Below, in pieces: positions 1 to 55,118 of a stretch of 55,118 nucleotides of DNA. How positions within the stretch are numbered: position 1 is the first letter of the stretch; each line of letters opens with the position of its first letter. The position numbers and the translations under genes are program-made. This stretch comes from Alphaproteobacteria bacterium (GTDB lineage: Bacteria; Pseudomonadota; Alphaproteobacteria; GCA-2731375). The notes beneath the pieces were generated by a model. It ran no database searches and was not told where the DNA came from. It saw only the letters and a program-made list of their open reading frames with translations. The stretch spans positions 1 through 55,118 of the forward strand of contig JAJFGG010000073.1 in NCBI GenBank assembly GCA_021776235.1. Reading direction: 5' to 3'.

Positions 1-162
1 TGTTGGCAGTGGAAACACATAGACGTTTCAGCCCATTGCACTACGAAGCCCGTTGCGGCGCACCGACTGTCTCCATGTAACGGATAATGGTTGCACACCA
101 GCCTATTTGGAAACATTCTGGCTATGAACCGGGTTGTTCCAATCGCACCAGGTGATCCAAGA

Positions 163-1809
163 ATGCCGTTCAACTTGTTGATTGGCCTTGCCATAACGGC
201 TCAAGTCTTGGGTCGGCAGATAGGTCGGTTACGAAATCCACTCTTTCAATGTGTCGTTCTGGCTTTTTTCGCAACTGTCGTGCCGGCCCGGCCCACTGAC
301 GGCGCGGGCCTGTCCGTTCAGGAGGAACATGGCCGGCAAATCTATCGGTCGGGAACAAGCCCAGCAGGCAGTCAGATTAAGGCGGTTCTGGGCAACGGCC
401 AAACGACGATGCCGGCGACGCTCTTTCCTTGTGTTCGGTGCCATGGGGAGAACGGTCGTGGCCGCTCCGAAGGCGGCGTCACGGCGTCCGAGATCACTTG
501 GCATGCTCTCACCAAGCCCTATGGGTTGATCCGGTCGGATCGCCGCTCGCGACCGCCCTACGTTCAGGATTCCCTGGTGGTTCGGGCGTTCTCCATGGGC
601 CTCGACTCCGGAGGTAAAACGCTCAACTCAACAATGCCACGCTTTAGAATGTCGATTGCGGACGCGAAGAACCTAGTAGCCTATTTGAAAGTGCTGGGCC
701 GCACTGCCGAAGCTGGAGTTACGCCTGAGACCGTCAGCGTCGGCCTAATATTGCCGCCGTCCGACGCTCGCGGGTCGAGCGGAGATCGGATCGGGAAAAT
801 TCTCGATCGTTACTTCACCGCATTGAACAAGAAGGGCGGCGTATATGGCCGCCAGGTAAAGCTCAGCACGTTTGTCCTGCCGTCCGCCGCCAATGAGACC
901 GGCCCGTTGCTCCGGGCCTTTTTGAACCAGAAGCAGCCGTTAGCCTTTGTCGCCCCGTATTTCGTCGGACGGGGGCAGACGATTGCAGGTGTGCTTCAGG
1001 AACAGAACGTGCCGGCTTCCGGACCATTGAGCCTGCGTTTCCCGGGTAGCGCCGTGAGTGGCGGTCCGCTGTTTTACATATTGCCGGATTTGGCCGGACA
1101 AGGCAGGGTACTTGCCTCGTTTCGGACACAGAAACTGTCCGGCGAATACGGTGAAACAGTTGTCGTTCATGCCGCGGGCGAGCTATGGCGAGGGCTTGCG
1201 GACGCCGTAACCGAAGAACTCCGGCAAGAAGGCGCCGAAGCGCCACACCAGATATTGCTTTCCGCCGACAAGGTGCCGGAAACACTGCTCAGCCAACTCA
1301 CCACTATAAATCCTAGAGTAATTTTTTTGCTTGCCCCGGGCGAAACGGGCCGCCGGTTCCTCCGCGCGCTCTCCGGTTCTGGACTGTCACCGATTTTTCT
1401 TAGTCCGGGGCTTTTGGCCCGGAGCCTTTATTCCCGAGCACCACTTCCCACCGGCAGCAGGTTGTTCCTTTCCTGGCCTGTGGTACCGGCTGACCAAAGC
1501 CCCGAAGGCCTGAGCATACTGGACGCCCTGATCTCAGGTGGCAGCGAAAATCGGCAGTATTCCGACGATCAATTGAGCGTGGCAGCTTCCGCGTCGGTAC
1601 TGGTCGAAGGGCTGCGCCTGAGCGGGCGCGAGCTATCGCGCCGCAAGCTCATTGCATCCCTGGAGAAACTATATAAATTTCCGACCGGTTTTGTCCGTCC
1701 CCTTACGTTTGGCCCGAACCGGAGACTCGGAAGCGCCGGAGCCTATGTGCTCGAATTTGATATCAAATCAGGAAAGGCGCTAAGCCGGCGCTGGATGGAG
1801 TTGGACTGA
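163..1809 (+). CDS. Cytochrome c fused to periplasmic ligand-binding protein
   Basis: Predicted exported protein of 548 aa. A hydrophobic export segment lies near residues 25-45. A class I cytochrome c domain follows, with the haem motif CVRCH at residues 90-94 and a likely Met ligand in TMPRFRM near 158-164. From about residue 188 to the end it reads as a type I periplasmic-binding-protein fold of the branched-chain amino acid ABC-receptor kind (VSVGLILPPSDARG, then KKGGVYGRQV). The ATG at 163 was chosen because AGGTGA stands 7 bases upstream; a TTG at 91 is also in frame. No ABC permease or ATPase lies nearby, so the binding domain probably senses a ligand or scaffolds rather than feeding a transporter. 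It converges on two SCO copper chaperones, which suggests an extracytoplasmic redox role. The fusion itself is seen; its ligand and partner are unknown. Confidence 0.75.
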   Translation: MPFNLLIGLAITAQVLGRQIGRLRNPLFQCVVLAFFATVVPARPTDGAGLSVQEEHGRQIYRSGTSPAGSQIKAVLGNGQTTMPATLFPCVRCHGENGRGRSEGGVTASEITWHALTKPYGLIRSDRRSRPPYVQDSLVVRAFSMGLDSGGKTLNSTMPRFRMSIADAKNLVAYLKVLGRTAEAGVTPETVSVGLILPPSDARGSSGDRIGKILDRYFTALNKKGGVYGRQVKLSTFVLPSAANETGPLLRAFLNQKQPLAFVAPYFVGRGQTIAGVLQEQNVPASGPLSLRFPGSAVSGGPLFYILPDLAGQGRVLASFRTQKLSGEYGETVVVHAAGELWRGLADAVTEELRQEGAEAPHQILLSADKVPETLLSQLTTINPRVIFLLAPGETGRRFLRALSGSGLSPIFLSPGLLARSLYSRAPLPTGSRLFLSWPVVPADQSPEGLSILDALISGGSENRQYSDDQLSVAASASVLVEGLRLSGRELSRRKLIASLEKLYKFPTGFVRPLTFGPNRRLGSAGAYVLEFDIKSGKALSRRWMELD

Positions 1810-1935
1810 CCGGCCTGGTTCCAACGAAACCAATCACCATTTGCCGGCAAAGAGTTCTTCCAGCACGCACTGCCCCGCAAACCTTCCGGCATGTACCATT
1901 GGCGCCATCAGATGCGGCAAGCCAACTCTTGCTGC

Positions 1936-2604
1936 CTATTTGTCGGCTAGAAGAGTGTCTAACGCCTGTGCCAGTTCATCAACATTTACCGCCGGGCCAA
2001 AAATTTTTTTCCAAAGGCCGGTTCGCAAGTTGCCCAAAAAGATATTGTTGCCGTGGCTTTCATAGTTGGCATCGGCACTCGTCGTATTCGGGCCGAATGT
2101 GCCAAGACGGGCATGCGCGAGATACACATCGGCTTTCCGGCCGGTCAGAAATAGCCATGCGGGACGAGCGCCCAACTTCTGTGCGTAACTGTGCAACCGG
2201 GAGGGTGTGTCGTAGATCGGATCCGCCGTGATCGAGAGAAAATGCACCTCCTTGCCAAGCCGTTCATCCAGGTAGTCTTGGAGTTGGAGAAGTTTGGCGG
2301 TGGCAACCGGGCAGGCGCCCTCGCACCGGGTATAAAATGCGGTGATCACCACGACTTTATCCTGAAGCAAATCACTATAAAAGTGGTGCCTCTGGTTGTT
2401 CTGGTCCACCAACTCAACATCAGTAAAATATTGCTGTGCAGGGGTCTGCGGACGGCTCAACGCCCGCACGGCCGCACCACTATTGTCCGGCGCGTTTTGC
2501 TTGCCTCCACTGTGGACGCTATGGGCCGGCACTGTGGTGTTGAGGCCCATGAACATAGCAACTGCCAGCGGCACAAGCAGGGCCGATCCGGCTCTTCGGG
2601 TCAT
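1936..2604 (-). CDS. SCO1/SenC family copper chaperone (second of a pair)
   Basis: 222 aa with an N-terminal signal (hydrophobic stretch at about residues 8-26, ending near VPAHS) and a thioredoxin-like SCO domain. The copper/redox motif is YTRCEGACP (CxxxC). The third copper ligand is probably the His in ESHGNNIFL. The family motif SITADPIYDTPSRL is intact. SCO proteins deliver copper to CuA of cytochrome oxidase or reduce its cysteines, and some serve other cuproenzymes. The start codon overlaps the stop of the upstream SCO gene by four bases (ATGA), so the two are translationally coupled. No cytochrome oxidase genes are present here, while a giant multicopper oxidase lies about 8 kb away; that oxidase as client is an inference. 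Confidence 0.88.
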   Translation of the reverse strand: MTRRAGSALLVPLAVAMFMGLNTTVPAHSVHSGGKQNAPDNSGAAVRALSRPQTPAQQYFTDVELVDQNNQRHHFYSDLLQDKVVVITAFYTRCEGACPVATAKLLQLQDYLDERLGKEVHFLSITADPIYDTPSRLHSYAQKLGARPAWLFLTGRKADVYLAHARLGTFGPNTTSADANYESHGNNIFLGNLRTGLWKKIFGPAVNVDELAQALDTLLADK

Positions 2605-3302
2605 TCGCTCTTGCCTCCGTCTTCGACCGCGTCGCCGGCCAAATTTTCGATGATTTGCCGAAGCTGCCGCGGCGCCGCCAATCCGTTGGTGTAGACACAG
2701 TCTCCGGTTTGATCATTGGCCACAATCATAATCGGAGGATGGTCTTCAATGTTTGGCGTGAAGACTTTGAGCCCCTTTAGGAGCCCGTCGATGCGATGTT
2801 TCTTCCCAGTGAGAAATACCCAGCCATTGCCGGGATTGAAATGCCGGCTCCATTTTTCCAGAATTTCCGGCGTATCGACCTTTGGGTCGATTGTAATTGA
2901 AATCAGCTGAACATCCCGGCCGACGCGTTTTCCCAGAATATCCCGCAATACTTCAACGTTCGCTGCGATCGGGCTGCAGACGTTCGTGCAGCGGGTATAG
3001 ACAAAACTAATTGCTACGGTCTTTGATTTTACAAAGTCTTCATAGAACCGAACAGGCTCTCCCTTAACGGACAATAGCCGGGCCTCGGGAATCTGGCAGG
3101 ATTGATTGTCAGTATCCTGCAAAAACCTTCCATCTATCTGTTTAGCACCTTGATTATGTGGTCGGTTTTCATGCGCCTTGACCGCGCCGTTACCGAAACC
3201 AAGCGCCCAACTTAGACTAAGAATTGCGAAGGCAGTGGCCCAACTTTCCATGGACCGGCGCCACTTGGCGCATCCCACCGCTTGCGAGTGACTCCAATCC
3301 AT
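2601..3302 (-). CDS. SCO1/SenC family copper chaperone (first of a pair)
   Basis: 233 aa. A hydrophobic export segment at about residues 20-42 precedes a SCO domain with YTRCTNVCSP (CxxxC), SITIDPKVDTPEIL and a distal His in EDHPPIMIV. It is clearly paralogous to the adjacent downstream SCO protein but well diverged, so the pair may divide copper insertion and thiol reduction. The reported start is the upstream ATG; an ATG at 3251 would give a shorter, equally plausible signal peptide, and neither has a strong ribosome-binding site. It is the first gene of a two-gene unit transcribed away from the 3.3-3.9 kb intergenic region. Confidence 0.87.
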   Translation of the reverse strand: MDWSHSQAVGCAKWRRSMESWATAFAILSLSWALGFGNGAVKAHENRPHNQGAKQIDGRFLQDTDNQSCQIPEARLLSVKGEPVRFYEDFVKSKTVAISFVYTRCTNVCSPIAANVEVLRDILGKRVGRDVQLISITIDPKVDTPEILEKWSRHFNPGNGWVFLTGKKHRIDGLLKGLKVFTPNIEDHPPIMIVANDQTGDCVYTNGLAAPRQLRQIIENLAGDAVEDGGKSE

Positions 3303-3875
3303 TTGAAATTATAGCTACCAAAGATATGCCAAGCGAATCAAAAACAAAGTAAAGCGTTGCGTTCTGTCGAAGGCGCCCTATGCGGCGCGGCCGATGGCCC
3401 GGCAGCCAGCGATTGGAATACTTGATCCCTTTCAATTCAAGCGATAAGATTTTTTACATGGGGCAACAATATTTGCGAACGATTGCAGAATTTTCTCATT
3501 TCATCTGGGTCAGGGATGACTTCCTGATTTCTCGGATGTGCTCGGCAAACGGAAGCGGCCAAGAGAAAAGCAGTGGCGCCTTGGAAAGCCTAGTGGCGGA
3601 GAGATGATCAGCGAATCTCTACAAAATTCCGCAACGTGCGCAAGACTGCGACAGGATTGTTCAGCGGCGGCGTAAGGCAGATTGCCCGCAGGCCTTACAG
3701 TCCGGTCTGACGGGGAGACAGCCGAAAATGCACAGCGTTCTGGCGAAACAACTGTACCGCGCTAATCGGGATCTTGTGAAACGCGCTGCCATGCCTGCCC
3801 TGGATAGGCTCAAGGTTGAGAGCGGATGCCGATCTACGGGCCGTACATTTTGAAGTAAGTGGAAAAGGAAAGGCT
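3303..3875. other. Intergenic region, no convincing gene
   Basis: 573 bases between divergent genes (SCO pair leftwards, flavin reductase rightwards), so it should hold promoters for both. A 75-codon frame at 3380-3607 has no recognisable motif or family resemblance and was not called. I see no tRNA, repeat array or clear sigma-70 hexamer pair. Confidence 0.5.
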
Positions 3876-4469
3876 GTGCGTAATCAACCCAAAGTGCTTG
3901 CTTTCGCCGGCAGCGCTCGTCCCGGCTCTTTTAATCGCAGACTGGTCCGTATTGCCGGTCGGGGCGCAGAGCGGGCCGCTGCAACGGTTACCCTATTGGA
4001 CCTACAAGCCTTGAATTTGCCACTCTACGACCAGGAATGTGAAGAACGCGATGGATTCCCGGAGCCTGTCCTCCGCCTGAAGCACACGATGCGTGAGCAG
4101 GACGGTTTCCTGTTCGCCGCTCCCGAATATAACGCGTCGATCGCGGCGCCAATGAAGAACGTCATCGATTGGGCCTCGCGGCCCCTGCCAGGCGAAGGAT
4201 GGAAAGCCTGCTTTGCCGGCAAGTCCGCAGCCATTATGAGCGCCTCACCCGGCCCGCTGGGCGGGCTTCGTGGCCTTGTGCATTTGCGTGCGATTTTGGC
4301 GTCGATTCATGTCCTGGTCATTCCGCAACAGCTTGCGGTCGCAAAAGCCGACCAGGCATTTGATGACGCGGAAAATCTCCAGGATCCCGCACAGCAAGCC
4401 AGTGCCGAGAATTTGGGCGCTGGCCTTGTTGGCCTGCTCAAGAAGGTCTCCGCATCGGAGGGGGACTGA
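3876..4469 (+). CDS. NAD(P)H-dependent FMN reductase (SsuE/ChrR-like)
   Basis: 197 aa flavodoxin-like reductase. The FMN phosphate-binding loop reads FAGSARPGSFNRRL at the N-terminus and the second signature is APEYNASIAAPMKNVIDWAS, both typical of the NADPH-dependent FMN reductase family (chromate/azo reductases, SsuE). The GTG at 3876 was chosen because AAGGAAAGG lies just upstream and the flavodoxin fold then starts immediately; an in-frame ATG at 3816 would add about 20 residues with no family counterpart. The stop overlaps the next start (TGATG), so the two genes are coupled. Two SsuD-like monooxygenases about 13-17 kb downstream need reduced FMN, and this enzyme could supply it; that link is inferred. 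Confidence 0.85.
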   Translation: MRNQPKVLAFAGSARPGSFNRRLVRIAGRGAERAAATVTLLDLQALNLPLYDQECEERDGFPEPVLRLKHTMREQDGFLFAAPEYNASIAAPMKNVIDWASRPLPGEGWKACFAGKSAAIMSASPGPLGGLRGLVHLRAILASIHVLVIPQQLAVAKADQAFDDAENLQDPAQQASAENLGAGLVGLLKKVSASEGD

Positions 4470-5623
4470 TGAATAGGAGTCAACAGAACCGCTTGGCGAA
4501 GAAGGATTTCATCGATGAAGCCAGACTGTTGATGCGCGTTGTGTTTAATGGGGGAGATGAACTGCTGCCAAAATGCCTGGACACAGAAACCGTTCATGCA
4601 CACGCTAGGCGGTTTGCGCAGCGAATGGCGCGCTATCGGACGGGCTATGCGCCGGTACTGCACAAATTCCTACAGGAAAATCTGCCTCAACAGCGGCCGG
4701 CGGCGGTTGTTTATCCATTTGGCGGCGGCGACCTCATTTCGGCGCTGCTGGCCTTTCCCAATGCGCCTGAACTGACCACTCTTTCCTTGGAACTGGCGGG
4801 TGCCCCCTGCGACCTTGATGCCTTAAATCATGAAGACTTGCTTCAAAGTTTGCGCCATCTGAATGCGCGGATTGGCGGCATGCTCTCGGTCGGCAGCAAC
4901 ACGAGTGAAAATCTGTCCGAGTCGCAACAGAACCTTCTACCGGTGCAGGTCATCTCATTTCTGACGGCACTAGCGATACACGGGTACGAGCCCGTCGCCA
5001 TGTATTACTTCTTGCTGAAAAACGACGGTACCATCAGGCACCTTAGCGAAGCTGATATTCTCGAACAGAAAAATGGCGTGGCGGACCATCTCATATCGAC
5101 CTGGCGCCGCCCCAAATTCTCCCCCGCGTTTGCCAATGTTGAAATACGCTACAAACGTGCGAACCATTCGGAGGCTCCAACACAGATTTTTCGCCACATC
5201 GCCGCCAACTTGCATAACGGGCAATTTGCCAACAATGTGCCCTTGCAGAAACACCTAGCGGCCAAGGGGCAGGTGTGCGGTTTGGTGAAAGGCGCCAGCT
5301 ATCATTTATGGCGGAACGGATATTCTCTCATCCGCAACTGCATGCTGACCCATATGCCGTTTATTGTGTCTGACAGCACGGGAATTCCCCTGGAATTCTC
5401 CACCGCGGCCGGGTTTTCCGTAACAACGTTCGGTAAGTTTCGCGGCTCATTTTTGCGGGCCGACGCCGCTCATAACGAAGCCTTCCGCGCACTGTGGGAA
5501 AAGAATCCGCATGTTAAGATGCCATCGAGGTTTGGCTACGTTGACAGTGCCGATCAGGCGCACATGATGTTATCCATCCGGGAGGGCCCGGCAAACAGTG
5601 GCGCGAAATGTTTTGACGGTTGA
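4469..5623 (+). CDS. Unrecognised 384-aa protein coupled to flavin reductase
   Basis: I do not recognise this family. The protein looks soluble, with no signal peptide or membrane segment. A glycine-rich turn followed by a hydrophobic strand (VYPFGGGDLISALLAFP near residues 78-94, then LTTLSLELAG) resembles the start of a Rossmann-like or methyltransferase-like fold, but the rest gives no standard motif. The middle holds a long charged segment and the C-terminal third is well ordered. Translation is coupled to the FMN reductase through a TGATG overlap, which argues for a shared pathway or complex. It is followed after about 200 bases by a PhyH-type dioxygenase on the same strand. Confidence 0.6.
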   Translation: MNRSQQNRLAKKDFIDEARLLMRVVFNGGDELLPKCLDTETVHAHARRFAQRMARYRTGYAPVLHKFLQENLPQQRPAAVVYPFGGGDLISALLAFPNAPELTTLSLELAGAPCDLDALNHEDLLQSLRHLNARIGGMLSVGSNTSENLSESQQNLLPVQVISFLTALAIHGYEPVAMYYFLLKNDGTIRHLSEADILEQKNGVADHLISTWRRPKFSPAFANVEIRYKRANHSEAPTQIFRHIAANLHNGQFANNVPLQKHLAAKGQVCGLVKGASYHLWRNGYSLIRNCMLTHMPFIVSDSTGIPLEFSTAAGFSVTTFGKFRGSFLRADAAHNEAFRALWEKNPHVKMPSRFGYVDSADQAHMMLSIREGPANSGAKCFDG

Positions 5624-5825
5624 ACCCGGTCGAAAGTTGCAGACGTTGGCACTGGGTCAATGCGTCCTGTCCGAGACCATCGGTTCCAAATACTTGTCTA
5701 AGGGACCATGCTTGAATATTGTTTCCACTTGCAGGTCGTGCATACAGATAGAATGGTCAATCTATTCCCGGCCTTGTAGAGGCAGAGTGAGTGCGGCCCG
5801 CAATTGATAGAGGATTGGAAATTCG

Positions 5826-6632
5826 GTGCTCAATTCCAGCGAGATCAGTCGCTACCAACGGGACGGATTTTTACCTCGGCTGGGCTTGCTTTCGAAAAAT
5901 CAGGCCGCCGATTGCCGAAGAAATTTCGGCCAAATCGAACGCGCCTCATCCAAAACTCTGGTGCGCTTCGAATGGGCTCATTTGTTTTTTGCCTGGGCCT
6001 ATGATTTGGCCACTCAACCGGCCCTGCTCGACGCAGTAGAATCTCTGTTGGGACCAGAGATCGTGATCTGGGGCAGCCTCATTACCAACAAGCCGCCACG
6101 AAGTGAGTATCATTTCGCCTGGCATCAGGACAGTGCGTTCTGCAAGTTTGTCGGCTCGGCGCCAGCGCTGACGGCATGGGTCGCCTTAACCGAAAGCACG
6201 CTTGAGAATGGTTGTTTGAAAGTCTTGCCGGAATCCCAGCGGACCGAGCTGGCTCACACGGCGGACGATTCCGAGTTTAATATTCTGCGCCAAAATCAGT
6301 CCGTGACGGCTCCGGTCGACCTGACAAAATCCAAGAATATAGTGCTGCGCGCCGGGGAGATGTCCATACAAGACATGGCGCTTTTGCACACTTCGAATGC
6401 CAACCAAAGCGACTCGCCGCGTACTGGATTTATCGTGCGCTTCTCGACACCGGAAATTAAGGCGACGGACTATCCGATAATTCGTGCCAGAGGCAGCCGG
6501 GCCTGCCGGCATCTGACCTTATGGGAGCCCCCGGTCAGCAACGACCTTGAACGGGGACTTCAGGGCCGCGATGGGTTGCTGGAGACACTTGGGCGAATTC
6601 GAAACGCGCCCGTGTCGGATTATTCCGCCTAG
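5826..6632 (+). CDS. Phytanoyl-CoA dioxygenase (PhyH) family Fe(II)/2OG oxygenase
   Basis: 268 aa, the usual size for the family. The iron facial triad is visible: HxD in WHQDSAF (His100, Asp102) and a distal His188 in LLHTSNANQS, followed by the 2-oxoglutarate-binding Arg in PRTGFIVRF. LPESQRTELAH matches the family's typical segment between the two iron motifs. Such enzymes hydroxylate or halogenate small molecules, often in natural-product pathways. The GTG start has GAGGATTGG a few bases upstream. It lies 17 bases before a glycosyltransferase on the same strand, probably in the same transcript. Substrate unknown. Confidence 0.85.
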   Translation: MLNSSEISRYQRDGFLPRLGLLSKNQAADCRRNFGQIERASSKTLVRFEWAHLFFAWAYDLATQPALLDAVESLLGPEIVIWGSLITNKPPRSEYHFAWHQDSAFCKFVGSAPALTAWVALTESTLENGCLKVLPESQRTELAHTADDSEFNILRQNQSVTAPVDLTKSKNIVLRAGEMSIQDMALLHTSNANQSDSPRTGFIVRFSTPEIKATDYPIIRARGSRACRHLTLWEPPVSNDLERGLQGRDGLLETLGRIRNAPVSDYSA

Positions 6633-6649
6633 CGTCCTTATTTCCTGTC

Positions 6650-7651
6650 ATGCGAATTCTAATCTCTTCGGACCATCGCTACCCGTCGGACGACCAAAAG
6701 GGTACCGGCAGGCATCCCAGGAAATATCCTTCCGGTTCCGGCTACCATATACTCGATCTGACAGTCCGGGGGTTGGCGGAACTGGGCCACGATGTTGTCT
6801 ATCTTCTCCCCCAAGGTTGGAAACAGGAAACCTCCCTGCCGGTCACGATGATCAATGAGCCGCGATTTGATGTTGATCTTGCCCAAGTCCTCGCCTACCG
6901 CGACGACGATCTTGTCTCCCGTCTAGAGCAGCATAATGTTCCCTCGGTTGTCATCTGTCACCGCGACCCGCATCTAGAAGGCAAGGCGCGCGGCGTGACC
7001 GGAGACAACTGGATTTACGTTTCGCGTGACCTTGCCGCCGCCTTCAATAGTCAACGTTATATTCATAACGGACTCGATCCTGAGGCATATTTATTTGTCG
7101 AAAAAAAGCGGGACTATCTGCTTTTTATGGCGGCGTTAGAGTGGGCGCCAGCAAAGGGTCTGGATCTCGCCTTGTCTCTGGCACAGGAGGCAGGCGTAAA
7201 ATTGATCGTTGCCGGCACGGGCCAGACCGAAGCAATCATCGCGCGGATCGCGGCGCTCTGCCATTCCCATGGCGCGGACTTTGTCGGCGATATAAGAGGA
7301 CGCGAGAAGGCCGAATTGTTTGCCGGCGCGAAGGCATTTCTGTTTCCAACCGGGGTGGCAGAATCGTTCGGCTTATGCATGGTAGAGGCGCTCATGTCGG
7401 GAACCCCCGTGATTGCCAGCAACATGGGCGCTTGTCCGGAAATCATAACTCCCGATGTCGGCTTTATCTGCACGACCCGAGAGGAATATCTCGCGGCAAT
7501 CGCTCAAAGCAGTGATATCCGTCCGGAGGCCTGCCGGTCCAAGGCCGTGAATAGTTTCCACTATTTGCGGATGGCGGCTGGCTATGTGAAGGAATATCAG
7601 CGGGAACTGGATCGCAGTTCCGGCCGGAAACCTGGGCAACAGTTAACCTAG
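6650..7651 (+). CDS. GT4-family glycosyltransferase
   Basis: 333 aa retaining glycosyltransferase with a GT-B fold. The C-terminal half carries the family 4 signature FPTGVAESFGLCMVEALMSG, with both glutamates of the E-x7-E motif, followed by GTPVIASNMGACPEII. The N-terminal half starts directly with the acceptor-domain strand MRILISS. No membrane segment is seen. It follows the PhyH gene closely and may glycosylate that pathway's product or a surface glycan. Its stop codon lies inside a dispersed repeat also found at 24.5 kb. Confidence 0.88.
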   Translation: MRILISSDHRYPSDDQKGTGRHPRKYPSGSGYHILDLTVRGLAELGHDVVYLLPQGWKQETSLPVTMINEPRFDVDLAQVLAYRDDDLVSRLEQHNVPSVVICHRDPHLEGKARGVTGDNWIYVSRDLAAAFNSQRYIHNGLDPEAYLFVEKKRDYLLFMAALEWAPAKGLDLALSLAQEAGVKLIVAGTGQTEAIIARIAALCHSHGADFVGDIRGREKAELFAGAKAFLFPTGVAESFGLCMVEALMSGTPVIASNMGACPEIITPDVGFICTTREEYLAAIAQSSDIRPEACRSKAVNSFHYLRMAAGYVKEYQRELDRSSGRKPGQQLT

Positions 7652-7688
7652 ACCACGTTTACAGAACATAGATCCGTTTGACCGCACT
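7648..7688. repeat. Dispersed palindromic repeat, half copy
   Basis: Begins CTAGACCACG and matches a second copy at 24533-24581 over about 35 bases with two or three differences. In both places the first bases supply the TAG stop codon of the upstream + strand gene. This copy lacks the right arm CGTGGTCTAG that closes the palindrome in the other. Confidence 0.7.
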
Positions 7689-7763
7689 TCCCAGGTCCCA
7701 GCCTCCCGTCGATGAACCAGGTAACGATCGCGAATGCCGCAGCATTTCCAATCATGCCTATTC

Positions 7764-9767
7764 TTATGGCTGCTGATTTTTTTCTGTCAGATTGAATTGC
7801 TCGGTAGCCGGCAGCCTCATCGATGGCGAGATGACGAAGACTCTGTAGAATCCGCCTCTCGGAATCTTTAGCCCCACCGAATAGACGCCGGCCTTCTGGT
7901 GCTGCGCGACGAGCCGCCGCTGCCAGGCCGGTGAGAATATGAGGACGGTTAGATCGGCGATATCCTCGGCCGGTACGCCGGTTGCCGCATGGGTCAATTT
8001 GAACGATAGCTCCAGCGGTTGGCCCACATCGAATTGATTGTTCTTCCGTAACGGCTCTACCCGCACGCGCGGGCCGTAGGCCACGGTCCGCTTGATCGGA
8101 TCCTTATCCACGCGCAAAGCAAAACAGTGCAAGACCCGGGGCGTATCGAGAAAGAAGACCAACCGGTACTCGCCCGATTGTCGAAGCCGCACGTTGGTTT
8201 GATAAAGTCCAGCGTCTGTTTCACGCAAATTTCGTTCGACCGCCAGGACCGCGCGCGGCTCGTGTCCATAGTTGCTGAAGTTGCCCATGGGAGCGGCCAT
8301 GCCTTCTTTATAGTAGTAAATCGCCTGATCGCCAGGATTGGCGACCAGGGCCGCATAGGCCCCGGAAGCCTGGACAATGGCATTCGCCAGACTGGGCCGC
8401 GAGGTACGGCCAAGCGCGTGCTGGCCGCCGGGAAAATCAACAATCGGCACCTCCTCGCCTTCCACCCCTATTTGCGAGAGGGGAACCATGAGGACCACCT
8501 CGCTGTCCCGATGCCGCACATAGGCCAATTCGTCGGTGAATGAAATCTGATCCGGGCCTTCCATGACCTTGGCCACTTGTATAATCCGATTGGCCGCAAG
8601 GTCGAGGATGCTGACCGTGTCGTTGACCGGGTTCGGGACAAATCCGAACCGGCTCCCCGGAGCGACCCGCACTTGAGCGATGCCCGGCTCGGCCTGAATT
8701 TGCGCGATCTGCTTAAACGAGCGTCCGTCGATGGCGGTGATGCGGCCATCTGTTTCGTTTGCGATATATGCCGCGCCAGCCATTTCAGCGAAGATGACCG
8801 ACACCGGCGCGGTCCCTACCCGCAAATCCTGCACCTTTTGCAGCGTGCGAATATCCACTACCGATACTGTTCCGGCGTCCCGGTTCGTGATGAAGGCGTA
8901 GCGGTTGTCTGCCGTGAAGGCGATATCGTGTACACCGGCGCCGGTCTTGATATTGCCGACAACCATGAGATCGGACAGGCGAAGCACGGAGACGCCGGAG
9001 GCGCCGTCTTGGTCTTCGGCGACGGCAATCCACAAATATGCCTGATCCGGCTGCAGCGCGAGGCGCGTAGGTTTTGGCCCAACGTCGAGGTTTTTTTTCA
9101 CGCTCCAGGACGAGGTCTCGATTACGGCGATACGGTCCGCCTCCGGCATCGAGACAAATAGACGGTCCTGGTCGTCGGTGAGCACCCAGTCTTCGCCCGG
9201 ACTCGACAGCTTGATTAAATTGAGGAGTTTGGTTCCTCCAAAGCCGAATAACGGATCGACAACAGTGATCGTTGGATCCGCATTGAGCGCCAGCACGTAA
9301 TAGGCATTGAGGTCCAACTCGGCGCGACTGAAGATACCGCCGCCCAGTAAACGCTTCACGCGTTGCTGGCACGTTCCTGTTCGTCCGCTTCCGTCCTCGG
9401 CGAGCAAATCCATCCAGGCGGCCGGAAAAGCGCCTCGCAACGGCAGATTTGTGGCGCTGTCGCTGATCCGGAAGCGCACGGACACCTCGTCGCCCGCAGT
9501 CAAAACCCCCGGCACGCGGCCTTCACCGTCCAGTGGAACGATTGAGGCTTCGATGGCGAGGCCCTGATGCTTATAAATTTCCCGAAACGGGATGGTATCG
9601 GCTGCCGGCCGTAAACCGGCGCCGTTCTTGACGGATTGGGCTGTCACCGAGATGCCCGGAAGAAGCAAGATCGAGGCGACAGCCAACCAGAATTGTATGC
9701 GCCAGAAGAAACGACCGGAAATTAGCGAGCAGAGATGCCAGGTTCGAAGTTCGAGGTCTGTTTGCAT
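7764..9767 (-). CDS. Secreted YVTN-type beta-propeller protein next to the multicopper oxidase
   Basis: 667 aa with an N-terminal export segment (about residues 20-43, ending VTAQS). An N-terminal beta-sandwich is followed by repeated propeller blades with the pattern seen in YVTN/YncE/cytochrome-D1-like proteins (RLFVSMPEADRIAVIETSSW, RYAFITNRDAGTVSVVDIRT, AAYIANETDGRITAIDGRSF). After about residue 480 two further beta-rich domains follow, ending in a segment like those of secreted copper-associated proteins. There is no haem motif. It lies 258 bases downstream of the giant multicopper oxidase on the same strand and is probably co-transcribed, so it may be a partner or stabiliser of that oxidase in the periplasm or outside the cell. 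Confidence 0.75.
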   Translation of the reverse strand: MQTDLELRTWHLCSLISGRFFWRIQFWLAVASILLLPGISVTAQSVKNGAGLRPAADTIPFREIYKHQGLAIEASIVPLDGEGRVPGVLTAGDEVSVRFRISDSATNLPLRGAFPAAWMDLLAEDGSGRTGTCQQRVKRLLGGGIFSRAELDLNAYYVLALNADPTITVVDPLFGFGGTKLLNLIKLSSPGEDWVLTDDQDRLFVSMPEADRIAVIETSSWSVKKNLDVGPKPTRLALQPDQAYLWIAVAEDQDGASGVSVLRLSDLMVVGNIKTGAGVHDIAFTADNRYAFITNRDAGTVSVVDIRTLQKVQDLRVGTAPVSVIFAEMAGAAYIANETDGRITAIDGRSFKQIAQIQAEPGIAQVRVAPGSRFGFVPNPVNDTVSILDLAANRIIQVAKVMEGPDQISFTDELAYVRHRDSEVVLMVPLSQIGVEGEEVPIVDFPGGQHALGRTSRPSLANAIVQASGAYAALVANPGDQAIYYYKEGMAAPMGNFSNYGHEPRAVLAVERNLRETDAGLYQTNVRLRQSGEYRLVFFLDTPRVLHCFALRVDKDPIKRTVAYGPRVRVEPLRKNNQFDVGQPLELSFKLTHAATGVPAEDIADLTVLIFSPAWQRRLVAQHQKAGVYSVGLKIPRGGFYRVFVISPSMRLPATEQFNLTEKNQQP

Positions 9768-9827
9768 AGCCGCAGAGATCAGAGAGAGTCAGCGCGGAAA
9801 AAGAGCGCTTCGCAACAGTATTGAGTT

Positions 9828-9852
9828 GCCCGGGCAGAGCACATGCCCGGGC
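9828..9852 (-). terminator. Possible hairpin after the multicopper oxidase gene
   Basis: Stem GCCCGGGC repeated with a 9-base loop, about 175 bases past the oxidase stop. There is no T-run, so it may instead attenuate or stabilise the transcript leading into the beta-propeller gene. Confidence 0.3.
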
Positions 9853-10025
9853 CTGCTTCTGGCGATCCCCGGCGGCAAGCGGCTTTCTTGTTGCTCAGGG
9901 CACTCACATCAAGCGCGGACATGACGCCAAGAGCCAGGTATCGGTGGAACCGTTCGTGGCTGCGGATGAAACGAAACCTCCGGCGCCAGTCCGGCAGGCA
10001 CCGTCGTCTGATGAAGGACCGGCTT

Positions 10026-13000
10026 TTAATTGGACCAATTGATCCCTCTTGGCTGGAACTGCCTGCCGTCTTGAAGCTGCGGAATCTCAACAGTATCGCC
10101 TTCAGCCTCGGTTTTCGCGGCCCTGGGTGCCGGACCCGTTGTTGGAATTAAGCTCGGGTCGATATTCACCGCGGCCGAAATGACACTCGGCGCTTTGGCG
10201 TGCCCGTGCTGAGTCGAGACGACCTTAATCGGGAAGGGTTTACCAGCGGCCTTAAAGGTGAGTTGCCAGGCGCCCGTCAAAGCGTCCACTTGCACCTTAG
10301 GTACTTTCCGCTTGTCGCCAAAAGTTAATTTGACCGACTTGGCCATCTTTTGGTTGGACGGATTCACCGAGTTAACACCAGTGATCAAATAGTCCTTGCC
10401 ACCTTTCAAAGCCTGAAGCGCTGTAATGGTCACCACGTCGCTTTTGGCTTCGCCAACCCGAAAGACACCCCATATTCCTCCCGTATTCTCGCTGGCGATG
10501 AAGCTCCGGTAAAGATAGTCGCCGGTCACTTCGCCGGCGCCGCCGGCTTTCTTCAGGACGATGTCAAACTGATTGTTCGGGCCAAACTTGTCGCGCGCAC
10601 CCATCCACTGGGACTTGCGATTAGTGCCGATCTTCGAGGAACCATCCACATACGGCTCTTCCTGCCAGGCGTGGCCATGCAAGGCCCAGGTCTGCACGGC
10701 AAGACCGGCCGGATGCACCATGCGCATCCGCACTGGCATGCCCTTCGACGAGGTGAAGACCGGCGTCTCGGGATCGCCGGCCACCAGGGTGTTCGACACG
10801 TAACGCATGATGCCGCGTGGCGAAAGGCGCGTTTTATTGGTTTCCCAATCCGGGTCCGCAAACCGGTAGCTGAGCGGTTCCGTTCCATAGTTTACCGAAC
10901 GGGCGAAGGTTGTACCGGCCGCCGCAGCACCTTTCACATTGTCATGCACAATTGTCACATGCTCACGGAAGAGGAAGTTCTTTGCTTCGCACTTGCCGTA
11001 GACAAATTTTGACTTATAGACATTCGCCGACGACGGCGCGTTCGGGTCTTCCGCCCAGCACGAGCCCGCCGGCTCGATGATGAGCGCCCCGATCATGCCG
11101 TAGGGCGATTGCATGAGCGGATCGGAGGGCGACAGGCTGGCGCTGCCGAATTCGACCGCTCTATGGACCGGCTTGCCGGACTTGCCCGGCTCGATGATGC
11201 CCGCGTACCAGGTGTACACGACACTTTTTCCGAATGGCACGACCTGTGTCTTTGGGTTGAGGCCGATTATAACACCGTTGCTCGTTGTCACGTCCGCCGA
11301 GACCAGCTGTGCATGAAGCCCCACATACTTCGACGTATTTATCGGGATCTTGGCGTTAACGGTCTGGCCGTCAATCTTGGCCGGCGCAAACTGGATATTC
11401 GAGCCGCCGTTGTTGGCGTCTTTGATGCTGTTGCGCAAGGTGATCTTCAGGCATTCGCCCGCGGCCGCGCGCAGGATCAACGGCTCGATGGCTGCTTGCG
11501 CCTGTTTGCTCGATACGGGCGTAGTGCCAATTTTCGTCAATACGCCGTTCGTGAGAGCCGAGGTGTGCACGTACAACAAGGCATCCGGATCGATAATGGG
11601 TTGCTGAGGATCGATAATCGCCTGCCCGTTCGAGGTAATAGCTCTGCCGCGGGCATTGTAGACGAGCCCCCCACCAAGGGCCTGTTTCGCCGTCGTCGCG
11701 GTCACATCATACTCACGAACGTACGCGCCGGCCGGACACACCGGGACCGGACGCTCCTTCTTGGCGATTGGGTTGTTCGGCAGCGGCTGCAGTTTTGGTT
11801 CAGTCTGCTCGTTGCCATAGGCGCGCAGCAGACCCCAATTGCCATATGGCAAATCGGCCCAGCTGGACGAGGTGACATACATATAATCAGCTTGCTTGTT
11901 ACCAGCCTGCTTGCGCGGGCCCAATACTGGCGGAAGGTCGAACAGCATCTCGAAATGCTCCGAAATACCCATACTCTGGGTGCTGCGGTAACCCGAATTG
12001 ATGTCCGCCGGCTCGAAATACCATCGCAAGCCGTGAAGATTGAACGCGTGCGGCGCCATATGTGCGCCCACCAGGGTCCGGATCTGCACCTTGTCGCCTT
12101 TGTAGGCCCGCATTAACGGCGTGTAGGGATCCGTCGCCCCGGCACCGGGGAATGGATCTTCGAATTTGAACCCACCCGGTTCGGCAGGATTGATCGGATC
12201 CTGCCGGTCCGGCTGCTTGTTCTGCACCGCGTCGAACCGTTTGATCGAGGCGAATGCGAACGAAAGGTCGGCTGCCTCGGTTTTTTCCATCCCCGTCAAG
12301 GGGACCGGGTTGTTTTTGGGCTTGAACATCCGCAGCGCCAAGGGCTCGTTCCGGTAGTTCACCGAATAGGTGCCGGTCGAGATTCTATTCGTCACCAGTA
12401 TTGGATGCGTCACCAATGACCCACCAGACGGAGGGTTAATGGCGGATTCAGGCGCGGTCCAGCCCCAGGGCTTGGTATCCTTGGGAACTTCCGCGGGATC
12501 TGGGTGTCGGCCATAGTCGCTGTCGGGACCGGGGTACGGGACCGGCTCCTGCGGACTGCCGGCATTGTAGGTCAACTGGCGGTCCTGGAACTCGAGGTTG
12601 AACTCGCGGTGGCTGTTCGAGGGATCTGCGGCAATGATATCGGCCGTCCAACTGGTCGGTCCGCCGTCTCTTACGGCCCCGTTGCCGCCATTCGGAGGCG
12701 TTGCCAGTCGATCTCCGAACAGTTTGCTGGTGATCGGATCCCGCCACGTGGACCCTGCCGGCTCGACTACGAGACCGGCGTACAGACCCGCTTGTTGATT
12801 GGTCGATGGGCTGAAGTGATCGTGGGTAAACACCGTCCGGATCGTCCGGTCCTTGCCCATATTGTTGAGCAGCGGATCGGCGTACCAGCGTTGCACCGTC
12901 GCCTGGGCGCCTAGCCAGTTTTGCCCAACTGCGGACCCATCACCGAAATAGGGAATTACCTTGGCCGACAGCCCCGTCTGGGCCGGAACAACTGGATTTG

Positions 13001-15881
13001 CCAGATCCTGGTACTGGTAGAGGCCGCCCGCGTCATTGATGTGCTCGATCAGTTCGCGGACCTCCTCGGCGGCGTAGGTTCCATCCTCGTAATTGAAACC
13101 GTTTGCCGCGCCATCGGAGGCCAGCACATCGAACTTGACCAGATGAATGTGCTGGCCAAGCACATCGGTCGGTGTGCGAACCTGAAAGTCATCAAGCTTG
13201 TAATAGTTTGGCACAAAATTTGCCAGCCAGAACTCTATGACCTCGCCGCTATTGGCGCGGAAGAAAAGCGGCTCGGGCGCGCGCGTACCGTCCAGCGTAT
13301 CGGCGACGTCGCCCCACAGGCTTATCATGCGCTGCTGTGGGAAATGCCAGCCCTTTTTATTGAAGACGACGTCGAGCTCAATGTCGGCCGCTTTATACTG
13401 GCGCACGGTCCTAACCGCCTCGCCATCCAAGGTGATGCCGGGCTCCGCATAGGGCGCGCCACGCGCCGGCGGCTGACCGTTGAGAATAAAGTCAGCCGGC
13501 GTGCCGTCGGGCTTGATGCTCGGATGAAGCCGTTGGGCATGTGCCTTCATGGCGGCTATTTCCGCCGGGGTGCCTTCTTCCGGCAGTTGCATGACGACGG
13601 GTTCGTTATTGTTTTTGGTGAAGTCCCAGGCATTATGCCTTTCGTATATGATGTCGTCACTGACCGCGACGTGACGCGGCAGACCGCCATCAAGATTGAG
13701 CGGCGTGCCGTCGGCAGCTTTCCGCTGGATACCCTGGTCGTCGAGGTCCGGAGCGAAGTCCATTGGCGGATGCGAAATCCGCTGGCCGGCGACACCGGCT
13801 ATGAAATACGGAAAACCCGGGTTCATGCCCTTGTTTATATCTTCCTGGTTCACCTCAACCATATAGCCAACAGGCGCGTTGCCGGCCGCCGGACTTTTGG
13901 CCTCGACGAGCCGCACGCGCGCCGGCAGCGGCGCCATTGCGATCGTCGGCACCGGAACGACGGCCGGTGTGGGCGAGCCCTGCGCAATTTCGCCGTCGGG
14001 CAACGCCCTGTTCCAGACATCGTTGCCGTTGACGGGAATACCATTCTTGTCGAGGCGGGTGCCTTCCTCGAACGTGTCGTGGACACGCCACAAGGCCCAC
14101 ATGCCCTGAGCGAAATGGGGATAGAAATGGCAGTGAAAGATCGAATCCCCCGGGGTCTGGTTCTTATTGCCGCTGCCCCGATAGACATATTCCAACGTGT
14201 AGGAGGCGCCCGGGCTGATCATCTGGCTGTCGCGGTAGTGGCTGTCGTCACTATTGGGCGAGTGCAGCCACTGGTGCGCATGCTGATGGTGGACGTGCGT
14301 TATGTTGGCACTGGCATGCAGGATCCGGTAAACCGCGTGATCACCGATGTAGCTATGGTAGACGTTGGACGGATCGTCAGGATAAAAAGCTTTCGTCGCC
14401 TTCTTGCCCAGCTTCAGATTGCCATCCTTATCGGTCGTGTTGGCGGGAAAATCGACCACCATCGCCGGGTCACCGTTCGGCCAGGAACTGAGAAAGAACT
14501 CTTCGTACTTGCAGGTGGCGCAATCAGCCATCGGCCCGACGCCTAGACGATTGGCCCAGATCGGCGGACCAATCGCCGCCATACCGTAATTGATCGCAAA
14601 GAAATCGCGTCCGCCCTGCAGCGCCTGGAACACCTGAGCGCTACTATCCTCGAACGCCCCGAAGCTCTGTTTGGCATTAAAGTCGTCATGATAAATGACA
14701 ACGATCTCGCGATACGGTTGACGCCGGTCCGGGCTGGCCGGCACCGGGTCGAACTCTGGACCCTTCTCGCTTTTTGGGAACCGGCCGTGCTTGGGTCCGG
14801 TGATTATGGCGGTCAGATCGCTGTGGACAAGTTCGCGCGCCGGCTTACCGTTGATCGGCTTGATGTCCATGTACATTTTCAAGATCGGCTCTCCGCCGAT
14901 GTCGGGACCGTTTGGCTCGCTCGGATAGTGTGTGCCGGGCTTGTAAAGCGCATCGTAGTCCATCACCGGAGGGCGGTCGGCAATATTTTTGCTGCTCGCG
15001 GCCGCAAGATCGGCCTGACTGACCTGGCTGCGATACCACTCAGCCTGGGCCGGCTGCACGGTCACGGCACCGAACAGTCCCTGGAATAGCTGGCCACCGT
15101 TTCCGAGATTCCTTTGGCCGACCATGCCGGCCTGGCTGGTTAGCAGATAAGAACCAAGTTCGGCGGCATAGAGCTCGTAGGTAATCGACTTGCCAGGCGG
15201 CACAAGACCGCTGTTGACCGGATAGGAGGCCGGGTCGCCATTCGGATTTTCCGGGGTGAAGAACTGGCCATTCGCGCCCCCCCAGGCCCCGTCGGACGCA
15301 ATGCCGCCGACCGCCTCCAACCCGGCAACATGGACGCCTGCGTAGCGCGTCGGGGGTTGCACCCAATTCGACGCGTTGTTATTTGGTGGCTCCGAATTTT
15401 TGGGTGCTTCGCTGACCAGTTTCTCGTTCGGCTGGTAGGCATTGCCTTCCTTCACGGGAAAGTTCTTGGGCTGCAAATTCGTCGCAGGCACGCCACGCTG
15501 CATCGGCAAATTGCTGAGCAGATTGGTGAACTTGATGCGAAGGCAATCGCCCTGGTTCACGCGCAGCACGATGGGACGCGCCCGTTTATCCGGTCGCAAC
15601 ACCACCTGGCCAGGATAAAGCCGTTTGTTGCCCGCATTGGTACTACGAACGTCGCGCTGCAGCGCGAAAATCATGCCACCGGCCTGCAGGGCACCTAACC
15701 GGTTAATGTAGAAGGCCTGGTCAAGGGCGACGACTTTTGCATAGACCCACCCGCGGCAAAAGTCCGGCCCCTTGCCTGTCGCCGCCTCCGCGTTTGCAAT
15801 GGCTGCTGTCGCAGCCGCAAGCGGAACGGCAAACAGGACTGCCAGTGATTTCCGGATTCGAGCGGTTCCAAGCAATGACAT
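10026..15881 (-). CDS. Giant multicopper oxidase, MofA/McoA/MnxG-like (putative Mn(II) oxidase)
   Basis: About 1951 aa with a signal peptide (RKSLAVLFAVPLAAATAAIA, cut near NAEA). It consists of many cupredoxin domains. Copper motifs, at approximate residues: HVHHQHAHQWLH (527-540), FHCHFYPHFAQGMW (577-591, type 1/type 3 site with axial Met), HIHLVKF (907), HDHFSPS (1012), HAFNLHG (1272) and LHGHAW (1727). Size and this order, with the HCH motif in the first half instead of the C-terminus, fit the very large bacterial Mn(II) oxidases (MofA, McoA, MnxG) and not a 500-aa laccase. The ATG at 15881 was preferred for its GGGGG-rich ribosome site; a GTG at 15923 is in frame. The neighbouring propeller protein and the SCO chaperones and cytochrome c fusion farther off support a copper-dependent extracytoplasmic oxidase. 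Mn as substrate is inferred. Confidence 0.8.
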   Translation of the reverse strand: MSLLGTARIRKSLAVLFAVPLAAATAAIANAEAATGKGPDFCRGWVYAKVVALDQAFYINRLGALQAGGMIFALQRDVRSTNAGNKRLYPGQVVLRPDKRARPIVLRVNQGDCLRIKFTNLLSNLPMQRGVPATNLQPKNFPVKEGNAYQPNEKLVSEAPKNSEPPNNNASNWVQPPTRYAGVHVAGLEAVGGIASDGAWGGANGQFFTPENPNGDPASYPVNSGLVPPGKSITYELYAAELGSYLLTSQAGMVGQRNLGNGGQLFQGLFGAVTVQPAQAEWYRSQVSQADLAAASSKNIADRPPVMDYDALYKPGTHYPSEPNGPDIGGEPILKMYMDIKPINGKPARELVHSDLTAIITGPKHGRFPKSEKGPEFDPVPASPDRRQPYREIVVIYHDDFNAKQSFGAFEDSSAQVFQALQGGRDFFAINYGMAAIGPPIWANRLGVGPMADCATCKYEEFFLSSWPNGDPAMVVDFPANTTDKDGNLKLGKKATKAFYPDDPSNVYHSYIGDHAVYRILHASANITHVHHQHAHQWLHSPNSDDSHYRDSQMISPGASYTLEYVYRGSGNKNQTPGDSIFHCHFYPHFAQGMWALWRVHDTFEEGTRLDKNGIPVNGNDVWNRALPDGEIAQGSPTPAVVPVPTIAMAPLPARVRLVEAKSPAAGNAPVGYMVEVNQEDINKGMNPGFPYFIAGVAGQRISHPPMDFAPDLDDQGIQRKAADGTPLNLDGGLPRHVAVSDDIIYERHNAWDFTKNNNEPVVMQLPEEGTPAEIAAMKAHAQRLHPSIKPDGTPADFILNGQPPARGAPYAEPGITLDGEAVRTVRQYKAADIELDVVFNKKGWHFPQQRMISLWGDVADTLDGTRAPEPLFFRANSGEVIEFWLANFVPNYYKLDDFQVRTPTDVLGQHIHLVKFDVLASDGAANGFNYEDGTYAAEEVRELIEHINDAGGLYQYQDLANPVVPAQTGLSAKVIPYFGDGSAVGQNWLGAQATVQRWYADPLLNNMGKDRTIRTVFTHDHFSPSTNQQAGLYAGLVVEPAGSTWRDPITSKLFGDRLATPPNGGNGAVRDGGPTSWTADIIAADPSNSHREFNLEFQDRQLTYNAGSPQEPVPYPGPDSDYGRHPDPAEVPKDTKPWGWTAPESAINPPSGGSLVTHPILVTNRISTGTYSVNYRNEPLALRMFKPKNNPVPLTGMEKTEAADLSFAFASIKRFDAVQNKQPDRQDPINPAEPGGFKFEDPFPGAGATDPYTPLMRAYKGDKVQIRTLVGAHMAPHAFNLHGLRWYFEPADINSGYRSTQSMGISEHFEMLFDLPPVLGPRKQAGNKQADYMYVTSSSWADLPYGNWGLLRAYGNEQTEPKLQPLPNNPIAKKERPVPVCPAGAYVREYDVTATTAKQALGGGLVYNARGRAITSNGQAIIDPQQPIIDPDALLYVHTSALTNGVLTKIGTTPVSSKQAQAAIEPLILRAAAGECLKITLRNSIKDANNGGSNIQFAPAKIDGQTVNAKIPINTSKYVGLHAQLVSADVTTSNGVIIGLNPKTQVVPFGKSVVYTWYAGIIEPGKSGKPVHRAVEFGSASLSPSDPLMQSPYGMIGALIIEPAGSCWAEDPNAPSSANVYKSKFVYGKCEAKNFLFREHVTIVHDNVKGAAAAGTTFARSVNYGTEPLSYRFADPDWETNKTRLSPRGIMRYVSNTLVAGDPETPVFTSSKGMPVRMRMVHPAGLAVQTWALHGHAWQEEPYVDGSSKIGTNRKSQWMGARDKFGPNNQFDIVLKKAGGAGEVTGDYLYRSFIASENTGGIWGVFRVGEAKSDVVTITALQALKGGKDYLITGVNSVNPSNQKMAKSVKLTFGDKRKVPKVQVDALTGAWQLTFKAAGKPFPIKVVSTQHGHAKAPSVISAAVNIDPSLIPTTGPAPRAAKTEAEGDTVEIPQLQDGRQFQPRGINWSN

Positions 15882-16104
15882 GATAAACACCCCCAAAGGC
15901 CCCCTTCGCGGGCGGCTTCTCACGAAGGAGACGCGCTAGTTGTTCATACCGTCAATCTTGGTTGTTTAGATTGCGGCATTTATCCAAGCTTGTTAATTGC
16001 ATAAAAGTGCTAGCATATCTTCCGGTTTAGGGCAATGTTTGATTGCGCGCTTAGGCTTCAAGGGCGCGCCACAACTCTCATAAGTATGTGCTGCCAACGT
16101 CGAA

Positions 16105-16848
16105 ATGATCCAGTTCCAAATCATCGTCAATTGCGGACCCTGCGAAGAATACATCCAGAAATGTATCCGCTCGATCAGGTCTCAAACCTATTCGAACTGG
16201 TCGGCGACTGTATCGGTCGACCCATCCGGCGATGCTACATTCGAGCGCGCTATCGAGGTTTGCCGGGACACGCCCCGCATCAGCCTCACCCTCAATTCCT
16301 CGCGTCGATTTGCGATGGAAAATCTCGTCTTGGGGATCGCACGCAGCCAAGCGGCGCCTGAAGATGTCATTGTAATTCTGGACGGCGACGACTGGTTTCG
16401 ATCCAACGACGCCCTGCAGACCATCGCCGCAACCTATCGTGACACGGGCTGCTGGATGACCTATGGCAGTTGGCTGTCCAACCTGACAGAGATGCCGGGT
16501 CTGTGGCCCCCCTATCCCGACGGCACAACAAATTTCCGACAAATTCGATGGCTTGGTACAGCTGTTCGCACATGGAAAAAATGGCTGTGGGATCTCGTGG
16601 ATGATCGTGATTTACGAGACGACGACGATACCTATTTCCAGGTCGCAGAAGACCTGGCAACGATGTATCCGATGCTCGAAATGAGTGGAACGGACCGGGC
16701 CCGGCATATTAAAACGCCGCTCATGCTCTACAACAACGCCAATCCCGCGGGTGCTGCAAAGATCCGGCGCGAAAACATGATGCGCAACGCGCGTCTGATA
16801 CGGAGCCGCCCACCCTATCGGAGACTCGACAGGGATCAGCCGGGTTAG
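16105..16848 (+). CDS. GT2-like glycosyltransferase
   Basis: 247 aa with a GT-A nucleotide-diphospho-sugar transferase fold. The N-terminus IQFQIIVNCGPCEEYIQKCI is the usual first strand and helix, SIRSQTYSNWSATVSVD follows, and the metal-binding motif is VILDGDDWF. There is no membrane segment. It is a lone + strand gene between the divergent multicopper oxidase and the convergent monooxygenase operon, so its pathway cannot be read from position. The ribosome-binding site is weak. Confidence 0.8.
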   Translation: MIQFQIIVNCGPCEEYIQKCIRSIRSQTYSNWSATVSVDPSGDATFERAIEVCRDTPRISLTLNSSRRFAMENLVLGIARSQAAPEDVIVILDGDDWFRSNDALQTIAATYRDTGCWMTYGSWLSNLTEMPGLWPPYPDGTTNFRQIRWLGTAVRTWKKWLWDLVDDRDLRDDDDTYFQVAEDLATMYPMLEMSGTDRARHIKTPLMLYNNANPAGAAKIRRENMMRNARLIRSRPPYRRLDRDQPG

Positions 16849-16878
16849 GCGCTGTACGTCCGTTCGGCGCGGCGTATT

Positions 16879-18030
16879 TCAGCCTGATTTCGGTGCGCCG
16901 CGTGTTTTGCCGGCCGGTGGGTAATCCCGGACTCGGTTTGCCGCCATGCCTGCACCGCTTGTACCGCGCTCCCGCTCCCGCAGACGAGGCATCACGTTGC
17001 GACCAAACCGCTCCATCTCCTCTTGCTTAGGCCATCCGGACAGAATGAATTGTGATATGCCGATACGTTTGTACTCAAGCAGCCCCGTGACAATGTCATC
17101 ATATGATCCAACCAAGGCAAGAGCGGGCGCACCGTGGCTGCGGATCGCACCGGTCCATAGCCAGGGTGTTAGCCATTCTTCATCCGCCAGCGCATACGTT
17201 TTCGCCAGGGATACAGAATCGCTGGCATCCACGAAACTGCGCTCAGCGCTTCGTTCCCCCTGAGAAAGTGACTCACCTTCCACCAGAGCGCGGGCCACAT
17301 CAACGGCCTCGGCCCGGGTCGGCCGGCAGACCACCGACAGGCGCAAACCGGCTTCCTTGTCAACGGCGAGCACCGGCTCGATACTTTTGGCCACCAGTTC
17401 AGGCGTGTCGCCAAGGCGCATCCAGCAAGTCCCCTGGCGGATGGCCAGATCCCGGGCCGCAGGTGAACCGCCGGCGACAAAGATCTCGGGATGACGCCGG
17501 GATGGCGCGATAAACGGCGTGTTCAGTTCCGCCTTTTCGACCCGGTAATAGTGCCCGATGTAGTCCACGGGAGCCTCGCCGCGCCAAATCGCATGACAAA
17601 TCGCCAAGAATTCCTCGGTTCGCGCATATCGTTGGTCATGTGGTAAAAAATCGCCGTAAAACGCCTGCTCATGGGGCGAATGCCCGGCCACGATGTTGAG
17701 GCTGACGCGGCCGTTGACGAGCGACGACAGCGTGTTGATCTGCTGGGTGAAGATTGTTGGACAACTTGCGCCCGAGCGATAGGCGACGATGAATTCGACC
17801 CGTTCGGTGGCCAAGGCCAGGCTTGCGGCCAGTACGATCGGATCGGGCTTGGCCGCACCGAAATCGGTGAGCAAGCCATCTATCCCCAACGATTCTGCAC
17901 GTCGGCAAAACTCAATCTGGTGATCTGGATCGGGAAGGCCTGTTTGTGCCAGAGAATCACCGAGCGCGCGCGCAAACGTCGTTTGCTCACCCCCTTGCAG
18001 CATTCTCCAATGGATCCTGAGGGGTGTCAC
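16879..18030 (-). CDS. LLM-class FMNH2-dependent monooxygenase (SsuD-like), copy 1
   Basis: 383 aa TIM-barrel flavin monooxygenase of the alkanesulfonate monooxygenase type. Visible family segments include FIVAYRSGASCPTIFTQQ, NTLSSLVNGRVSLNIVAG, HDQRYARTEEFLAICHAIW and the C-terminal YKRIGISQFILSGWPKQEEM. These enzymes use reduced FMN and oxygen to cleave C-S bonds or hydroxylate small molecules. It is last in a run of same-strand genes, 12 bases after the TauD-like gene, with a GTG start preceded by GAAGG. It is paralogous to the gene at 20554-21660, and two such enzymes in one operon suggest two successive oxidations. Substrate unknown. Confidence 0.88.
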   Translation of the reverse strand: MTPLRIHWRMLQGGEQTTFARALGDSLAQTGLPDPDHQIEFCRRAESLGIDGLLTDFGAAKPDPIVLAASLALATERVEFIVAYRSGASCPTIFTQQINTLSSLVNGRVSLNIVAGHSPHEQAFYGDFLPHDQRYARTEEFLAICHAIWRGEAPVDYIGHYYRVEKAELNTPFIAPSRRHPEIFVAGGSPAARDLAIRQGTCWMRLGDTPELVAKSIEPVLAVDKEAGLRLSVVCRPTRAEAVDVARALVEGESLSQGERSAERSFVDASDSVSLAKTYALADEEWLTPWLWTGAIRSHGAPALALVGSYDDIVTGLLEYKRIGISQFILSGWPKQEEMERFGRNVMPRLRERERGTSGAGMAANRVRDYPPAGKTRGAPKSG

Positions 18031-18042
18031 GACCGGATGCCT

Positions 18043-18963
18043 TCAGCTTCGCCGGGATTCGGCAGGATGTTCGTGGTTGGTACGTATCCAAGCGCGCATC
18101 ATCAGGCGCCGGCTTGGACGGTGGCGAGAGACCGGCCTGCGCGCGTGCAAACACCTGCGGTTGTCGATCATGAGGAATTCACCTGACTGCATCAGCCACT
18201 CGAAGGCCGATGCCGTCGTCGCGGTCACTTCCTCAAGGGCATCAAGGGCGCGGACCACGCGCTTGGGAATATCGACTTCAGGGCGTTCAAGGGCGAAATC
18301 TATCGTGTAGCGGCGCCAGCACATGCTGTCCTGGCCAAGAACCGGCCGCCAGACCACTTCAGGCTCGAATTCCGAGGCGAGCAGCCAAGGCACAGGCTCG
18401 TCTTTGAGCACCTGCAGTAGATCGGATCCGAACCGCTCCTGCACCTCATGGCAAATCGTATGCATGTCTATCAGTCGGGATTCGCCTTCGCCGCCTGCGT
18501 CGGGGCGCACACAAACCATGCTGACAACTCCGACCTGCTCGGGCCAGTCCGCCGCATCGGTGTGGAGGAGTTCGGTGTACACTTGTCCGTTCGACGGCGA
18601 GGTGAGGTCGGCCTGGTGATGGATGTATTGCACAAGCTGCGCCCGCGGTTTTTGCAGCGGCTTGGAGACCAGCCGGCCGAAGGCCCGGTTAAGGCCGATA
18701 AAAAGCCGGTTCTCCCCGTCGAACTCAAGGCCGGAGATAACGGTGCTGAACGGCGTACGAGCCAGGCGTTGTCGAATTTCCTCAAGCAACCAATCCAACC
18801 CATCGCCACAGCAAACCTTGAGGCCTTCCAGTGTAGACCGCTGAAGATCGTCGTCGTAATAGGCCTCGTTCTCGCGCACGGGAAGGCGGTGGGCTGCAGC
18901 CAGTAGATCCGATGCCAGGCTCCTCGGCACCTCTATTCGCGCCGAATTTGGAAATGCATGCAT
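18043..18963 (-). CDS. TauD/TfdA-family Fe(II)/2OG dioxygenase
   Basis: 306 aa. The iron-binding HxD is in LLHTDAADW (near residues 134-136) and the distal His is in RRCLHARRP (near 272), followed by the Arg-rich 2-oxoglutarate site. The overall layout resembles the TauD group that includes clavaminate-synthase-like enzymes. The ATG at 18963 was chosen because AGGCTGAAG lies just upstream and it starts after the stop of the preceding gene; an upstream ATG at 18999 would overlap that gene. The operon neighbours are SsuD-like monooxygenases and a shikimate-dehydrogenase-like protein. TauD and SsuD together recall sulfonate use, but no sulfonate transporter is present, so a biosynthetic role is equally likely. 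Confidence 0.82.
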   Translation of the reverse strand: MHAFPNSARIEVPRSLASDLLAAAHRLPVRENEAYYDDDLQRSTLEGLKVCCGDGLDWLLEEIRQRLARTPFSTVISGLEFDGENRLFIGLNRAFGRLVSKPLQKPRAQLVQYIHHQADLTSPSNGQVYTELLHTDAADWPEQVGVVSMVCVRPDAGGEGESRLIDMHTICHEVQERFGSDLLQVLKDEPVPWLLASEFEPEVVWRPVLGQDSMCWRRYTIDFALERPEVDIPKRVVRALDALEEVTATTASAFEWLMQSGEFLMIDNRRCLHARRPVSRHRPSRRLMMRAWIRTNHEHPAESRRS

Positions 18964-18979
18964 GCGCTTCAGCCTACAA

Positions 18980-20482
18980 TTAATTAGCCAACTTCGCATT
19001 GAGTATTCCGCGGCCCAACGCGGCCGGCAGACTGGATCTGGTCATCAATTCAAACTGCCTGTCAACCTGCGCCGCCAACACATCGTAGCCATCAATCACG
19101 TAGCAACCAAGCGCCCTGGCTTTCGACGCAAGCGGCGTCGGCTCGACGCCGTAAACGAGATCGACCAGCACCGCGCCAGGGGACAATTCATCAAGATCAA
19201 ACGGCAGCGGGTCGGATTCCACCCGCCCCAACGGTGTTGCATGCACAACGATGTTCATAGCGCTCACCGAGACTTCATCCAGCGGCACGAGCGGCAAGTC
19301 GAGAATACGCGCGGCCCAGCGGCCGCGCCTCAGGCCACGATTAACAAGTGTCACCTGAGCCCCGGCCGCCGCAAGCGCAGCGGCGATCGCCCGTCCGGCG
19401 CCGCCACAGCCAACCACCGCGGCGCGTTTGCCGTGAACAGTTAGTCCGGCTGCGCGCAGGCAATCGAGCACTCCATCTGAATCCGTTGTTCCCGAAGTCC
19501 AGGCACCATTGGTTTTGCTTATCAGGTTGCTTGAGGCGCATCGCCGTACAGTCTCGGTACAGTACGCGGCAATGTCTGTAGCCGCCTCTTTGTGGGGCGA
19601 GGTGACCGTGAAACCCTTGAATGCCATGCCCAGCCTCTCGAACAGGCGGTCATTGGCGACGCCGTCCCAGAACGCGCTGAAAGATTCCGCCTGGAATGGA
19701 AGATACAACGCCCTGCGTCCAAGAGCACGATAGCCGGCGTTGTGCAGCCGCGGCGATAATGACTTCAGAACTGGATTGCCAACAATGCCGAACAGCTCGG
19801 TTGGGCGGCAAAGAAGGGGCAACCCGTAGTCGAGCACGAGCTGCGCCACGCTCGGTTCGTCCGCCGATGCGGTCTCGTCATCAAGCCTCGCGAATACCAT
19901 GGGACAGCCCAGATACGGCGCGAGCATCCGGCTCCAGAACCCGGACGCTCCCTCAGCGTATGCGACCGTATCACCGCGCCCTAGCGATTTGAGAAATGCA
20001 AGCGGCACCAGTCCGTCCACAGCGCTCTGCGCTGTGCATACGAGCTTGTAAACCCGCGCTTTAACGTTTGTCATCTGTCTGAATTGCTTGGCAAGCATGC
20101 TCTCGTCCTCAGCTGCGCCACGCCAGGCGACGAGCCTACTGGCAGGGGGCACGTGGTCGAGAATTTCGGGCGTCAAGTCATGTGGCGCCTCAAGCTCAAC
20201 CAGGTCGAAACAACGCCCTGCCCAGCGGAGACGATCGCGGCGCGCATCTTCGTTGTAAGAGGCTTCGCCGGCGGCGGGCCGCCGCGTCAGAGAATACATC
20301 AGACTTCCCCCGAAGTGGTTTCGCAACCAGTCGGGATCAAGGTCGCCGCACTGCCCGGCGCGGACATCCAGCCAATCGGCCTCACGGCCGAGCGTCCGCA
20401 GTTCCGAGCCGTCGTGACTTGGTGTTGCATTGAGGCTCGCTACGATAATAGCGTTTTGGTCCACAATCCCATCCTTGACCAT
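18980..20482 (-). CDS. Shikimate dehydrogenase fused to degenerate type I dehydroquinase domain
   Basis: 500 aa. About residues 1-230 align in outline with type I 3-dehydroquinate dehydratase: a barrel with YSLTRRP near the conserved Arg and the Schiff-base Lys apparently kept in VYKLVCTA. The catalytic His region (usually a YHDF-like motif) reads LVAWRGAAED with no His. From about residue 232 a full shikimate dehydrogenase follows: ELFGIVGNPVLKSLSPRLHN, catalytic Lys in TVTSPHKEAA, Asp in TTDSDGVLD, NADP loop VVGCGGAGRAIAAAL. This order matches the plant-type bifunctional enzyme, which also occurs in some bacteria. Context (flavin and 2OG oxygenases, methyltransferase) suggests a pathway-specific reductase on a shikimate-like or other substrate, not housekeeping aromatic synthesis. 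Loss of dehydratase activity is inferred. Confidence 0.82.
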   Translation of the reverse strand: MVKDGIVDQNAIIVASLNATPSHDGSELRTLGREADWLDVRAGQCGDLDPDWLRNHFGGSLMYSLTRRPAAGEASYNEDARRDRLRWAGRCFDLVELEAPHDLTPEILDHVPPASRLVAWRGAAEDESMLAKQFRQMTNVKARVYKLVCTAQSAVDGLVPLAFLKSLGRGDTVAYAEGASGFWSRMLAPYLGCPMVFARLDDETASADEPSVAQLVLDYGLPLLCRPTELFGIVGNPVLKSLSPRLHNAGYRALGRRALYLPFQAESFSAFWDGVANDRLFERLGMAFKGFTVTSPHKEAATDIAAYCTETVRRCASSNLISKTNGAWTSGTTDSDGVLDCLRAAGLTVHGKRAAVVGCGGAGRAIAAALAAAGAQVTLVNRGLRRGRWAARILDLPLVPLDEVSVSAMNIVVHATPLGRVESDPLPFDLDELSPGAVLVDLVYGVEPTPLASKARALGCYVIDGYDVLAAQVDRQFELMTRSSLPAALGRGILNAKLAN

Positions 20483-20553
20483 TCATCAAGCTGCAACGGG
20501 GCCCTCGGTCCGCGTGTTTGGCTCTGGCGGTGAGAAGGTTTACTCTGCGCACG

Positions 20554-21660
20554 CTACGCGCCGCCGGGCACCTGGTCTCTTTCCCGATCGCGAACCAACG
20601 GCAGGACTTCCCGCCCGACTATATTCATCTCGTCAATTTCTGGCCAGCCGGAAATAATGAACTGGCTCACGCCGATCCGCTTGTACTCGAGAAAACTGCT
20701 GGCCAATTCCTCAGGGGTACCGATCAACGTGGTCCATACCGGTCCAAAGTAAGGTGTGAACCCGGTCCAGATCGACGGACTAAGCCAGCCCTGTTCGTTC
20801 GAAGCCAGCGCGCTTTCACGGTACATTTGAGAATCGTCCCGAACCGGCACCTTGGGCACTGTAGCGGCGATGTAGTCATCCTCCAGAAGAGAGTCGATAA
20901 CCCCAATCGCTTCGGCTCGGGTCGGTCTGCAAATCACACAAAGTCTGAGACAGACCTCGACCCCCTGCTCGCGCATGTGCCGCACCGACGGTGCCAACTT
21001 CTGCGGCGTATCAATCACCCGCAACCAGCAAGTCGCCTTTGTTGCCGCCAGATGCTGGGCCGCCTCGGAGTGTCCGGATACGTACAACTCGGGCGATGCA
21101 CGATCCGGTGCGAGGAACGGTGTGTGCAGAGAACCACCTTCCACTCGATAGTGTTTACCGTTGAAATCAACCGCCTGGCTACCCTGCCATAAAGCATTGC
21201 AGACCGTGAGGAACTCGCCGGCGCGGGAATATCGTTCATCGTGTTCGAGAAAGTCTCCGTAGCCATGCTGCTCCGAGACCGAGCTTCCAGCAACCGTATT
21301 GAGCGAAATGCGTCCACCGATAAGTCCGGAAAGGGTATTAACCTGCTGCACCAGGGCAGTGGGCAACATCAGTCCTGTTCGGAAAGCCGCAATAAATTTG
21401 AGCGTCTCGGTCGCGCGCCCCAATGCGCAGGCCACGATAAAAGGGTCCGGTTCGAAGCGGCTGAACGATATCAAGACGGAATCGATCCCCGCCCGCTCTG
21501 CATGTTGGGCGAACCGATGCCATCCCTCAATGTCGGGCATCCGGGCCGGGGAAGAGATGTCCGGCGCCTCTATGCGGTAGCGAGCCGCCGCCTGCGGCGT
21601 CCCCATTGCCACTTCGCCGGCCTTGGGGAGCATCCAGTGAAATCTCAAATTCCCCGCCAT
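20554..21660 (-). CDS. LLM-class FMNH2-dependent monooxygenase (SsuD-like), copy 2
   Basis: 368 aa from the chosen ATG, which has AGAGGATG just upstream and begins MAGNLRFHWMLP, matching the start of its paralog (LRIHWRMLQ). An upstream in-frame start at 21756 would add 32 unaligned residues. SsuD-like features: FIAAFRTGLMLPTALVQQ, NTLSGLIGGRISLNTVAG, HDERYSRAGEFLTVCNALW and YKRIGVSQFIISGWPEIDEM. It is clearly paralogous to the copy at 16879-18030 but diverged. It stands 71 bases before the shikimate-dehydrogenase fusion in the same run and should need an FMN reductase such as the one at 3876. Confidence 0.87.
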   Translation of the reverse strand: MAGNLRFHWMLPKAGEVAMGTPQAAARYRIEAPDISSPARMPDIEGWHRFAQHAERAGIDSVLISFSRFEPDPFIVACALGRATETLKFIAAFRTGLMLPTALVQQVNTLSGLIGGRISLNTVAGSSVSEQHGYGDFLEHDERYSRAGEFLTVCNALWQGSQAVDFNGKHYRVEGGSLHTPFLAPDRASPELYVSGHSEAAQHLAATKATCWLRVIDTPQKLAPSVRHMREQGVEVCLRLCVICRPTRAEAIGVIDSLLEDDYIAATVPKVPVRDDSQMYRESALASNEQGWLSPSIWTGFTPYFGPVWTTLIGTPEELASSFLEYKRIGVSQFIISGWPEIDEMNIVGREVLPLVRDRERDQVPGGA

Positions 21661-21855
21661 TTGACATCCTCTGTACTTGCCATCTTTGTCTCGGCCAATG
21701 GGCCGGCGGCGAAACGGTCGCCCAGTCGCATTCTCGCCGACCGGGATTTGCCGCAATTAGACAGTGACGCCGGCCTGCTCCGGCAGTTGGATCGTGCAAC
21801 GCCCACAGGTAGTGCAAAGGTTCCGACCCGCGAGGGCTCTCTCGATTTGCTTCAC

Positions 21856-22641
21856 TCACGTCGCCGGTCGAATGATGCAGCAATGCTGCATTTCGCCATT
21901 GACCGGAGGCTGGATGACCGAGTCCGGAAATTCTTGCTGCAAGAACTGCGCCGTGTGGAAAACATGATAGCTCATGGCGGACCCGGCATCGTCGCGCCAG
22001 CTCCCGTTGTCATTGACAAACAGATCGCGTCCTCCCACCAAAGCACACCATTGGGCACCGCGGCTACGCTCAAGCAAAGGCTTGTAGTCTGACAGGGGAT
22101 CCGCATCGAACACTCTTTGCAGGCGCCATTTCAGGTTGTTGCCATCGTCGTCTCCGGGCCAGCTTCGATGGTGCGGATCGATGAACGTAAAAGCCAACCT
22201 GCCGTCTCGCGACAGCAGTGCGCGCAGTTGTTCCACCAGATCGTGCATATCTTCACGCGTTGTGTGGGTAAATACCGAATAGGCCAGGATCAGGTCGAAG
22301 GGCCCGCCAAGGGCCGGAAGAGGGCAATTGGCGATACCCTGCGGGTTGAAGGAACAATTGAAACGGTCAAAATAGACCCAGCGTGCCTGCGGAAATCTTC
22401 GCCGTCCTTCCGCGACGGCCTCTTCAAGGACATCGACGCAACAGTAGTCCTCGGCCCGAATCCTGCCGTCCGACCCGGCCAGGAGATCACCCTGGTTGCC
22501 ACCGAAATCGAGGACAGACTTACCGGTCCAATCCGGGCAACCAAGCTGCTGGTCAAAGTAACTGAACTGACCCGATTTTCTCCTTAACGGACGCAACTTT
22601 CGTTGCTCATCCGTTCCTCGCCAGAGAAAAACCTCATCCAT
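21856..22641 (-). CDS. Class I SAM-dependent methyltransferase, paralog A
   Basis: 261 aa from the ATG at 22641, preceded by GGGGGAAAGG; a TTG at 22689 is also in frame. Motif I is unusual, SVLDFGGNQGDLL instead of the common DxGxGxG. An acidic end of strand 2 (YCCVDVLEEAV) and the post-motif FDLILAYSVFTHTTREDMHD are typical of class I methyltransferases. The C-terminus ends in MQHCCII plus four residues, and the same tail ends paralog B encoded divergently 0.3 kb away. It is first in the minus-strand run leading to the monooxygenases. Substrate unknown; the conserved Cys pair in the tail may bind metal or substrate. Confidence 0.8.
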   Translation of the reverse strand: MDEVFLWRGTDEQRKLRPLRRKSGQFSYFDQQLGCPDWTGKSVLDFGGNQGDLLAGSDGRIRAEDYCCVDVLEEAVAEGRRRFPQARWVYFDRFNCSFNPQGIANCPLPALGGPFDLILAYSVFTHTTREDMHDLVEQLRALLSRDGRLAFTFIDPHHRSWPGDDDGNNLKWRLQRVFDADPLSDYKPLLERSRGAQWCALVGGRDLFVNDNGSWRDDAGSAMSYHVFHTAQFLQQEFPDSVIQPPVNGEMQHCCIIRPAT

Positions 22642-22963
22642 GCCGAGTGCCCTTTCCCCCATCATAGAGTTAACAGCATTCGCCGACAAACGGTAGGATC
22701 AGCGCAACTACTTGTCAAATAGCGAAATTCCAACGGCCGGATGGCCCTTTTTGGCGACGGCTCATATCTCGTTCCTATCGCGTCTCCAGGGCTTACTGGT
22801 CTGGCACTTGGTTGGTTAATCCAGCGCCCACTCCGTTGCGAAGCTAATTAATTGACGGGCGCCACCATTTTATTGTCTAGTATTTTTCGTATTGTCCCTT
22901 GCTTTTAAAGCCTAACAATAGGGTCATGGGGGACTGTGACCCGGGCTGGACGGTCGGCTCAAT
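22642..22963. promoter_or_regulatory. Divergent intergenic region between paralogous methyltransferases
   Basis: 322 bases, visibly AT-richer than the flanks, expected to carry back-to-back promoters. A TTGACG hexamer near 22850 on the + strand is a candidate -35, but no convincing -10 is spaced correctly. No coding content was recognised. Symmetrical control of both arms from here is an inference. Confidence 0.4.
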
Positions 22964-23719
22964 TTGCGCTTCAACGAAGGGTCCAGGGTGGCGTTCTTTT
23001 CACAAAAAATGGGGCAGTTCTGCTATTTCGCCTTGCAATTGGGGGATCCGGACTGGCGCGGAAAGGACGTGTTGGATTTTGGCGGGAACATCGGCAACAT
23101 TCTGCGGGATCAAAATTCCACGATCGACGAGGAACGTTACTCCTGTATAGATGTCGACCGCGAGGCCATCGAATCAGGAATGGCCGACTTTCCAAAATCA
23201 CACTGGTACTTCTACAATCGCTACTGCTTCTTTTTTAATCCTCTGGGACAATCTGGGCTCGCGCTTCCGGATTTCAATCAGCGTTTCGACTACATTATTT
23301 CGTACTCGGTCTTCACCAATACCGTGCGAAGTGAAATGTTTGACCTGGTCGAACAACTGAAAGCCCTGTTGAATAACGATGGCAAGCTCGCCTTTACCTT
23401 CATAGATCCGGGCTACCGCTCCTGGCCAAAGAAATATGCCGGAAATAATTTGCAATGGCGATTGGAACGGGACAATAAAGACAAGCCCGACGTCGACATT
23501 GCAGGCCTCGTGGCGGAAGCCGACCAGGCGCGCTGGTGTATCCTTCTCAACGGAACCGATCTTTACCTCGAGACCGAGACGTTAAGGCCGTGTCCGGTCG
23601 AGCAGCAAAAGTCGTGCCATGTTTACTATACCGAGGCCTACATGCAGTCGCTGTTTCCGGCCGCTGTCATCCTGCCGCCGGCGAACAACGAAATGCAGCA
23701 TTGCTGCATCATCGGGTGA
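22964..23719 (+). CDS. Class I SAM-dependent methyltransferase, paralog B
   Basis: 251 aa, paralogous along its length to paralog A on the other strand. Matching blocks include GQFCYFALQLGDPDWRGKD, VLDFGGNIGNIL, the post-motif FDYIISYSVFTNTVRSEMFD, LAFTFIDPGYRSWP and the C-terminal MQHCCII. The start is uncertain: an in-frame stop lies at 22937, so only TTG 22964, GTG 22988 or ATG 23009 are possible, and all give a shorter N-terminus than paralog A. Either the leader was lost or an upstream frameshift removed it. It opens a + strand run with the Rossmann-like gene at 23766. A heterodimer with paralog A or sequential methylations are possible. Confidence 0.78.
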   Translation: MRFNEGSRVAFFSQKMGQFCYFALQLGDPDWRGKDVLDFGGNIGNILRDQNSTIDEERYSCIDVDREAIESGMADFPKSHWYFYNRYCFFFNPLGQSGLALPDFNQRFDYIISYSVFTNTVRSEMFDLVEQLKALLNNDGKLAFTFIDPGYRSWPKKYAGNNLQWRLERDNKDKPDVDIAGLVAEADQARWCILLNGTDLYLETETLRPCPVEQQKSCHVYYTEAYMQSLFPAAVILPPANNEMQHCCIIG

Positions 23720-23765
23720 GAGCCCGGAAACGATTACCCAAGAAGGTCGAAACCAGGAAAAAACC

Positions 23766-24536
23766 ATGGAACATCAAGCCCCCCGTGCATTCAACCGTGA
23801 AATGTATCACGGCAAGCCCGAGAACGTCTTCTATGGCACCGATGACGGCCACCAGGACGGCTCTTTTGGTGAGTTCAAGACATTCGAGGACCATTATCAC
23901 AGCGTGTCCGCCGAACGACGCGACGACATTCACATGATCAGCGTCGTTGGTGGTCTGTACGGCCTCAACCTGATCCCGCTCTGGAGGCCCAAACACCTGA
24001 CGATCTTCGATATCAATCCCATGGCCGTCACCTATTTCCAAGTTGTTCGCCGGGTCTTCACGGCCAGCCGCGACGCCGCACAGTTCCTTGACCGCCTCGG
24101 CGCGGGAGATTACCCGGTCGAAGACGATGAAGAAGCGTTCGTGCAAGAGAACATCTGTTTGAAACAGAGAGGCGAACTGCCGCGCGCGCGTGGCTCGACC
24201 AAGCGCTCTTACGAGGAGAGTTGGAAGATCGCGCTTGAGCATTTCGACCTGACCAGGCAGCTGTTGACCGATTTGCCGCTCGAAATCCGTACAGAACCGA
24301 TGGAAAGCGAAAGCTTCAGCAACTGGATCCGCAATCAAAACAATATCTGGATATATTGTTCGAATATCACCGAGTTTCACTATTTCGACCTGGAGATCGC
24401 AGATCCGAGCAACGTCGTGCTGGCCCAGATCATATTCCCGGGTAACGAGCAGATTCTGGACCTTGCGCCGTTGAGTGGCGGCCCGGTCAAAGCGAGCTTC
24501 GAGATACCTCTGAGTGCAAAACGCCTTGAAACCTAG
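23766..24536 (+). CDS. Unknown protein with Rossmann-like (DUF3419-like?) segment
   Basis: 256 aa starting at an ATG preceded by AGGAAAAAA. Not firmly recognised. A strand-turn segment HMISVVGGLYGLNLIPLW, then HLTIFDINPMAVTYFQVVRR, looks like a nucleotide- or SAM-binding core, with an Asp-Ile-Asn-Pro in place of the usual acidic strand end. It slightly recalls DUF3419 (aminocarboxypropyl transferase) proteins. A later SNITEFHYFDLEIAD segment fits the same fold. It lies 46 bases after methyltransferase B and probably belongs to its transcript. Its stop codon falls inside the dispersed palindrome at 24533. Confidence 0.55.
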   Translation: MEHQAPRAFNREMYHGKPENVFYGTDDGHQDGSFGEFKTFEDHYHSVSAERRDDIHMISVVGGLYGLNLIPLWRPKHLTIFDINPMAVTYFQVVRRVFTASRDAAQFLDRLGAGDYPVEDDEEAFVQENICLKQRGELPRARGSTKRSYEESWKIALEHFDLTRQLLTDLPLEIRTEPMESESFSNWIRNQNNIWIYCSNITEFHYFDLEIADPSNVVLAQIIFPGNEQILDLAPLSGGPVKASFEIPLSAKRLET

Positions 24537-24581
24537 ACCACGTTTATAGAACATAGACCCGTTTGATGGCGCGTGGTCTAG
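24533..24581. repeat. Dispersed palindrome, complete copy
   Basis: Perfect 10-bp arms CTAGACCACG (24533-24542) and CGTGGTCTAG (24572-24581) enclose a 29-base core shared with 7648-7688. The left arm contains the upstream gene's TAG stop. It may act as a terminator or mRNA-end stabiliser, and the two diverged copies suggest a REP-like mobile repeat family. Confidence 0.75.
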
Positions 24582-24723
24582 GGCATCAAGGAACGCGGAG
24601 CGATGGCGGATCACCGCAGCCGCGTGATCCTGTCATGTTTCACCGGTCGCCGCGACATGCTTCCAATCACCGGCGGCCTGCGCTAGGATTCTGGCCGGTT
24701 CGCCTGGTAAAGGGAGAGGAGCT

Positions 24724-25164
24724 GTGGAGAATTTTCTGGTCGATGAGACCGGGACACAAGCTGTTATTGATGCGGACCTTCTCGCCCGGCGGCGGCCGGT
24801 TGAGCTAAGCCTGTCGAGTTATCTTGGCACCTGGAGCAATGCCAATGCGCGCTCTCCGGGGCTGGCGCAAATCACCTGTTCGGCGCGGACCGGCCGCTTG
24901 ATGGTCCGAGCCTACGGTGCCCGGGCCGAGGGCCCTGAGGATTGGGGCGAGGCCCAGGATGTTGTTGTGTTTGCGCCTGGCGCCGCCTCCGATACCGGCA
25001 CCGGCTTCTGCGCCCGGTATGAATTTCCGTTCATGCTGACGCGCCTGCAGGCCAACATCAAGGGCGGTGTAATGGTTACGGTGACCTACAATACATTCAA
25101 CGACGGCAGCGGCCGGCGACCCTATTTTATGCGCGAATTCCTGACACCCGCGGGGCCGTCATGA
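24724..25164 (+). CDS. Small beta-rich domain protein, repeat family member 1
   Basis: 146 aa, GTG start with GGGAGAGGAG just upstream. It has one copy of a domain of about 110 residues: LGTWSNANARSPGLAQITCS, a segment ending in EDWGEAQD, then ARYEFPFMLTRLQANIKGG and YNTFNDGSGRRPYFMREF. The alternating short strands around W, G and aromatic positions look like a small beta-barrel or lipocalin-like fold that I know only as an uncharacterised bacterial family. There is no signal peptide, so it is cytoplasmic. Its stop overlaps the next start (ATGA), and the three genes form a tightly coupled operon. Confidence 0.65.
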   Translation: MENFLVDETGTQAVIDADLLARRRPVELSLSSYLGTWSNANARSPGLAQITCSARTGRLMVRAYGARAEGPEDWGEAQDVVVFAPGAASDTGTGFCARYEFPFMLTRLQANIKGGVMVTVTYNTFNDGSGRRPYFMREFLTPAGPS

Positions 25165-25595
25165 CCCTCGCTTCAAGCCGCCAGGCGGACCTTGTCTTTG
25201 GCACCGAGGCCGATCAGGGGCCACCCGATGTGAGCGGTTTTCTCGGTCCGTGGCATAACACGAATGCGAGAACATCCAGAATTCGCAGGCTCACGGTGGA
25301 AGCCATGGATGCGGGTTTGTCCGTGCGGATCTGGGGTGTCGCCGGCGGCGGGCTGTTTGATTGGGGGCCGCAACCGGCCGAGGCGTTCACCTGTATCGAG
25401 GAAAATGGGGTGCAAGCCACGTCTTTGTACGCAAACTACGATTTTGGCTTCATGACCACGGCGCTCCAATGGCGCCTCAACAAGGGCATCCTTCCGCTGA
25501 TGAGTTTCAACGTTTTTCGAGACGATAGTGGCAGATCGAACTACTACACGCGGGAACTCTTCTGCCGCAGCGACATGTCCGGAGACGCGGCATGA
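25161..25595 (+). CDS. Small beta-rich domain protein, repeat family member 2
   Basis: 144 aa with one copy of the same domain as its neighbours: LGPWHNTNARTSRIRRLTVE, VRIWGVAGGGLFDWGPQPAE, ANYDFGFMTTALQWRLNKG and FNVFRDDSGRSNYYTREL. The DWG and DxSGR motifs are intact. The start overlaps the previous stop and its stop overlaps the next start, each by four bases. No signal peptide. Likely roles are binding a small ligand or acting as a small barrel enzyme; nothing in the sequence decides between them. Confidence 0.65.
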   Translation: MTLASSRQADLVFGTEADQGPPDVSGFLGPWHNTNARTSRIRRLTVEAMDAGLSVRIWGVAGGGLFDWGPQPAEAFTCIEENGVQATSLYANYDFGFMTTALQWRLNKGILPLMSFNVFRDDSGRSNYYTRELFCRSDMSGDAA

Positions 25596-26437
25596 CGGAA
25601 CGGCAGGCCCGAACGCTCGGCTATAGCCGCCTCGACGAGCGACACCAACCAGAACGGTCCGCGGCCATGACGGCTGATCCCACGGACCTGATGGGCAATT
25701 GGATCAACGCTGATCATGAGACGTGCTGCCTGCGGGGCGTGCGTGTGGAGCGCCAGTCAGGAGCCTTAAGCGTCAACCTCGACCCCGCGTTTGGAAACCC
25801 AGACCAGTTTCCGGCTTGCGCTTCGGTCGGATACCTTGAAGGCTCCAATGCCAGTGCATTTACGGCGATGACGGCGGACGGCACGATCAACGGCTACGAT
25901 GTGCGGCTGGAGGGCAATCTCAATGCCGGCCTGCTGGTGTTGTGCTGTTACAAGACCTGGCCCGATGAAAAAGGCGGCAATTGTTTCTCGCGGGAATATT
26001 TTGCCAAGGCAGATGACGCTGCGGCGCCGGCCGGCGGCGACACCGGGATAACAGCAGAAGATCCATTGTTCCATGGCATAGACGCACCCAAAGGACCTGC
26101 GCCCGACGCCATTGTCGGGCATTGGCGCAATGCCGAGAGGGGCTCTCAGGGGTTGAACGATCTGGTGATCAGCGCGTCCGACGGAGGCGTTACCGTGGCC
26201 GCCGCCGCGCACGGTGATATCGACTGGGGCGATAGCGTCGGCAAGCTCTATACGGATGTCGTCTACGGCGCCATCGGCGGCGTGGCGGCGCATGCTCGTT
26301 TCGATTTTGGTTTCGCCGAATGCCGGATGCAAATTCGTCTGGTAGGTGGCGCTCTCATCGTTGCCAGCTATACCCAGTTCGAGCCCGAACAGCAGCGCCA
26401 ACCGTCCTTTGTCCGCGAGTTCTTCTACCGCCCATGA
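25592..26437 (+). CDS. Two-domain member of the same beta-rich repeat family
   Basis: 281 aa holding two copies. The first (about residues 30-135: LMGNWINADHETCCLRGVRV to NCFSREYFAK) is diverged, has lost the DWG motif and gained several Cys. The second (about 170-281) is canonical: IVGHWRNAERGSQGLNDLVI, HGDIDWGDSVGK, ARFDFGFAECRMQIRLVGG, then SFVREFFYR at the very end. It is coupled to the previous gene by an ATGA overlap. Together the three genes encode four domains, as expected from tandem duplication and fusion. Confidence 0.65.
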   Translation: MTERQARTLGYSRLDERHQPERSAAMTADPTDLMGNWINADHETCCLRGVRVERQSGALSVNLDPAFGNPDQFPACASVGYLEGSNASAFTAMTADGTINGYDVRLEGNLNAGLLVLCCYKTWPDEKGGNCFSREYFAKADDAAAPAGGDTGITAEDPLFHGIDAPKGPAPDAIVGHWRNAERGSQGLNDLVISASDGGVTVAAAAHGDIDWGDSVGKLYTDVVYGAIGGVAAHARFDFGFAECRMQIRLVGGALIVASYTQFEPEQQRQPSFVREFFYRP

Positions 26438-26563
26438 CCGAGGCGGCATGCGGTGCCGGGACCAGGGAGCCGGTGAGCAAGGCCTGCTCGAAAGTGGTGT
26501 AGACAAAACAGCCCAAAAAAATGGAATCATTTTTGCGCTGATAATTTGATCTGTTTTGCAGAG

Positions 26564-26607
26564 TTAGAGCAACCTGTCTGCGTTCAGATGAACGCTGGTT
26601 GCTCTAA
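26564..26607. terminator. Long hairpin between convergent genes
   Basis: Outer arms TTAGAGCAACC (26564-26574) and GGTTGCTCTAA (26597-26607) pair perfectly, and an inner GCGTTCA/TGAACGC stem closes on a GA loop. It lies between convergent genes and contains the stop codon of the minus-strand one. AGAGCA-type palindromes of this kind are common dispersed repeats in Alphaproteobacteria. A bidirectional terminator is the likely use. Confidence 0.7.
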
Positions 26608-27461
26608 TACCTGGGTATGATCTCGACCGGTTCGCCGCTGGCACCGTCAACCACCCACGGCACCCGCTCGGTGCAGACGTCGTGCGCGGCAGCCCAATCG
26701 AGCAGCGCTCTGGGCACCGTCTCGACGCTGCGGTAACCCCCTAAAAGCTGCCTTGCCACCGGATCCGCCTTTTCCAGCAGCGCTTCGTCGGGAATGTCCA
26801 GGTTGAGGTCCGGTTTCATCCAGCGGTAGGCGTATCCATAGATCAAGACTTTCGCTGTCCGGTTCGTCAGGTTGCGGGTGGCGCTGTGGTAGACCCTGTT
26901 CTCAAACAGGAACGCGTCACCGGCGTTCAGGTTCAGGTCCTTGGCATTGCGGGGGCCAAATTCGCCATCGTGCACCGGCAACGGCTTGCCGGATTTATGG
27001 CTCCTGGGAACAACACTTGTCAGGCCGGCGTTCGGTCCGTGAAAATCGGTGAGACAGTAACAGACCTTTATTCCCACCAGGGGCAATTGGTCGTGGCCCA
27101 GATCCGAGGTGATGCCAATATCGCGATGCCAGCCGCGCGCGCCAGGCTCGGTGCCGGGGCTTTCGGGGTGCTTGTAGATCATGCCGGCACTTTGCAGGTG
27201 AATGTTGGGGCTTAACAACTGAATGATGAGAGAGACCGTGGGCCCATGGGCGAGCAGATCGAAGAACGCGTCCTGCTGGATGAAATCTCGTCGTTCCTGC
27301 AGGTATTTTTCCTCGCTCTGCTTGAGGAACGACGCCGCCAAACGGTCCCCGGCCTCGAGCAAACGCATGCGGGTGGGGGTATCAATGGCGTTGCGCACGA
27401 CGAGCACGCCATCTTCTGCAAAAGTCCTTATTTGTTCCGCCGTTAGCCGGCAACATTCCAT
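26604..27461 (-). CDS. Phytanoyl-CoA dioxygenase (PhyH) family oxygenase
   Basis: 285 aa from the ATG at 27461 (MECCRLTAEQIRTFAEDGVL), where the family fold begins; an in-frame start at 27569 would add 36 residues with no family resemblance. The iron motif is GWHRDIG (His near 109, Asp near 111), the distal His is in ENRVYHSATRNLTNRTAKV (near 190), and the downstream Arg is the 2-oxoglutarate ligand. VVPRSHKSGKPLP is the usual connecting segment. It resembles PhyH enzymes acting on small molecules and not phytanoyl-CoA itself. It is in the same direction as RidA and the TauE-like exporter, but about 220 bases downstream. Confidence 0.85.
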   Translation of the reverse strand: MECCRLTAEQIRTFAEDGVLVVRNAIDTPTRMRLLEAGDRLAASFLKQSEEKYLQERRDFIQQDAFFDLLAHGPTVSLIIQLLSPNIHLQSAGMIYKHPESPGTEPGARGWHRDIGITSDLGHDQLPLVGIKVCYCLTDFHGPNAGLTSVVPRSHKSGKPLPVHDGEFGPRNAKDLNLNAGDAFLFENRVYHSATRNLTNRTAKVLIYGYAYRWMKPDLNLDIPDEALLEKADPVARQLLGGYRSVETVPRALLDWAAAHDVCTERVPWVVDGASGEPVEIIPRY

Positions 27462-27685
27462 GGCGATATTCCAATTCAAGTCCGCTGACGGTGAAACAAT
27501 TTCGCTGGTACTCCTGCCGCGGTGCAAATCGCAAACTGCAGGCGACGCAGTTTCACAGTATCCGGTCATAGGGGTCGTGATGGCAAGCTTCGCGCCAAAT
27601 AATGCCGGCTGGTTGATGATCCCGTCCGCGAGGCTAACGGCCAGACGCCTTGGCCGCGGCCGGCCTTGAATGCCGCGTCAATACC

Positions 27686-28084
27686 TCACCCGGGATGCGC
27701 GGCAATGACGTCGAGCATGACCATGGCGCCGGCAGGCAGGACCAACCCGGCAAAGGCGGTTCGCGCCGGCAAGGACGCCTCTGCCCGCGTCGGCAGCCAG
27801 GCTGCGTAGATCTCATCGATCGCTTTGTAGTCTTCGAGGCGCGCCATCAGCAGGGTTACCTTGACGATATCCCCCGGTGTGCAGCCGGCGGCCTCAAGGA
27901 CCGCGCCGATGTTCGCCAGCATGCGCTCTGTTTGTGCCTGCAGTCCCGCTTCGAGTTCGCCGCTGATCGGATCCCGGCCGGTCTGCCCCGTCAGAAAGAC
28001 CAGATCACCGGCCCGGATGGCCTGGCTGTGCGTTCCGATCGACGGGGGTGCGGCATTCGTGGTGATGGCAATCTTGCTGGCCAT
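27686..28084 (-). CDS. RidA (YjgF/UK114) family protein
   Basis: 132 aa, standard family length, ATG preceded by AGAGGACC. It shows the family's AGDLVFLTGQTGRDPISGE N-terminal segment, NIGAVLEAAGCTPGDIVKVT, and the substrate-binding Arg in LPARTAFAGLVLPAGAMV. RidA homologs hydrolyse reactive enamine/imine intermediates, or in catabolic clusters act on pathway-specific intermediates. The usual Glu near the C-terminus is Asp here (MLDVIAAHPG), so this may be an Rid subfamily with a different activity. It directly follows the TauE/SafE exporter gene (48 bases) in the same direction. Confidence 0.88.
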   Translation of the reverse strand: MASKIAITTNAAPPSIGTHSQAIRAGDLVFLTGQTGRDPISGELEAGLQAQTERMLANIGAVLEAAGCTPGDIVKVTLLMARLEDYKAIDEIYAAWLPTRAEASLPARTAFAGLVLPAGAMVMLDVIAAHPG

Positions 28085-28132
28085 TGAATTTGGTCCTCTT
28101 TGCTTCTTCCGATCAATGCCGGCCTGCGCCAA

Positions 28133-28933
28133 TCATCCGATGATGCCCAAGGCGAGCAGAGGCCCCAGAATTAAAAGCATCGCCCCGACGATAACTTCCA
28201 ACGACCGGATCGTCACCTTCTTGATCAGGCGGGACCCCAGGAACGAGCCTATAAATGCAGCCAGGGTCGCGGCGACGATCAGACCCGGCAAGTTACCCTG
28301 GCTGGCCGGTGACGTCCCGGCAAGGAAATCGGCGATGAAGCCATAACCGTAAATGGGCAGACGCACAACATCCACGCAGACCGCGCATACGACGGCGGTG
28401 CCGACGAAGGCGTCGCGATCGAGCCCGGCCCGGATCAGAAAGGCCGAGCGCAGGGCGCCCTGATGCCCGGACAGCCCGCCAAAAAAGCCCGCAAGGGCGC
28501 CGCCCACGGGAAGCCAGCTTCGCTCGAAGGTGAGCTTGCGTTCCGTCGGGAGCAGATCGTGGCCGGCGAAAAGCACGATGAGCAAGCCAATGACAAGAGT
28601 GATCGGCAAAATTTCGAACGTACGCCCGGCCAGGACGTAGGCGCCAAGGGGCTGCAGATCGGTCGACACGCGCAGCAGCACCGCGCCGAAAACCGCGGCC
28701 AGGGCAGCCGGCAGGCCAAAGCGAAGCACCACGGACAACACCGCAAAGCGGCCAACCAGCAGCAGCTTGAAGAGATTGTTGGCGAGGTGGACGATTGCGG
28801 TGGCTGCGATCGCCATCTCGACGGGAAAGAACAACGCGAACACCGGCATCATCAGAGAGCCGAGTCCGAACCCCGAGAACAACGTCAATGCGGCAACGAC
28901 GAGGGCGGCCAGGCAGACGATTGCGTATTCCAA
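28133..28933 (-). CDS. TauE/SafE-family membrane exporter
   Basis: 266 aa from a TTG start at 28933, chosen because AAGGA sits 9 bases upstream and the protein then begins directly with its first membrane helix (LEYAIVCLAALVVAALTLFS). A longer frame to 29080 adds a polar tail unlike the family. About eight membrane segments are visible, with the repeated glycine-rich half-motifs GFGLGSLMMP and FGGLSGHQGALRSAFL that define the family. Members move sulfite, sulfoacetate or other small organic anions. With SsuD- and TauD-like enzymes nearby an organosulfur anion is tempting, but the substrate is not shown. Confidence 0.87.
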   Translation of the reverse strand: MEYAIVCLAALVVAALTLFSGFGLGSLMMPVFALFFPVEMAIAATAIVHLANNLFKLLLVGRFAVLSVVLRFGLPAALAAVFGAVLLRVSTDLQPLGAYVLAGRTFEILPITLVIGLLIVLFAGHDLLPTERKLTFERSWLPVGGALAGFFGGLSGHQGALRSAFLIRAGLDRDAFVGTAVVCAVCVDVVRLPIYGYGFIADFLAGTSPASQGNLPGLIVAATLAAFIGSFLGSRLIKKVTIRSLEVIVGAMLLILGPLLALGIIG

Positions 28934-29337
28934 GTTACAAAATCCTTGCCAAAGCAAAATGTGAACATCGGAAAGCGGGTAAACAATCCTATGCCCGTGC
29001 CGGCCGCGTGGCAAGGATATCGCCTTGCCGGTACCCCTTATATTGAACGGACCCACCTTCCGTGAAGACCATCGCGGCATGGAAGGTCATGCAGCGCGCC
29101 GGCGTCGATGAAACGGTTGCCATGGCCGATCTTTGGCTCGAGGTGACCGGCGGCGAAGCCTGAGGTTCAGCTCTTGGAGCCTCGGCGATGTCTGGGCGGA
29201 CAGGATTTCGATGACAGTGCGCTTTTGCGGTTGCGGCGACACAGTGTCGGTCTTGAGCCGAATGCGCCGCCGACAGGGCCCGCCGGCGGCGTTTGCCTAC
29301 GGGCTCATGTCGTCATGATTGATGCTTGCAAATAGCG
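28934..29337. other. Intergenic region, no clear gene
   Basis: 404 bases. A 33-codon frame from GTG 29062 to TGA 29163 has sensible amino-acid use but no family I know. The remainder is GC-rich and shows no hairpin or RNA gene that I can support. Confidence 0.4.
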
Positions 29338-30111
29338 CTACGGTTTGCGCCCCATGAAGGCATAACCGAAAACCTCGAATTTGCGGGCGTTGGGTTCGCC
29401 GCCCGCGCCGCCAAAGGTATCGACGGGCGGTCCCAGGCGCAGATCTTCAAATCCCGTATCCCGCATCATTTTCTGCCAGCCTGCACACGGCATGCCACCA
29501 GCGATTCAAGCGGTCCAAAGGTCGATGTTGCTCACGGCAGCCTCCGGAACCGGCTGGCCGTTGGCGATGTCGGCGAATTGCAGCACCCCGCCCGGCCGCA
29601 GGATGCGCCAGATCTCGGAAAAGACCTGTTGTTTGTCGGCGCACAGGTTGATGACGCCGTTGGCGATCACCACGTCCACCTGGCCGTCATCCACCGGCAA
29701 CTCCTCCAATATACCTTCGCGGAATTCAACCTGATCCAGGCCCATGGTCTGGGCGGTGGCGCGGGATTTGGCAAGCATTTCCCGGGTCATATCGACGCCG
29801 ATGACCTGGCCGCCGGGGCCGACCTGTTGGGCCGCGATGAAGCAGTCGAAACCACCGCCCGAGCCCATATCAACGACCCGTTCGCCGGCTTCAAGGGGAC
29901 GCAGGGAAAACGGGTTAGCAACGCCGGCGAATGATTCCACGGCCGCATCGGGCATGGCGCCCACCACCACTTCGTCATAGCCCAGTCGCCTGGCCAGGGG
30001 ACGTCCCGTATGAAAATGAAATTCTCCATGGGGGTCCAGGGCCACATCCCGGTACTTGTCCTTGACTTCCTCTCTCAAGGCAACGGCATCGACAAGCGTG
30101 TCAGTGCTCAT
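29338..30111 (-). CDS. ArsM-like SAM methyltransferase with in-frame TGA (candidate selenoprotein)
   Basis: 257 codons if TGA at 29506-29508 (codon 202) is read through; otherwise a 201-aa truncation. ATG with GGAAGGG upstream. It has the ArsM-like fold: RRLGYDEVVVGAMPDAAVES, motif I VVDMGSGGGFDC (79-90), VIGVDMTREMLAKS and LRPGGVLQFADI. Before the TGA the frame reads SNIDLWTA and after it IAGGMPCAGWQKMMRDTGFE, ending in KFEVFGYAFMGRKP at a TAG. ArsM-type enzymes have a conserved Cys at the TGA position (WxxC-IAGA-like), so Sec at a Cys site is the simplest reading. The N-terminal Cys of true arsenite methyltransferases is absent, so arsenic as substrate is doubtful. Alternatives are a nonsense mutation or sequencing error; intact family sequence for 55 codons after the TGA argues against old decay. 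Confidence 0.7.
29473..29505 (-). promoter_or_regulatory. Possible bacterial SECIS region after in-frame TGA
   Basis: Bacterial Sec insertion needs a hairpin shortly after the UGA. Here GCC (ending 17 bases after the UGA) can pair with GGC across the 7-base loop GTGTGCA, which starts with G, with an outer CTG/CAG pairing. Spacing fits, but the stem is short and interrupted, so this is weak support. Confidence 0.2.
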
Positions 30112-30206
30112 CCGATTTTCCCTTCCAAATTCCGGCCAACAACCTGGCCGCATTTATCCCACTCTGGCGAACCGCTTCGGGTTTCCCGGAAGCTGTTTGC
30201 TTTGCG

Positions 30207-30370
30207 TCAGGCGACCATAGCGAACTCATACTTCCGTGCATAGCCGTTCGCCTCTGCTTTGGCGGTTGAACTGTTACCGATAGCGCCGAACAGGTGGCGG
30301 GTGTTGAACCATTCGCTTCATTCGAGGGCGCTATCTCGACCGCTTCGAAGCAGCACTGCGGGCCACGGCG
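30207..30370 (-). pseudogene. IS3-family transposase, 3' remnant
   Basis: In shifting minus-strand frames this reads RRGPQCCFEAVEIA, then after a frameshift LE-stop-SEWFNTRHLFGAIGNSS and finally AKAEANGYARKYEFAMVA to a stop at 30207. IS3-family OrfB proteins end with a very similar block (RRGPWRSFEAVE, EWVxWFNxRRL, IGNIPPAEAE). At least one frameshift and one stop show it is dead, and only the last 55 or so codons remain. No terminal inverted repeat was recognised. It lies between the methyltransferase promoter side and the DM13 gene. Confidence 0.65.
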
Positions 30371-30488
30371 GTTTCTGCTGTTGCCTTCGGCATCGGGCCC
30401 GCGCAGGCTTGGCACGATTCACATCTGGCGTCCTTCGGGGCAATTCTGCATAATCGCGGGGGTATAGGCGGTTCGCGGGGGACAGCGT

Positions 30489-30971
30489 ATGTGGCGGATC
30501 ATCGGGGTGTTTCTGTTTGGCGCCATAGTTGGCACGGCATTTGGTGTCGCCGTGGGGTTTTTCGCCTTTCCCTATGTCTTCCCGCCGCCAGCCGCGAACG
30601 AAAGCCTGACCAAGGTTGAAGCGACGCGAGTCGTCGCGCGCGGCCAGTTCATCCACGCCAACCCCAGCGACCCGGTGCACTACGGCAAGGGCGCCGTAAC
30701 AGTCCACGAAGGTACGGTCTTTCTGGGGCGCGATTTTGCAGTTGGGCCGGGACCGAAGTACCACGTCTACCTGGCGCCAAAGGCCATGGTGCGGCGATCG
30801 GGCGACGTCGCCGGCAGCATGTTCATCGACCTGGGCCGCCTGCGCGCATTTGAAGGCAGCCAGAAATACGCCATACCCGCCGGTGTCGATCTTGCCGGCT
30901 ATCCCAGCGTGGTGATCTGGTGCGAGCAGTTTGGCGTGCTCATTTCTCCAGCGGACCTGGCTTTTCAATAG
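30489..30971 (+). CDS. DM13-domain exported/membrane-anchored protein
   Basis: 160 aa. An N-terminal membrane anchor or signal (IIGVFLFGAIVGTAFGVAVG, residues 4-23) is followed by a single DM13 domain: GQFIHANPSDPVHYGKGAVT, FLGRDFAVGPGPKYHVYLAP, MFIDLGRLRAFEGSQKYAIP and the C-terminal YPSVVIWCEQFGVLISPADL with the conserved Cys. DM13 domains have been proposed to take part in extracellular redox or electron transfer. It is a lone + strand gene and the last chromosomal gene before the tRNA-Thr attachment remnant. Confidence 0.88.
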   Translation: MWRIIGVFLFGAIVGTAFGVAVGFFAFPYVFPPPAANESLTKVEATRVVARGQFIHANPSDPVHYGKGAVTVHEGTVFLGRDFAVGPGPKYHVYLAPKAMVRRSGDVAGSMFIDLGRLRAFEGSQKYAIPAGVDLAGYPSVVIWCEQFGVLISPADLAFQ

Positions 30972-31112
30972 CCCGATTGCAGCTTTTGCCACTCTGCGAA
31001 CAAAGTCCGGCGCGGGGCTCATCTCCGCTTTTGGCTTAACCTGTCTGGCGAACATTCTGGTGCATACATGGAGCACTAGACGACGGCGCCTACGGATTAT
31101 TGTGACGAATAA

Positions 31113-31158
31113 TGGTGCCGGCGACAGGAGTCGAACCCGTGACCTACTGATTACAAAT
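31113..31158 (-). other. tRNA-Thr(TGT) 3'-end fragment, attachment site (attL)
   Basis: On the minus strand this reads anticodon loop TTTGTAA (anticodon at 31153-31155), stem half TCAGT, variable loop, T arm ACGGG-TTCGACT-CCTGT, acceptor strand CGCCGGC, discriminator A and CCA. The 5' half (D arm, 5' acceptor GCCGGCG) is absent: sequence right of 31158 has no tRNA match. It therefore cannot be a working tRNA and fits the 3'-end duplicate left by integrase-mediated insertion. Confidence 0.85.
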
Positions 31159-31306
31159 TTGAAAACCGTACTTTTCACTAGCCGACACCAGCCGCCATAC
31201 ATACTATATTTCAATGTGTTACCAGACACGCCCCGACAACAACTGACTTGATTTTGATAGATATTGGTTGCTATATGGTATCTAGCAACCAAATTGGAGA
31301 CGGCCA

Positions 31307-32647
31307 ATGGCAAGCAAACGTCGGATTACGAAGACGGTCGTTGATAAGTTGAAGCCCGGTGAAATTGTATGGGACACGGAGATCAATGGCTTCGGTGCCC
31401 GCTGCCAGAAACAGGCGAGGGTCTACGTTCTGAAGACCCGGGAAGGCGGACGGCAGCGTTGGTTTACCCTGGGCCGGCATGGCGCGCCGCTAACCCCTGA
31501 CGATGCCCGCAAGGAGGCGTTGAGCAAACTGGGTGCCATCGCTGACGGCAATACGCCGGCCGCTTCCCGTGATGCCGCCAAGCGGAACCCGATGCTGAAG
31601 ACCTACGCCCTTGATTTCATGCGTGACCACGTTCAGGCCAAGCGCAAGTCGCGTACCGCCGACAGTTATCAGGACCTGCTTGATCGCCTGATCATACCTG
31701 TGCTGGGCAATCTGAAACTCAAGGATGTTCAGCTCGCCGATGTGGCTCGCCTACACAGGAAATGGCGGCGCACACCCTATCAGGCTAACCGGGCCCTGGC
31801 CTTGGTCTCCAAGATGCTCAATCTGGCCGAGCGCGATGGATTTCGGACGCACAATTCCAATCCCTGCCGGCATGTGGAGAAGTTCAAGGAGGAGAAGCGC
31901 GAACGGTTTTTGTCCGAGGTGGAATTAGCGATCTTGGGTGAGGTCCTTGTTGATGCGCTGCGAGACCGTTCGGAAAACACCTATGTGGTCGCAGCCATCC
32001 GATTATTGCTGTTCTCCGGCGCTCGGGTCAGCGAAATTCTTGGCCTGCGCTGGGAGTATGTCGATTTTGAAAGGGCGATGCTGCGCTTGCCGGATAGCAA
32101 GACAGGGCAGAAAAGCATCTACCTGTCCGCGCCGGCGCTAGAGGTTCTGCATAACCTGCCGCGTCTCGAAACCAACCCTCACGTCATCGTCGGAGACAAA
32201 TCCGGCGCCGCCCTGGTGAACATACAGAAACCGTGGCGGCGCCTTCGAAAGGCGGTGACGGTGCGGCTGTGGGCGGAGCATGGGAATGAAGCCACCCGAC
32301 AATTGGTCGCGAACTTGGCCGAGAAGTTGGACAGAACGCCTACATGGAGGGAATGCACCCGGGCTGCGGAGGCTGAAGATCTAACTCTGTCTGCAGGCCT
32401 GGTGGATGTTCGGCTGCATGACCTACGTCACTCCTTCGCTTCCGTGGCGGCCACCGGTGGCATGTCACTGCCGATGATCGGCAAACTGCTGGGTCATACC
32501 CAGGCTGCGACGACCCACCGCTATAGTCACCTCTCTGCCGATCCGGTGCGAGCGGCCAATGAGGCTATTGGCCAACGCATAGCCGCAATGATGCAGGGCA
32601 AGGATGAAGTAGAAAATGTGGTCCCATTACTGAAGTCTGCTGATTGA
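31307..32647 (+). CDS. Tyrosine-type integrase of tRNA-targeting island
   Basis: 446 aa. N-terminal arm-binding DUF4102-type domain (VWDTEINGFGARCQKQARVY, WFTLGRHGAPLTPDDARKEA), a core-binding SAM-like domain around residues 100-190, and a catalytic domain with Arg in LFSGARVSEILGLRW (near 239), HDLRHSFAS (near 371-379), GHTQAATTHRYSH and the Tyr nucleophile near 405. Between the Arg and HxxR motifs it carries an extra charged helical insert of about 50 residues (RQLVANLAEKLDRTPTWREC) longer than in many relatives. Its position next to the tRNA-Thr fragment identifies the target. RBS TTGGAGACGG. Confidence 0.93.
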   Translation: MASKRRITKTVVDKLKPGEIVWDTEINGFGARCQKQARVYVLKTREGGRQRWFTLGRHGAPLTPDDARKEALSKLGAIADGNTPAASRDAAKRNPMLKTYALDFMRDHVQAKRKSRTADSYQDLLDRLIIPVLGNLKLKDVQLADVARLHRKWRRTPYQANRALALVSKMLNLAERDGFRTHNSNPCRHVEKFKEEKRERFLSEVELAILGEVLVDALRDRSENTYVVAAIRLLLFSGARVSEILGLRWEYVDFERAMLRLPDSKTGQKSIYLSAPALEVLHNLPRLETNPHVIVGDKSGAALVNIQKPWRRLRKAVTVRLWAEHGNEATRQLVANLAEKLDRTPTWRECTRAAEAEDLTLSAGLVDVRLHDLRHSFASVAATGGMSLPMIGKLLGHTQAATTHRYSHLSADPVRAANEAIGQRIAAMMQGKDEVENVVPLLKSAD

Positions 32648-32700
32648 ATGGCTTATTGGTGATCTGAACATGCCGAATTTCTGGGAAGGTGAGAGAGGGG

Positions 32701-33351
32701 ATGGCCTTGGCGACTTTTGACGAAAAACAGGTTGCGCAACTTGCCCAAATTGCTGGCATTTCTGGCGAAAAACAATGTCATTCATTGGCTAGGTTTCAAG
32801 ATCTACTCCTGGAAGCCGCATTATCCTACAGGGCTGGATCCGGGAAATTGAAGAATGCTCGCAAAAAAATGTGCGTGACCGCTGACCAAGCGCGAAAGCT
32901 CAGTTCGAATTTGGACCTGCTATTATTCGATGAACGTGTGCGACGAGCAATGCTGGGGATAAGGGACGAGAAACTGCATCGCCCAATGCTCGAATTTCAA
33001 GACATCAACGGATTACGCCAAAGGCTTCGTGATTTAGCGGTGGTACTGGAAAAGGCAGAAAAGGATCCAGATTTACCCAAACGCAGTGGAGGTCGTCCTC
33101 GGGACACGGGAAACCTGACGGCGGCAATTTGCGTACTCGCAATGGCATGGGAGGAGGCGTCGCCTGGTCGTAGAGCGACAACGATTACATATCGAGACAC
33201 TGATGAGAAAGGCGGACCATTTGTTGATTTCGCCCGAACAGCATTTGAACTCTTGGACCCAGAGTTTCGCCGGCGCACCGGATTTGGCCAAACCGTCTAC
33301 AGTGCGTTGGCTGAAAGAAGGGCGATTTCTCAAGGGCCCGATTGTAGGTAA
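32701..33351 (+). CDS. Unknown island protein
   Basis: 216 aa from the ATG at 32701; a GTG at 32689 is equally possible. No recognised domain. The N-terminal two thirds are charged and helical, with a segment LARFQDLLLEAALSYRAGSG, and a basic patch SGGRPRDTG in the middle may contact nucleic acid. The C-terminal part (FVDFARTAFELLDPEFRRRT) is also helical. It lies between the integrase and the AlpA-like regulator, where such islands usually keep small accessory genes. The stop codon lies inside a perfect inverted repeat. Confidence 0.55.
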   Translation: MALATFDEKQVAQLAQIAGISGEKQCHSLARFQDLLLEAALSYRAGSGKLKNARKKMCVTADQARKLSSNLDLLLFDERVRRAMLGIRDEKLHRPMLEFQDINGLRQRLRDLAVVLEKAEKDPDLPKRSGGRPRDTGNLTAAICVLAMAWEEASPGRRATTITYRDTDEKGGPFVDFARTAFELLDPEFRRRTGFGQTVYSALAERRAISQGPDCR

Positions 33352-33388
33352 ATAAACCTATTCAAAATCGGCCGGTTTATTTACCTAC
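33344..33388. promoter_or_regulatory. Perfect 15-bp inverted repeat, candidate operator or origin element
   Basis: GTAGGTAAATAAACC (33344-33358) and GGTTTATTTACCTAC (33374-33388) are exact reverse complements separated by 15 bases. It overlaps the end of the upstream gene and lies about 60 bases before the AlpA-like regulator and replication genes. Arms, spacing and AT content suit a regulator or replication-initiator site; without a T-run it is a less likely terminator. Confidence 0.6.
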
Positions 33389-33450
33389 CACTGACAATTA
33401 TCGACAGGTTATTGGTCAACGCGACTACCAGTGAAATGGAGCGTCGCGAA

Positions 33451-33756
33451 ATGCCTGAAGTATTCCTGACAGAGAAACAAGCCGCTGCAGTGCGTCACTG
33501 TTCCACGCGAACATTGCAGCGTGAGAGGGTTTGCCCTCCTTCCGATCCGCTTCCATTCATTCGTGCTGGACGCCGCATTCTCTATTGCTTGTCCGATTTG
33601 GAGGATTGGCTCAGCCGCCGAAGATATCATTCTACGGCAGAAGCTGATCTTGCTGATCACGAGCGCGGTGATATCACGTCGGCATCTTCCCATCCGTCCA
33701 AGTCAAGTGGCGACGATCTGGCACGTGATCACGACGCCAAAGGTGGTGCATTTTGA
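33451..33756 (+). CDS. AlpA/excisionase-like HTH regulator
   Basis: 101 aa from the ATG at 33451, preceded by GGAG; longer TTG and ATG starts exist upstream. It has a short winged-helix, MerR-like fold: FLTEKQAAAVRHCSTRTLQR, then the wing FIRAGRRILYCLSDLEDWLS. This is the layout of AlpA-type activators and phage excisionases that control integrase and DNA exit. A low-complexity acidic/Ser tail follows. Its stop overlaps the TTG start of the primase gene by four bases, so it heads the replication operon. The adjacent inverted repeat may be its binding site. Confidence 0.75.
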   Translation: MPEVFLTEKQAAAVRHCSTRTLQRERVCPPSDPLPFIRAGRRILYCLSDLEDWLSRRRYHSTAEADLADHERGDITSASSHPSKSSGDDLARDHDAKGGAF

Positions 33757-34664
33757 CCCCTCGCAATATCGCAACCGCCATTGGAGGACGCAAAGTAAGT
33801 GAAAGCTGGATGGCCCGGTGCCCTGCCCACGATGACCACAATCCCAGTCTGTCAATTTCCACGGGCGACGAGGGCCGAGTATTAGTGCACTGCTACGCCG
33901 GCTGCTCGCAGGACGCAGTCATAGACGCCTTAAAGAATCGTGGCCTTTGGCCAAATGCTAACCCGGATGACGATCGGCCCCGACGGGACGACAAAAAGTC
34001 TGGCCGGCAACATCATAAGCGCGAGACAAAACGACAAGGCGAAGCCGCCGAGAAAGCCCGAGCTGCTCGCATCATCTTCAGGCGCGCCTCAAGCGCCAAG
34101 GATAGCCAGGTTGAAGTTTATCTTCACGCCAGGGGCATAATCAGCGAGCCGCCGCTGTGTCTTCGCTACGCACCCTGCCTGAAGCACGGCCCAACGGGCC
34201 TGACCCTTCCGGCAATGGTAGCCGCCGTCCAGGACGCGACTGGCCATATTACCGGTATCCAGCGGACCTTCCTGACCGCCGACGGGCGCAAGAAGGCGCC
34301 GGTCTCACAAAACAAAATGATGCTGGGCCGCTGCGCCGGCAGCGCCGTCAGGTTGGCTCTTGTCAAAGACGTGCTCTGCGTCGGTGAAGGCATCGAAACG
34401 ATGCTCAGCGTCCAACAAGAGACGGGCAGACCATGCTGGGCCGCACTGAGCACATCAGGCCTCAAGGCACTGATCCTGCCTTCCAACATCACTCAGGTCA
34501 CTATATGCGCCGATGCCGATGACCCTGGTGAACAGGCCGCTCGGTTCGCGGCGGAGCGGTGGATCCGGGAAGGCCGCAAAGTAAAGATCGCCCGGCCACC
34601 GGACGGCCACGGCGATTTTAACGACATGCTCATGGCCGGTGCCATGAGGGAGGTGTCAAATTGA
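33753..34664 (+). CDS. Island primase with zinc finger and TOPRIM domain
   Basis: 303 aa. An N-terminal CHC2-type zinc finger (ARCPAHDDHNPSLSIS, HCYAGCSQDAVIDAL) is followed by a helical linker, an insert RYAPCLKHGPTGLTLPAMVA typical of island primases, and a TOPRIM domain with the catalytic Glu in VGEGIETMLSV (near 210) and acidic pair in CADADDPGEQAA (near 253). The enzyme should make primers for island replication together with the next gene. The start is a TTG within a TTGA overlap of the previous stop, so translation is coupled and probably throttled. Confidence 0.85.
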   Translation: MTPRNIATAIGGRKVSESWMARCPAHDDHNPSLSISTGDEGRVLVHCYAGCSQDAVIDALKNRGLWPNANPDDDRPRRDDKKSGRQHHKRETKRQGEAAEKARAARIIFRRASSAKDSQVEVYLHARGIISEPPLCLRYAPCLKHGPTGLTLPAMVAAVQDATGHITGIQRTFLTADGRKKAPVSQNKMMLGRCAGSAVRLALVKDVLCVGEGIETMLSVQQETGRPCWAALSTSGLKALILPSNITQVTICADADDPGEQAARFAAERWIREGRKVKIARPPDGHGDFNDMLMAGAMREVSN

Positions 34665-36028
34665 GCGGTATCAAGGAAGTGCTTAGCAATGCCGAGGGTG
34701 TGGAAATCCGTCCGCCGGTTTACTCGGATGAGGCGCTGGCGCTGCGTTTCGTTGAGCGCCACGAAGAAATGCTCCGTTACGTCGCAGCCTGGAACAAGTG
34801 GTATATCTGGGACGATTGCCGCTGGGTTATTGACAACACTTTGCGCGCATTTGACTTGTCTCGCGCTGTCTGCCGAGAAGCGTCAGCCAATTGCAATGAC
34901 AGGGCGGCCAGGCAGATATCAAGTAAAAAAACCGTGGCGGCCGTCGTTTCGCTTGCCAGGGCTGATCGTAGGGTCGCAGCATCTGTTGATATTTGGGATG
35001 CGGATCCGTTGCTGCTAAATACTCCTCAGACCGTGGTCGATTTGCGTGACGGAAGCCAACTCCCCAACAGTCCGGGTCTTCACATGACCAAAGTCACGGC
35101 GGCGGCGCCATCCGGAGATTGCCCACTTTGGCATGCATTTCTTGAGCGTATCACCGACGGTGATCAGCAATTGCAGAAGTACCTTAAGCGTCTGACCGGT
35201 TATGCCCTAACCGGCTTAACCCGCGAGCACGTTCTGGCCTTTCTTTATGGCACCGGCGCCAACGGTAAGAGCGTACTGCTGAATACGGTTTCAGGCATTA
35301 TGGGCGACTACGCCGCGTCGGCCCCAATGGAAACGTTCGTTGCCAACAGAAACGAACACCATCCCACCGAACTGGCAATGTTGCGCGGCGCCCGCCTTGT
35401 CACCGCGACCGAGACCGAGGAAGGCCGGCGTTGGGCCGAGAGCAAGATCAAAGCATTGACTGGCGGCGATGCCATCACGGCAAGATTCATGCGGCAAGAC
35501 TACTTTACCTTTACACCGCAGTTCACCCTTGTCGTCGCTGGCAATCACAAACCTGGCCTGCGCAACGTCGACGAAGCCATGCGCCGTCGCCTTCATCTGA
35601 TACCCTTTGCTGTGACCATTCCTGAGAACGAGCGCGACCTCCAGCTTGAGGAAAAACTAAAAGAAGAATGGCCCGGTATCCTGGCTTGGATGATCGAAGG
35701 CGCCATTGAATGGTACCGCGAAGGACTGCAGCCGCCAGAGGCCGTCCGCGCGGCTACGGATGAATACATCACTTCCGAGGACGCCATCGCCGCATGGATC
35801 GAAGAATGCTGCACCATTGATGCCCAAAACTTCGCCTCAAATGGCTCAATCTGGGAAAGCTGGCAGGCATGGGCAAACAAGTCTGGCGAGTTCGTCGGAA
35901 AGAAAACACGCCTTTTACAAGCAATTGAAGACCGGGGCTTCGAGCGCAAGAAGTCTACGGGGGGCATTCGAGGTTTCCGAGGGATTTTCGTAAAACCGCA
36001 GAAAACCGCGAATTGGTATGACCAATGA
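34661..36028 (+). CDS. P4/D5-type SF3 replicative helicase
   Basis: 455 aa with a D5-N-like domain then superfamily 3 helicase: Walker A GTGANGKSVLLNTV (near 197-204), Walker B-like LVTATETEEG, sensor QFTLVVAGNHKP and the basic RRRLHLIPF, followed by ENERDLQLEEKLKEEWPGIL, which is diagnostic of P4/D5 phage and plasmid replication proteins. The primase part is in the separate upstream gene, so the classical P4 alpha protein is split in two here. TTG start overlapping the upstream TGA, with GGGAGGTG just before it. Confidence 0.92.
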   Translation: MSGIKEVLSNAEGVEIRPPVYSDEALALRFVERHEEMLRYVAAWNKWYIWDDCRWVIDNTLRAFDLSRAVCREASANCNDRAARQISSKKTVAAVVSLARADRRVAASVDIWDADPLLLNTPQTVVDLRDGSQLPNSPGLHMTKVTAAAPSGDCPLWHAFLERITDGDQQLQKYLKRLTGYALTGLTREHVLAFLYGTGANGKSVLLNTVSGIMGDYAASAPMETFVANRNEHHPTELAMLRGARLVTATETEEGRRWAESKIKALTGGDAITARFMRQDYFTFTPQFTLVVAGNHKPGLRNVDEAMRRRLHLIPFAVTIPENERDLQLEEKLKEEWPGILAWMIEGAIEWYREGLQPPEAVRAATDEYITSEDAIAAWIEECCTIDAQNFASNGSIWESWQAWANKSGEFVGKKTRLLQAIEDRGFERKKSTGGIRGFRGIFVKPQKTANWYDQ

Positions 36029-36195
36029 TGGGCAATAGTGGCAGGAGTGGCAAGTTATCCCTTATAGGGCGTTCGCGCGCGCGTGACGCGGATAACCAGT
36101 TTACTTGCCACTCCTGCCACTCTGTTCGTTTCGAGAGCGAAAATTCGAGGAAACGTGGCGACGAATGACTCAAGCCAAATTATTCCGGGCGACGT

Positions 36196-36513
36196 TTGCC
36201 GAACCGGCGCGAAAACGAAACGTTTGAGATGGAGATCGTAGGTCAATGCTATGCCATCACCCTCGGATATTACCCTGACGACGGCCATGTTGGCGAAATC
36301 TTCATCGCGGGCGGCAAGGTTGGCTGCCAACTTGATGGCGTGCTGGCGGATGCAGCAATCCAGGCAAGCCGATGCCTTCAGGCCGGGATGTCGGCAAGTG
36401 AAATCGCACAGTCGATGTCGCGGCTTCCGACATCGCCATGGAAGCCTGCCGTTGAACCGGCATCGCCGATTGGTGCGGCGCTGGATCTTGCGGGACAGTT
36501 TGAGCATTCGTGA
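36196..36513 (+). CDS. Small conserved island protein (TSCPD-like)
   Basis: 105 aa from a TTG start; an ATG at 36229 would remove only the leader. The pattern is characteristic of a small protein common in alphaproteobacterial prophages and islands: PNRRENETFEMEI, then YAITLGYYPDDGHVGEIFIA, GGKVGCQLDGVLADAAIQAS, LQAGMSASEIAQSMSR and the C-terminal SPIGAALDLAGQF. It looks like an isolated TSCPD-type domain of the ribonucleotide reductase C-terminus kind. Function unknown. It follows the helicase by about 170 bases on the same strand. Confidence 0.7.
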   Translation: MPNRRENETFEMEIVGQCYAITLGYYPDDGHVGEIFIAGGKVGCQLDGVLADAAIQASRCLQAGMSASEIAQSMSRLPTSPWKPAVEPASPIGAALDLAGQFEHS

Positions 36514-36588
36514 TGGCGTAACGCACTCATTTTCGCGGCAGCTACGTACCACCAATGCTGTGCTGATTTGGCAAGGAGTAGAACGTTA

Positions 36589-36984
36589 ATGGAAAAGACA
36601 GAAGTAATGAAGGAACTACATGCGATGGTTGTTTATCGCCTGTTCGGCGAAAGGCCGTGGAATGCTGACGTCGAAACGCTGATAGCAATGAGTAACATGC
36701 TATTTCGACTGGAACTTCAAGAATACCTGCCAGGAAGTACCGTAACGTATCGGGCGACGGAGCTTGGAAAAGAGCTGAACCTCGATCTGATTACGGCATT
36801 TATCGGCCTTTCTGACGATTTCGATATACTATTTACCCTGGAAGAATTCGGACTGATCAATGAGTCAGAGGGTGATCGGATATCTGAGTTGATGGAGACC
36901 GGTGCTGATCCAGGGAAAATGCTTCTACCCATGGTTCGGAGCGCCTATCTCCGTCACTACAATCCGCAGGGATGCATTAATTGA
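36589..36984 (+). CDS. Unknown small acidic island protein
   Basis: 131 aa, ATG with AAGGAG 8 bases upstream, so very likely translated. It is soluble, acidic and largely helical (KELHAMVVYRLFGERPWNAD, YRATELGKELNLDLITAFIG, LFTLEEFGLINESEGDRISE). I do not recognise a family. The segment around the middle resembles a winged-helix turn (ATELGKELNLDLI) and may bind DNA, but that is weak. Last gene of the + strand island replication block. Confidence 0.6.
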   Translation: MEKTEVMKELHAMVVYRLFGERPWNADVETLIAMSNMLFRLELQEYLPGSTVTYRATELGKELNLDLITAFIGLSDDFDILFTLEEFGLINESEGDRISELMETGADPGKMLLPMVRSAYLRHYNPQGCIN

Positions 36985-38007
36985 CGGGCGTTTGGCTTCC
37001 TTTGCCGGCGTTTCACGTAGTTGCGAGCTTCGCTGTCCAACCCGACTGCGAATGCTCGAAGTTAGGATAGTCTCATCAAACTGTCAGGCAGTAGCAACGA
37101 AATAGCAGGCTGTGCAGGATTGCCGATCCGGGCCCTCTTACAGGCTTTTGCCAAATTATTGATGTACTGATTTTTGGGTATGTCACGAGGCACGTTTTTG
37201 ACCGCCTGCATCGCCGCCGTCCTTGTAGGCAACGGCCTGGGTGGTTCTAAGACCCCTTGACGCACATGCGCATCAAACCATCCCTAGGTGTCCCTCCCCC
37301 CTACTCGTTTTGGGCCATTTTTGGCAGTCTTCCGGAAACCGGCTTTTTGGTTGATGCCGTCGTGGTTGCACGGCCCATTGGTATAAATGTCATTGCTTCA
37401 TTCCACACAAATCGAAGCTTTTGGTGGGGGGGATACTCACCCATTCGGCCAGATGGTTGAGCCCACCGTTTGCTCACCAACCAACGGTTAACTAGTCCCC
37501 AGCCGGAAATTTAGAGTTGGCTGCGCGTTGCGTCGCGCACCAATCGGGGTAGTGGAGGTCTCTTGGGGCGGTCGAATGCGGAGTTCCCAAGAAAGAATTT
37601 GGGAAGCTGGCGTCGGCCGGCAGAATTTGAACTTTTTCACGGGAGTAAACTGTCGGTTTACAGCCCAACTGGCGTGAGCGCCTCCTTTCATGCGGGTTCG
37701 AAAACTACGAACAAGCATTTGTGCATAGCCTCGTGCGGTAGGATCAAATGGATCTGACTGGGGACGTATTCGTATTCTATTTGGTTCCGCAATTTGTTGA
37801 TCGCGACGCAGCCTCGGTCTTGGCCGCGCCAAAAGCCGCGCACAAGTTAAGCCCCGCAAGTATCAGCGCTATTTCTACTATTACCAAAAGATGGCGGCCA
37901 CTATTACGCTCAGCCGGGAAACAGGCGGCGAGATGACACAATTCCTCGAAGCGTGTCATAATAAATTTTCGCGGAACTATCAGTGCGAGAAGGGTGGGAA
38001 TTGCGAC
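36985..38007. other. 1-kb non-coding gap before the helicase-nuclease gene
   Basis: No frame here has a recognisable protein. A 6-bp inverted repeat GTAAAC/GTTTAC at 37645-37661 and a mixed base composition are the only structures noted. It separates replication genes from cargo and should contain the promoter for the large helicase. Decayed genes or a small RNA cannot be excluded. Confidence 0.45.
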
Positions 38008-41000
38008 ATGTCATCGGACGAGGGAGCGGGAAACATCCTCTACGCGGGCAATGTGCAAACAGGCCTTGAGCGCTTACGCAAACGCCTTTTGGACTTAACG
38101 ACCCGCAACCGATTATTGGGGTTTCGCTTTCCGACGCGCGGCTCGTTACGCGTGGTCGATGAATTGCCGGACCAGTTGTATGAAACGCTAGTCGATGGCG
38201 CCAGTTTGACGATCATTCCCGTTCCGGAACCGCGAGCGGACGAATTGCGCCCCCTCAATGACGAGAGCACAGTCACGACAGAAGAGAAACCCACGGCACC
38301 GGAATGGGCTGCTCGTCTGGGATTTGCAACTTCCTTCGATCTGCCTGAAGCAACACCAGAGGAAGGTGAACTCGACCGGCACCAGGACAAGTATATCCAG
38401 ACCCTCCTGTATCCGGATCGCCTTGAAGCCGTGCTGCGGTCCATCCGCAGTGCCGCCCGCACGGCAATTGAAGAGTCCGGCACCAACATGTTGCACATTG
38501 CCTTCGGCTTCCTCGAATGGAAGGAGGCCGATGACGCGGCGACGCCACATTTCGCGCCTTTGTTGCTGTTGCCGGTCACTCTGGACCGTGGGCGGGTGGA
38601 TCGAACAACCGGCACTTATCGTTACCAGATCTCATATTCCGGCGAGGATGTCTTGACCAACCTCTCGCTGCGGGAAAAACTCGACCGTGATTTCGACTTG
38701 GCTTTGCCGGCGATTGAAGACGAAGACCGACCCGAAGCTTACTTCGACAAGGTGGCCACGCTGGCGGCCCACAAGCCAGGCTGGCGGGTCAGACGGCAAG
38801 TAGCCTTGTCCCTATTTCAGTACGGTAAGCTGCTGATGTACTTGGATCTGGACCCCGAACGCTGGCGTGACGGCGGCGGCCTGGAACGGCACGAAGCGGT
38901 TCGCAGATTTTTCGAAGGTGGCGAGGTTTCCGGTGACATGACGGCAACCGAATACGAAGTCGACCACAACCCACAATTGACTGCGCAGCTGCCCCTGATC
39001 GACAGCGCCGACAGTTCGCAGCTATCAGCCTTGATCGACGCCCTGGACGGCCGCCATCTGGTCATTGAGGGGCCACCCGGTACCGGCAAATCGCAAACCA
39101 TCACCAATCTAATTGCCGCCGCCCTGTACCAGGGCAAGACAGTGCTGTTCGTTTCGGAGAAGCTCGCGGCGCTCGAGGTTGTGCGCCGGCGCCTTGAGCA
39201 GGCCGGCCTGGGTGATTTCTGTTTGGAGCTGCATAGCCACAAGACGCAAAAACGGGCCCTTCTGAACGATCTGGAACGTCGACTTCGGAAAAAGGGCACC
39301 TATCGCGAGGCGACGAAGCTGCAACAGCGAATGCAGGCATTGCAGGAAACCAGGACACGCCTGAAGGCGCATGCGGTCAGAATGAGCCAACCACATGGTT
39401 CGTTGGGCGATACCGCCTGCGAAGTGCTGTGCAAGGCCACGCGCTATCGCTTGGAGATGGACGATAACGTCGCCATGCTGTCAGAGATCCATGTTGATGA
39501 TCCGGCGGCGATCGGCCCGGCCGAGTACAACCGCGCCCTGGAAGATTTACGCATCTACGCGGAGGCTCATGCCCGGCTGACCGCGGATTTCGGCGCAATT
39601 CTGGAGCATCCCTGGGCTGGTGTCGGCAACCGTGATCTGCAGGCCTTCGACAGCAGCCGAATGGCGGCATTGGGCACCGCATGGCGGGACAGGGCATTGG
39701 ACTTGGCTGAACAGCTGGATACCTTGCACCATAAGACCGGGCAGACGGGCGCCGCCACGATGACCGGGGTCCGTGCGTTGGCCGAAGCCGCCGATGCCAT
39801 TCCGGTTCCCGCCGACAACGCCCTGTTCGAAGTGCTGCCGCACGTCTCCGACCCGGAAGGGAACAAACATCTGTCGCGTTTCGGCGACCGACTGGCCGAA
39901 TACAGGGCGGGCTGCCAGGCCTTGGGTGAGATATTTGTCGGCGCGGACCCGGCGGACCGCGCGGCGCGGAATAACATCGAGACCTTAACAAATAAATTGA
40001 TCGGGACCGTAAGGCTTGAACCCACACTGACGAATTTGCGACCGGTCGCCGAAAGTCTGCGACACCTCGCAGCCAAAGTGAAAGAGATTTCGGACGAGGT
40101 GACGCAGATCCTGCCGACTTTTCAAGGCAGCGTTCGCTTTGACGGCGATGGCGTGGATGAATTGCTGAGAATATTGCGAATTTGCGGGGATGCGCCGATC
40201 ACGGCATTGGACCTGCGCGATCCACTGTTCGACGCTGTTGGCGTGGACCTTACGCTGGATATCATTACCACTGAAATGCAGGTTCTTGATGACGAGGAGG
40301 GGGCCCAGAGCCTGCTGTTCGACCTCGCCAGCCTGCCGCCAAGGCAAGACATCGCCAGGGCCAGCCACACCTTGGCCAAGGCTGGCGCCTTCCGTTGGCT
40401 CAACGGCGAGTGGCGGGCAGCCCGGCGGCTCTACCGTAACATTGCCAAAACACCAAAACTGCCCAAATCAGAACAGCCTGCCGGGCGGTTGGAAGATCTG
40501 CTTGCCTACCTCGACCGCTGCCGCGCTTTCGAGGCTGCACCGGAAGCAAAAAACGTTCTCGGGCACCATTTCTCCGGTCGCGGCACCGACCTGGCGGCGC
40601 TTCGCGCCATGCGGCAATGGTATCGCTGCGTGCGCGAAGAATTCGGTCAAGGTCTGGGCGCGCGGGTTGCCATCGGCGAGAGCCTGCTTTCAACGCCCAG
40701 CGCCATTCTGCAGACTCTGGCGCATGCCGCGTCTGGCGAGTTTGCGACGGGCCTTCAAGACATTGCCACGGATCTGCGGGCCTCCGCTGGATTACTTTTG
40801 GAACCGGTATCTGTCGGCACCATGGGTTCTGATCTTGCCACTGCTACAGACCGGGTCGAACAGCTTGCTGATGATTTGGAGAAAACGCTGCTGAAACTGA
40901 TCGAGGCCGGCGCCCGCGAAGACCGGTCCTTGAAGGCACTATTGTCGGGCGTGGTCCTGCTAGACCGCTGCAGTGACCTGCGGCGTGAGATAACGGATGA

Positions 41001-43536
41001 TGAGATCGCCCGGCAATTGCTGGGGCAGAACTTCCAGGCCGAACAGACCGATATCGAAGCGCTTTTGGCCACCCTGGCATTGGCTGCTGCGATTGAGGCG
41101 GCCGGCTTGCCGCCGTTATTGAGTCGCTGGCTGTTGTCGCAGGGCCAAAGGGAGGCTTTCGCAACACTGCGGCGGGACCTAGTAAACCTTGGCGAGTTCG
41201 CTGATATCTATGATCGAGATTTCGATGCCTTTCGCACAGAGGCCGAATTGGTCTGGGAATTGTGGTCTGCCGGCAACGCGGATGATTGTCCGCTAGGGGA
41301 AATTGCCGCGCGGTGCGACAGAGCCGTCAATGAGCCAAAGGCACTTAGCTCGTGGCTCGACTATTGGCGATCACGCCTGCGCCCCTCCTTCGGGCCATTG
41401 CGGGAATTGGTGGTGCTGGTCGAGCAGGGCCAGCTCCCGCGATCGTCGCTGCCAACGGCGCTGCATTACCTGGTTTACGACGCCATGGCCCGCGAATTGC
41501 TGCGCGGTGATGAGGCATTGCGGGATTTTAGCGGTTACGATCACGAGGTGCTACGGACACTCTTCGCCGAATTGGATGACGAGATCATCGAACTGCAGCA
41601 GCAACAGATCGCCCACACCATCGATCAGCGGTCCGTGCCAGGCGGCGTGGATCGAGGGACGGCGAAATCGCGCACCGATACCCGGCTGATCGAAGCCGAG
41701 ATTGGCAAGCGGCGGGCCCATATCCCCATTCGCCAGTTGGTTCTGCGCGCGGGCGGCGCTTTGCAGGCTCTCAAGCCATGTTTCATGATGGGGCCGCAAT
41801 CGGTGGCGCAATATCTTCAGCCCGGCGGCCTTTCGTTTGACATTGTGGTGATGGACGAGGCATCGCAATTGAAGCCCGAAGACGCAATCGGCACAATTGC
41901 GCGCGGCCGGCAACTGGTCGTCGTCGGCGACCCAAAGCAACTGCCGCCGACCAGCTTCTTCGATCGCATGTACGGCGATGACGAAGACGCAGAGGAGGCA
42001 ACCGGGGTTGAGGAATCCGAGAGTATTCTGGATGCCGCCATTCCCCTGTTCAAACCAGTGCGTCGCCTGCGCTGGCACTATCGATCCCGCCACGAAAGCC
42101 TGATCGCATTTTCCAACGAAAAATTCTACGACGGTGACTTAATTGTTCTGCCGTCTCCCCACGACGCCGGCGATCAATTTGGTGTTTCTTTCTTGCATGT
42201 ACCGGATGGGGTGTTCCGCAACCGCCGCAACACAAAGGAAGCCCAGCAGGTGGCCGCCGCGGCGATCGGCCACATGCGGCGACAGAGGAATGAATCCCTC
42301 GGCATCGTGGCGATGAATGCAACCCAGGCGGAATTGATCGAGATAGAGGTCGAGGCCTTGTTGAAAGACGACCCGCTGGCCCAGGCTTATATCGATATCC
42401 ATCGGAACCGGGCCGAACCGTTCTTTGTCAAGAATCTAGAGAATGCCCAGGGTGACGAACGTGACGTCATGATCATATCCTTCACCTATGGCCCGGCGGC
42501 GGTGGGAGAGCCGGTGCTGCAACGTTTCGGGCCGATCAACGGCGACGTTGGCTGGCGCCGCCTGAACGTTCTATTTACCCGCGCCAAGAAACGGGTAATG
42601 GCCATTTCCTCCATGACCACCGATGACATTCGAGTGGGGCCGGATTCACGGTTGGGCGTGCGCGCCCTGCGTGACTATCTGGCCTATGCCGATACCAGAA
42701 TTCTTGACCAGCCGCGTGAAACGGGCCGCCCGCCCGACAGTGATTTCGAGATCGCCGTCGCCCGGGCCTTGGAACAAGCGGGCTATGCCTGCACCGCGCA
42801 GGTTGGCGTGGCCGGCTTTTTCATCGATATCGCCGTCCGCCATCCGGACCGGGCCGGCGGCTATCTGCTGGGCGTGGAGTGCGATGGCGCCACCTATCAT
42901 TCGGCGAAGTCGGTGCGCGACAGGGATCGTCTGCGGCAGATGGTGTTGGAAGGGCTGGGTTGGCAGATCCATCGCATCTGGTCGACCGACTGGTTCAAGG
43001 ACCCGGACAGTGAAATTCGCCGCTTGACCGGGCGTATAGAAGTCTTGCGGGCGGCGCTTCACCCGACCCCGGAGGCACAGCCATCGATCGAACCACCGGT
43101 TGAAGCGACTCGCCCGGTGCCGGACCATGCGCCGGAGGAAATGAAGCCATCGGCGCCCAATATCCAGCCGCTGGCGGACGATCTGTTCGCGCTCGGTACG
43201 GCGACGGCCACCGAACCTTTCGATGCCACCGGATCGCCCGGGCAAGGCGGGGTGGGCGGCAACGATCTGCACAACGGCGCTTTGGGTCTGGCCGATGCCC
43301 GCGAACGCCTAATCGAACTGCGCGAGAACATCATAAAAATCGAGCGGCCCGGCGCTGATCCCGCCACGGGTTTGCTGCGCAAACGGATGCTGGACGCGTT
43401 ACTGCGCACGCTGCCCACCGATGGCGATGAATTCCGCCAAAAAATACCGTTCTCGCTGCGCCAGGGCACCGACGGCGGGCAATTGCAGGAATACGGCGAT
43501 AGAGTGTTCGAAATCCTGGCTGAGGCGCGGGCCTAG
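38008..43536 (+). CDS. DUF4011-type SF1 helicase with Vsr/DUF559-like nuclease domain
   Basis: 1842 aa. ATG at 38008 with GAGAAGGGTGGG upstream. The N-terminal DUF4011 signature is RLRKRLLDLTTRNRLLGFRF. An SF1 helicase follows, with Walker A GPPGTGKSQTITNL near 355, Walker B VVMDEASQLKPEDA near 1279, DPKQLPPTSFF, and NVLFTRAKKRVMAI; a long helical insert separates motifs I and II. Near residues 1576-1665 is a restriction-fold nuclease: FFIDIAVRHPDRAGG, LGVECDGATYHSAKSVRDRD, GWQIHRIWSTDW. The end (about 1760-1842) resembles DUF3320 (MLDALLRTLPTDGDEF, IPFSLRQGTDGG). Single-gene proteins of this build are known or suspected antiphage defence factors (Hhe-like). As island cargo, a defence role is likely. 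Convergent with the minus-strand cluster, 28 bases apart. Confidence 0.88.
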   Translation: MSSDEGAGNILYAGNVQTGLERLRKRLLDLTTRNRLLGFRFPTRGSLRVVDELPDQLYETLVDGASLTIIPVPEPRADELRPLNDESTVTTEEKPTAPEWAARLGFATSFDLPEATPEEGELDRHQDKYIQTLLYPDRLEAVLRSIRSAARTAIEESGTNMLHIAFGFLEWKEADDAATPHFAPLLLLPVTLDRGRVDRTTGTYRYQISYSGEDVLTNLSLREKLDRDFDLALPAIEDEDRPEAYFDKVATLAAHKPGWRVRRQVALSLFQYGKLLMYLDLDPERWRDGGGLERHEAVRRFFEGGEVSGDMTATEYEVDHNPQLTAQLPLIDSADSSQLSALIDALDGRHLVIEGPPGTGKSQTITNLIAAALYQGKTVLFVSEKLAALEVVRRRLEQAGLGDFCLELHSHKTQKRALLNDLERRLRKKGTYREATKLQQRMQALQETRTRLKAHAVRMSQPHGSLGDTACEVLCKATRYRLEMDDNVAMLSEIHVDDPAAIGPAEYNRALEDLRIYAEAHARLTADFGAILEHPWAGVGNRDLQAFDSSRMAALGTAWRDRALDLAEQLDTLHHKTGQTGAATMTGVRALAEAADAIPVPADNALFEVLPHVSDPEGNKHLSRFGDRLAEYRAGCQALGEIFVGADPADRAARNNIETLTNKLIGTVRLEPTLTNLRPVAESLRHLAAKVKEISDEVTQILPTFQGSVRFDGDGVDELLRILRICGDAPITALDLRDPLFDAVGVDLTLDIITTEMQVLDDEEGAQSLLFDLASLPPRQDIARASHTLAKAGAFRWLNGEWRAARRLYRNIAKTPKLPKSEQPAGRLEDLLAYLDRCRAFEAAPEAKNVLGHHFSGRGTDLAALRAMRQWYRCVREEFGQGLGARVAIGESLLSTPSAILQTLAHAASGEFATGLQDIATDLRASAGLLLEPVSVGTMGSDLATATDRVEQLADDLEKTLLKLIEAGAREDRSLKALLSGVVLLDRCSDLRREITDDEIARQLLGQNFQAEQTDIEALLATLALAAAIEAAGLPPLLSRWLLSQGQREAFATLRRDLVNLGEFADIYDRDFDAFRTEAELVWELWSAGNADDCPLGEIAARCDRAVNEPKALSSWLDYWRSRLRPSFGPLRELVVLVEQGQLPRSSLPTALHYLVYDAMARELLRGDEALRDFSGYDHEVLRTLFAELDDEIIELQQQQIAHTIDQRSVPGGVDRGTAKSRTDTRLIEAEIGKRRAHIPIRQLVLRAGGALQALKPCFMMGPQSVAQYLQPGGLSFDIVVMDEASQLKPEDAIGTIARGRQLVVVGDPKQLPPTSFFDRMYGDDEDAEEATGVEESESILDAAIPLFKPVRRLRWHYRSRHESLIAFSNEKFYDGDLIVLPSPHDAGDQFGVSFLHVPDGVFRNRRNTKEAQQVAAAAIGHMRRQRNESLGIVAMNATQAELIEIEVEALLKDDPLAQAYIDIHRNRAEPFFVKNLENAQGDERDVMIISFTYGPAAVGEPVLQRFGPINGDVGWRRLNVLFTRAKKRVMAISSMTTDDIRVGPDSRLGVRALRDYLAYADTRILDQPRETGRPPDSDFEIAVARALEQAGYACTAQVGVAGFFIDIAVRHPDRAGGYLLGVECDGATYHSAKSVRDRDRLRQMVLEGLGWQIHRIWSTDWFKDPDSEIRRLTGRIEVLRAALHPTPEAQPSIEPPVEATRPVPDHAPEEMKPSAPNIQPLADDLFALGTATATEPFDATGSPGQGGVGGNDLHNGALGLADARERLIELRENIIKIERPGADPATGLLRKRMLDALLRTLPTDGDEFRQKIPFSLRQGTDGGQLQEYGDRVFEILAEARA

Positions 43537-43564
43537 AGCGTGCCGTGGTTACCGACTCGGCGGA

Positions 43565-45277
43565 TCAGGGAAGGAAGGCAACAGGCACCCAGGCGTGGGG
43601 TGAGGACGGCAGGCGGCGATCGACATTATTGTCGCGGGCACGGCCTAAATCAAAGAACCAATGCCGCCGAATGACACTACCTGACCCATCACGTTTCCAA
43701 GAGAATTCATGGACACCATCTTGTTTGTTCCAATGAACTTCTGTTGGTATTCGTTCACTCAAAAGCCCATCCAGATACATCATCGATCGGCTTAGTGCAA
43801 AAATGGCGTCATCACGCTCCGGCCAGTCCTGCAGCATTTGGGCATTTCCGTCAATGTCCGCCAGGCTCAATTCCAGCACTGGATTTTGAGACCGATAGCC
43901 GCCCACCCGCTGCAAAAAATCGGCGATCGGCTCGTCGTTTCCCGGAAACTCGCCGGTTAACGCCTTGATTATCCCGGCGGCCGGACCCGCCAGTTCACTC
44001 AACGATGATTCAGGATTCAGTAATATATCCCAAAGATTTCTCGCGCCGGCATACAATTCAAACAGCTTCGTTTTCGGCAGCAACAACAGCATTTCACCAA
44101 CAGACCGACCGTTTCTATTTCTTGCGCAAAAATAGCCCACGCTGAGGCCGTTGGAAGTATTGTGCCTGGCCGGAAAGACGCCTTCGAAGCAATTGCGCCC
44201 GCGCCATGAGCCATTAATCTTGAGAATTGGAATTATGTCGCCCTTTGGGTGAGAAAGATCGGGAAACTCTGTAAATACCGGTTCGATCTGTCCTTGCCGC
44301 GAGTCATCATCGAGATAGCCTGAAAGGTCATCCTGGCTGGCGAACGCCATTATCGGCAGTACCGTACCGTTGTCATCGGGTCTCTTACTGAATACGCCAA
44401 ATCCCAGTCCCGTGTTCCATTCGGCCACGGCATTCCGCGCTGTCCATCCAAGCAGGCCAGACTTTGGAAAACGGGCGACCGCCAGATTGGAATATCCTAA
44501 AAGAACCGCATCCGAGGTTTGGGCGAACACAAATGAAGCTTGCGGGATCGAGGCTGACAACTGGCCAATCGGCGGTCCTTTGAGCGATGGCGACGGGTAC
44601 AGCGGCGCGCCGGATATCAGCGGCACAACGCGGCGCCACCGCCCGGCAGTGGGTGACGTCTCTGTGTTCGCGGTTTCCACCGACGCCGCATCCGAGTTAC
44701 CGGCCAATTCCTTGATTTTGGCGGTAGCGCGGGCCAGCCAAACAATGAAATATCCCTCGTATGCGCTGCCGCCGTTGCCGCGAACTGAAAAGCGCGCCGC
44801 CTGGATGCTTCGCCGCCCGCTTCCAAGGTTCGTCAGTAGGCGATGTGGTTCCGCCTGCAACCAGGCCGTCTTGGCCTCGCCCCCATTCGTCGGAAGCTTG
44901 ACCCTGACAAAACCCCCTTCGATCGCAGAAACAGCCAGCGAGGCGCCGAAGTCGTTCCCATCAAAATGACCTGCGGGGTGGGCAAGGGCGTCAGGTCTTG
45001 TTCTTGGCACCAGGGCCGTGTCCACCAAGAACGCAAAATAGTGATCCGGGTTCACTGTCTTTGGCGGCACGCCTTCCACCCAGTGGGGAGTGTCATCGCA
45101 AGCTGTCAAAAACAGCAATATCAGAAAAAAGAAGACGCCAGACAAGTCTATGGGACAAATTTTTACTGGGGCGTGGAGCAACACAAAACCGGCATCGGCG
45201 TGGCGGATCGACAAATTTCTGGCCTGCACCTTCAGCCGGACTGTCGTTTCGGTCGACAAAGCATATCCGCCAGCCAT
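43565..45277 (-). CDS. Predicted lipoprotein with SH3-like domain
   Basis: 570 aa as drawn. A lipobox LFLTAC with Cys60 follows a hydrophobic stretch from about residue 47, so the true start may lie closer (a TTG a few codons before the stretch), as a 40-residue leader would be unusual. Downstream an SH3-like unit reads PLYPSPSLKGPPIGQL to LLGWTARNAVAEWNTGLGF, the same pattern as in the next upstream gene's product (LIGWIPKDFTIDWNTREVF). Both proteins end alike: WVPVAFLP here, WFPIGLLP there. No enzymatic motif was found. It is the last gene of the minus-strand envelope cluster, 116 bases after its neighbour. Confidence 0.6.
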   Translation of the reverse strand: MAGGYALSTETTVRLKVQARNLSIRHADAGFVLLHAPVKICPIDLSGVFFFLILLFLTACDDTPHWVEGVPPKTVNPDHYFAFLVDTALVPRTRPDALAHPAGHFDGNDFGASLAVSAIEGGFVRVKLPTNGGEAKTAWLQAEPHRLLTNLGSGRRSIQAARFSVRGNGGSAYEGYFIVWLARATAKIKELAGNSDAASVETANTETSPTAGRWRRVVPLISGAPLYPSPSLKGPPIGQLSASIPQASFVFAQTSDAVLLGYSNLAVARFPKSGLLGWTARNAVAEWNTGLGFGVFSKRPDDNGTVLPIMAFASQDDLSGYLDDDSRQGQIEPVFTEFPDLSHPKGDIIPILKINGSWRGRNCFEGVFPARHNTSNGLSVGYFCARNRNGRSVGEMLLLLPKTKLFELYAGARNLWDILLNPESSLSELAGPAAGIIKALTGEFPGNDEPIADFLQRVGGYRSQNPVLELSLADIDGNAQMLQDWPERDDAIFALSRSMMYLDGLLSERIPTEVHWNKQDGVHEFSWKRDGSGSVIRRHWFFDLGRARDNNVDRRLPSSPHAWVPVAFLP

Positions 45278-45393
45278 GACACTGCAACATCCCTGGCAAT
45301 GCGCGAACGGATCAGCGTCTAAGCATTGTTAGCGTTCACGCTATTTTGATTGTACCAAACCACATAACAAATCTTAACCGTAACGATGAATGG

Positions 45394-47871
45394 TCAAGGC
45401 AATAGGCCGATTGGAAACCAAGCATGTACATTTCTTCCGCTTACTTTTACCTCAGCCGCTCCCTCGCCATCCATGTATATATTCTCTGGATCAGCCCGGC
45501 TCGCAAGGGACCGCTCATAGTAAAAAAAACGCTTCTCCGTTACGAAATTGCCTGACTTATCTGTTTGGTAAATCGGAATCCATTCCTGAATGTCATCGTC
45601 CCAGTTGCCCGATAGGACAATTTTTTCCGAAAAAAATGCATCTATTTTATGCCTTTTTTCACTGAGTTTTCTCGCTTCGCCCCGCAAATCTCCGTCATAT
45701 AGTGCAGCCGCCAACTCATTTACGCTGGTTTGCAGAAATCTCGATTGAAAACGAACGCCGGCACGCTTACTGATGAAATCGCTAATAAAGGCATCGCCGC
45801 GGGGATTGTCGTCGCCGGTTAAAATTTTCACCATTTGCACGATGGCATTTTCGACGTGGTCCTTGGACTGCATTTTCGATCCATACAGGACTAAATCCAG
45901 TAACTCGCTGACAGCTCGTAATATCAAATTGACTTGACGCTTGGTAACGAGCACACGTTGGTCCATTTGCACGATATTATTCCCGTCGCGTTCGGAAATG
46001 AAACCTTGCCTAACCACCTGCCGGATGTTTTGGGCCTGATAACGCGCGGCGACTTCCTCCCGAAACTGGACACTACCTCCATAACCCGGTATACCACACT
46101 TATTCTGTTTCCAACGGTCCGGGTCGCCGCGCAGACATACAAGATTGTTGTGAATGCCGGTGGCAATCTTGACTACTTTTTCCAATCCTTCGAGATAATC
46201 CCTTTCATTGTCAACGTCGGCTTTAACAAACGACTGGGTCACCGAACCTTCACCCTGGATTTTAACTATCTGGTCAGAAAATCGTCGCCGGATCTCCTGC
46301 TCCCTATCGCTGCCTCCCCGATGAACCTGCAATGCATGCAGGAAGATATTATTTTTCCGGTACAGGGCTCGAATTTCCCCGGCGTCAAGGTAATTGGCTG
46401 CATTTACGTAGGCGCGGTGAAAGGCAGGATCAAGGTCATTCGATGTATGATTTCCGTGATCGCCGATGAGGAATACATGATTATGATTGGAATCACTCCA
46501 CGGTAACTTTCTGGCAACCTGGTCTAAACCAAAAAACAATGCCTCGGGTATGGTATGTAGCCCCCTTTGATCTCCGCTTGCGCTTTTGGCGTCAATTCTA
46601 TTTATCGCGGAAATTATACTGTTCCCATTTCTGGTGAAACCCTGTTCTATCCAAAAAGGCCCACTTGCTTTGTCGGGCCAGTCACGATAGATCGCCACGG
46701 CGACCTGCAAATTGAAGGCTTTAAGCCTGCGTTCAAAAAAATTCGTAAGCGCGGCCTTGAGGTGAGGCAATAAATCCTGCATTCCCTGAGTCGCATCAAT
46801 CAATAGCGCGATTCGCAATTGCTTGCGGCTAACCTGGTCATTCACGAGATTGAGGTTAGCATTCAATTCGCCAATATAGGCCACTTCGTATATCGGGTTG
46901 TCACCTCCTTCGACACGGTCGAGTACGGGAAAAAAGTTCAAATTGTACGCCAGCGGCTCGGCCGTTTTTGATTCCCAACCGGCAATGTCTTCGGCCGCGT
47001 TAATCGATTGCCCGTTGAGATATTTTAGAACAAGGTCCTCAGTATTCAGGACCTTGCCCAAGCCGGCCTTGTCGGTTCGTTCCTCGAAACTGTTTTTATC
47101 AAAACGAAATACCTCCCGCGTGTTCCAATCGATGGTGAAATCTTTCGGGATCCAGCCAATCAATGCACGGCGTGCATTACCCAGGTTCAATACTGGGTGC
47201 GCACCAACCAGAACAGCGTCTTCCCGCTCCGCATAAAGATACTGCAGCTCAAAATGGCCAACTCTCGTGATGCGGTGATCTTCCGCAAGATCGGGCGAGG
47301 AATAAACATTGACCCATAGGTTTTCATGATGCTTCCCACTAACTGAATCCGGTGTTAATTTCACGACAATTTTACGGTCGATCGAAGTTGTTTTCCGGAC
47401 ATCATCAACATCGTCAATAAATTCAACCTGCCGGCATATAATGCCTTTGGTATCCGTGCCTTCATTGGTTAAAAATGTATCGAAACTTCGCGTCTCCCGT
47501 TGCCTGCTTGTGGGCGCCCGTACCCAGCCGGTGATTTCACCACCGCCGTACTTTCCCTCTACTTCCCAAAATCTACTTTGTTTGTTTCCTGTCAGAAAAA
47601 GAACCCCGCCAAAATCGCCGGTCCCACCAGTAACCGGTGTGCCGGACTCCGGCGCGGATAGCCAAATTTCCATATTGGTGTCGGTGACAACAATGAAATC
47701 CTTGGCCCTGAGCAGTCTTGAATTGGACCGGGCGGACTCTTGAGCCGTTGACCTTGGGATTTGGCTTTGGGCCAGCGTGGCGCCCTCCGCCAAGACGTAC
47801 ATACCCATGACGAAAATCATAAGTATCCCCAGCCCATGGACGCCGCGCTGTTCACGTATAGATTGCATCAT
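45394..47871 (-). CDS. Exported VWA-domain protein with SH3-like N-terminal region
   Basis: 825 aa. The ATG at 47871 has AGGAG 7 bases before it, better than a TTG 18 bases upstream that would overlap the previous gene. Export segment: GLGILMIFVMGMYVLAEGAT. SH3-like region to about residue 240 (LIGWIPKDFTIDWNTREVF). The von Willebrand A domain starts near 350 (RIALLIDATQGMQDLLPHLK); the metal site reads DATQG in place of the standard DxSxS, so metal binding may be altered. The helix and strand pattern continues (VAVAIYRDW, HNHVFLIGDHGNH). A long helical C-terminal part follows. SH3-then-VWA order recalls the C-terminal part of PpkA kinases and TssR of type VI secretion, but no secretion-system gene is present. 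Confidence 0.7.
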   Translation of the reverse strand: MMQSIREQRGVHGLGILMIFVMGMYVLAEGATLAQSQIPRSTAQESARSNSRLLRAKDFIVVTDTNMEIWLSAPESGTPVTGGTGDFGGVLFLTGNKQSRFWEVEGKYGGGEITGWVRAPTSRQRETRSFDTFLTNEGTDTKGIICRQVEFIDDVDDVRKTTSIDRKIVVKLTPDSVSGKHHENLWVNVYSSPDLAEDHRITRVGHFELQYLYAEREDAVLVGAHPVLNLGNARRALIGWIPKDFTIDWNTREVFRFDKNSFEERTDKAGLGKVLNTEDLVLKYLNGQSINAAEDIAGWESKTAEPLAYNLNFFPVLDRVEGGDNPIYEVAYIGELNANLNLVNDQVSRKQLRIALLIDATQGMQDLLPHLKAALTNFFERRLKAFNLQVAVAIYRDWPDKASGPFWIEQGFTRNGNSIISAINRIDAKSASGDQRGLHTIPEALFFGLDQVARKLPWSDSNHNHVFLIGDHGNHTSNDLDPAFHRAYVNAANYLDAGEIRALYRKNNIFLHALQVHRGGSDREQEIRRRFSDQIVKIQGEGSVTQSFVKADVDNERDYLEGLEKVVKIATGIHNNLVCLRGDPDRWKQNKCGIPGYGGSVQFREEVAARYQAQNIRQVVRQGFISERDGNNIVQMDQRVLVTKRQVNLILRAVSELLDLVLYGSKMQSKDHVENAIVQMVKILTGDDNPRGDAFISDFISKRAGVRFQSRFLQTSVNELAAALYDGDLRGEARKLSEKRHKIDAFFSEKIVLSGNWDDDIQEWIPIYQTDKSGNFVTEKRFFYYERSLASRADPENIYMDGEGAAEVKVSGRNVHAWFPIGLLP

Positions 47872-47885
47872 CGCATCTCCTAAGG

Positions 47886-50800
47886 TCAATTACCCGGGAC
47901 CTCGCCTAACCCTAGCTTTTCCTTGACCAAGGGCCAACTGAATATGTGCTCAATGTGGTGAACATTTCTGTCATCGGGGTTCGCTTCCCTCAATAATGAT
48001 TTGCTCAGGACATAGCTAATCGTGGCATTCGCGCCGCTGTTGTTATTCTTGGCGTCACAAACTTGAGCGTTCTTGAAAACATCTTCGCCCCGCACTGCGT
48101 TTAGTTCCCTTCGCGGAATAATAGAGATAACGTGAAGATTGTGAAACCGGAGTTCCTTCTGCATGAGTTTACACCAAATTCCACGGGTCCGAGGCCTCAG
48201 CCTGTCGGTTAGAAACAATATGTCGAAAGTATCACTGGTAAAATTTAGAGCATCCGCATCGCGGGACAACATATCATCTGGCCAAATGCTGTCGCGCGCC
48301 AATAATTCCATGTCGGCCAACAGCCGATACGGTTTTTTGAAATTCAGAAGGAAATCAGCCTCGGAACCGATCCGTATATATACATCATGATAATAGTTTA
48401 TATCCCCGTTTGTTTCCCTTTTCGCCGCCGCCGCCAAATTCACTAACAGTTGATCAAGTTTGGGCATGGCTCGTTGATAATCGCTTAGCGTTTGGCCCCT
48501 TCCGGGCCTGTCGCTGAACTGACGGCGATAAGAATCCCTTTTGCCAACAGGATAATAAATGAGCAGCTTTCGTTCCGTCGGCGTCCTCAGCACGTATTTG
48601 ATTTCCCGCGACTTTTCATCCACGACATGATTTAGCAGCAACCGTTCCGACGGTTTTTTGCGCTCCTTTTCCGAAAAGACTTCACCGACATCAAATTGCG
48701 CAGCTTTCAGACTTTTAACATTCCAAGGCAGCCAACCTGGCACGAATATATCCAATTTGTATCGGTTTGACTTTTCGACCGGCCAATCGATGCCACCAAT
48801 TCTGATATACGTCCCAGTCTTCCCTATACGCTTGGGCAACAAGGGGCAACCGTTAGCGCCACAGCCGCCAAAAACACTTGTATGGAAGGTTAAAGTTGCC
48901 TTCTCAAGCGGATAATTTGGCCGGATCAGGAATTCCACATTTGTTGAGGCAGGCGTGTCCCTGGCGCTGTCCCAATAGCGAGGTGCCGACTTTTCGTACC
49001 GGTCACCAGATACTGAACTAATTGACAGCACACCGCAATCACTTGCAATGAACGATTGGTTGCTCGTCTTCGCACCACGATCAGGACTGGGCTGATCATT
49101 CAGTTGCAGCATAAACCCATCTTTACCAAAGTGCCTCTTATATACATTCAATTTCTCGCCGGCTCGAGGCCCCTTGGGTTTGTATGCAGGGTCAAAGCTA
49201 TATTTTACATGGCGCTCCATGGTCCCAAGGATGGTCTTTACATGGTGCGTTTCAATGTCATAGCCATGCCCAACGACTTTTAAACCATACTCACGAATTC
49301 CTTCAATTCGAAAATTCAACTTACCAGATTTTATATTTTTTGGAAGTTCGGGATATTTTGATTTATAGGCAAGAAATGCCCACTTGGGCATATCGATTCC
49401 TTGATTCTTCCCCTGGCCTGCAGGAAGTCTCTTCGTATTCCTATCATTATTGGCATCAATAATCACCGGGCTCAGTCTATCGAAAGGTTTTTCTTGACAT
49501 CGGGTCACATCATTTCGCTGCAATTGAAATCCTACTGACGCCGTGACCGCCCGCAACCTAACATCCTCCTCCATTTTATCCAGCCGTAGTCTGACATATT
49601 CAGTCACTCCCTTAATATGCTTCTTAGTATAGTATTTTTGGATCTTGGTCTCTGCTTCTGAATATGACGTTACGTCAATAATAAAACATTGCCGTTTTGA
49701 CGCATTAGGAAACTCATCCTGGCATTCTAACCAATTTGGGGTTTCAGGCTCTGAATCGTGCTTAGATTTTAGGTAGGTCAGCAAAAGTCCTCTTTTTACA
49801 AAGTTGTATTTTAGGGTCGTAGCGGTTTTAATTATTCCGTCCTTCTTTTCATTCAAATTTCGTGCGGTGTATCCGAATGGCACATTGATCTCGACCTTAG
49901 CGTCAGCGCATTTGGCAGGTACCGTGCCATAATAAGTGAAGTTATTCGGGAATTGCTGGTTAGGATCTCTATCCGTCTGAATCCGAATATTGCCTTGGCC
50001 AGAGGTTGATTGATAAATTGCTATAATTTCGAGATCATCCAGGTTTTTCGGACGTAGCCCACTGACCGTTATAGTGCATTCGTGGACCTGCGTAGGCTTC
50101 CTAGCTTCTTCTCTCCTAGCCTCTTCTTTCCTAGCCTCTTCTTTCCTAGCTTCTTCTCTCCTAGCTTCTTCTCTCCTAGCCTCTTCTCTCCTAGCTTCCT
50201 CTATCTCTGATTTTTCATTTTGTTGTTCTTCTCCGCTCAGCGAAACTGGTAGTTTTGGATTTATAGTCTCTTTTTCAGCCAGTTTTGCCCGCGCAGGATC
50301 CATTTCTAGATCCTTACCAGTAAAAGTGAGAATTGACCTGATTTCTGTTTCTTTTGACGTGACGACGTATTTTACTTTTAATCCAGACTCTTTCTCGTAG
50401 GCCGTCAGTTGGTCTTGTTGGTTTTCGTATTCGTCGGGGGCCGATTTCCATAGCATCATTCTACGTAGTCTTGGGTTCTCGGCCCAAAATTCGATGGCAC
50501 GGTGTCGACCTTCCTTAATCGTACCTTTTCTATGAGGCGACAACTCTGCGTCAATAGCAAACCCGTTACAACTAGCACAGTTTTCTATCTTGACCAATAT
50601 AGTTGCACTTCTTCCGTATAGATATAATTGATCATTTTGCCAAATCAAAGGCTCAGACTCGGAGTCGGGGATCCAATTGATAGATTCTAAATGTTCCTTG
50701 ACAAAAAGTCCGGATCCAAAATATATCTCATGCTCTTTGACATAGTCGACGTTTCCGTAACATACGATTTTCAAACTATCAGGGGTACAGACGCTTTGCA

Positions 50801-51797
50801 TCACGGAATCAAACGCAATCAATCCCTTAGCTCTATACTCCCTATTTATTTCAGTATCGAGAATTTTTAAGCTTATTATCGGATCAACCATGTCGCGAAA
50901 TACGACTGTATCAAATGGATCACTTTGATCCAATGGATTGACATCGTTTATTTTTAAAACAAAACGCAGTAGATAATAGGTTTGATCGGTTGTTGCGCTC
51001 GCTATGAAATTTCCTTTGCGATTTTTTCTTACGCGCGGGTTTCTCATGTACGCATAGGAACCTTTGAAGTTACTATCATCCCAGAGTTTCATGACAAATC
51101 GCCATATATCGCGCGACGTGACGTCCTTCCATTGAAACACATCTTTAGCGACAATAAATGGCACCCGCATTAAGAATGAATTGGATTTATTATCTTTATA
51201 TAATCTCCGATACAAAATATTAGGATTATTTGGGACAGACCGCGCGTCATCATTGCCCTGACTTAAGCCTCTGACAAATTCAACACCTGGATCTGCAAAC
51301 AATTTCATCCATTTTGGCAATGCGCGGAGCCGTCCCGGATCGACGCGATAGATGCGTTTTTTATGTTTTCCGAATTTCCCAGACTGCCATTGTCTCTTGA
51401 ACAGTGACTCGTAAGTCTCATCGCCATGAGCGTCCTCACCTGAAACAATTGAACATTGATTGTTATTACCAAAAAATTTAAAATCTAGCTTTGCCCTATT
51501 TCCGCTGTCAGATTTGACAGGTGTGCGCAGCCCACAATATACATAGCGTCCAGGGATGGGATCCGCGGTAGCGTCGACGCTGGCGAAATTCATCAATGGT
51601 GCCAAACAGAAGGCGACAAGGCATGCGAAGCTAAGCTGCCGGCGTCTGGGTCCCCGAAAAGGACCGATGTTTTGCTGGGTCTCAGGGATCACAGGGCGCA
51701 CGTGCCGTGCCGCTTCCTGTTCTTGGGCGCCCGTTTCGTGCTGGTCGCTGCCTGTGCGCCCCGTTGTTATCATTGTCCGTCCATCATCTTTGTTCAC
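47886..51797 (-). CDS. Large exported protein with charged helical repeat, envelope cluster
   Basis: 1303 aa, GTG start. An unusually long leader (MNKDDGRTMITTGRTG) precedes the export segment at 55-72 (LSFACLVAFCLAPLMNFA). Residues 1 to about 500 are paralogous to the product at 51918-53900, with many blocks shared (YRVDPGRLRALPKW, FDSVMQSVC, CASCNGFAIDAELSP). Near 530-566 seven EARRE/EARKE units form a charged single helix. The C-terminal part has strands like a degenerate VWA fold (RKLLIYYPVGKRDSYRRQF, FDILFLTDRLRPRTRGIW) without a full metal site. No family is recognised. Base composition is clearly more AT-rich than in the rest of the window, suggesting acquired DNA. Confidence 0.65.
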   Translation of the reverse strand: MNKDDGRTMITTGRTGSDQHETGAQEQEAARHVRPVIPETQQNIGPFRGPRRRQLSFACLVAFCLAPLMNFASVDATADPIPGRYVYCGLRTPVKSDSGNRAKLDFKFFGNNNQCSIVSGEDAHGDETYESLFKRQWQSGKFGKHKKRIYRVDPGRLRALPKWMKLFADPGVEFVRGLSQGNDDARSVPNNPNILYRRLYKDNKSNSFLMRVPFIVAKDVFQWKDVTSRDIWRFVMKLWDDSNFKGSYAYMRNPRVRKNRKGNFIASATTDQTYYLLRFVLKINDVNPLDQSDPFDTVVFRDMVDPIISLKILDTEINREYRAKGLIAFDSVMQSVCTPDSLKIVCYGNVDYVKEHEIYFGSGLFVKEHLESINWIPDSESEPLIWQNDQLYLYGRSATILVKIENCASCNGFAIDAELSPHRKGTIKEGRHRAIEFWAENPRLRRMMLWKSAPDEYENQQDQLTAYEKESGLKVKYVVTSKETEIRSILTFTGKDLEMDPARAKLAEKETINPKLPVSLSGEEQQNEKSEIEEARREEARREEARREEARKEEARKEEARREEARKPTQVHECTITVSGLRPKNLDDLEIIAIYQSTSGQGNIRIQTDRDPNQQFPNNFTYYGTVPAKCADAKVEINVPFGYTARNLNEKKDGIIKTATTLKYNFVKRGLLLTYLKSKHDSEPETPNWLECQDEFPNASKRQCFIIDVTSYSEAETKIQKYYTKKHIKGVTEYVRLRLDKMEEDVRLRAVTASVGFQLQRNDVTRCQEKPFDRLSPVIIDANNDRNTKRLPAGQGKNQGIDMPKWAFLAYKSKYPELPKNIKSGKLNFRIEGIREYGLKVVGHGYDIETHHVKTILGTMERHVKYSFDPAYKPKGPRAGEKLNVYKRHFGKDGFMLQLNDQPSPDRGAKTSNQSFIASDCGVLSISSVSGDRYEKSAPRYWDSARDTPASTNVEFLIRPNYPLEKATLTFHTSVFGGCGANGCPLLPKRIGKTGTYIRIGGIDWPVEKSNRYKLDIFVPGWLPWNVKSLKAAQFDVGEVFSEKERKKPSERLLLNHVVDEKSREIKYVLRTPTERKLLIYYPVGKRDSYRRQFSDRPGRGQTLSDYQRAMPKLDQLLVNLAAAAKRETNGDINYYHDVYIRIGSEADFLLNFKKPYRLLADMELLARDSIWPDDMLSRDADALNFTSDTFDILFLTDRLRPRTRGIWCKLMQKELRFHNLHVISIIPRRELNAVRGEDVFKNAQVCDAKNNNSGANATISYVLSKSLLREANPDDRNVHHIEHIFSWPLVKEKLGLGEVPGN
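50101..50205. repeat. 15-bp tandem repeat, seven units, in coding sequence
   Basis: Seven consecutive 15-bp units of type CTAGCTTCTTCTCTC with a few C/T changes, the last one more diverged. On the coding (minus) strand each unit gives five residues (EARRE or EARKE). Length changes keep the reading frame, so the helix can vary in length. Confidence 0.9.
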
Positions 51798-51917
51798 TCA
51801 AATTGAGGCCATGGTAGAATAATTCATAGTGGGTGACCATCCGGTTCCGGGTCGGTTTTTGTCGGGCGCATGGATCGATACAGAGCTTCCCATATACTGC
51901 GTTGCCAGGCCGAATGC

Positions 51918-53900
51918 CTAGCGCACAAGGATAATTGAGGTTCGGTGCGACGCCGCCGCGTTGCAATATTTGAATTTTTGCTTTTCCGCATACCATTCCA
52001 CACAGGGGAAGGTGTCCAATGTCTGCCGCTGGGCATCGATGAAAATGCGGTCGTTTTTGATGCGTTTCAAAATTTGGCTCCATTCCGGTGACGGTTTTCC
52101 GCTTAATTGAGCCATTTGTCCCCTGGTGGGCAATCTCCAACCAGAGTCCTTGATCCCTTTCAAAATGCCCATCGGACCCGCATGGGCCACAAGCAGCCTG
52201 CGCATTGCTTCCCTTGCACCATCGTTCCGCGGCACCAGGCTGAAAGACCAGGACAATTCCCCTGTGCGGTAACTAACAGACACCCGCGGCAGCTCAGCCG
52301 CCATCACGAGATCTTGAGGAGGCCCGGCGACGATCTGTTCACTAAGGTTTTCGCCGAATTCCCTGTTAGATGATCTTGAAATTCCGATATCGCCTGTACT
52401 GTTGGTACTGGATCCGGCGAGAGGGCCGCTGTCTCGACCGGTAAAGACGAGCATTGACCTGTTGTTTGTTTTTTCCGATGTGAGCCGGTATTTCACTGTT
52501 AACCCAGACAGTTTCTCGTATGCTGCTAATTGGTCCTCCTGGCTTTCGTATTTGTCGGGTGCCAGTCTCCATAACATCATCCTGTGCAGTCTTGGATGCG
52601 CGGCCCAAAAATCCATGGCACGGTGTTCACCAGCTTTGATTGTATTTTTTTCTTTAGGCGACATTTCGGCGTTGACAACAATGCCATTACAACTGGCGCA
52701 ATCTTCAATTCTAACCGATATTTTTGCACTTTTTCCGTACAGATACAATTTGTCGCCCTGCCAAACCAAAGGCTCAAGGTCCGGGATCCAATTGATAAAT
52801 TCAAGATGCTCTCTAACGAATTTTTCTGATCCTACATAAATACCAAATTCTCGAGTATAGTTAGAACTTCCGTAACAAGATAATTCAAACTCTTTAGGAT
52901 GACAGACACTTTGCATCACAGAATCAAACGCAATCAAACCCTCACTCCGATATTCCCTATTTGACTCAGTATCGAGGACTCTTAAACTAAATACCGGATC
53001 ATAGAGTTCGCGAAATACAGCGGTATCGAATCGATCACCGGGATCCAGTGAATTGATATCGTTTCGTTTTAAGACGAAGCGCAGCAAGTAATATGTTTGA
53101 TCGGTTGTTGCTTTCGCTCTAAATTTGTTGCCCTTCTTTTGCACGAGCGGGTTCCTCATATAGGCATAGGCGCCACGGAATTTCGGATCATCCCAGAGCT
53201 TCATAACAGTCTGCCATACCTGACGCCGCGTGACGTTCTTCCATTGAAACACATCTCGGGCGACATAAAATGGCACCCGCATCAAAAACGAATCCCCTTC
53301 TGGATACAATTGCCTGTAAAAAATCCTTGGATTGGTCGGGACGGGCACTGCATCCAAATTGCCTTGATCTAGACCAAACAGAAATTCGACATCCCTGTGC
53401 GTAAATAAATCGAACCATTTAGGAAATGAGCGGAGTCGTCCCGGATCAATGCGATATATGCGGGTACTTCCTTTATTTCCCTTGCCATCCTGCCATTGAT
53501 TTTTGAAAAATGCTGCGTAAGTGCTGCCGTCGAGAACCCCTTCACCTGTAACAAACGAGCATCTTGTTTTACCAAGCAGGATATTATCCGAATAAATCTT
53601 ATGTTTATTCTCCGATTTATCAGGGGCGCGTTCCCCACAGTACAAATAATGTCCAGGGATGGGATCCGCGGCGGCGTCAACGCTTGCGAAGTTCAACAAC
53701 GGTGCCAAACAGTAGGCCGCGAAGCATGTCAGACCAAGCCGCCGGCGCCTGTTTCCGCGTAAAGGATCGGGACTTCGCCGCGTCACACGGGTCACCGGGC
53801 GCATGCGCCAGGCCGCTTCCATTTGGTGCGCCCCTGATTCGCTCTGGCCGCGGCCTGTGCGCCCCGTTGTTATCATTCTCCACCCATCTTCATTGTCCAT
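51918..53900 (-). CDS. Exported paralog with C-terminal DUF1566-like module
   Basis: 660 aa. The ATG at 53900 gives a leader (MDNEDGWRMITTGRTG) that aligns position by position with that of the downstream paralog, supporting both starts; a GTG four codons upstream is less likely. Export segment at 55-72. Residues to about 500 are the shared paralogous module (YRIDPGRLRSFPKW, FDSVMQSVC, CASCNGIVVNAEMSP). The last 130 or so residues form a different module (ELSWSFSLVPRNDGAREAMR, SGWRLPTRGQMAQLSG, TFPCVEWYAEKQKFKYCNAA, TSIILVR), which looks like a short DUF1566/C-type-lectin-like domain and recurs at the end of the next upstream protein. Role unknown; probably periplasmic or surface-exposed. Confidence 0.65.
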   Translation of the reverse strand: MDNEDGWRMITTGRTGRGQSESGAHQMEAAWRMRPVTRVTRRSPDPLRGNRRRRLGLTCFAAYCLAPLLNFASVDAAADPIPGHYLYCGERAPDKSENKHKIYSDNILLGKTRCSFVTGEGVLDGSTYAAFFKNQWQDGKGNKGSTRIYRIDPGRLRSFPKWFDLFTHRDVEFLFGLDQGNLDAVPVPTNPRIFYRQLYPEGDSFLMRVPFYVARDVFQWKNVTRRQVWQTVMKLWDDPKFRGAYAYMRNPLVQKKGNKFRAKATTDQTYYLLRFVLKRNDINSLDPGDRFDTAVFRELYDPVFSLRVLDTESNREYRSEGLIAFDSVMQSVCHPKEFELSCYGSSNYTREFGIYVGSEKFVREHLEFINWIPDLEPLVWQGDKLYLYGKSAKISVRIEDCASCNGIVVNAEMSPKEKNTIKAGEHRAMDFWAAHPRLHRMMLWRLAPDKYESQEDQLAAYEKLSGLTVKYRLTSEKTNNRSMLVFTGRDSGPLAGSSTNSTGDIGISRSSNREFGENLSEQIVAGPPQDLVMAAELPRVSVSYRTGELSWSFSLVPRNDGAREAMRRLLVAHAGPMGILKGIKDSGWRLPTRGQMAQLSGKPSPEWSQILKRIKNDRIFIDAQRQTLDTFPCVEWYAEKQKFKYCNAAASHRTSIILVR

Positions 53901-53921
53901 GAAAATCGCCACTGTGATAGA

Positions 53922-55118
53922 CTATTTCATGGACCGCACCAGAACGAGCGCCGTTCGCTGTGTCAGCCGGGCATCGCAGTTTTTGAATTTCTTTTGGCGA
54001 ACATGCCATTCCGCACACGGGAAGGTGTTATATGATTGGGTCCGGCCGCTGGTAAATACTCGATCGCCCTGAATGCGACGTAAAATTTCAATCAAGTCAA
54101 GCGGCGCGTTTTTGCGCAACCGGTCCAATTGCCGCCGCGTAGGAAGACGCCAATCGCCGGCAATTTGTTTTAACAGCCCTTTCGGTCCCTTGTGGGCCTC
54201 AAGCAATCGACGCACGTTTTCTCTGGAGACGTCATTGTTCGGCACTAAACTGAAAGACCAGGCCAACTCTTCCGTCAGGTGGCTCTGTTCAACTTGTGGC
54301 ATGGAAGGCGGTAGAACAGATGCAACGCGACCAGGGTCGAGGCGTCGCTTCGGGCTTTTTTCCATAGGCGGGGGCAGTTCCAGAAGCGAATTGCATCCCG
54401 GCGTCAATCTCGAGAAGGCATCTTTTCCTTGGCTGCCGGCCTCGGATCCGGCAGCTGCTTCCAGTTCGATTGGAAAAATTGCCGCAAGAGTCGTTTGCAA
54501 AAGATCCGCATAACTCTTGCCGCGTCCATCCTCTGACCCAACGGCAATGCCGGCTTTCAGGTCGGCCTCCTTTTGTGCCAGTCTTCGTACTTGGTCTTGC
54601 CAGCCAACATATTCATTGGAACCATTCGGTCGGCCGCCGTTAACGCCGTTTAACGCTGAAACCTGTCGCCTGATATAGCCCAACCCGTCCGTAACATCGC
54701 GATCAAGGCTCTCGCACTTTTTTCGGGTTATATTATGTGCTTCACGGCTGATTCCAAAGCCATGCACTGTATAATTAACTTCCACAAATCCGAATACCGC
54801 CGGTTGACCAAAGGCAATCCGCTGGCGGTCAACATAGAATCGCGCTTCGGAAAATCTGGTTGTGAGTTGTGAACCGCCGGTCTTGTCCGGCCGGCTGGTA
54901 CCCTGGGTAACAGGCGATGACAATGCTTTTCTAACGAATGCCGTTCGCAGTTTAATCGGTTTCAACAGACTGGCCGCCAAGCCCTCGAATTTAATGGCAT
55001 CGTTATTTGGGTTGCCGTACGACCCATAACTGGAGAATTCAAGAATTCTGCCACTATGGCTTTTGTCAACAGCATCGACAAAATTTCTAACACCTTCCCG
55101 CAACGTCATTGCCGTTCG
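53922..55118 (-). CDS. Partial exported(?) protein with VWA-like and DUF1566-like parts
   Basis: The frame is open to the window edge, so at least 398 codons are visible and the true start is probably outside; an ATG at 55109 is just a codon in the frame. The first visible residues (EGVRNFVDAVDKSHSGRILE, FSSYG) resemble the first helix and second strand of a VWA domain. A helical middle (VRRLAQKEADLKAGIAVG) and a proline-rich linker follow. The C-terminus carries the same module as the downstream paralog: LAWSFSLVPNNDVSRENVRR, DWRLPTRRQLDRLRKN, TFPCAEWHVRQKKFKNCDA, TALVLVRS. It ends 21 bases before the next gene, so it leads the cluster as seen here. Confidence 0.6.
   Translation of the reverse strand, partial: RTAMTLREGVRNFVDAVDKSHSGRILEFSSYGSYGNPNNDAIKFEGLAASLLKPIKLRTAFVRKALSSPVTQGTSRPDKTGGSQLTTRFSEARFYVDRQRIAFGQPAVFGFVEVNYTVHGFGISREAHNITRKKCESLDRDVTDGLGYIRRQVSALNGVNGGRPNGSNEYVGWQDQVRRLAQKEADLKAGIAVGSEDGRGKSYADLLQTTLAAIFPIELEAAAGSEAGSQGKDAFSRLTPGCNSLLELPPPMEKSPKRRLDPGRVASVLPPSMPQVEQSHLTEELAWSFSLVPNNDVSRENVRRLLEAHKGPKGLLKQIAGDWRLPTRRQLDRLRKNAPLDLIEILRRIQGDRVFTSGRTQSYNTFPCAEWHVRQKKFKNCDARLTQRTALVLVRSMK

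Follow-up and report, generated by a model that had tools for sequence, protein, structure and literature searches.

A gene on the minus strand of a 55,118-nucleotide contig from an alphaproteobacterium (the window, by which we mean this whole stretch of DNA) is best explained as encoding a stand-alone selenocysteine (Sec)-containing methyltransferase of the ArsM superfamily, with hairpin-directed decoding of an in-frame TGA and soft-metalloid methylation as the likeliest activity. We put the probability of this overall reading at roughly 85%. The TGA itself, at codon 202, almost certainly encodes Sec, judging from comparison with homologues. The comparative sequence evidence covers this decoding, purifying selection both before and after the TGA, the predicted ArsM fold and the equivalence of residue 202 to the catalytic Cys224 of CmArsM.

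Reading frame and conservation of the TGA codon

The frame opens with an ATG at 30111-30109, reaches the TGA at 29508-29506 and continues through 55 sense codons to a TAG at 29340-29338 (Table 1). The original prediction had described a single TGA interrupting an ArsM-like methyltransferase, followed by 55 codons to a TAG, and translation together with Pfam and NCBIfam searches agrees with that description; its coordinates also stood, but the gene lies on the minus strand. Translated with TGA as U, the product has 257 residues and a single U at residue 202, whereas the frame without recoding gives 201 residues, or 215 if translation begins at an alternative in-frame ATG upstream, at 30153. The protein matched Pfam Methyltransf_31 over residues 74-214 (E 1.4e-30). 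Its best NCBIfam match was a Sec-containing ArsM/AhpD fusion (216.6 bits), followed by NF008823, an arsenite methyltransferase model (216 bits, residues 12-227), each under its curated cut-off. As judged from these matches, a SAM methyltransferase frame of ArsM type spans both sides of the TGA. An Rfam search of the window at gathering scores returned no match, and a consensus scan of 29050-30500 found neither a sigma-70-type promoter nor an intrinsic terminator.

Table 1. Features of the methyltransferase gene in the window
Feature	Position	Strand	Basis
CDS of ArsM-like methyltransferase selenoprotein, 257 residues, including TAG stop	29338..30111	-	translation with TGA as U; Pfam and NCBIfam matches; AlphaFold2 model; CmArsM structure match
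In-frame TGA, codon 202, predicted Sec; aligns with CmArsM Cys224	29506..29508	-	31 TGA and 20 Cys forms in tree set; alignment to PDB ArsM chains
Cys209 codon; in all Sec forms and no Cys form of the tree set (few independent events)	29485..29487	-	tree-set alignment
Cys157 codon ('NLCADK'); in 30 of 31 Sec forms and 0 of 20 Cys forms (few independent events)	29641..29643	-	tree-set alignment
SECIS-like hairpin, bases 12-30 (T of TGA = 0)	29478..29496	-	pair counts and covariation, 21 distinct sequences

A homologue scan of 84,980 genomes yielded 49 loci. Codon 202 is TGA in 31 sequences including that of the window, and the other 30, which bear out the expectation that relatives with TGA at the same place might exist, share 56-88% identity with it. 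This Sec clade extends over Alphaproteobacteria, Betaproteobacteria and actinobacteria (Acidimicrobiia and Nitriliruptoraceae metagenome-assembled genomes). Members of the same genus carry the gene with one TGA, at the same codon, and are 86-88% identical to the window copy; for a related genus the figure is 77%. Outside the clade, nearly all relatives aligned at residue 202 have TGC or TGT there, with Ser at this position in a remote haloarchaeal match (26% identity); one sequence inside the clade (L046) also has TGC. An alignment of 35 sequences, of the kind suggested with the original prediction, has Cys or Sec at codon 202 in every row. On the tree of 51 sequences, comprising 31 TGA forms and 20 Cys forms, the state switches between TGA and Cys about three times. 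The recurrence of TGA at one codon in 31 sequences argues against chance or a sequencing error. Judged by dN/dS, purifying selection acts on the 55 codons that follow the TGA: ratios are 0.08-0.21 between the window copy and six relatives and 0.04-0.20 among the congeners, and those for the part before the TGA are similar.

A hairpin 3' of the TGA and the Sec machinery

Bacterial SECIS elements are hairpins immediately 3' of the UGA, with about 16-37 nucleotides to the apical loop and a G as the first or second base of that loop. The window copy can form a 7-pair stem with a 5-base loop, CGTGT, and 16 nucleotides between the UGA and the loop. In all Sec forms, bases 12-30 after the U of the UGA can pair, with a loop of CGUGU or CGUGC. 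The family hairpin thus agrees with bacterial SECIS elements in position, distance and loop, whereas the window copy alone folds weakly, no better than its own shuffles (z 0.22, against -1.6 and -2.2 for other family members). The stem of this copy and of those of its congeners contains one A.G mismatch. The original prediction had called its SECIS-like hairpin weak, which is accurate for the single copy, and it is covariation that backs the element across the family. Standard pairs make up 93.9% of the pair cells in the 21 distinct sequences, and the covariation score is 0.239, compared with 0.113 in shuffles, none of which (0 of 500) reached 0.239; no slid register came near the score of the true register. 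The pair between bases 18 and 26 is G-C in 13 distinct sequences and U-A in the remaining 8, with no mixed state. Its two bases are the last of codon 207 and the middle one of codon 210; sequences with Ala210 have G-C, and those with Glu210 or Asp210 have U-A. In each of the nine sequences with an acidic residue 210, codon 207 ends in T, although T occupies the last position of only 12% of the Leu and Val codons in these genes. Because the swap between G-C and U-A involves about three events on the tree, and one independent pair on its well-supported (starred) branches, the phylogenetic weight of the covariation is moderate. Our proposal is that this short hairpin, which follows immediately on the UGA, directs decoding of that codon as Sec by SelA, SelB and SelD with tRNA-Sec.

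The genome to which the window belongs is available as a fragmented assembly of 6.36 Mb in 174 contigs, 98.4% complete. We searched it for the sel genes, as had been suggested alongside the original prediction, and found selA, selB and selD; selC was absent from the assembly. The selA and selB genes are adjacent on one contig (C166), and a selD gene has an in-frame TGA at the classic GG(C/U)G motif, making it a second gene that needs Sec. There are two selD genes, L073 1501-2430 (C46) and L074 (C25), one of them with the in-frame TGA at GG(U)G; the other lies within a 760-residue open frame and is a fusion by appearance. No tRNA-Sec was found in this assembly with the RF01852 profile, a tRNA-Sec pattern or a BLAST search that used a congener's selC-thiolase region. 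C56 and C70 carry the RF01852 matches that exceed the gathering score, which are tRNA-Ser with anticodons cga and tga; those weaker matches that were examined proved to be tRNAs for Ser, Tyr, Cys and Phe. The BLAST search returned a thiolase paralogue at 70% but no selC, and the identical search recovered selC in G004 and G013. In congeners selC sits between a hydrolase and a thiolase, of which this genome has only paralogues (49-53% for the hydrolase, 70% for the thiolase); the whole segment is therefore missing from the assembly, through an assembly gap or a deletion. A tRNA-Sec with anticodon tca is present in all ten congeners and in the six other genomes of the class sample that carry the gene and were checked, and none was found in G012, a sister-genus genome that is 83% complete. 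Across 385 sampled alphaproteobacterial genomes, selA occurs in 56, and all eight with the Sec form have selA.

Could the TGA be a real stop, whether in a pseudogene, through a sequencing error or as the end of a functional 201-residue enzyme? The missing tRNA-Sec and the weak hairpin of the window copy would fit such a stop, as would the copy in G013 (L020 2060-3270, on C1), which is split by an insertion of about 1.2 kb with a transposase-like ORF, ISAs1-like by eye. Nevertheless, the TGA is kept in 30 other homologues, the codons after it are under strong purifying selection, relatives have Cys at this position, selA, selB and selD are intact, and a product truncated at residue 201 would lose core strands of the predicted fold (222-226 and 247-255), so that we consider termination at this codon highly improbable. 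We regard as more improbable still a changed genetic code in which TGA specifies another amino acid. Nothing beyond the open frame speaks for it, the homologues have Cys rather than Trp, and 12 of the 23 long high-GC3 ORFs of the window end in TGA; since TGA serves as a normal stop in the rest of the window, the recoding would be local. Decoding as Sec, as the original prediction had proposed, is the reading that accommodates the conserved TGA, Cys in relatives, purifying selection, covariation of the hairpin and the presence of selA, selB and selD.

Predicted fold, cysteine positions and known relatives

An AlphaFold2 model of the methyltransferase (mean pLDDT 91.6) is predicted to have the ArsM fold, with a SAM-binding Rossmann domain. 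Its best matches among solved structures are the As(III) SAM methyltransferase CmArsM (PDB 4fr0 and 6cx6; Z 26, rmsd 2.4 over 215-221 residues), with which it shares the fold over residues 32-257 at 28-29% identity, and CrArsM (Z 25). Sequence alignment to PDB ArsM chains places residue 202 at CmArsM Cys224, within the segment ECLGGAL, in keeping with the earlier claim that the TGA falls at a conserved Cys of ArsM-type enzymes. CmArsM has arsenic-binding cysteines at positions 72, 174 and 224, only the last of which is retained, as Sec202; Val64 and Gly152 stand in place of Cys72 and Cys174, and we could recognise no equivalent of Cys44. The original prediction had remarked that a Cys of true arsenite methyltransferases is missing, and with two ligand cysteines replaced the loss is greater than it stated.

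In the model, a loop that links helices 196-200 and 209-219 carries residue 202, and Cys209 starts the second of these helices. Sec normally substitutes for a redox-active or metal-binding Cys, and Sec202 would act as an active-site soft nucleophile or ligand. The roles of the missing ArsM cysteines may be filled by Cys209, which follows Sec202 by seven residues, and Cys157, which is close to where Cys174 has been lost, acting as ligands of the metalloid or in a selenenylsulfide or disulfide pair that resets the enzyme; together with Sec202 they may make up a new site for metalloid binding or redox chemistry.

The clade is not a new kind, since ArsM-like proteins with Sec have been described before: PMC13188914 and the 2008 GOS survey (PMC2398784) list arsenite methyltransferase-like proteins with Sec in a UxxG motif, and Fomenko et al. 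2007 (Science 315:387) is the work that a review cites for the arsenite methyltransferase case. The marine sequences of 2008 may include the present clade. These known proteins (the Sec forms of NF008823/PRK11873) combine the same SAM methyltransferase with U-x-x-G, here U202-I-A-G205, but the present clade scores under the NF008823 cut-off (216 bits for our protein, against 263, so that the arsenite-methyltransferase threshold is not reached), lacks equivalents of Cys72 and Cys174 and has its own Cys157 and Cys209. Because of the low score and the absent ligand cysteines, we do not file the clade as an arsenite methyltransferase, although it may act in the manner of one. Three fusion profiles, NF041537 (AhpD), NF041536 (DUF2284 fusion) and NF047649 (UXPK-star fusion), were the best or near-best matches, covering residues 7-228 at 197-217 bits, and their methyltransferase part shares the UxxG motif with our protein. 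They describe multi-Sec proteins with extra C-terminal parts, whereas the present protein stands alone, has one Sec and scores less than half their cut-offs; for NF041537 the 216.6 bits compare with a cut-off of 510, and our protein ends at residue 257 without a C-terminal AhpD domain or a second Sec.

Genomic neighbourhood and candidate substrates

In the window, the methyltransferase gene is a solitary gene flanked by a TauE/SafE-like gene and a DM13-domain gene, with a phage-type integrase next to it. The integrase (31307-32647, plus strand; Arm-DNA-bind_3 and Phage_integrase) adjoins an apparent tRNA 3' end at 31113-31157 (minus strand), tRNA-Thr by eye and ending in CCA, an arrangement that resembles the att site of an integrated element on its right. 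ARAGORN called a 'tRNA-SeC' at 31113-31192 on the minus strand, which we rejected: the tRNA-Thr-like end makes up its 3' half, the 5' half bears no relation to it, and the family matches listed include no tRNA-Sec. The window also contains two very long open frames, of 1965 residues (10026-15923, minus strand) and 1881 residues (37891-43536, plus strand).

Beyond close relatives, the loci of the Sec clade have no neighbour in common, and neither ars genes nor a conserved arsenic-resistance neighbour was seen beside the gene in the loci examined. In G208 the order is selA, selB, an MraY-like gene on the opposite strand, tRNA-Sec, the methyltransferase and selD; in this locus (L118, G208:C228:26500-37500) the cluster of selA, selB, tRNA-Sec, Sec methyltransferase and a Cys-type selD occupies 2261-8956. 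selA-selB adjoin the methyltransferase in two betaproteobacterial loci (L038 and L060). Genes of the DsrE family, which is associated with sulfur transfer, adjoin the gene in nine loci, namely three with Sec forms (L039, L041 and L045), one with a Cys form (L046) and five with more distant Cys forms. In three loci (L045, L054 and L055) the methyltransferase is accompanied by another ArsM-like one, a Cys form of the FHFP...TGR type that belongs to a different clade.

The proposed reaction would transfer a methyl group from SAM to a soft metalloid at Sec202, the candidates being As(III) and selenium or tellurium species. Metalloid methylation of some kind is slightly more likely than not, and arsenite as the specific substrate is less likely than not. 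An ordinary arsenite methyltransferase, one that detoxifies As(III) by turning it into methylated arsenicals and binds arsenic through Sec202, Cys209 and Cys157, would be consistent with the ArsM fold, with the Cys224-equivalent position and with the name 'arsenite methyltransferase' borne by the nearest NCBIfam models. There is also a precedent in TtArsM of T. thermophilus, which has a single Cys and no canonical arsenite site yet methylates arsenite (PMC8649762), although this enzyme keeps a different Cys (Cys77, in the N-terminal part), uses His and has no Sec. The score under the NF008823 cut-off, Val and Gly at the ligand positions and the lack of adjoining ars genes in the loci seen all argue against arsenite.

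A role in selenium or sulfur metabolism seems less probable again. Here the enzyme would methylate selenide or a selenol, or sulfide or a thiol, perhaps by way of a DsrE-like carrier, and so curb excess selenium where Sec is made. In G208 the gene stands between selC and selD, and in the two betaproteobacterial loci it adjoins selA-selB; these positions point this way, as do the DsrE-family genes that recur beside both Sec and Cys versions; on the other hand, clustering with sel genes may only reflect the machinery and a Sec gene travelling together, and most loci with Sec forms lack such neighbours. We think it distinctly unlikely that the Sec methyltransferase acts on selenium or sulfur species instead of arsenic and is a functional part of a selA-selB-selC-methyltransferase-selD cluster. 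Soft-metalloid methylation by a stand-alone selenoprotein remains our preferred reading.

By sequence, what is less usual in this clade is that the protein stands alone, that the other ArsM arsenic ligands are lost and that Cys157 and Cys209 are gained. With Sec202 as the sole surviving canonical ArsM ligand position, the clade would be a natural test of the role of that residue. Annotation pipelines tend to call such genes truncated methyltransferases of 201 residues. One lineage has the gene inside a selA-selB-selC-selD cluster and two others have it next to selA-selB, which provides a concrete lead on the function of the methyltransferase; if it does act in selenium or sulfur metabolism, it would be a selenoprotein that handles selenium itself.

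Follow-up and report, generated by a model that had tools for sequence, protein, structure and literature searches.

In Pseudomonas, the TagQRST/PpkA pathway of the H1 type VI secretion system (H1-T6SS) senses outer-membrane damage (PMC11881912), and within it TagR promotes the activation of PpkA and acts on the PpkA C-terminal domain (PMC3224232). Tag/PpkA genes beside srfBC also occur in genomes that carry no T6SS genes (PMC3608642). ABC proteins of the FtsEX/MacB type are described as transmitting force across the inner membrane (PMC7668044, PMC5985334). PpkA, TssR and the Srf-associated VWA proteins have been studied, if at all, usually in separate systems. Here we describe a gene cluster that joins the VWA part of these proteins to an ABC-FtsX protein and an FGE-fold lipoprotein. 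No kinase was recognised in the cluster, and its host genome has no detectable T6SS sheath gene. To the reading that this cluster is a rare form of the damage-sensing components with which some bacteria trigger T6SS, in a host where no T6SS was found, we give a probability of roughly 0.5.

Results

A low-GC cluster carried by a mobile island

The DNA analysed here, which we call the window, is a whole contig of 55,118 bases (G000:C145) from a draft genome (6.36 Mb in 174 contigs) that is 98.4% complete; the cluster is therefore cut at position 55118. Five co-directional minus-strand open reading frames, P1 to P5, fill positions 43565-55118 (the last 11.5 kb) and are transcribed in the order P5, P4, P3, P2, P1. 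They lie as follows.

43565..45277, minus strand: P1, lipoprotein of 570 aa (ORF list; blastp to P2)
45394..47889, minus strand: P2, exported protein of 831 aa with SH3/TssR_M, VWA and C-terminal domains (TssR_M, alignments, hhalign)
47886..51797, minus strand: P3, exported protein of 1303 aa (ORF list, blastp)
51918..53912, minus strand: P4, exported protein of 664 aa (ORF list, blastp)
53922..55118, minus strand: P5, C-terminal part, 398 codons, 5' end open; the first 766 codons are on a second contig, C83 (L056:16871-19168)

An earlier note on this sequence had described five minus-strand genes for exported proteins that share modules with one another, and the reading frames are placed as it had them; blastp likewise confirms the sharing between P3 and P4, P4 and P5, and P1 and P2. 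The same note had seen the cluster as island cargo, and the setting bears this out.

31113-31192: tRNA-like sequence beside the integrase, with an intact-looking 3' end, ending CCA
31307-32647: integrase, preceding the cluster
37891-43536: Hhe-like defence gene (NCBIfam 1910 bits, cut-off 2000; PADLOC Hhe 1339 bits)

A Toprim primase and a D5-type helicase also precede the cluster, whose GC content is 45-52% compared with 58-60% across most of the window. The cluster is thus low-GC cargo of a mobile island, adjoining an integrase and a defence gene, and the tRNA-like sequence is a likely attachment site. No RNA families were matched in the window. Searching 14 genomes of the host's own family (here also the order) with P4 gave no match, and the distribution appears patchy.

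P2 belongs to the PpkA/TssR/Srf-associated VWA superfamily

The features of P2 that bear on its relationships are the following.

47137..47337, minus strand: TssR_M match, about residues 185-251 (Pfam)
46780..46797, minus strand: MIDAS-like motif DATQGM, in which canonical DxSxS is altered (last Ser to Gly)
45397..46113, minus strand: C-terminal domain common to P1, ending FPIGLLP (blastp, alignments, hhalign)

The N-terminus of P2 is of a plain signal type, and the protein has no lipobox and no kinase domain. The only Pfam family recognised in P2 is TssR_M, at its SH3-like unit (E=1e-5; 25.6 bits, just under the cut-off of 25.7, in the protein scan); in the genome scan the match scored 29.5 bits and was the sole one above the curated cut-off in 388 genomes from the phylum. 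When 385 genomes of the class were searched at the protein level, two relatives of P2 emerged, both in the same kind of cluster, and the identity of P2 to any relative is only 20-24%. With a profile built from P2 and these two, 13 further genomes gave matches at E below 1e-120 and others gave weak ones, a strength carried by the two relatives and not by P2; the matches fall in SrfABC-type clusters and in PpkA-type loci (proteins of about 1000 aa, with type assigned by gene order). P2 alone, compared by hhalign with a profile of ten Srf/PpkA VWA proteins, matched with a probability of 97.5% (E 7e-12, 99.5 bits) over residues 212-670, and 20 shuffles reached at most 27.8 bits. This homology spans the SH3 unit, the VWA domain and part of the C-terminal domain. 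Moreover, an xP...LP ending is kept in P1 and in the in-frame relatives of P2, namely PpkA, Srf-VWA and the VWA proteins of genome G028 and Sagittula (below). Because of the hhalign match, this common ending and the profile matches, P2 is, as judged from sequence, in one superfamily with the PpkA periplasmic part, TssR and the Srf-associated VWA protein. The earlier note had suspected just such a kinship with PpkA and TssR from the combination of SH3 and VWA domains.

That note had also pointed to an altered metal motif, and the comparison agrees: the motif reads DATQGM in P2 but DGTKSM, DGTRSM or DASSSM in relatives, the first two of these being found in the nearest analogues, so that the ligand function of the VWA domain may be lost. 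The IGDHG loop is identical in P2 and the G028 VWA protein, and IGDxG also occurs in Sagittula. A profile of SrfBC-linked VWA proteins has P2 as its only match in the host genome. In a tree of the VWA family, P2 sits on a very long branch to which the tree gives no firm place; the row ppka_L022 of that tree is mis-framed and is to be disregarded. No relatives of P2 were found in viral_contigs or in one genome_contigs scan, both collections being sampled or pattern-scanned.

P1 carries a lipobox (FLTAC, Cys60) followed by Asp-Asp, and ends WVPVAFLP. As the earlier note had it, P1 shares both its SH3-like unit (66 residues aligned, 32% identity, E=7e-4) and its C-terminus (245 residues, 23%, E=1e-9) with P2 (blastp), and no Pfam, NCBIfam or PADLOC family matched it. 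It is, by its predicted features, a lipoprotein with a P2-type C-terminal domain and no VWA domain. In E. coli, the residue after the lipoprotein cysteine sorts between the inner and outer membranes; by this rule, from which the host may differ, Asp at +2 suggests inner-membrane retention of P1.

VWA, ABC ATPase and FtsX genes recur together

Of the clusters that hold the two relatives of P2 found in the class, the one scanned is of SrfABC type and encodes SrfB, SrfC, a Sel1 protein, a VWA protein, an ABC ATPase and an FtsX/FGE-sulfatase. Another locus (L039) resembles, by gene order and sequence, a T6SS PpkA locus, and its neighbours look, by eye, like TssK, TssL and TssM. In genome G028 (L040), an 840-aa double-SH3-VWA protein is flanked by a 672-aa exported protein on one side and by an ABC ATPase with an FtsX permease on the other. 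A plasmid search with this VWA protein led to a conjugative plasmid of Sagittula stellata E-37 (NZ_CP155730.1, L053), where the order is an FGE protein, a 1068-aa protein, an 873-aa VWA protein, an ABC ATPase, a permease, small exported proteins and a MotA/TolQ/ExbB protein that matches ZorA models (4e-6). VWA, ABC ATPase and FtsX permease are therefore kept together in G028, the Sagittula plasmid, SrfABC-type clusters and L039. G028 and Sagittula each encode a large protein upstream of VWA, and these two proteins are related (E 3e-5). BLASTP and hhalign found nothing between them and the C-terminal region of P3, so despite similar-looking motifs the correspondence is a positional analogy only.

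Contig C83 carries the upstream half of the cluster

A profile made from the G028 and Sagittula permeases gave a weak match in the host genome (E 0.09) that pointed to contig C83, of 19170 bases, which continues the P5 gene. A second match, on contig C172 (E 0.2), was set aside, as its gene order is that of an ordinary MacB-type exporter. The join lies at the contig ends.

55108..55118 (C83 19160-19170), minus strand: join site of window and C83, shared 11 nt CGAACGGCAAT, an exact in-frame end overlap

The last 11 bases of C83 are identical to those with which the reverse complement of the window begins, the frames agree (...GEGRTA / RTAMTL...), and the orientation is right, with a reading frame open at the 3' end on C83 meeting P5, open at its 5' end. 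Across 7021 contig-end pairs, chance overlaps drop about four-fold per base, and overlaps of at least 11 bases are expected about 0.002 times overall; the pair of C83 and window had been chosen on other grounds before the overlap was tested. No contig continuing beyond the left end of C83 was found among about 155 other contig ends.

Joined in this way, the whole cluster comprises nine co-directional genes over about 21 kb, spanning the contig end, with P1-P5 as its downstream half. In order of transcription it encodes a 445-aa lipoprotein, a 299-aa exported protein, a 1040-aa PEGA/FGE lipoprotein, a 917-aa ABC-FtsX protein, P5, P4, P3, P2 and P1. Two of the upstream genes are central to what follows.

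L056:10851-13973, same direction as P5: PEGA/FGE-fold lipoprotein of 1040 aa (FGE-sulfatase E 2e-35, PEGA)
L056:14101-16854, same direction as P5: fused ABC ATPase-FtsX permease of 917 aa (ABC_tran 8e-18, FtsX 8e-7)

The FGE region matches TagR-like proteins of related clusters (E 2e-12 for the FGE protein of L037) as well as the GldK/PorK model (4.6e-20) and solved PorK chains. The ABC-FtsX protein matches ABC and FtsX proteins of related loci, and the ABC ATPase models that it matches include LolD and MacB. By lipobox, the lipoproteins of the cluster are P1 and the 445-aa and 1040-aa proteins of C83, and a TagQ homologue was recognised in none of them. Gln and Thr at +2 in the two C83 lipoproteins suggest, by the E. 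coli rule that the host may not share, that these are in the outer membrane. Divergent from the cluster, C83 encodes a lytic transglycosylase (SLT 9e-16), unassigned proteins that include three of 592, 190 and 482 aa, an exported protein of 304 aa, a MotA/TolQ-like protein and two single-pass membrane proteins, the last of which (L056:3-614) is cut at the left end of C83. For the MotA-like protein there are matches to ZorA2 models (2.8e-5) and to its MotA/TolQ counterpart in the Sagittula cluster (4e-4). The earlier note had named kinase, ATPase and channel genes as what might lie to the right of 55118: an ABC ATPase is there, within the ABC-FtsX protein, with the MotA/TolQ-like protein further on, but no kinase family was found in P1-P5 or in the ten C83 proteins scanned.

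P3, P4 and P5 share modules with one another

P3, P4 and P5 make up more than half of the window's part of the cluster. Residues 1-496 of P3 and P4 are 60% identical (E=0, blastp), which is the module of about 500 residues that the earlier note had assigned to two paralogs; in P3 it is followed by an EARRE repeat and then by about 720 uncharacterised C-terminal residues.

50099..50202, minus strand: EARRE-spacer tandem repeat of P3, 15-nt unit (TRF, 6.9 copies, 92% match)

P4 and P5 share their C-terminal 129 residues (48%, E=1e-36, blastp), the common module already ascribed to a partial protein, and P5 is partial for no other reason than the end of the contig at 55118. Composite P5 has 1161 aa, a signal-peptide-like start on C83 and a weakly Lcl_C-like C-terminus. 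The label DUF1566-like rests on a WRLPTR motif and on an Lcl_C match in P5 (E=0.23) that does not reach the cut-off. In all three paralogous pairs of the cluster, differences are concentrated at third codon positions, and these are therefore constrained coding sequences.

No relatives of P3, P4 or P5 were found in the genome, plasmid and viral collections searched with them (sampled or pattern-scanned); a genome_contigs scan with the P3/P4 module gave nothing, viral_contigs held no relatives of P4, and none of P1-P5 was matched in plasmids. Recurrence, which the earlier note had proposed as a check, thus holds for VWA, ABC and FtsX together in G028 and the Sagittula plasmid but not for P3-P5. 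Of the further approaches proposed there, profile-profile comparison succeeded with P2, but the predicted structures of P4 (pLDDT 31) and of the window half of P5 (pLDDT 35) were uninformative. Two other assignments were tried and rejected: hhalign gave no support for an FGE fold in the C-terminus of P4 and P5, and a VWA domain at the start of P5, for which a metal motif was expected before RTAMTLREG, is not borne out by the C83 sequence there, GDHSKGGEG, which has no DxSxS.

No T6SS sheath gene is detected in the genome

No TssC was found in the 98.4% complete genome; because few control genomes have TssC, this negative rests on the family model. No other T6SS genes were recognised among the scanned proteins of the window and C83. 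This extends to the whole genome, for the sheath gene, the earlier remark that no core genes were visible.

Discussion

Our results are most consistent with a model in which the cluster is a variant of the TagQRST/PpkA-type envelope module that has no kinase and does not depend on T6SS, coupling ATP-driven FtsX movement to a periplasmic VWA/FGE complex, a reading to which we give even odds. The architecture is supported by the genes, their join across the contig end, the homologies described above and the missing T6SS sheath gene, and from it we infer the function, with complex formation, membrane placement, sensing role and output. The ABC-FtsX protein would move no substrate; ATP hydrolysis would instead drive movement of its own periplasmic part, as in FtsEX, LolCDE and MacB. 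Between the two membranes, P2, P1 and the FGE-fold lipoprotein would form a periplasmic complex that receives this movement or transmits movement to the ABC-FtsX protein, with P2 in the place that the periplasmic VWA region of PpkA occupies in the outer-membrane-damage pathway and with P3, P4 and composite P5 as possible periplasmic or surface partners. Such a complex may sense, repair or relieve a disturbance of the envelope. Its output would be local, because no T6SS sheath gene was found and no kinase was recognised, and might act through the adjoining lytic transglycosylase. We counted against this reading the low identity and long branch of P2, its altered metal motif, the orphan status of P3-P5, and the failure to recognise a kinase or a TagQ homologue. 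If the reading holds, the TagQRST-type sensor would be an envelope module of general use, recruited by T6SS, and a kinase-less form would allow the mechanical and sensory core to be tested apart from the firing of a weapon.

The neighbourhood and the MotA/TolQ-like protein make anti-phage or contact defence a serious rival. An envelope-spanning motor complex of ABC-FtsX and MotA/TolQ-like proteins, Zorya-like, would detect phage adsorption or envelope injury and act locally, travelling in a defence island beside Hhe. The cluster does adjoin the Hhe-like gene in an integrase-bearing, low-GC island, the MotA-like proteins of C83 and Sagittula match Zorya models, and a patchy distribution together with a Sagittula relative on a conjugative plasmid fits such a lifestyle. 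However, no PADLOC model matches P1-P5, ZorB, ZorC, ZorD and ZorE were not recognised, nor was any effector, and a neighbourhood is by itself no proof of defence; we regard this explanation as possible, if on balance unlikely. A new mobile envelope-spanning machine that unites the MotA/TolQ protein, ABC-FtsX, the VWA/FGE complex and the large orphan proteins, and that senses phage or contact attack while acting with neither T6SS nor kinase, seems to us rather unlikely.

Export or surface assembly, in which ABC-FtsX would export or position P3, P4 and P5 and the FGE lipoprotein would be structural like PorK/GldK in T9SS, draws on the GldK/PorK matches, on the LolD and MacB models and on the large, exported P3, P4 and P5, for which no relatives were found. 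The GldK match is not specific, because PvdO and FGE match as well or better; no outer-membrane channel was recognised, and P3, P4 and P5 have signal peptides of their own. Such a role is distinctly unlikely. The idea that the cluster is an accessory module of T6SS, a membrane or regulatory part resembling TssR or PpkA, has in its favour the TssR_M match and a PpkA/TssR homology with a similar domain order, but it is largely refuted for this genome by the missing TssC, the lack of any other T6SS gene among the scanned proteins, and a P2 that has neither kinase domain nor lipobox, and we consider it very improbable.

How far the cluster resembles described systems differs from one to the next. 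With Zorya it shares a ZorA-like protein of the MotA/ExbB/TolQ type, on C83 as in Sagittula, by weak matches, the one on C83 being the sole Zorya component recognised. TssR of the Bacteroidota T6SSiii has the same TssR_M unit, mid-protein VWA and C-terminal domain at a similar length (about 790 compared with 831 aa for P2); P2, in contrast, has no lipobox and its host no sheath gene, and the general family scans of P1-P5 and the ten C83 proteins reported no TssN, TssO, TssP or TssQ. The SrfABC-associated clusters (L014, L034, L035, L037, L038, L042) place a VWA protein of the superfamily beside an ABC ATPase, FtsX permease and FGE protein with no need of T6SS, whereas SrfB (PF07520) and SrfC (PF10139) are missing from P1-P5 and the ten C83 proteins, and P2 stands at 20-24% identity. 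In the Sagittula and G028 clusters alike, a double SH3-VWA protein of 840-873 aa has a large exported protein upstream and the ABC ATPase and FtsX permease on its other side, and Sagittula also has FGE and MotA/TolQ genes as here; in both, however, ATPase and permease genes are separate, P1, P4 and P5 have no counterpart, and the large protein is not demonstrably a homologue of P3.

Compared with TagQRST/PpkA of the Pseudomonas H1-T6SS, this cluster lacks a kinase domain and T6SS, fuses the ATPase to the permease, carries the FGE fold on a 1040-aa PEGA lipoprotein, and adds the orphans P3-P5 and a MotA/TolQ-like neighbour. The earlier view that it fits no named system still holds for P3, P4 and composite P5, which fit nothing known, but not for the core: because C83 brings the ABC ATPase, FtsX permease and FGE-fold lipoprotein, the core matches the TagR, TagS, TagT and PpkA-VWA parts. 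The SH3-VWA region homologous to that of PpkA is present by profile search, hhalign and C-terminal signature, and the TagT/TagS-type ATPase and FtsX permease and the TagR-type FGE fold are present on C83, so that the two systems share an SH3-VWA periplasmic family, the FGE fold, the ATPase and permease, and lipoproteins, all encoded together.

Probable end of the island

Two adjoining features of the window suggest where the island is bounded:

31113-31192, minus strand: tRNA-like sequence, called tRNA-SeC by ARAGORN
31307-32647, plus strand: tyrosine integrase gene

The 3' half of the tRNA-like sequence is good and finishes with CCA, its 5' half is poor, and Rfam, unlike ARAGORN, made no tRNA-SeC call for it. 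Its position beside the integrase makes it a probable att site of the island, the second end of which lies past the contig end.

Three further genes were noted elsewhere in the window, the first two being neighbours and the third flanked by luciferase-like monooxygenase and TauD-type genes:

7764-9767: matches to cytochrome D1 and beta-propeller models
10026-15923, minus strand: 1965-aa protein, sole match a weak multicopper-oxidase
18980-20482, minus strand: two-part 500-aa protein matching type I dehydroquinase and shikimate dehydrogenase

The envelope cluster and its surroundings

Contig C83 of the same genome, the proposed continuation of the cluster, contributes:

3531-5570 and 5610-7388, minus strand: three genes (482, 190 and 592 aa)
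10851-13973, plus strand: FGE-fold lipoprotein gene

The FGE-fold domain of the lipoprotein is probably non-catalytic, judging from its sequence, because the stretch RGGHYGSTSKDTTTFWR lacks cysteines, and active formylglycine-generating enzymes have a Cys pair at the matching position. The three other genes adjoin the cluster in divergent orientation and their products gave no family match; the 482-aa protein has a single predicted transmembrane segment, mid-protein.

A related, largely uncharacterised cluster lies on a conjugative Sagittula stellata plasmid (NZ_CP155730.1):

10303-25945 of locus L053: FGE, large protein, VWA, ABC, FtsX permease, small exported proteins and MotA/TolQ, with conjugation genes on one side and a transposase on the other

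In the window, the lipoprotein gene P1, one of the five envelope genes, is convergent with a large neighbour:

37891-43536, plus strand: Hhe-like gene, 1881 aa (DUF4011/helicase/MTES_1575 nuclease protein)

Its product is near the anti-phage protein Hhe, scoring 1910 bits with the NCBIfam model, below the cut-off of 2000, and 1339 bits with the PADLOC Hhe model.
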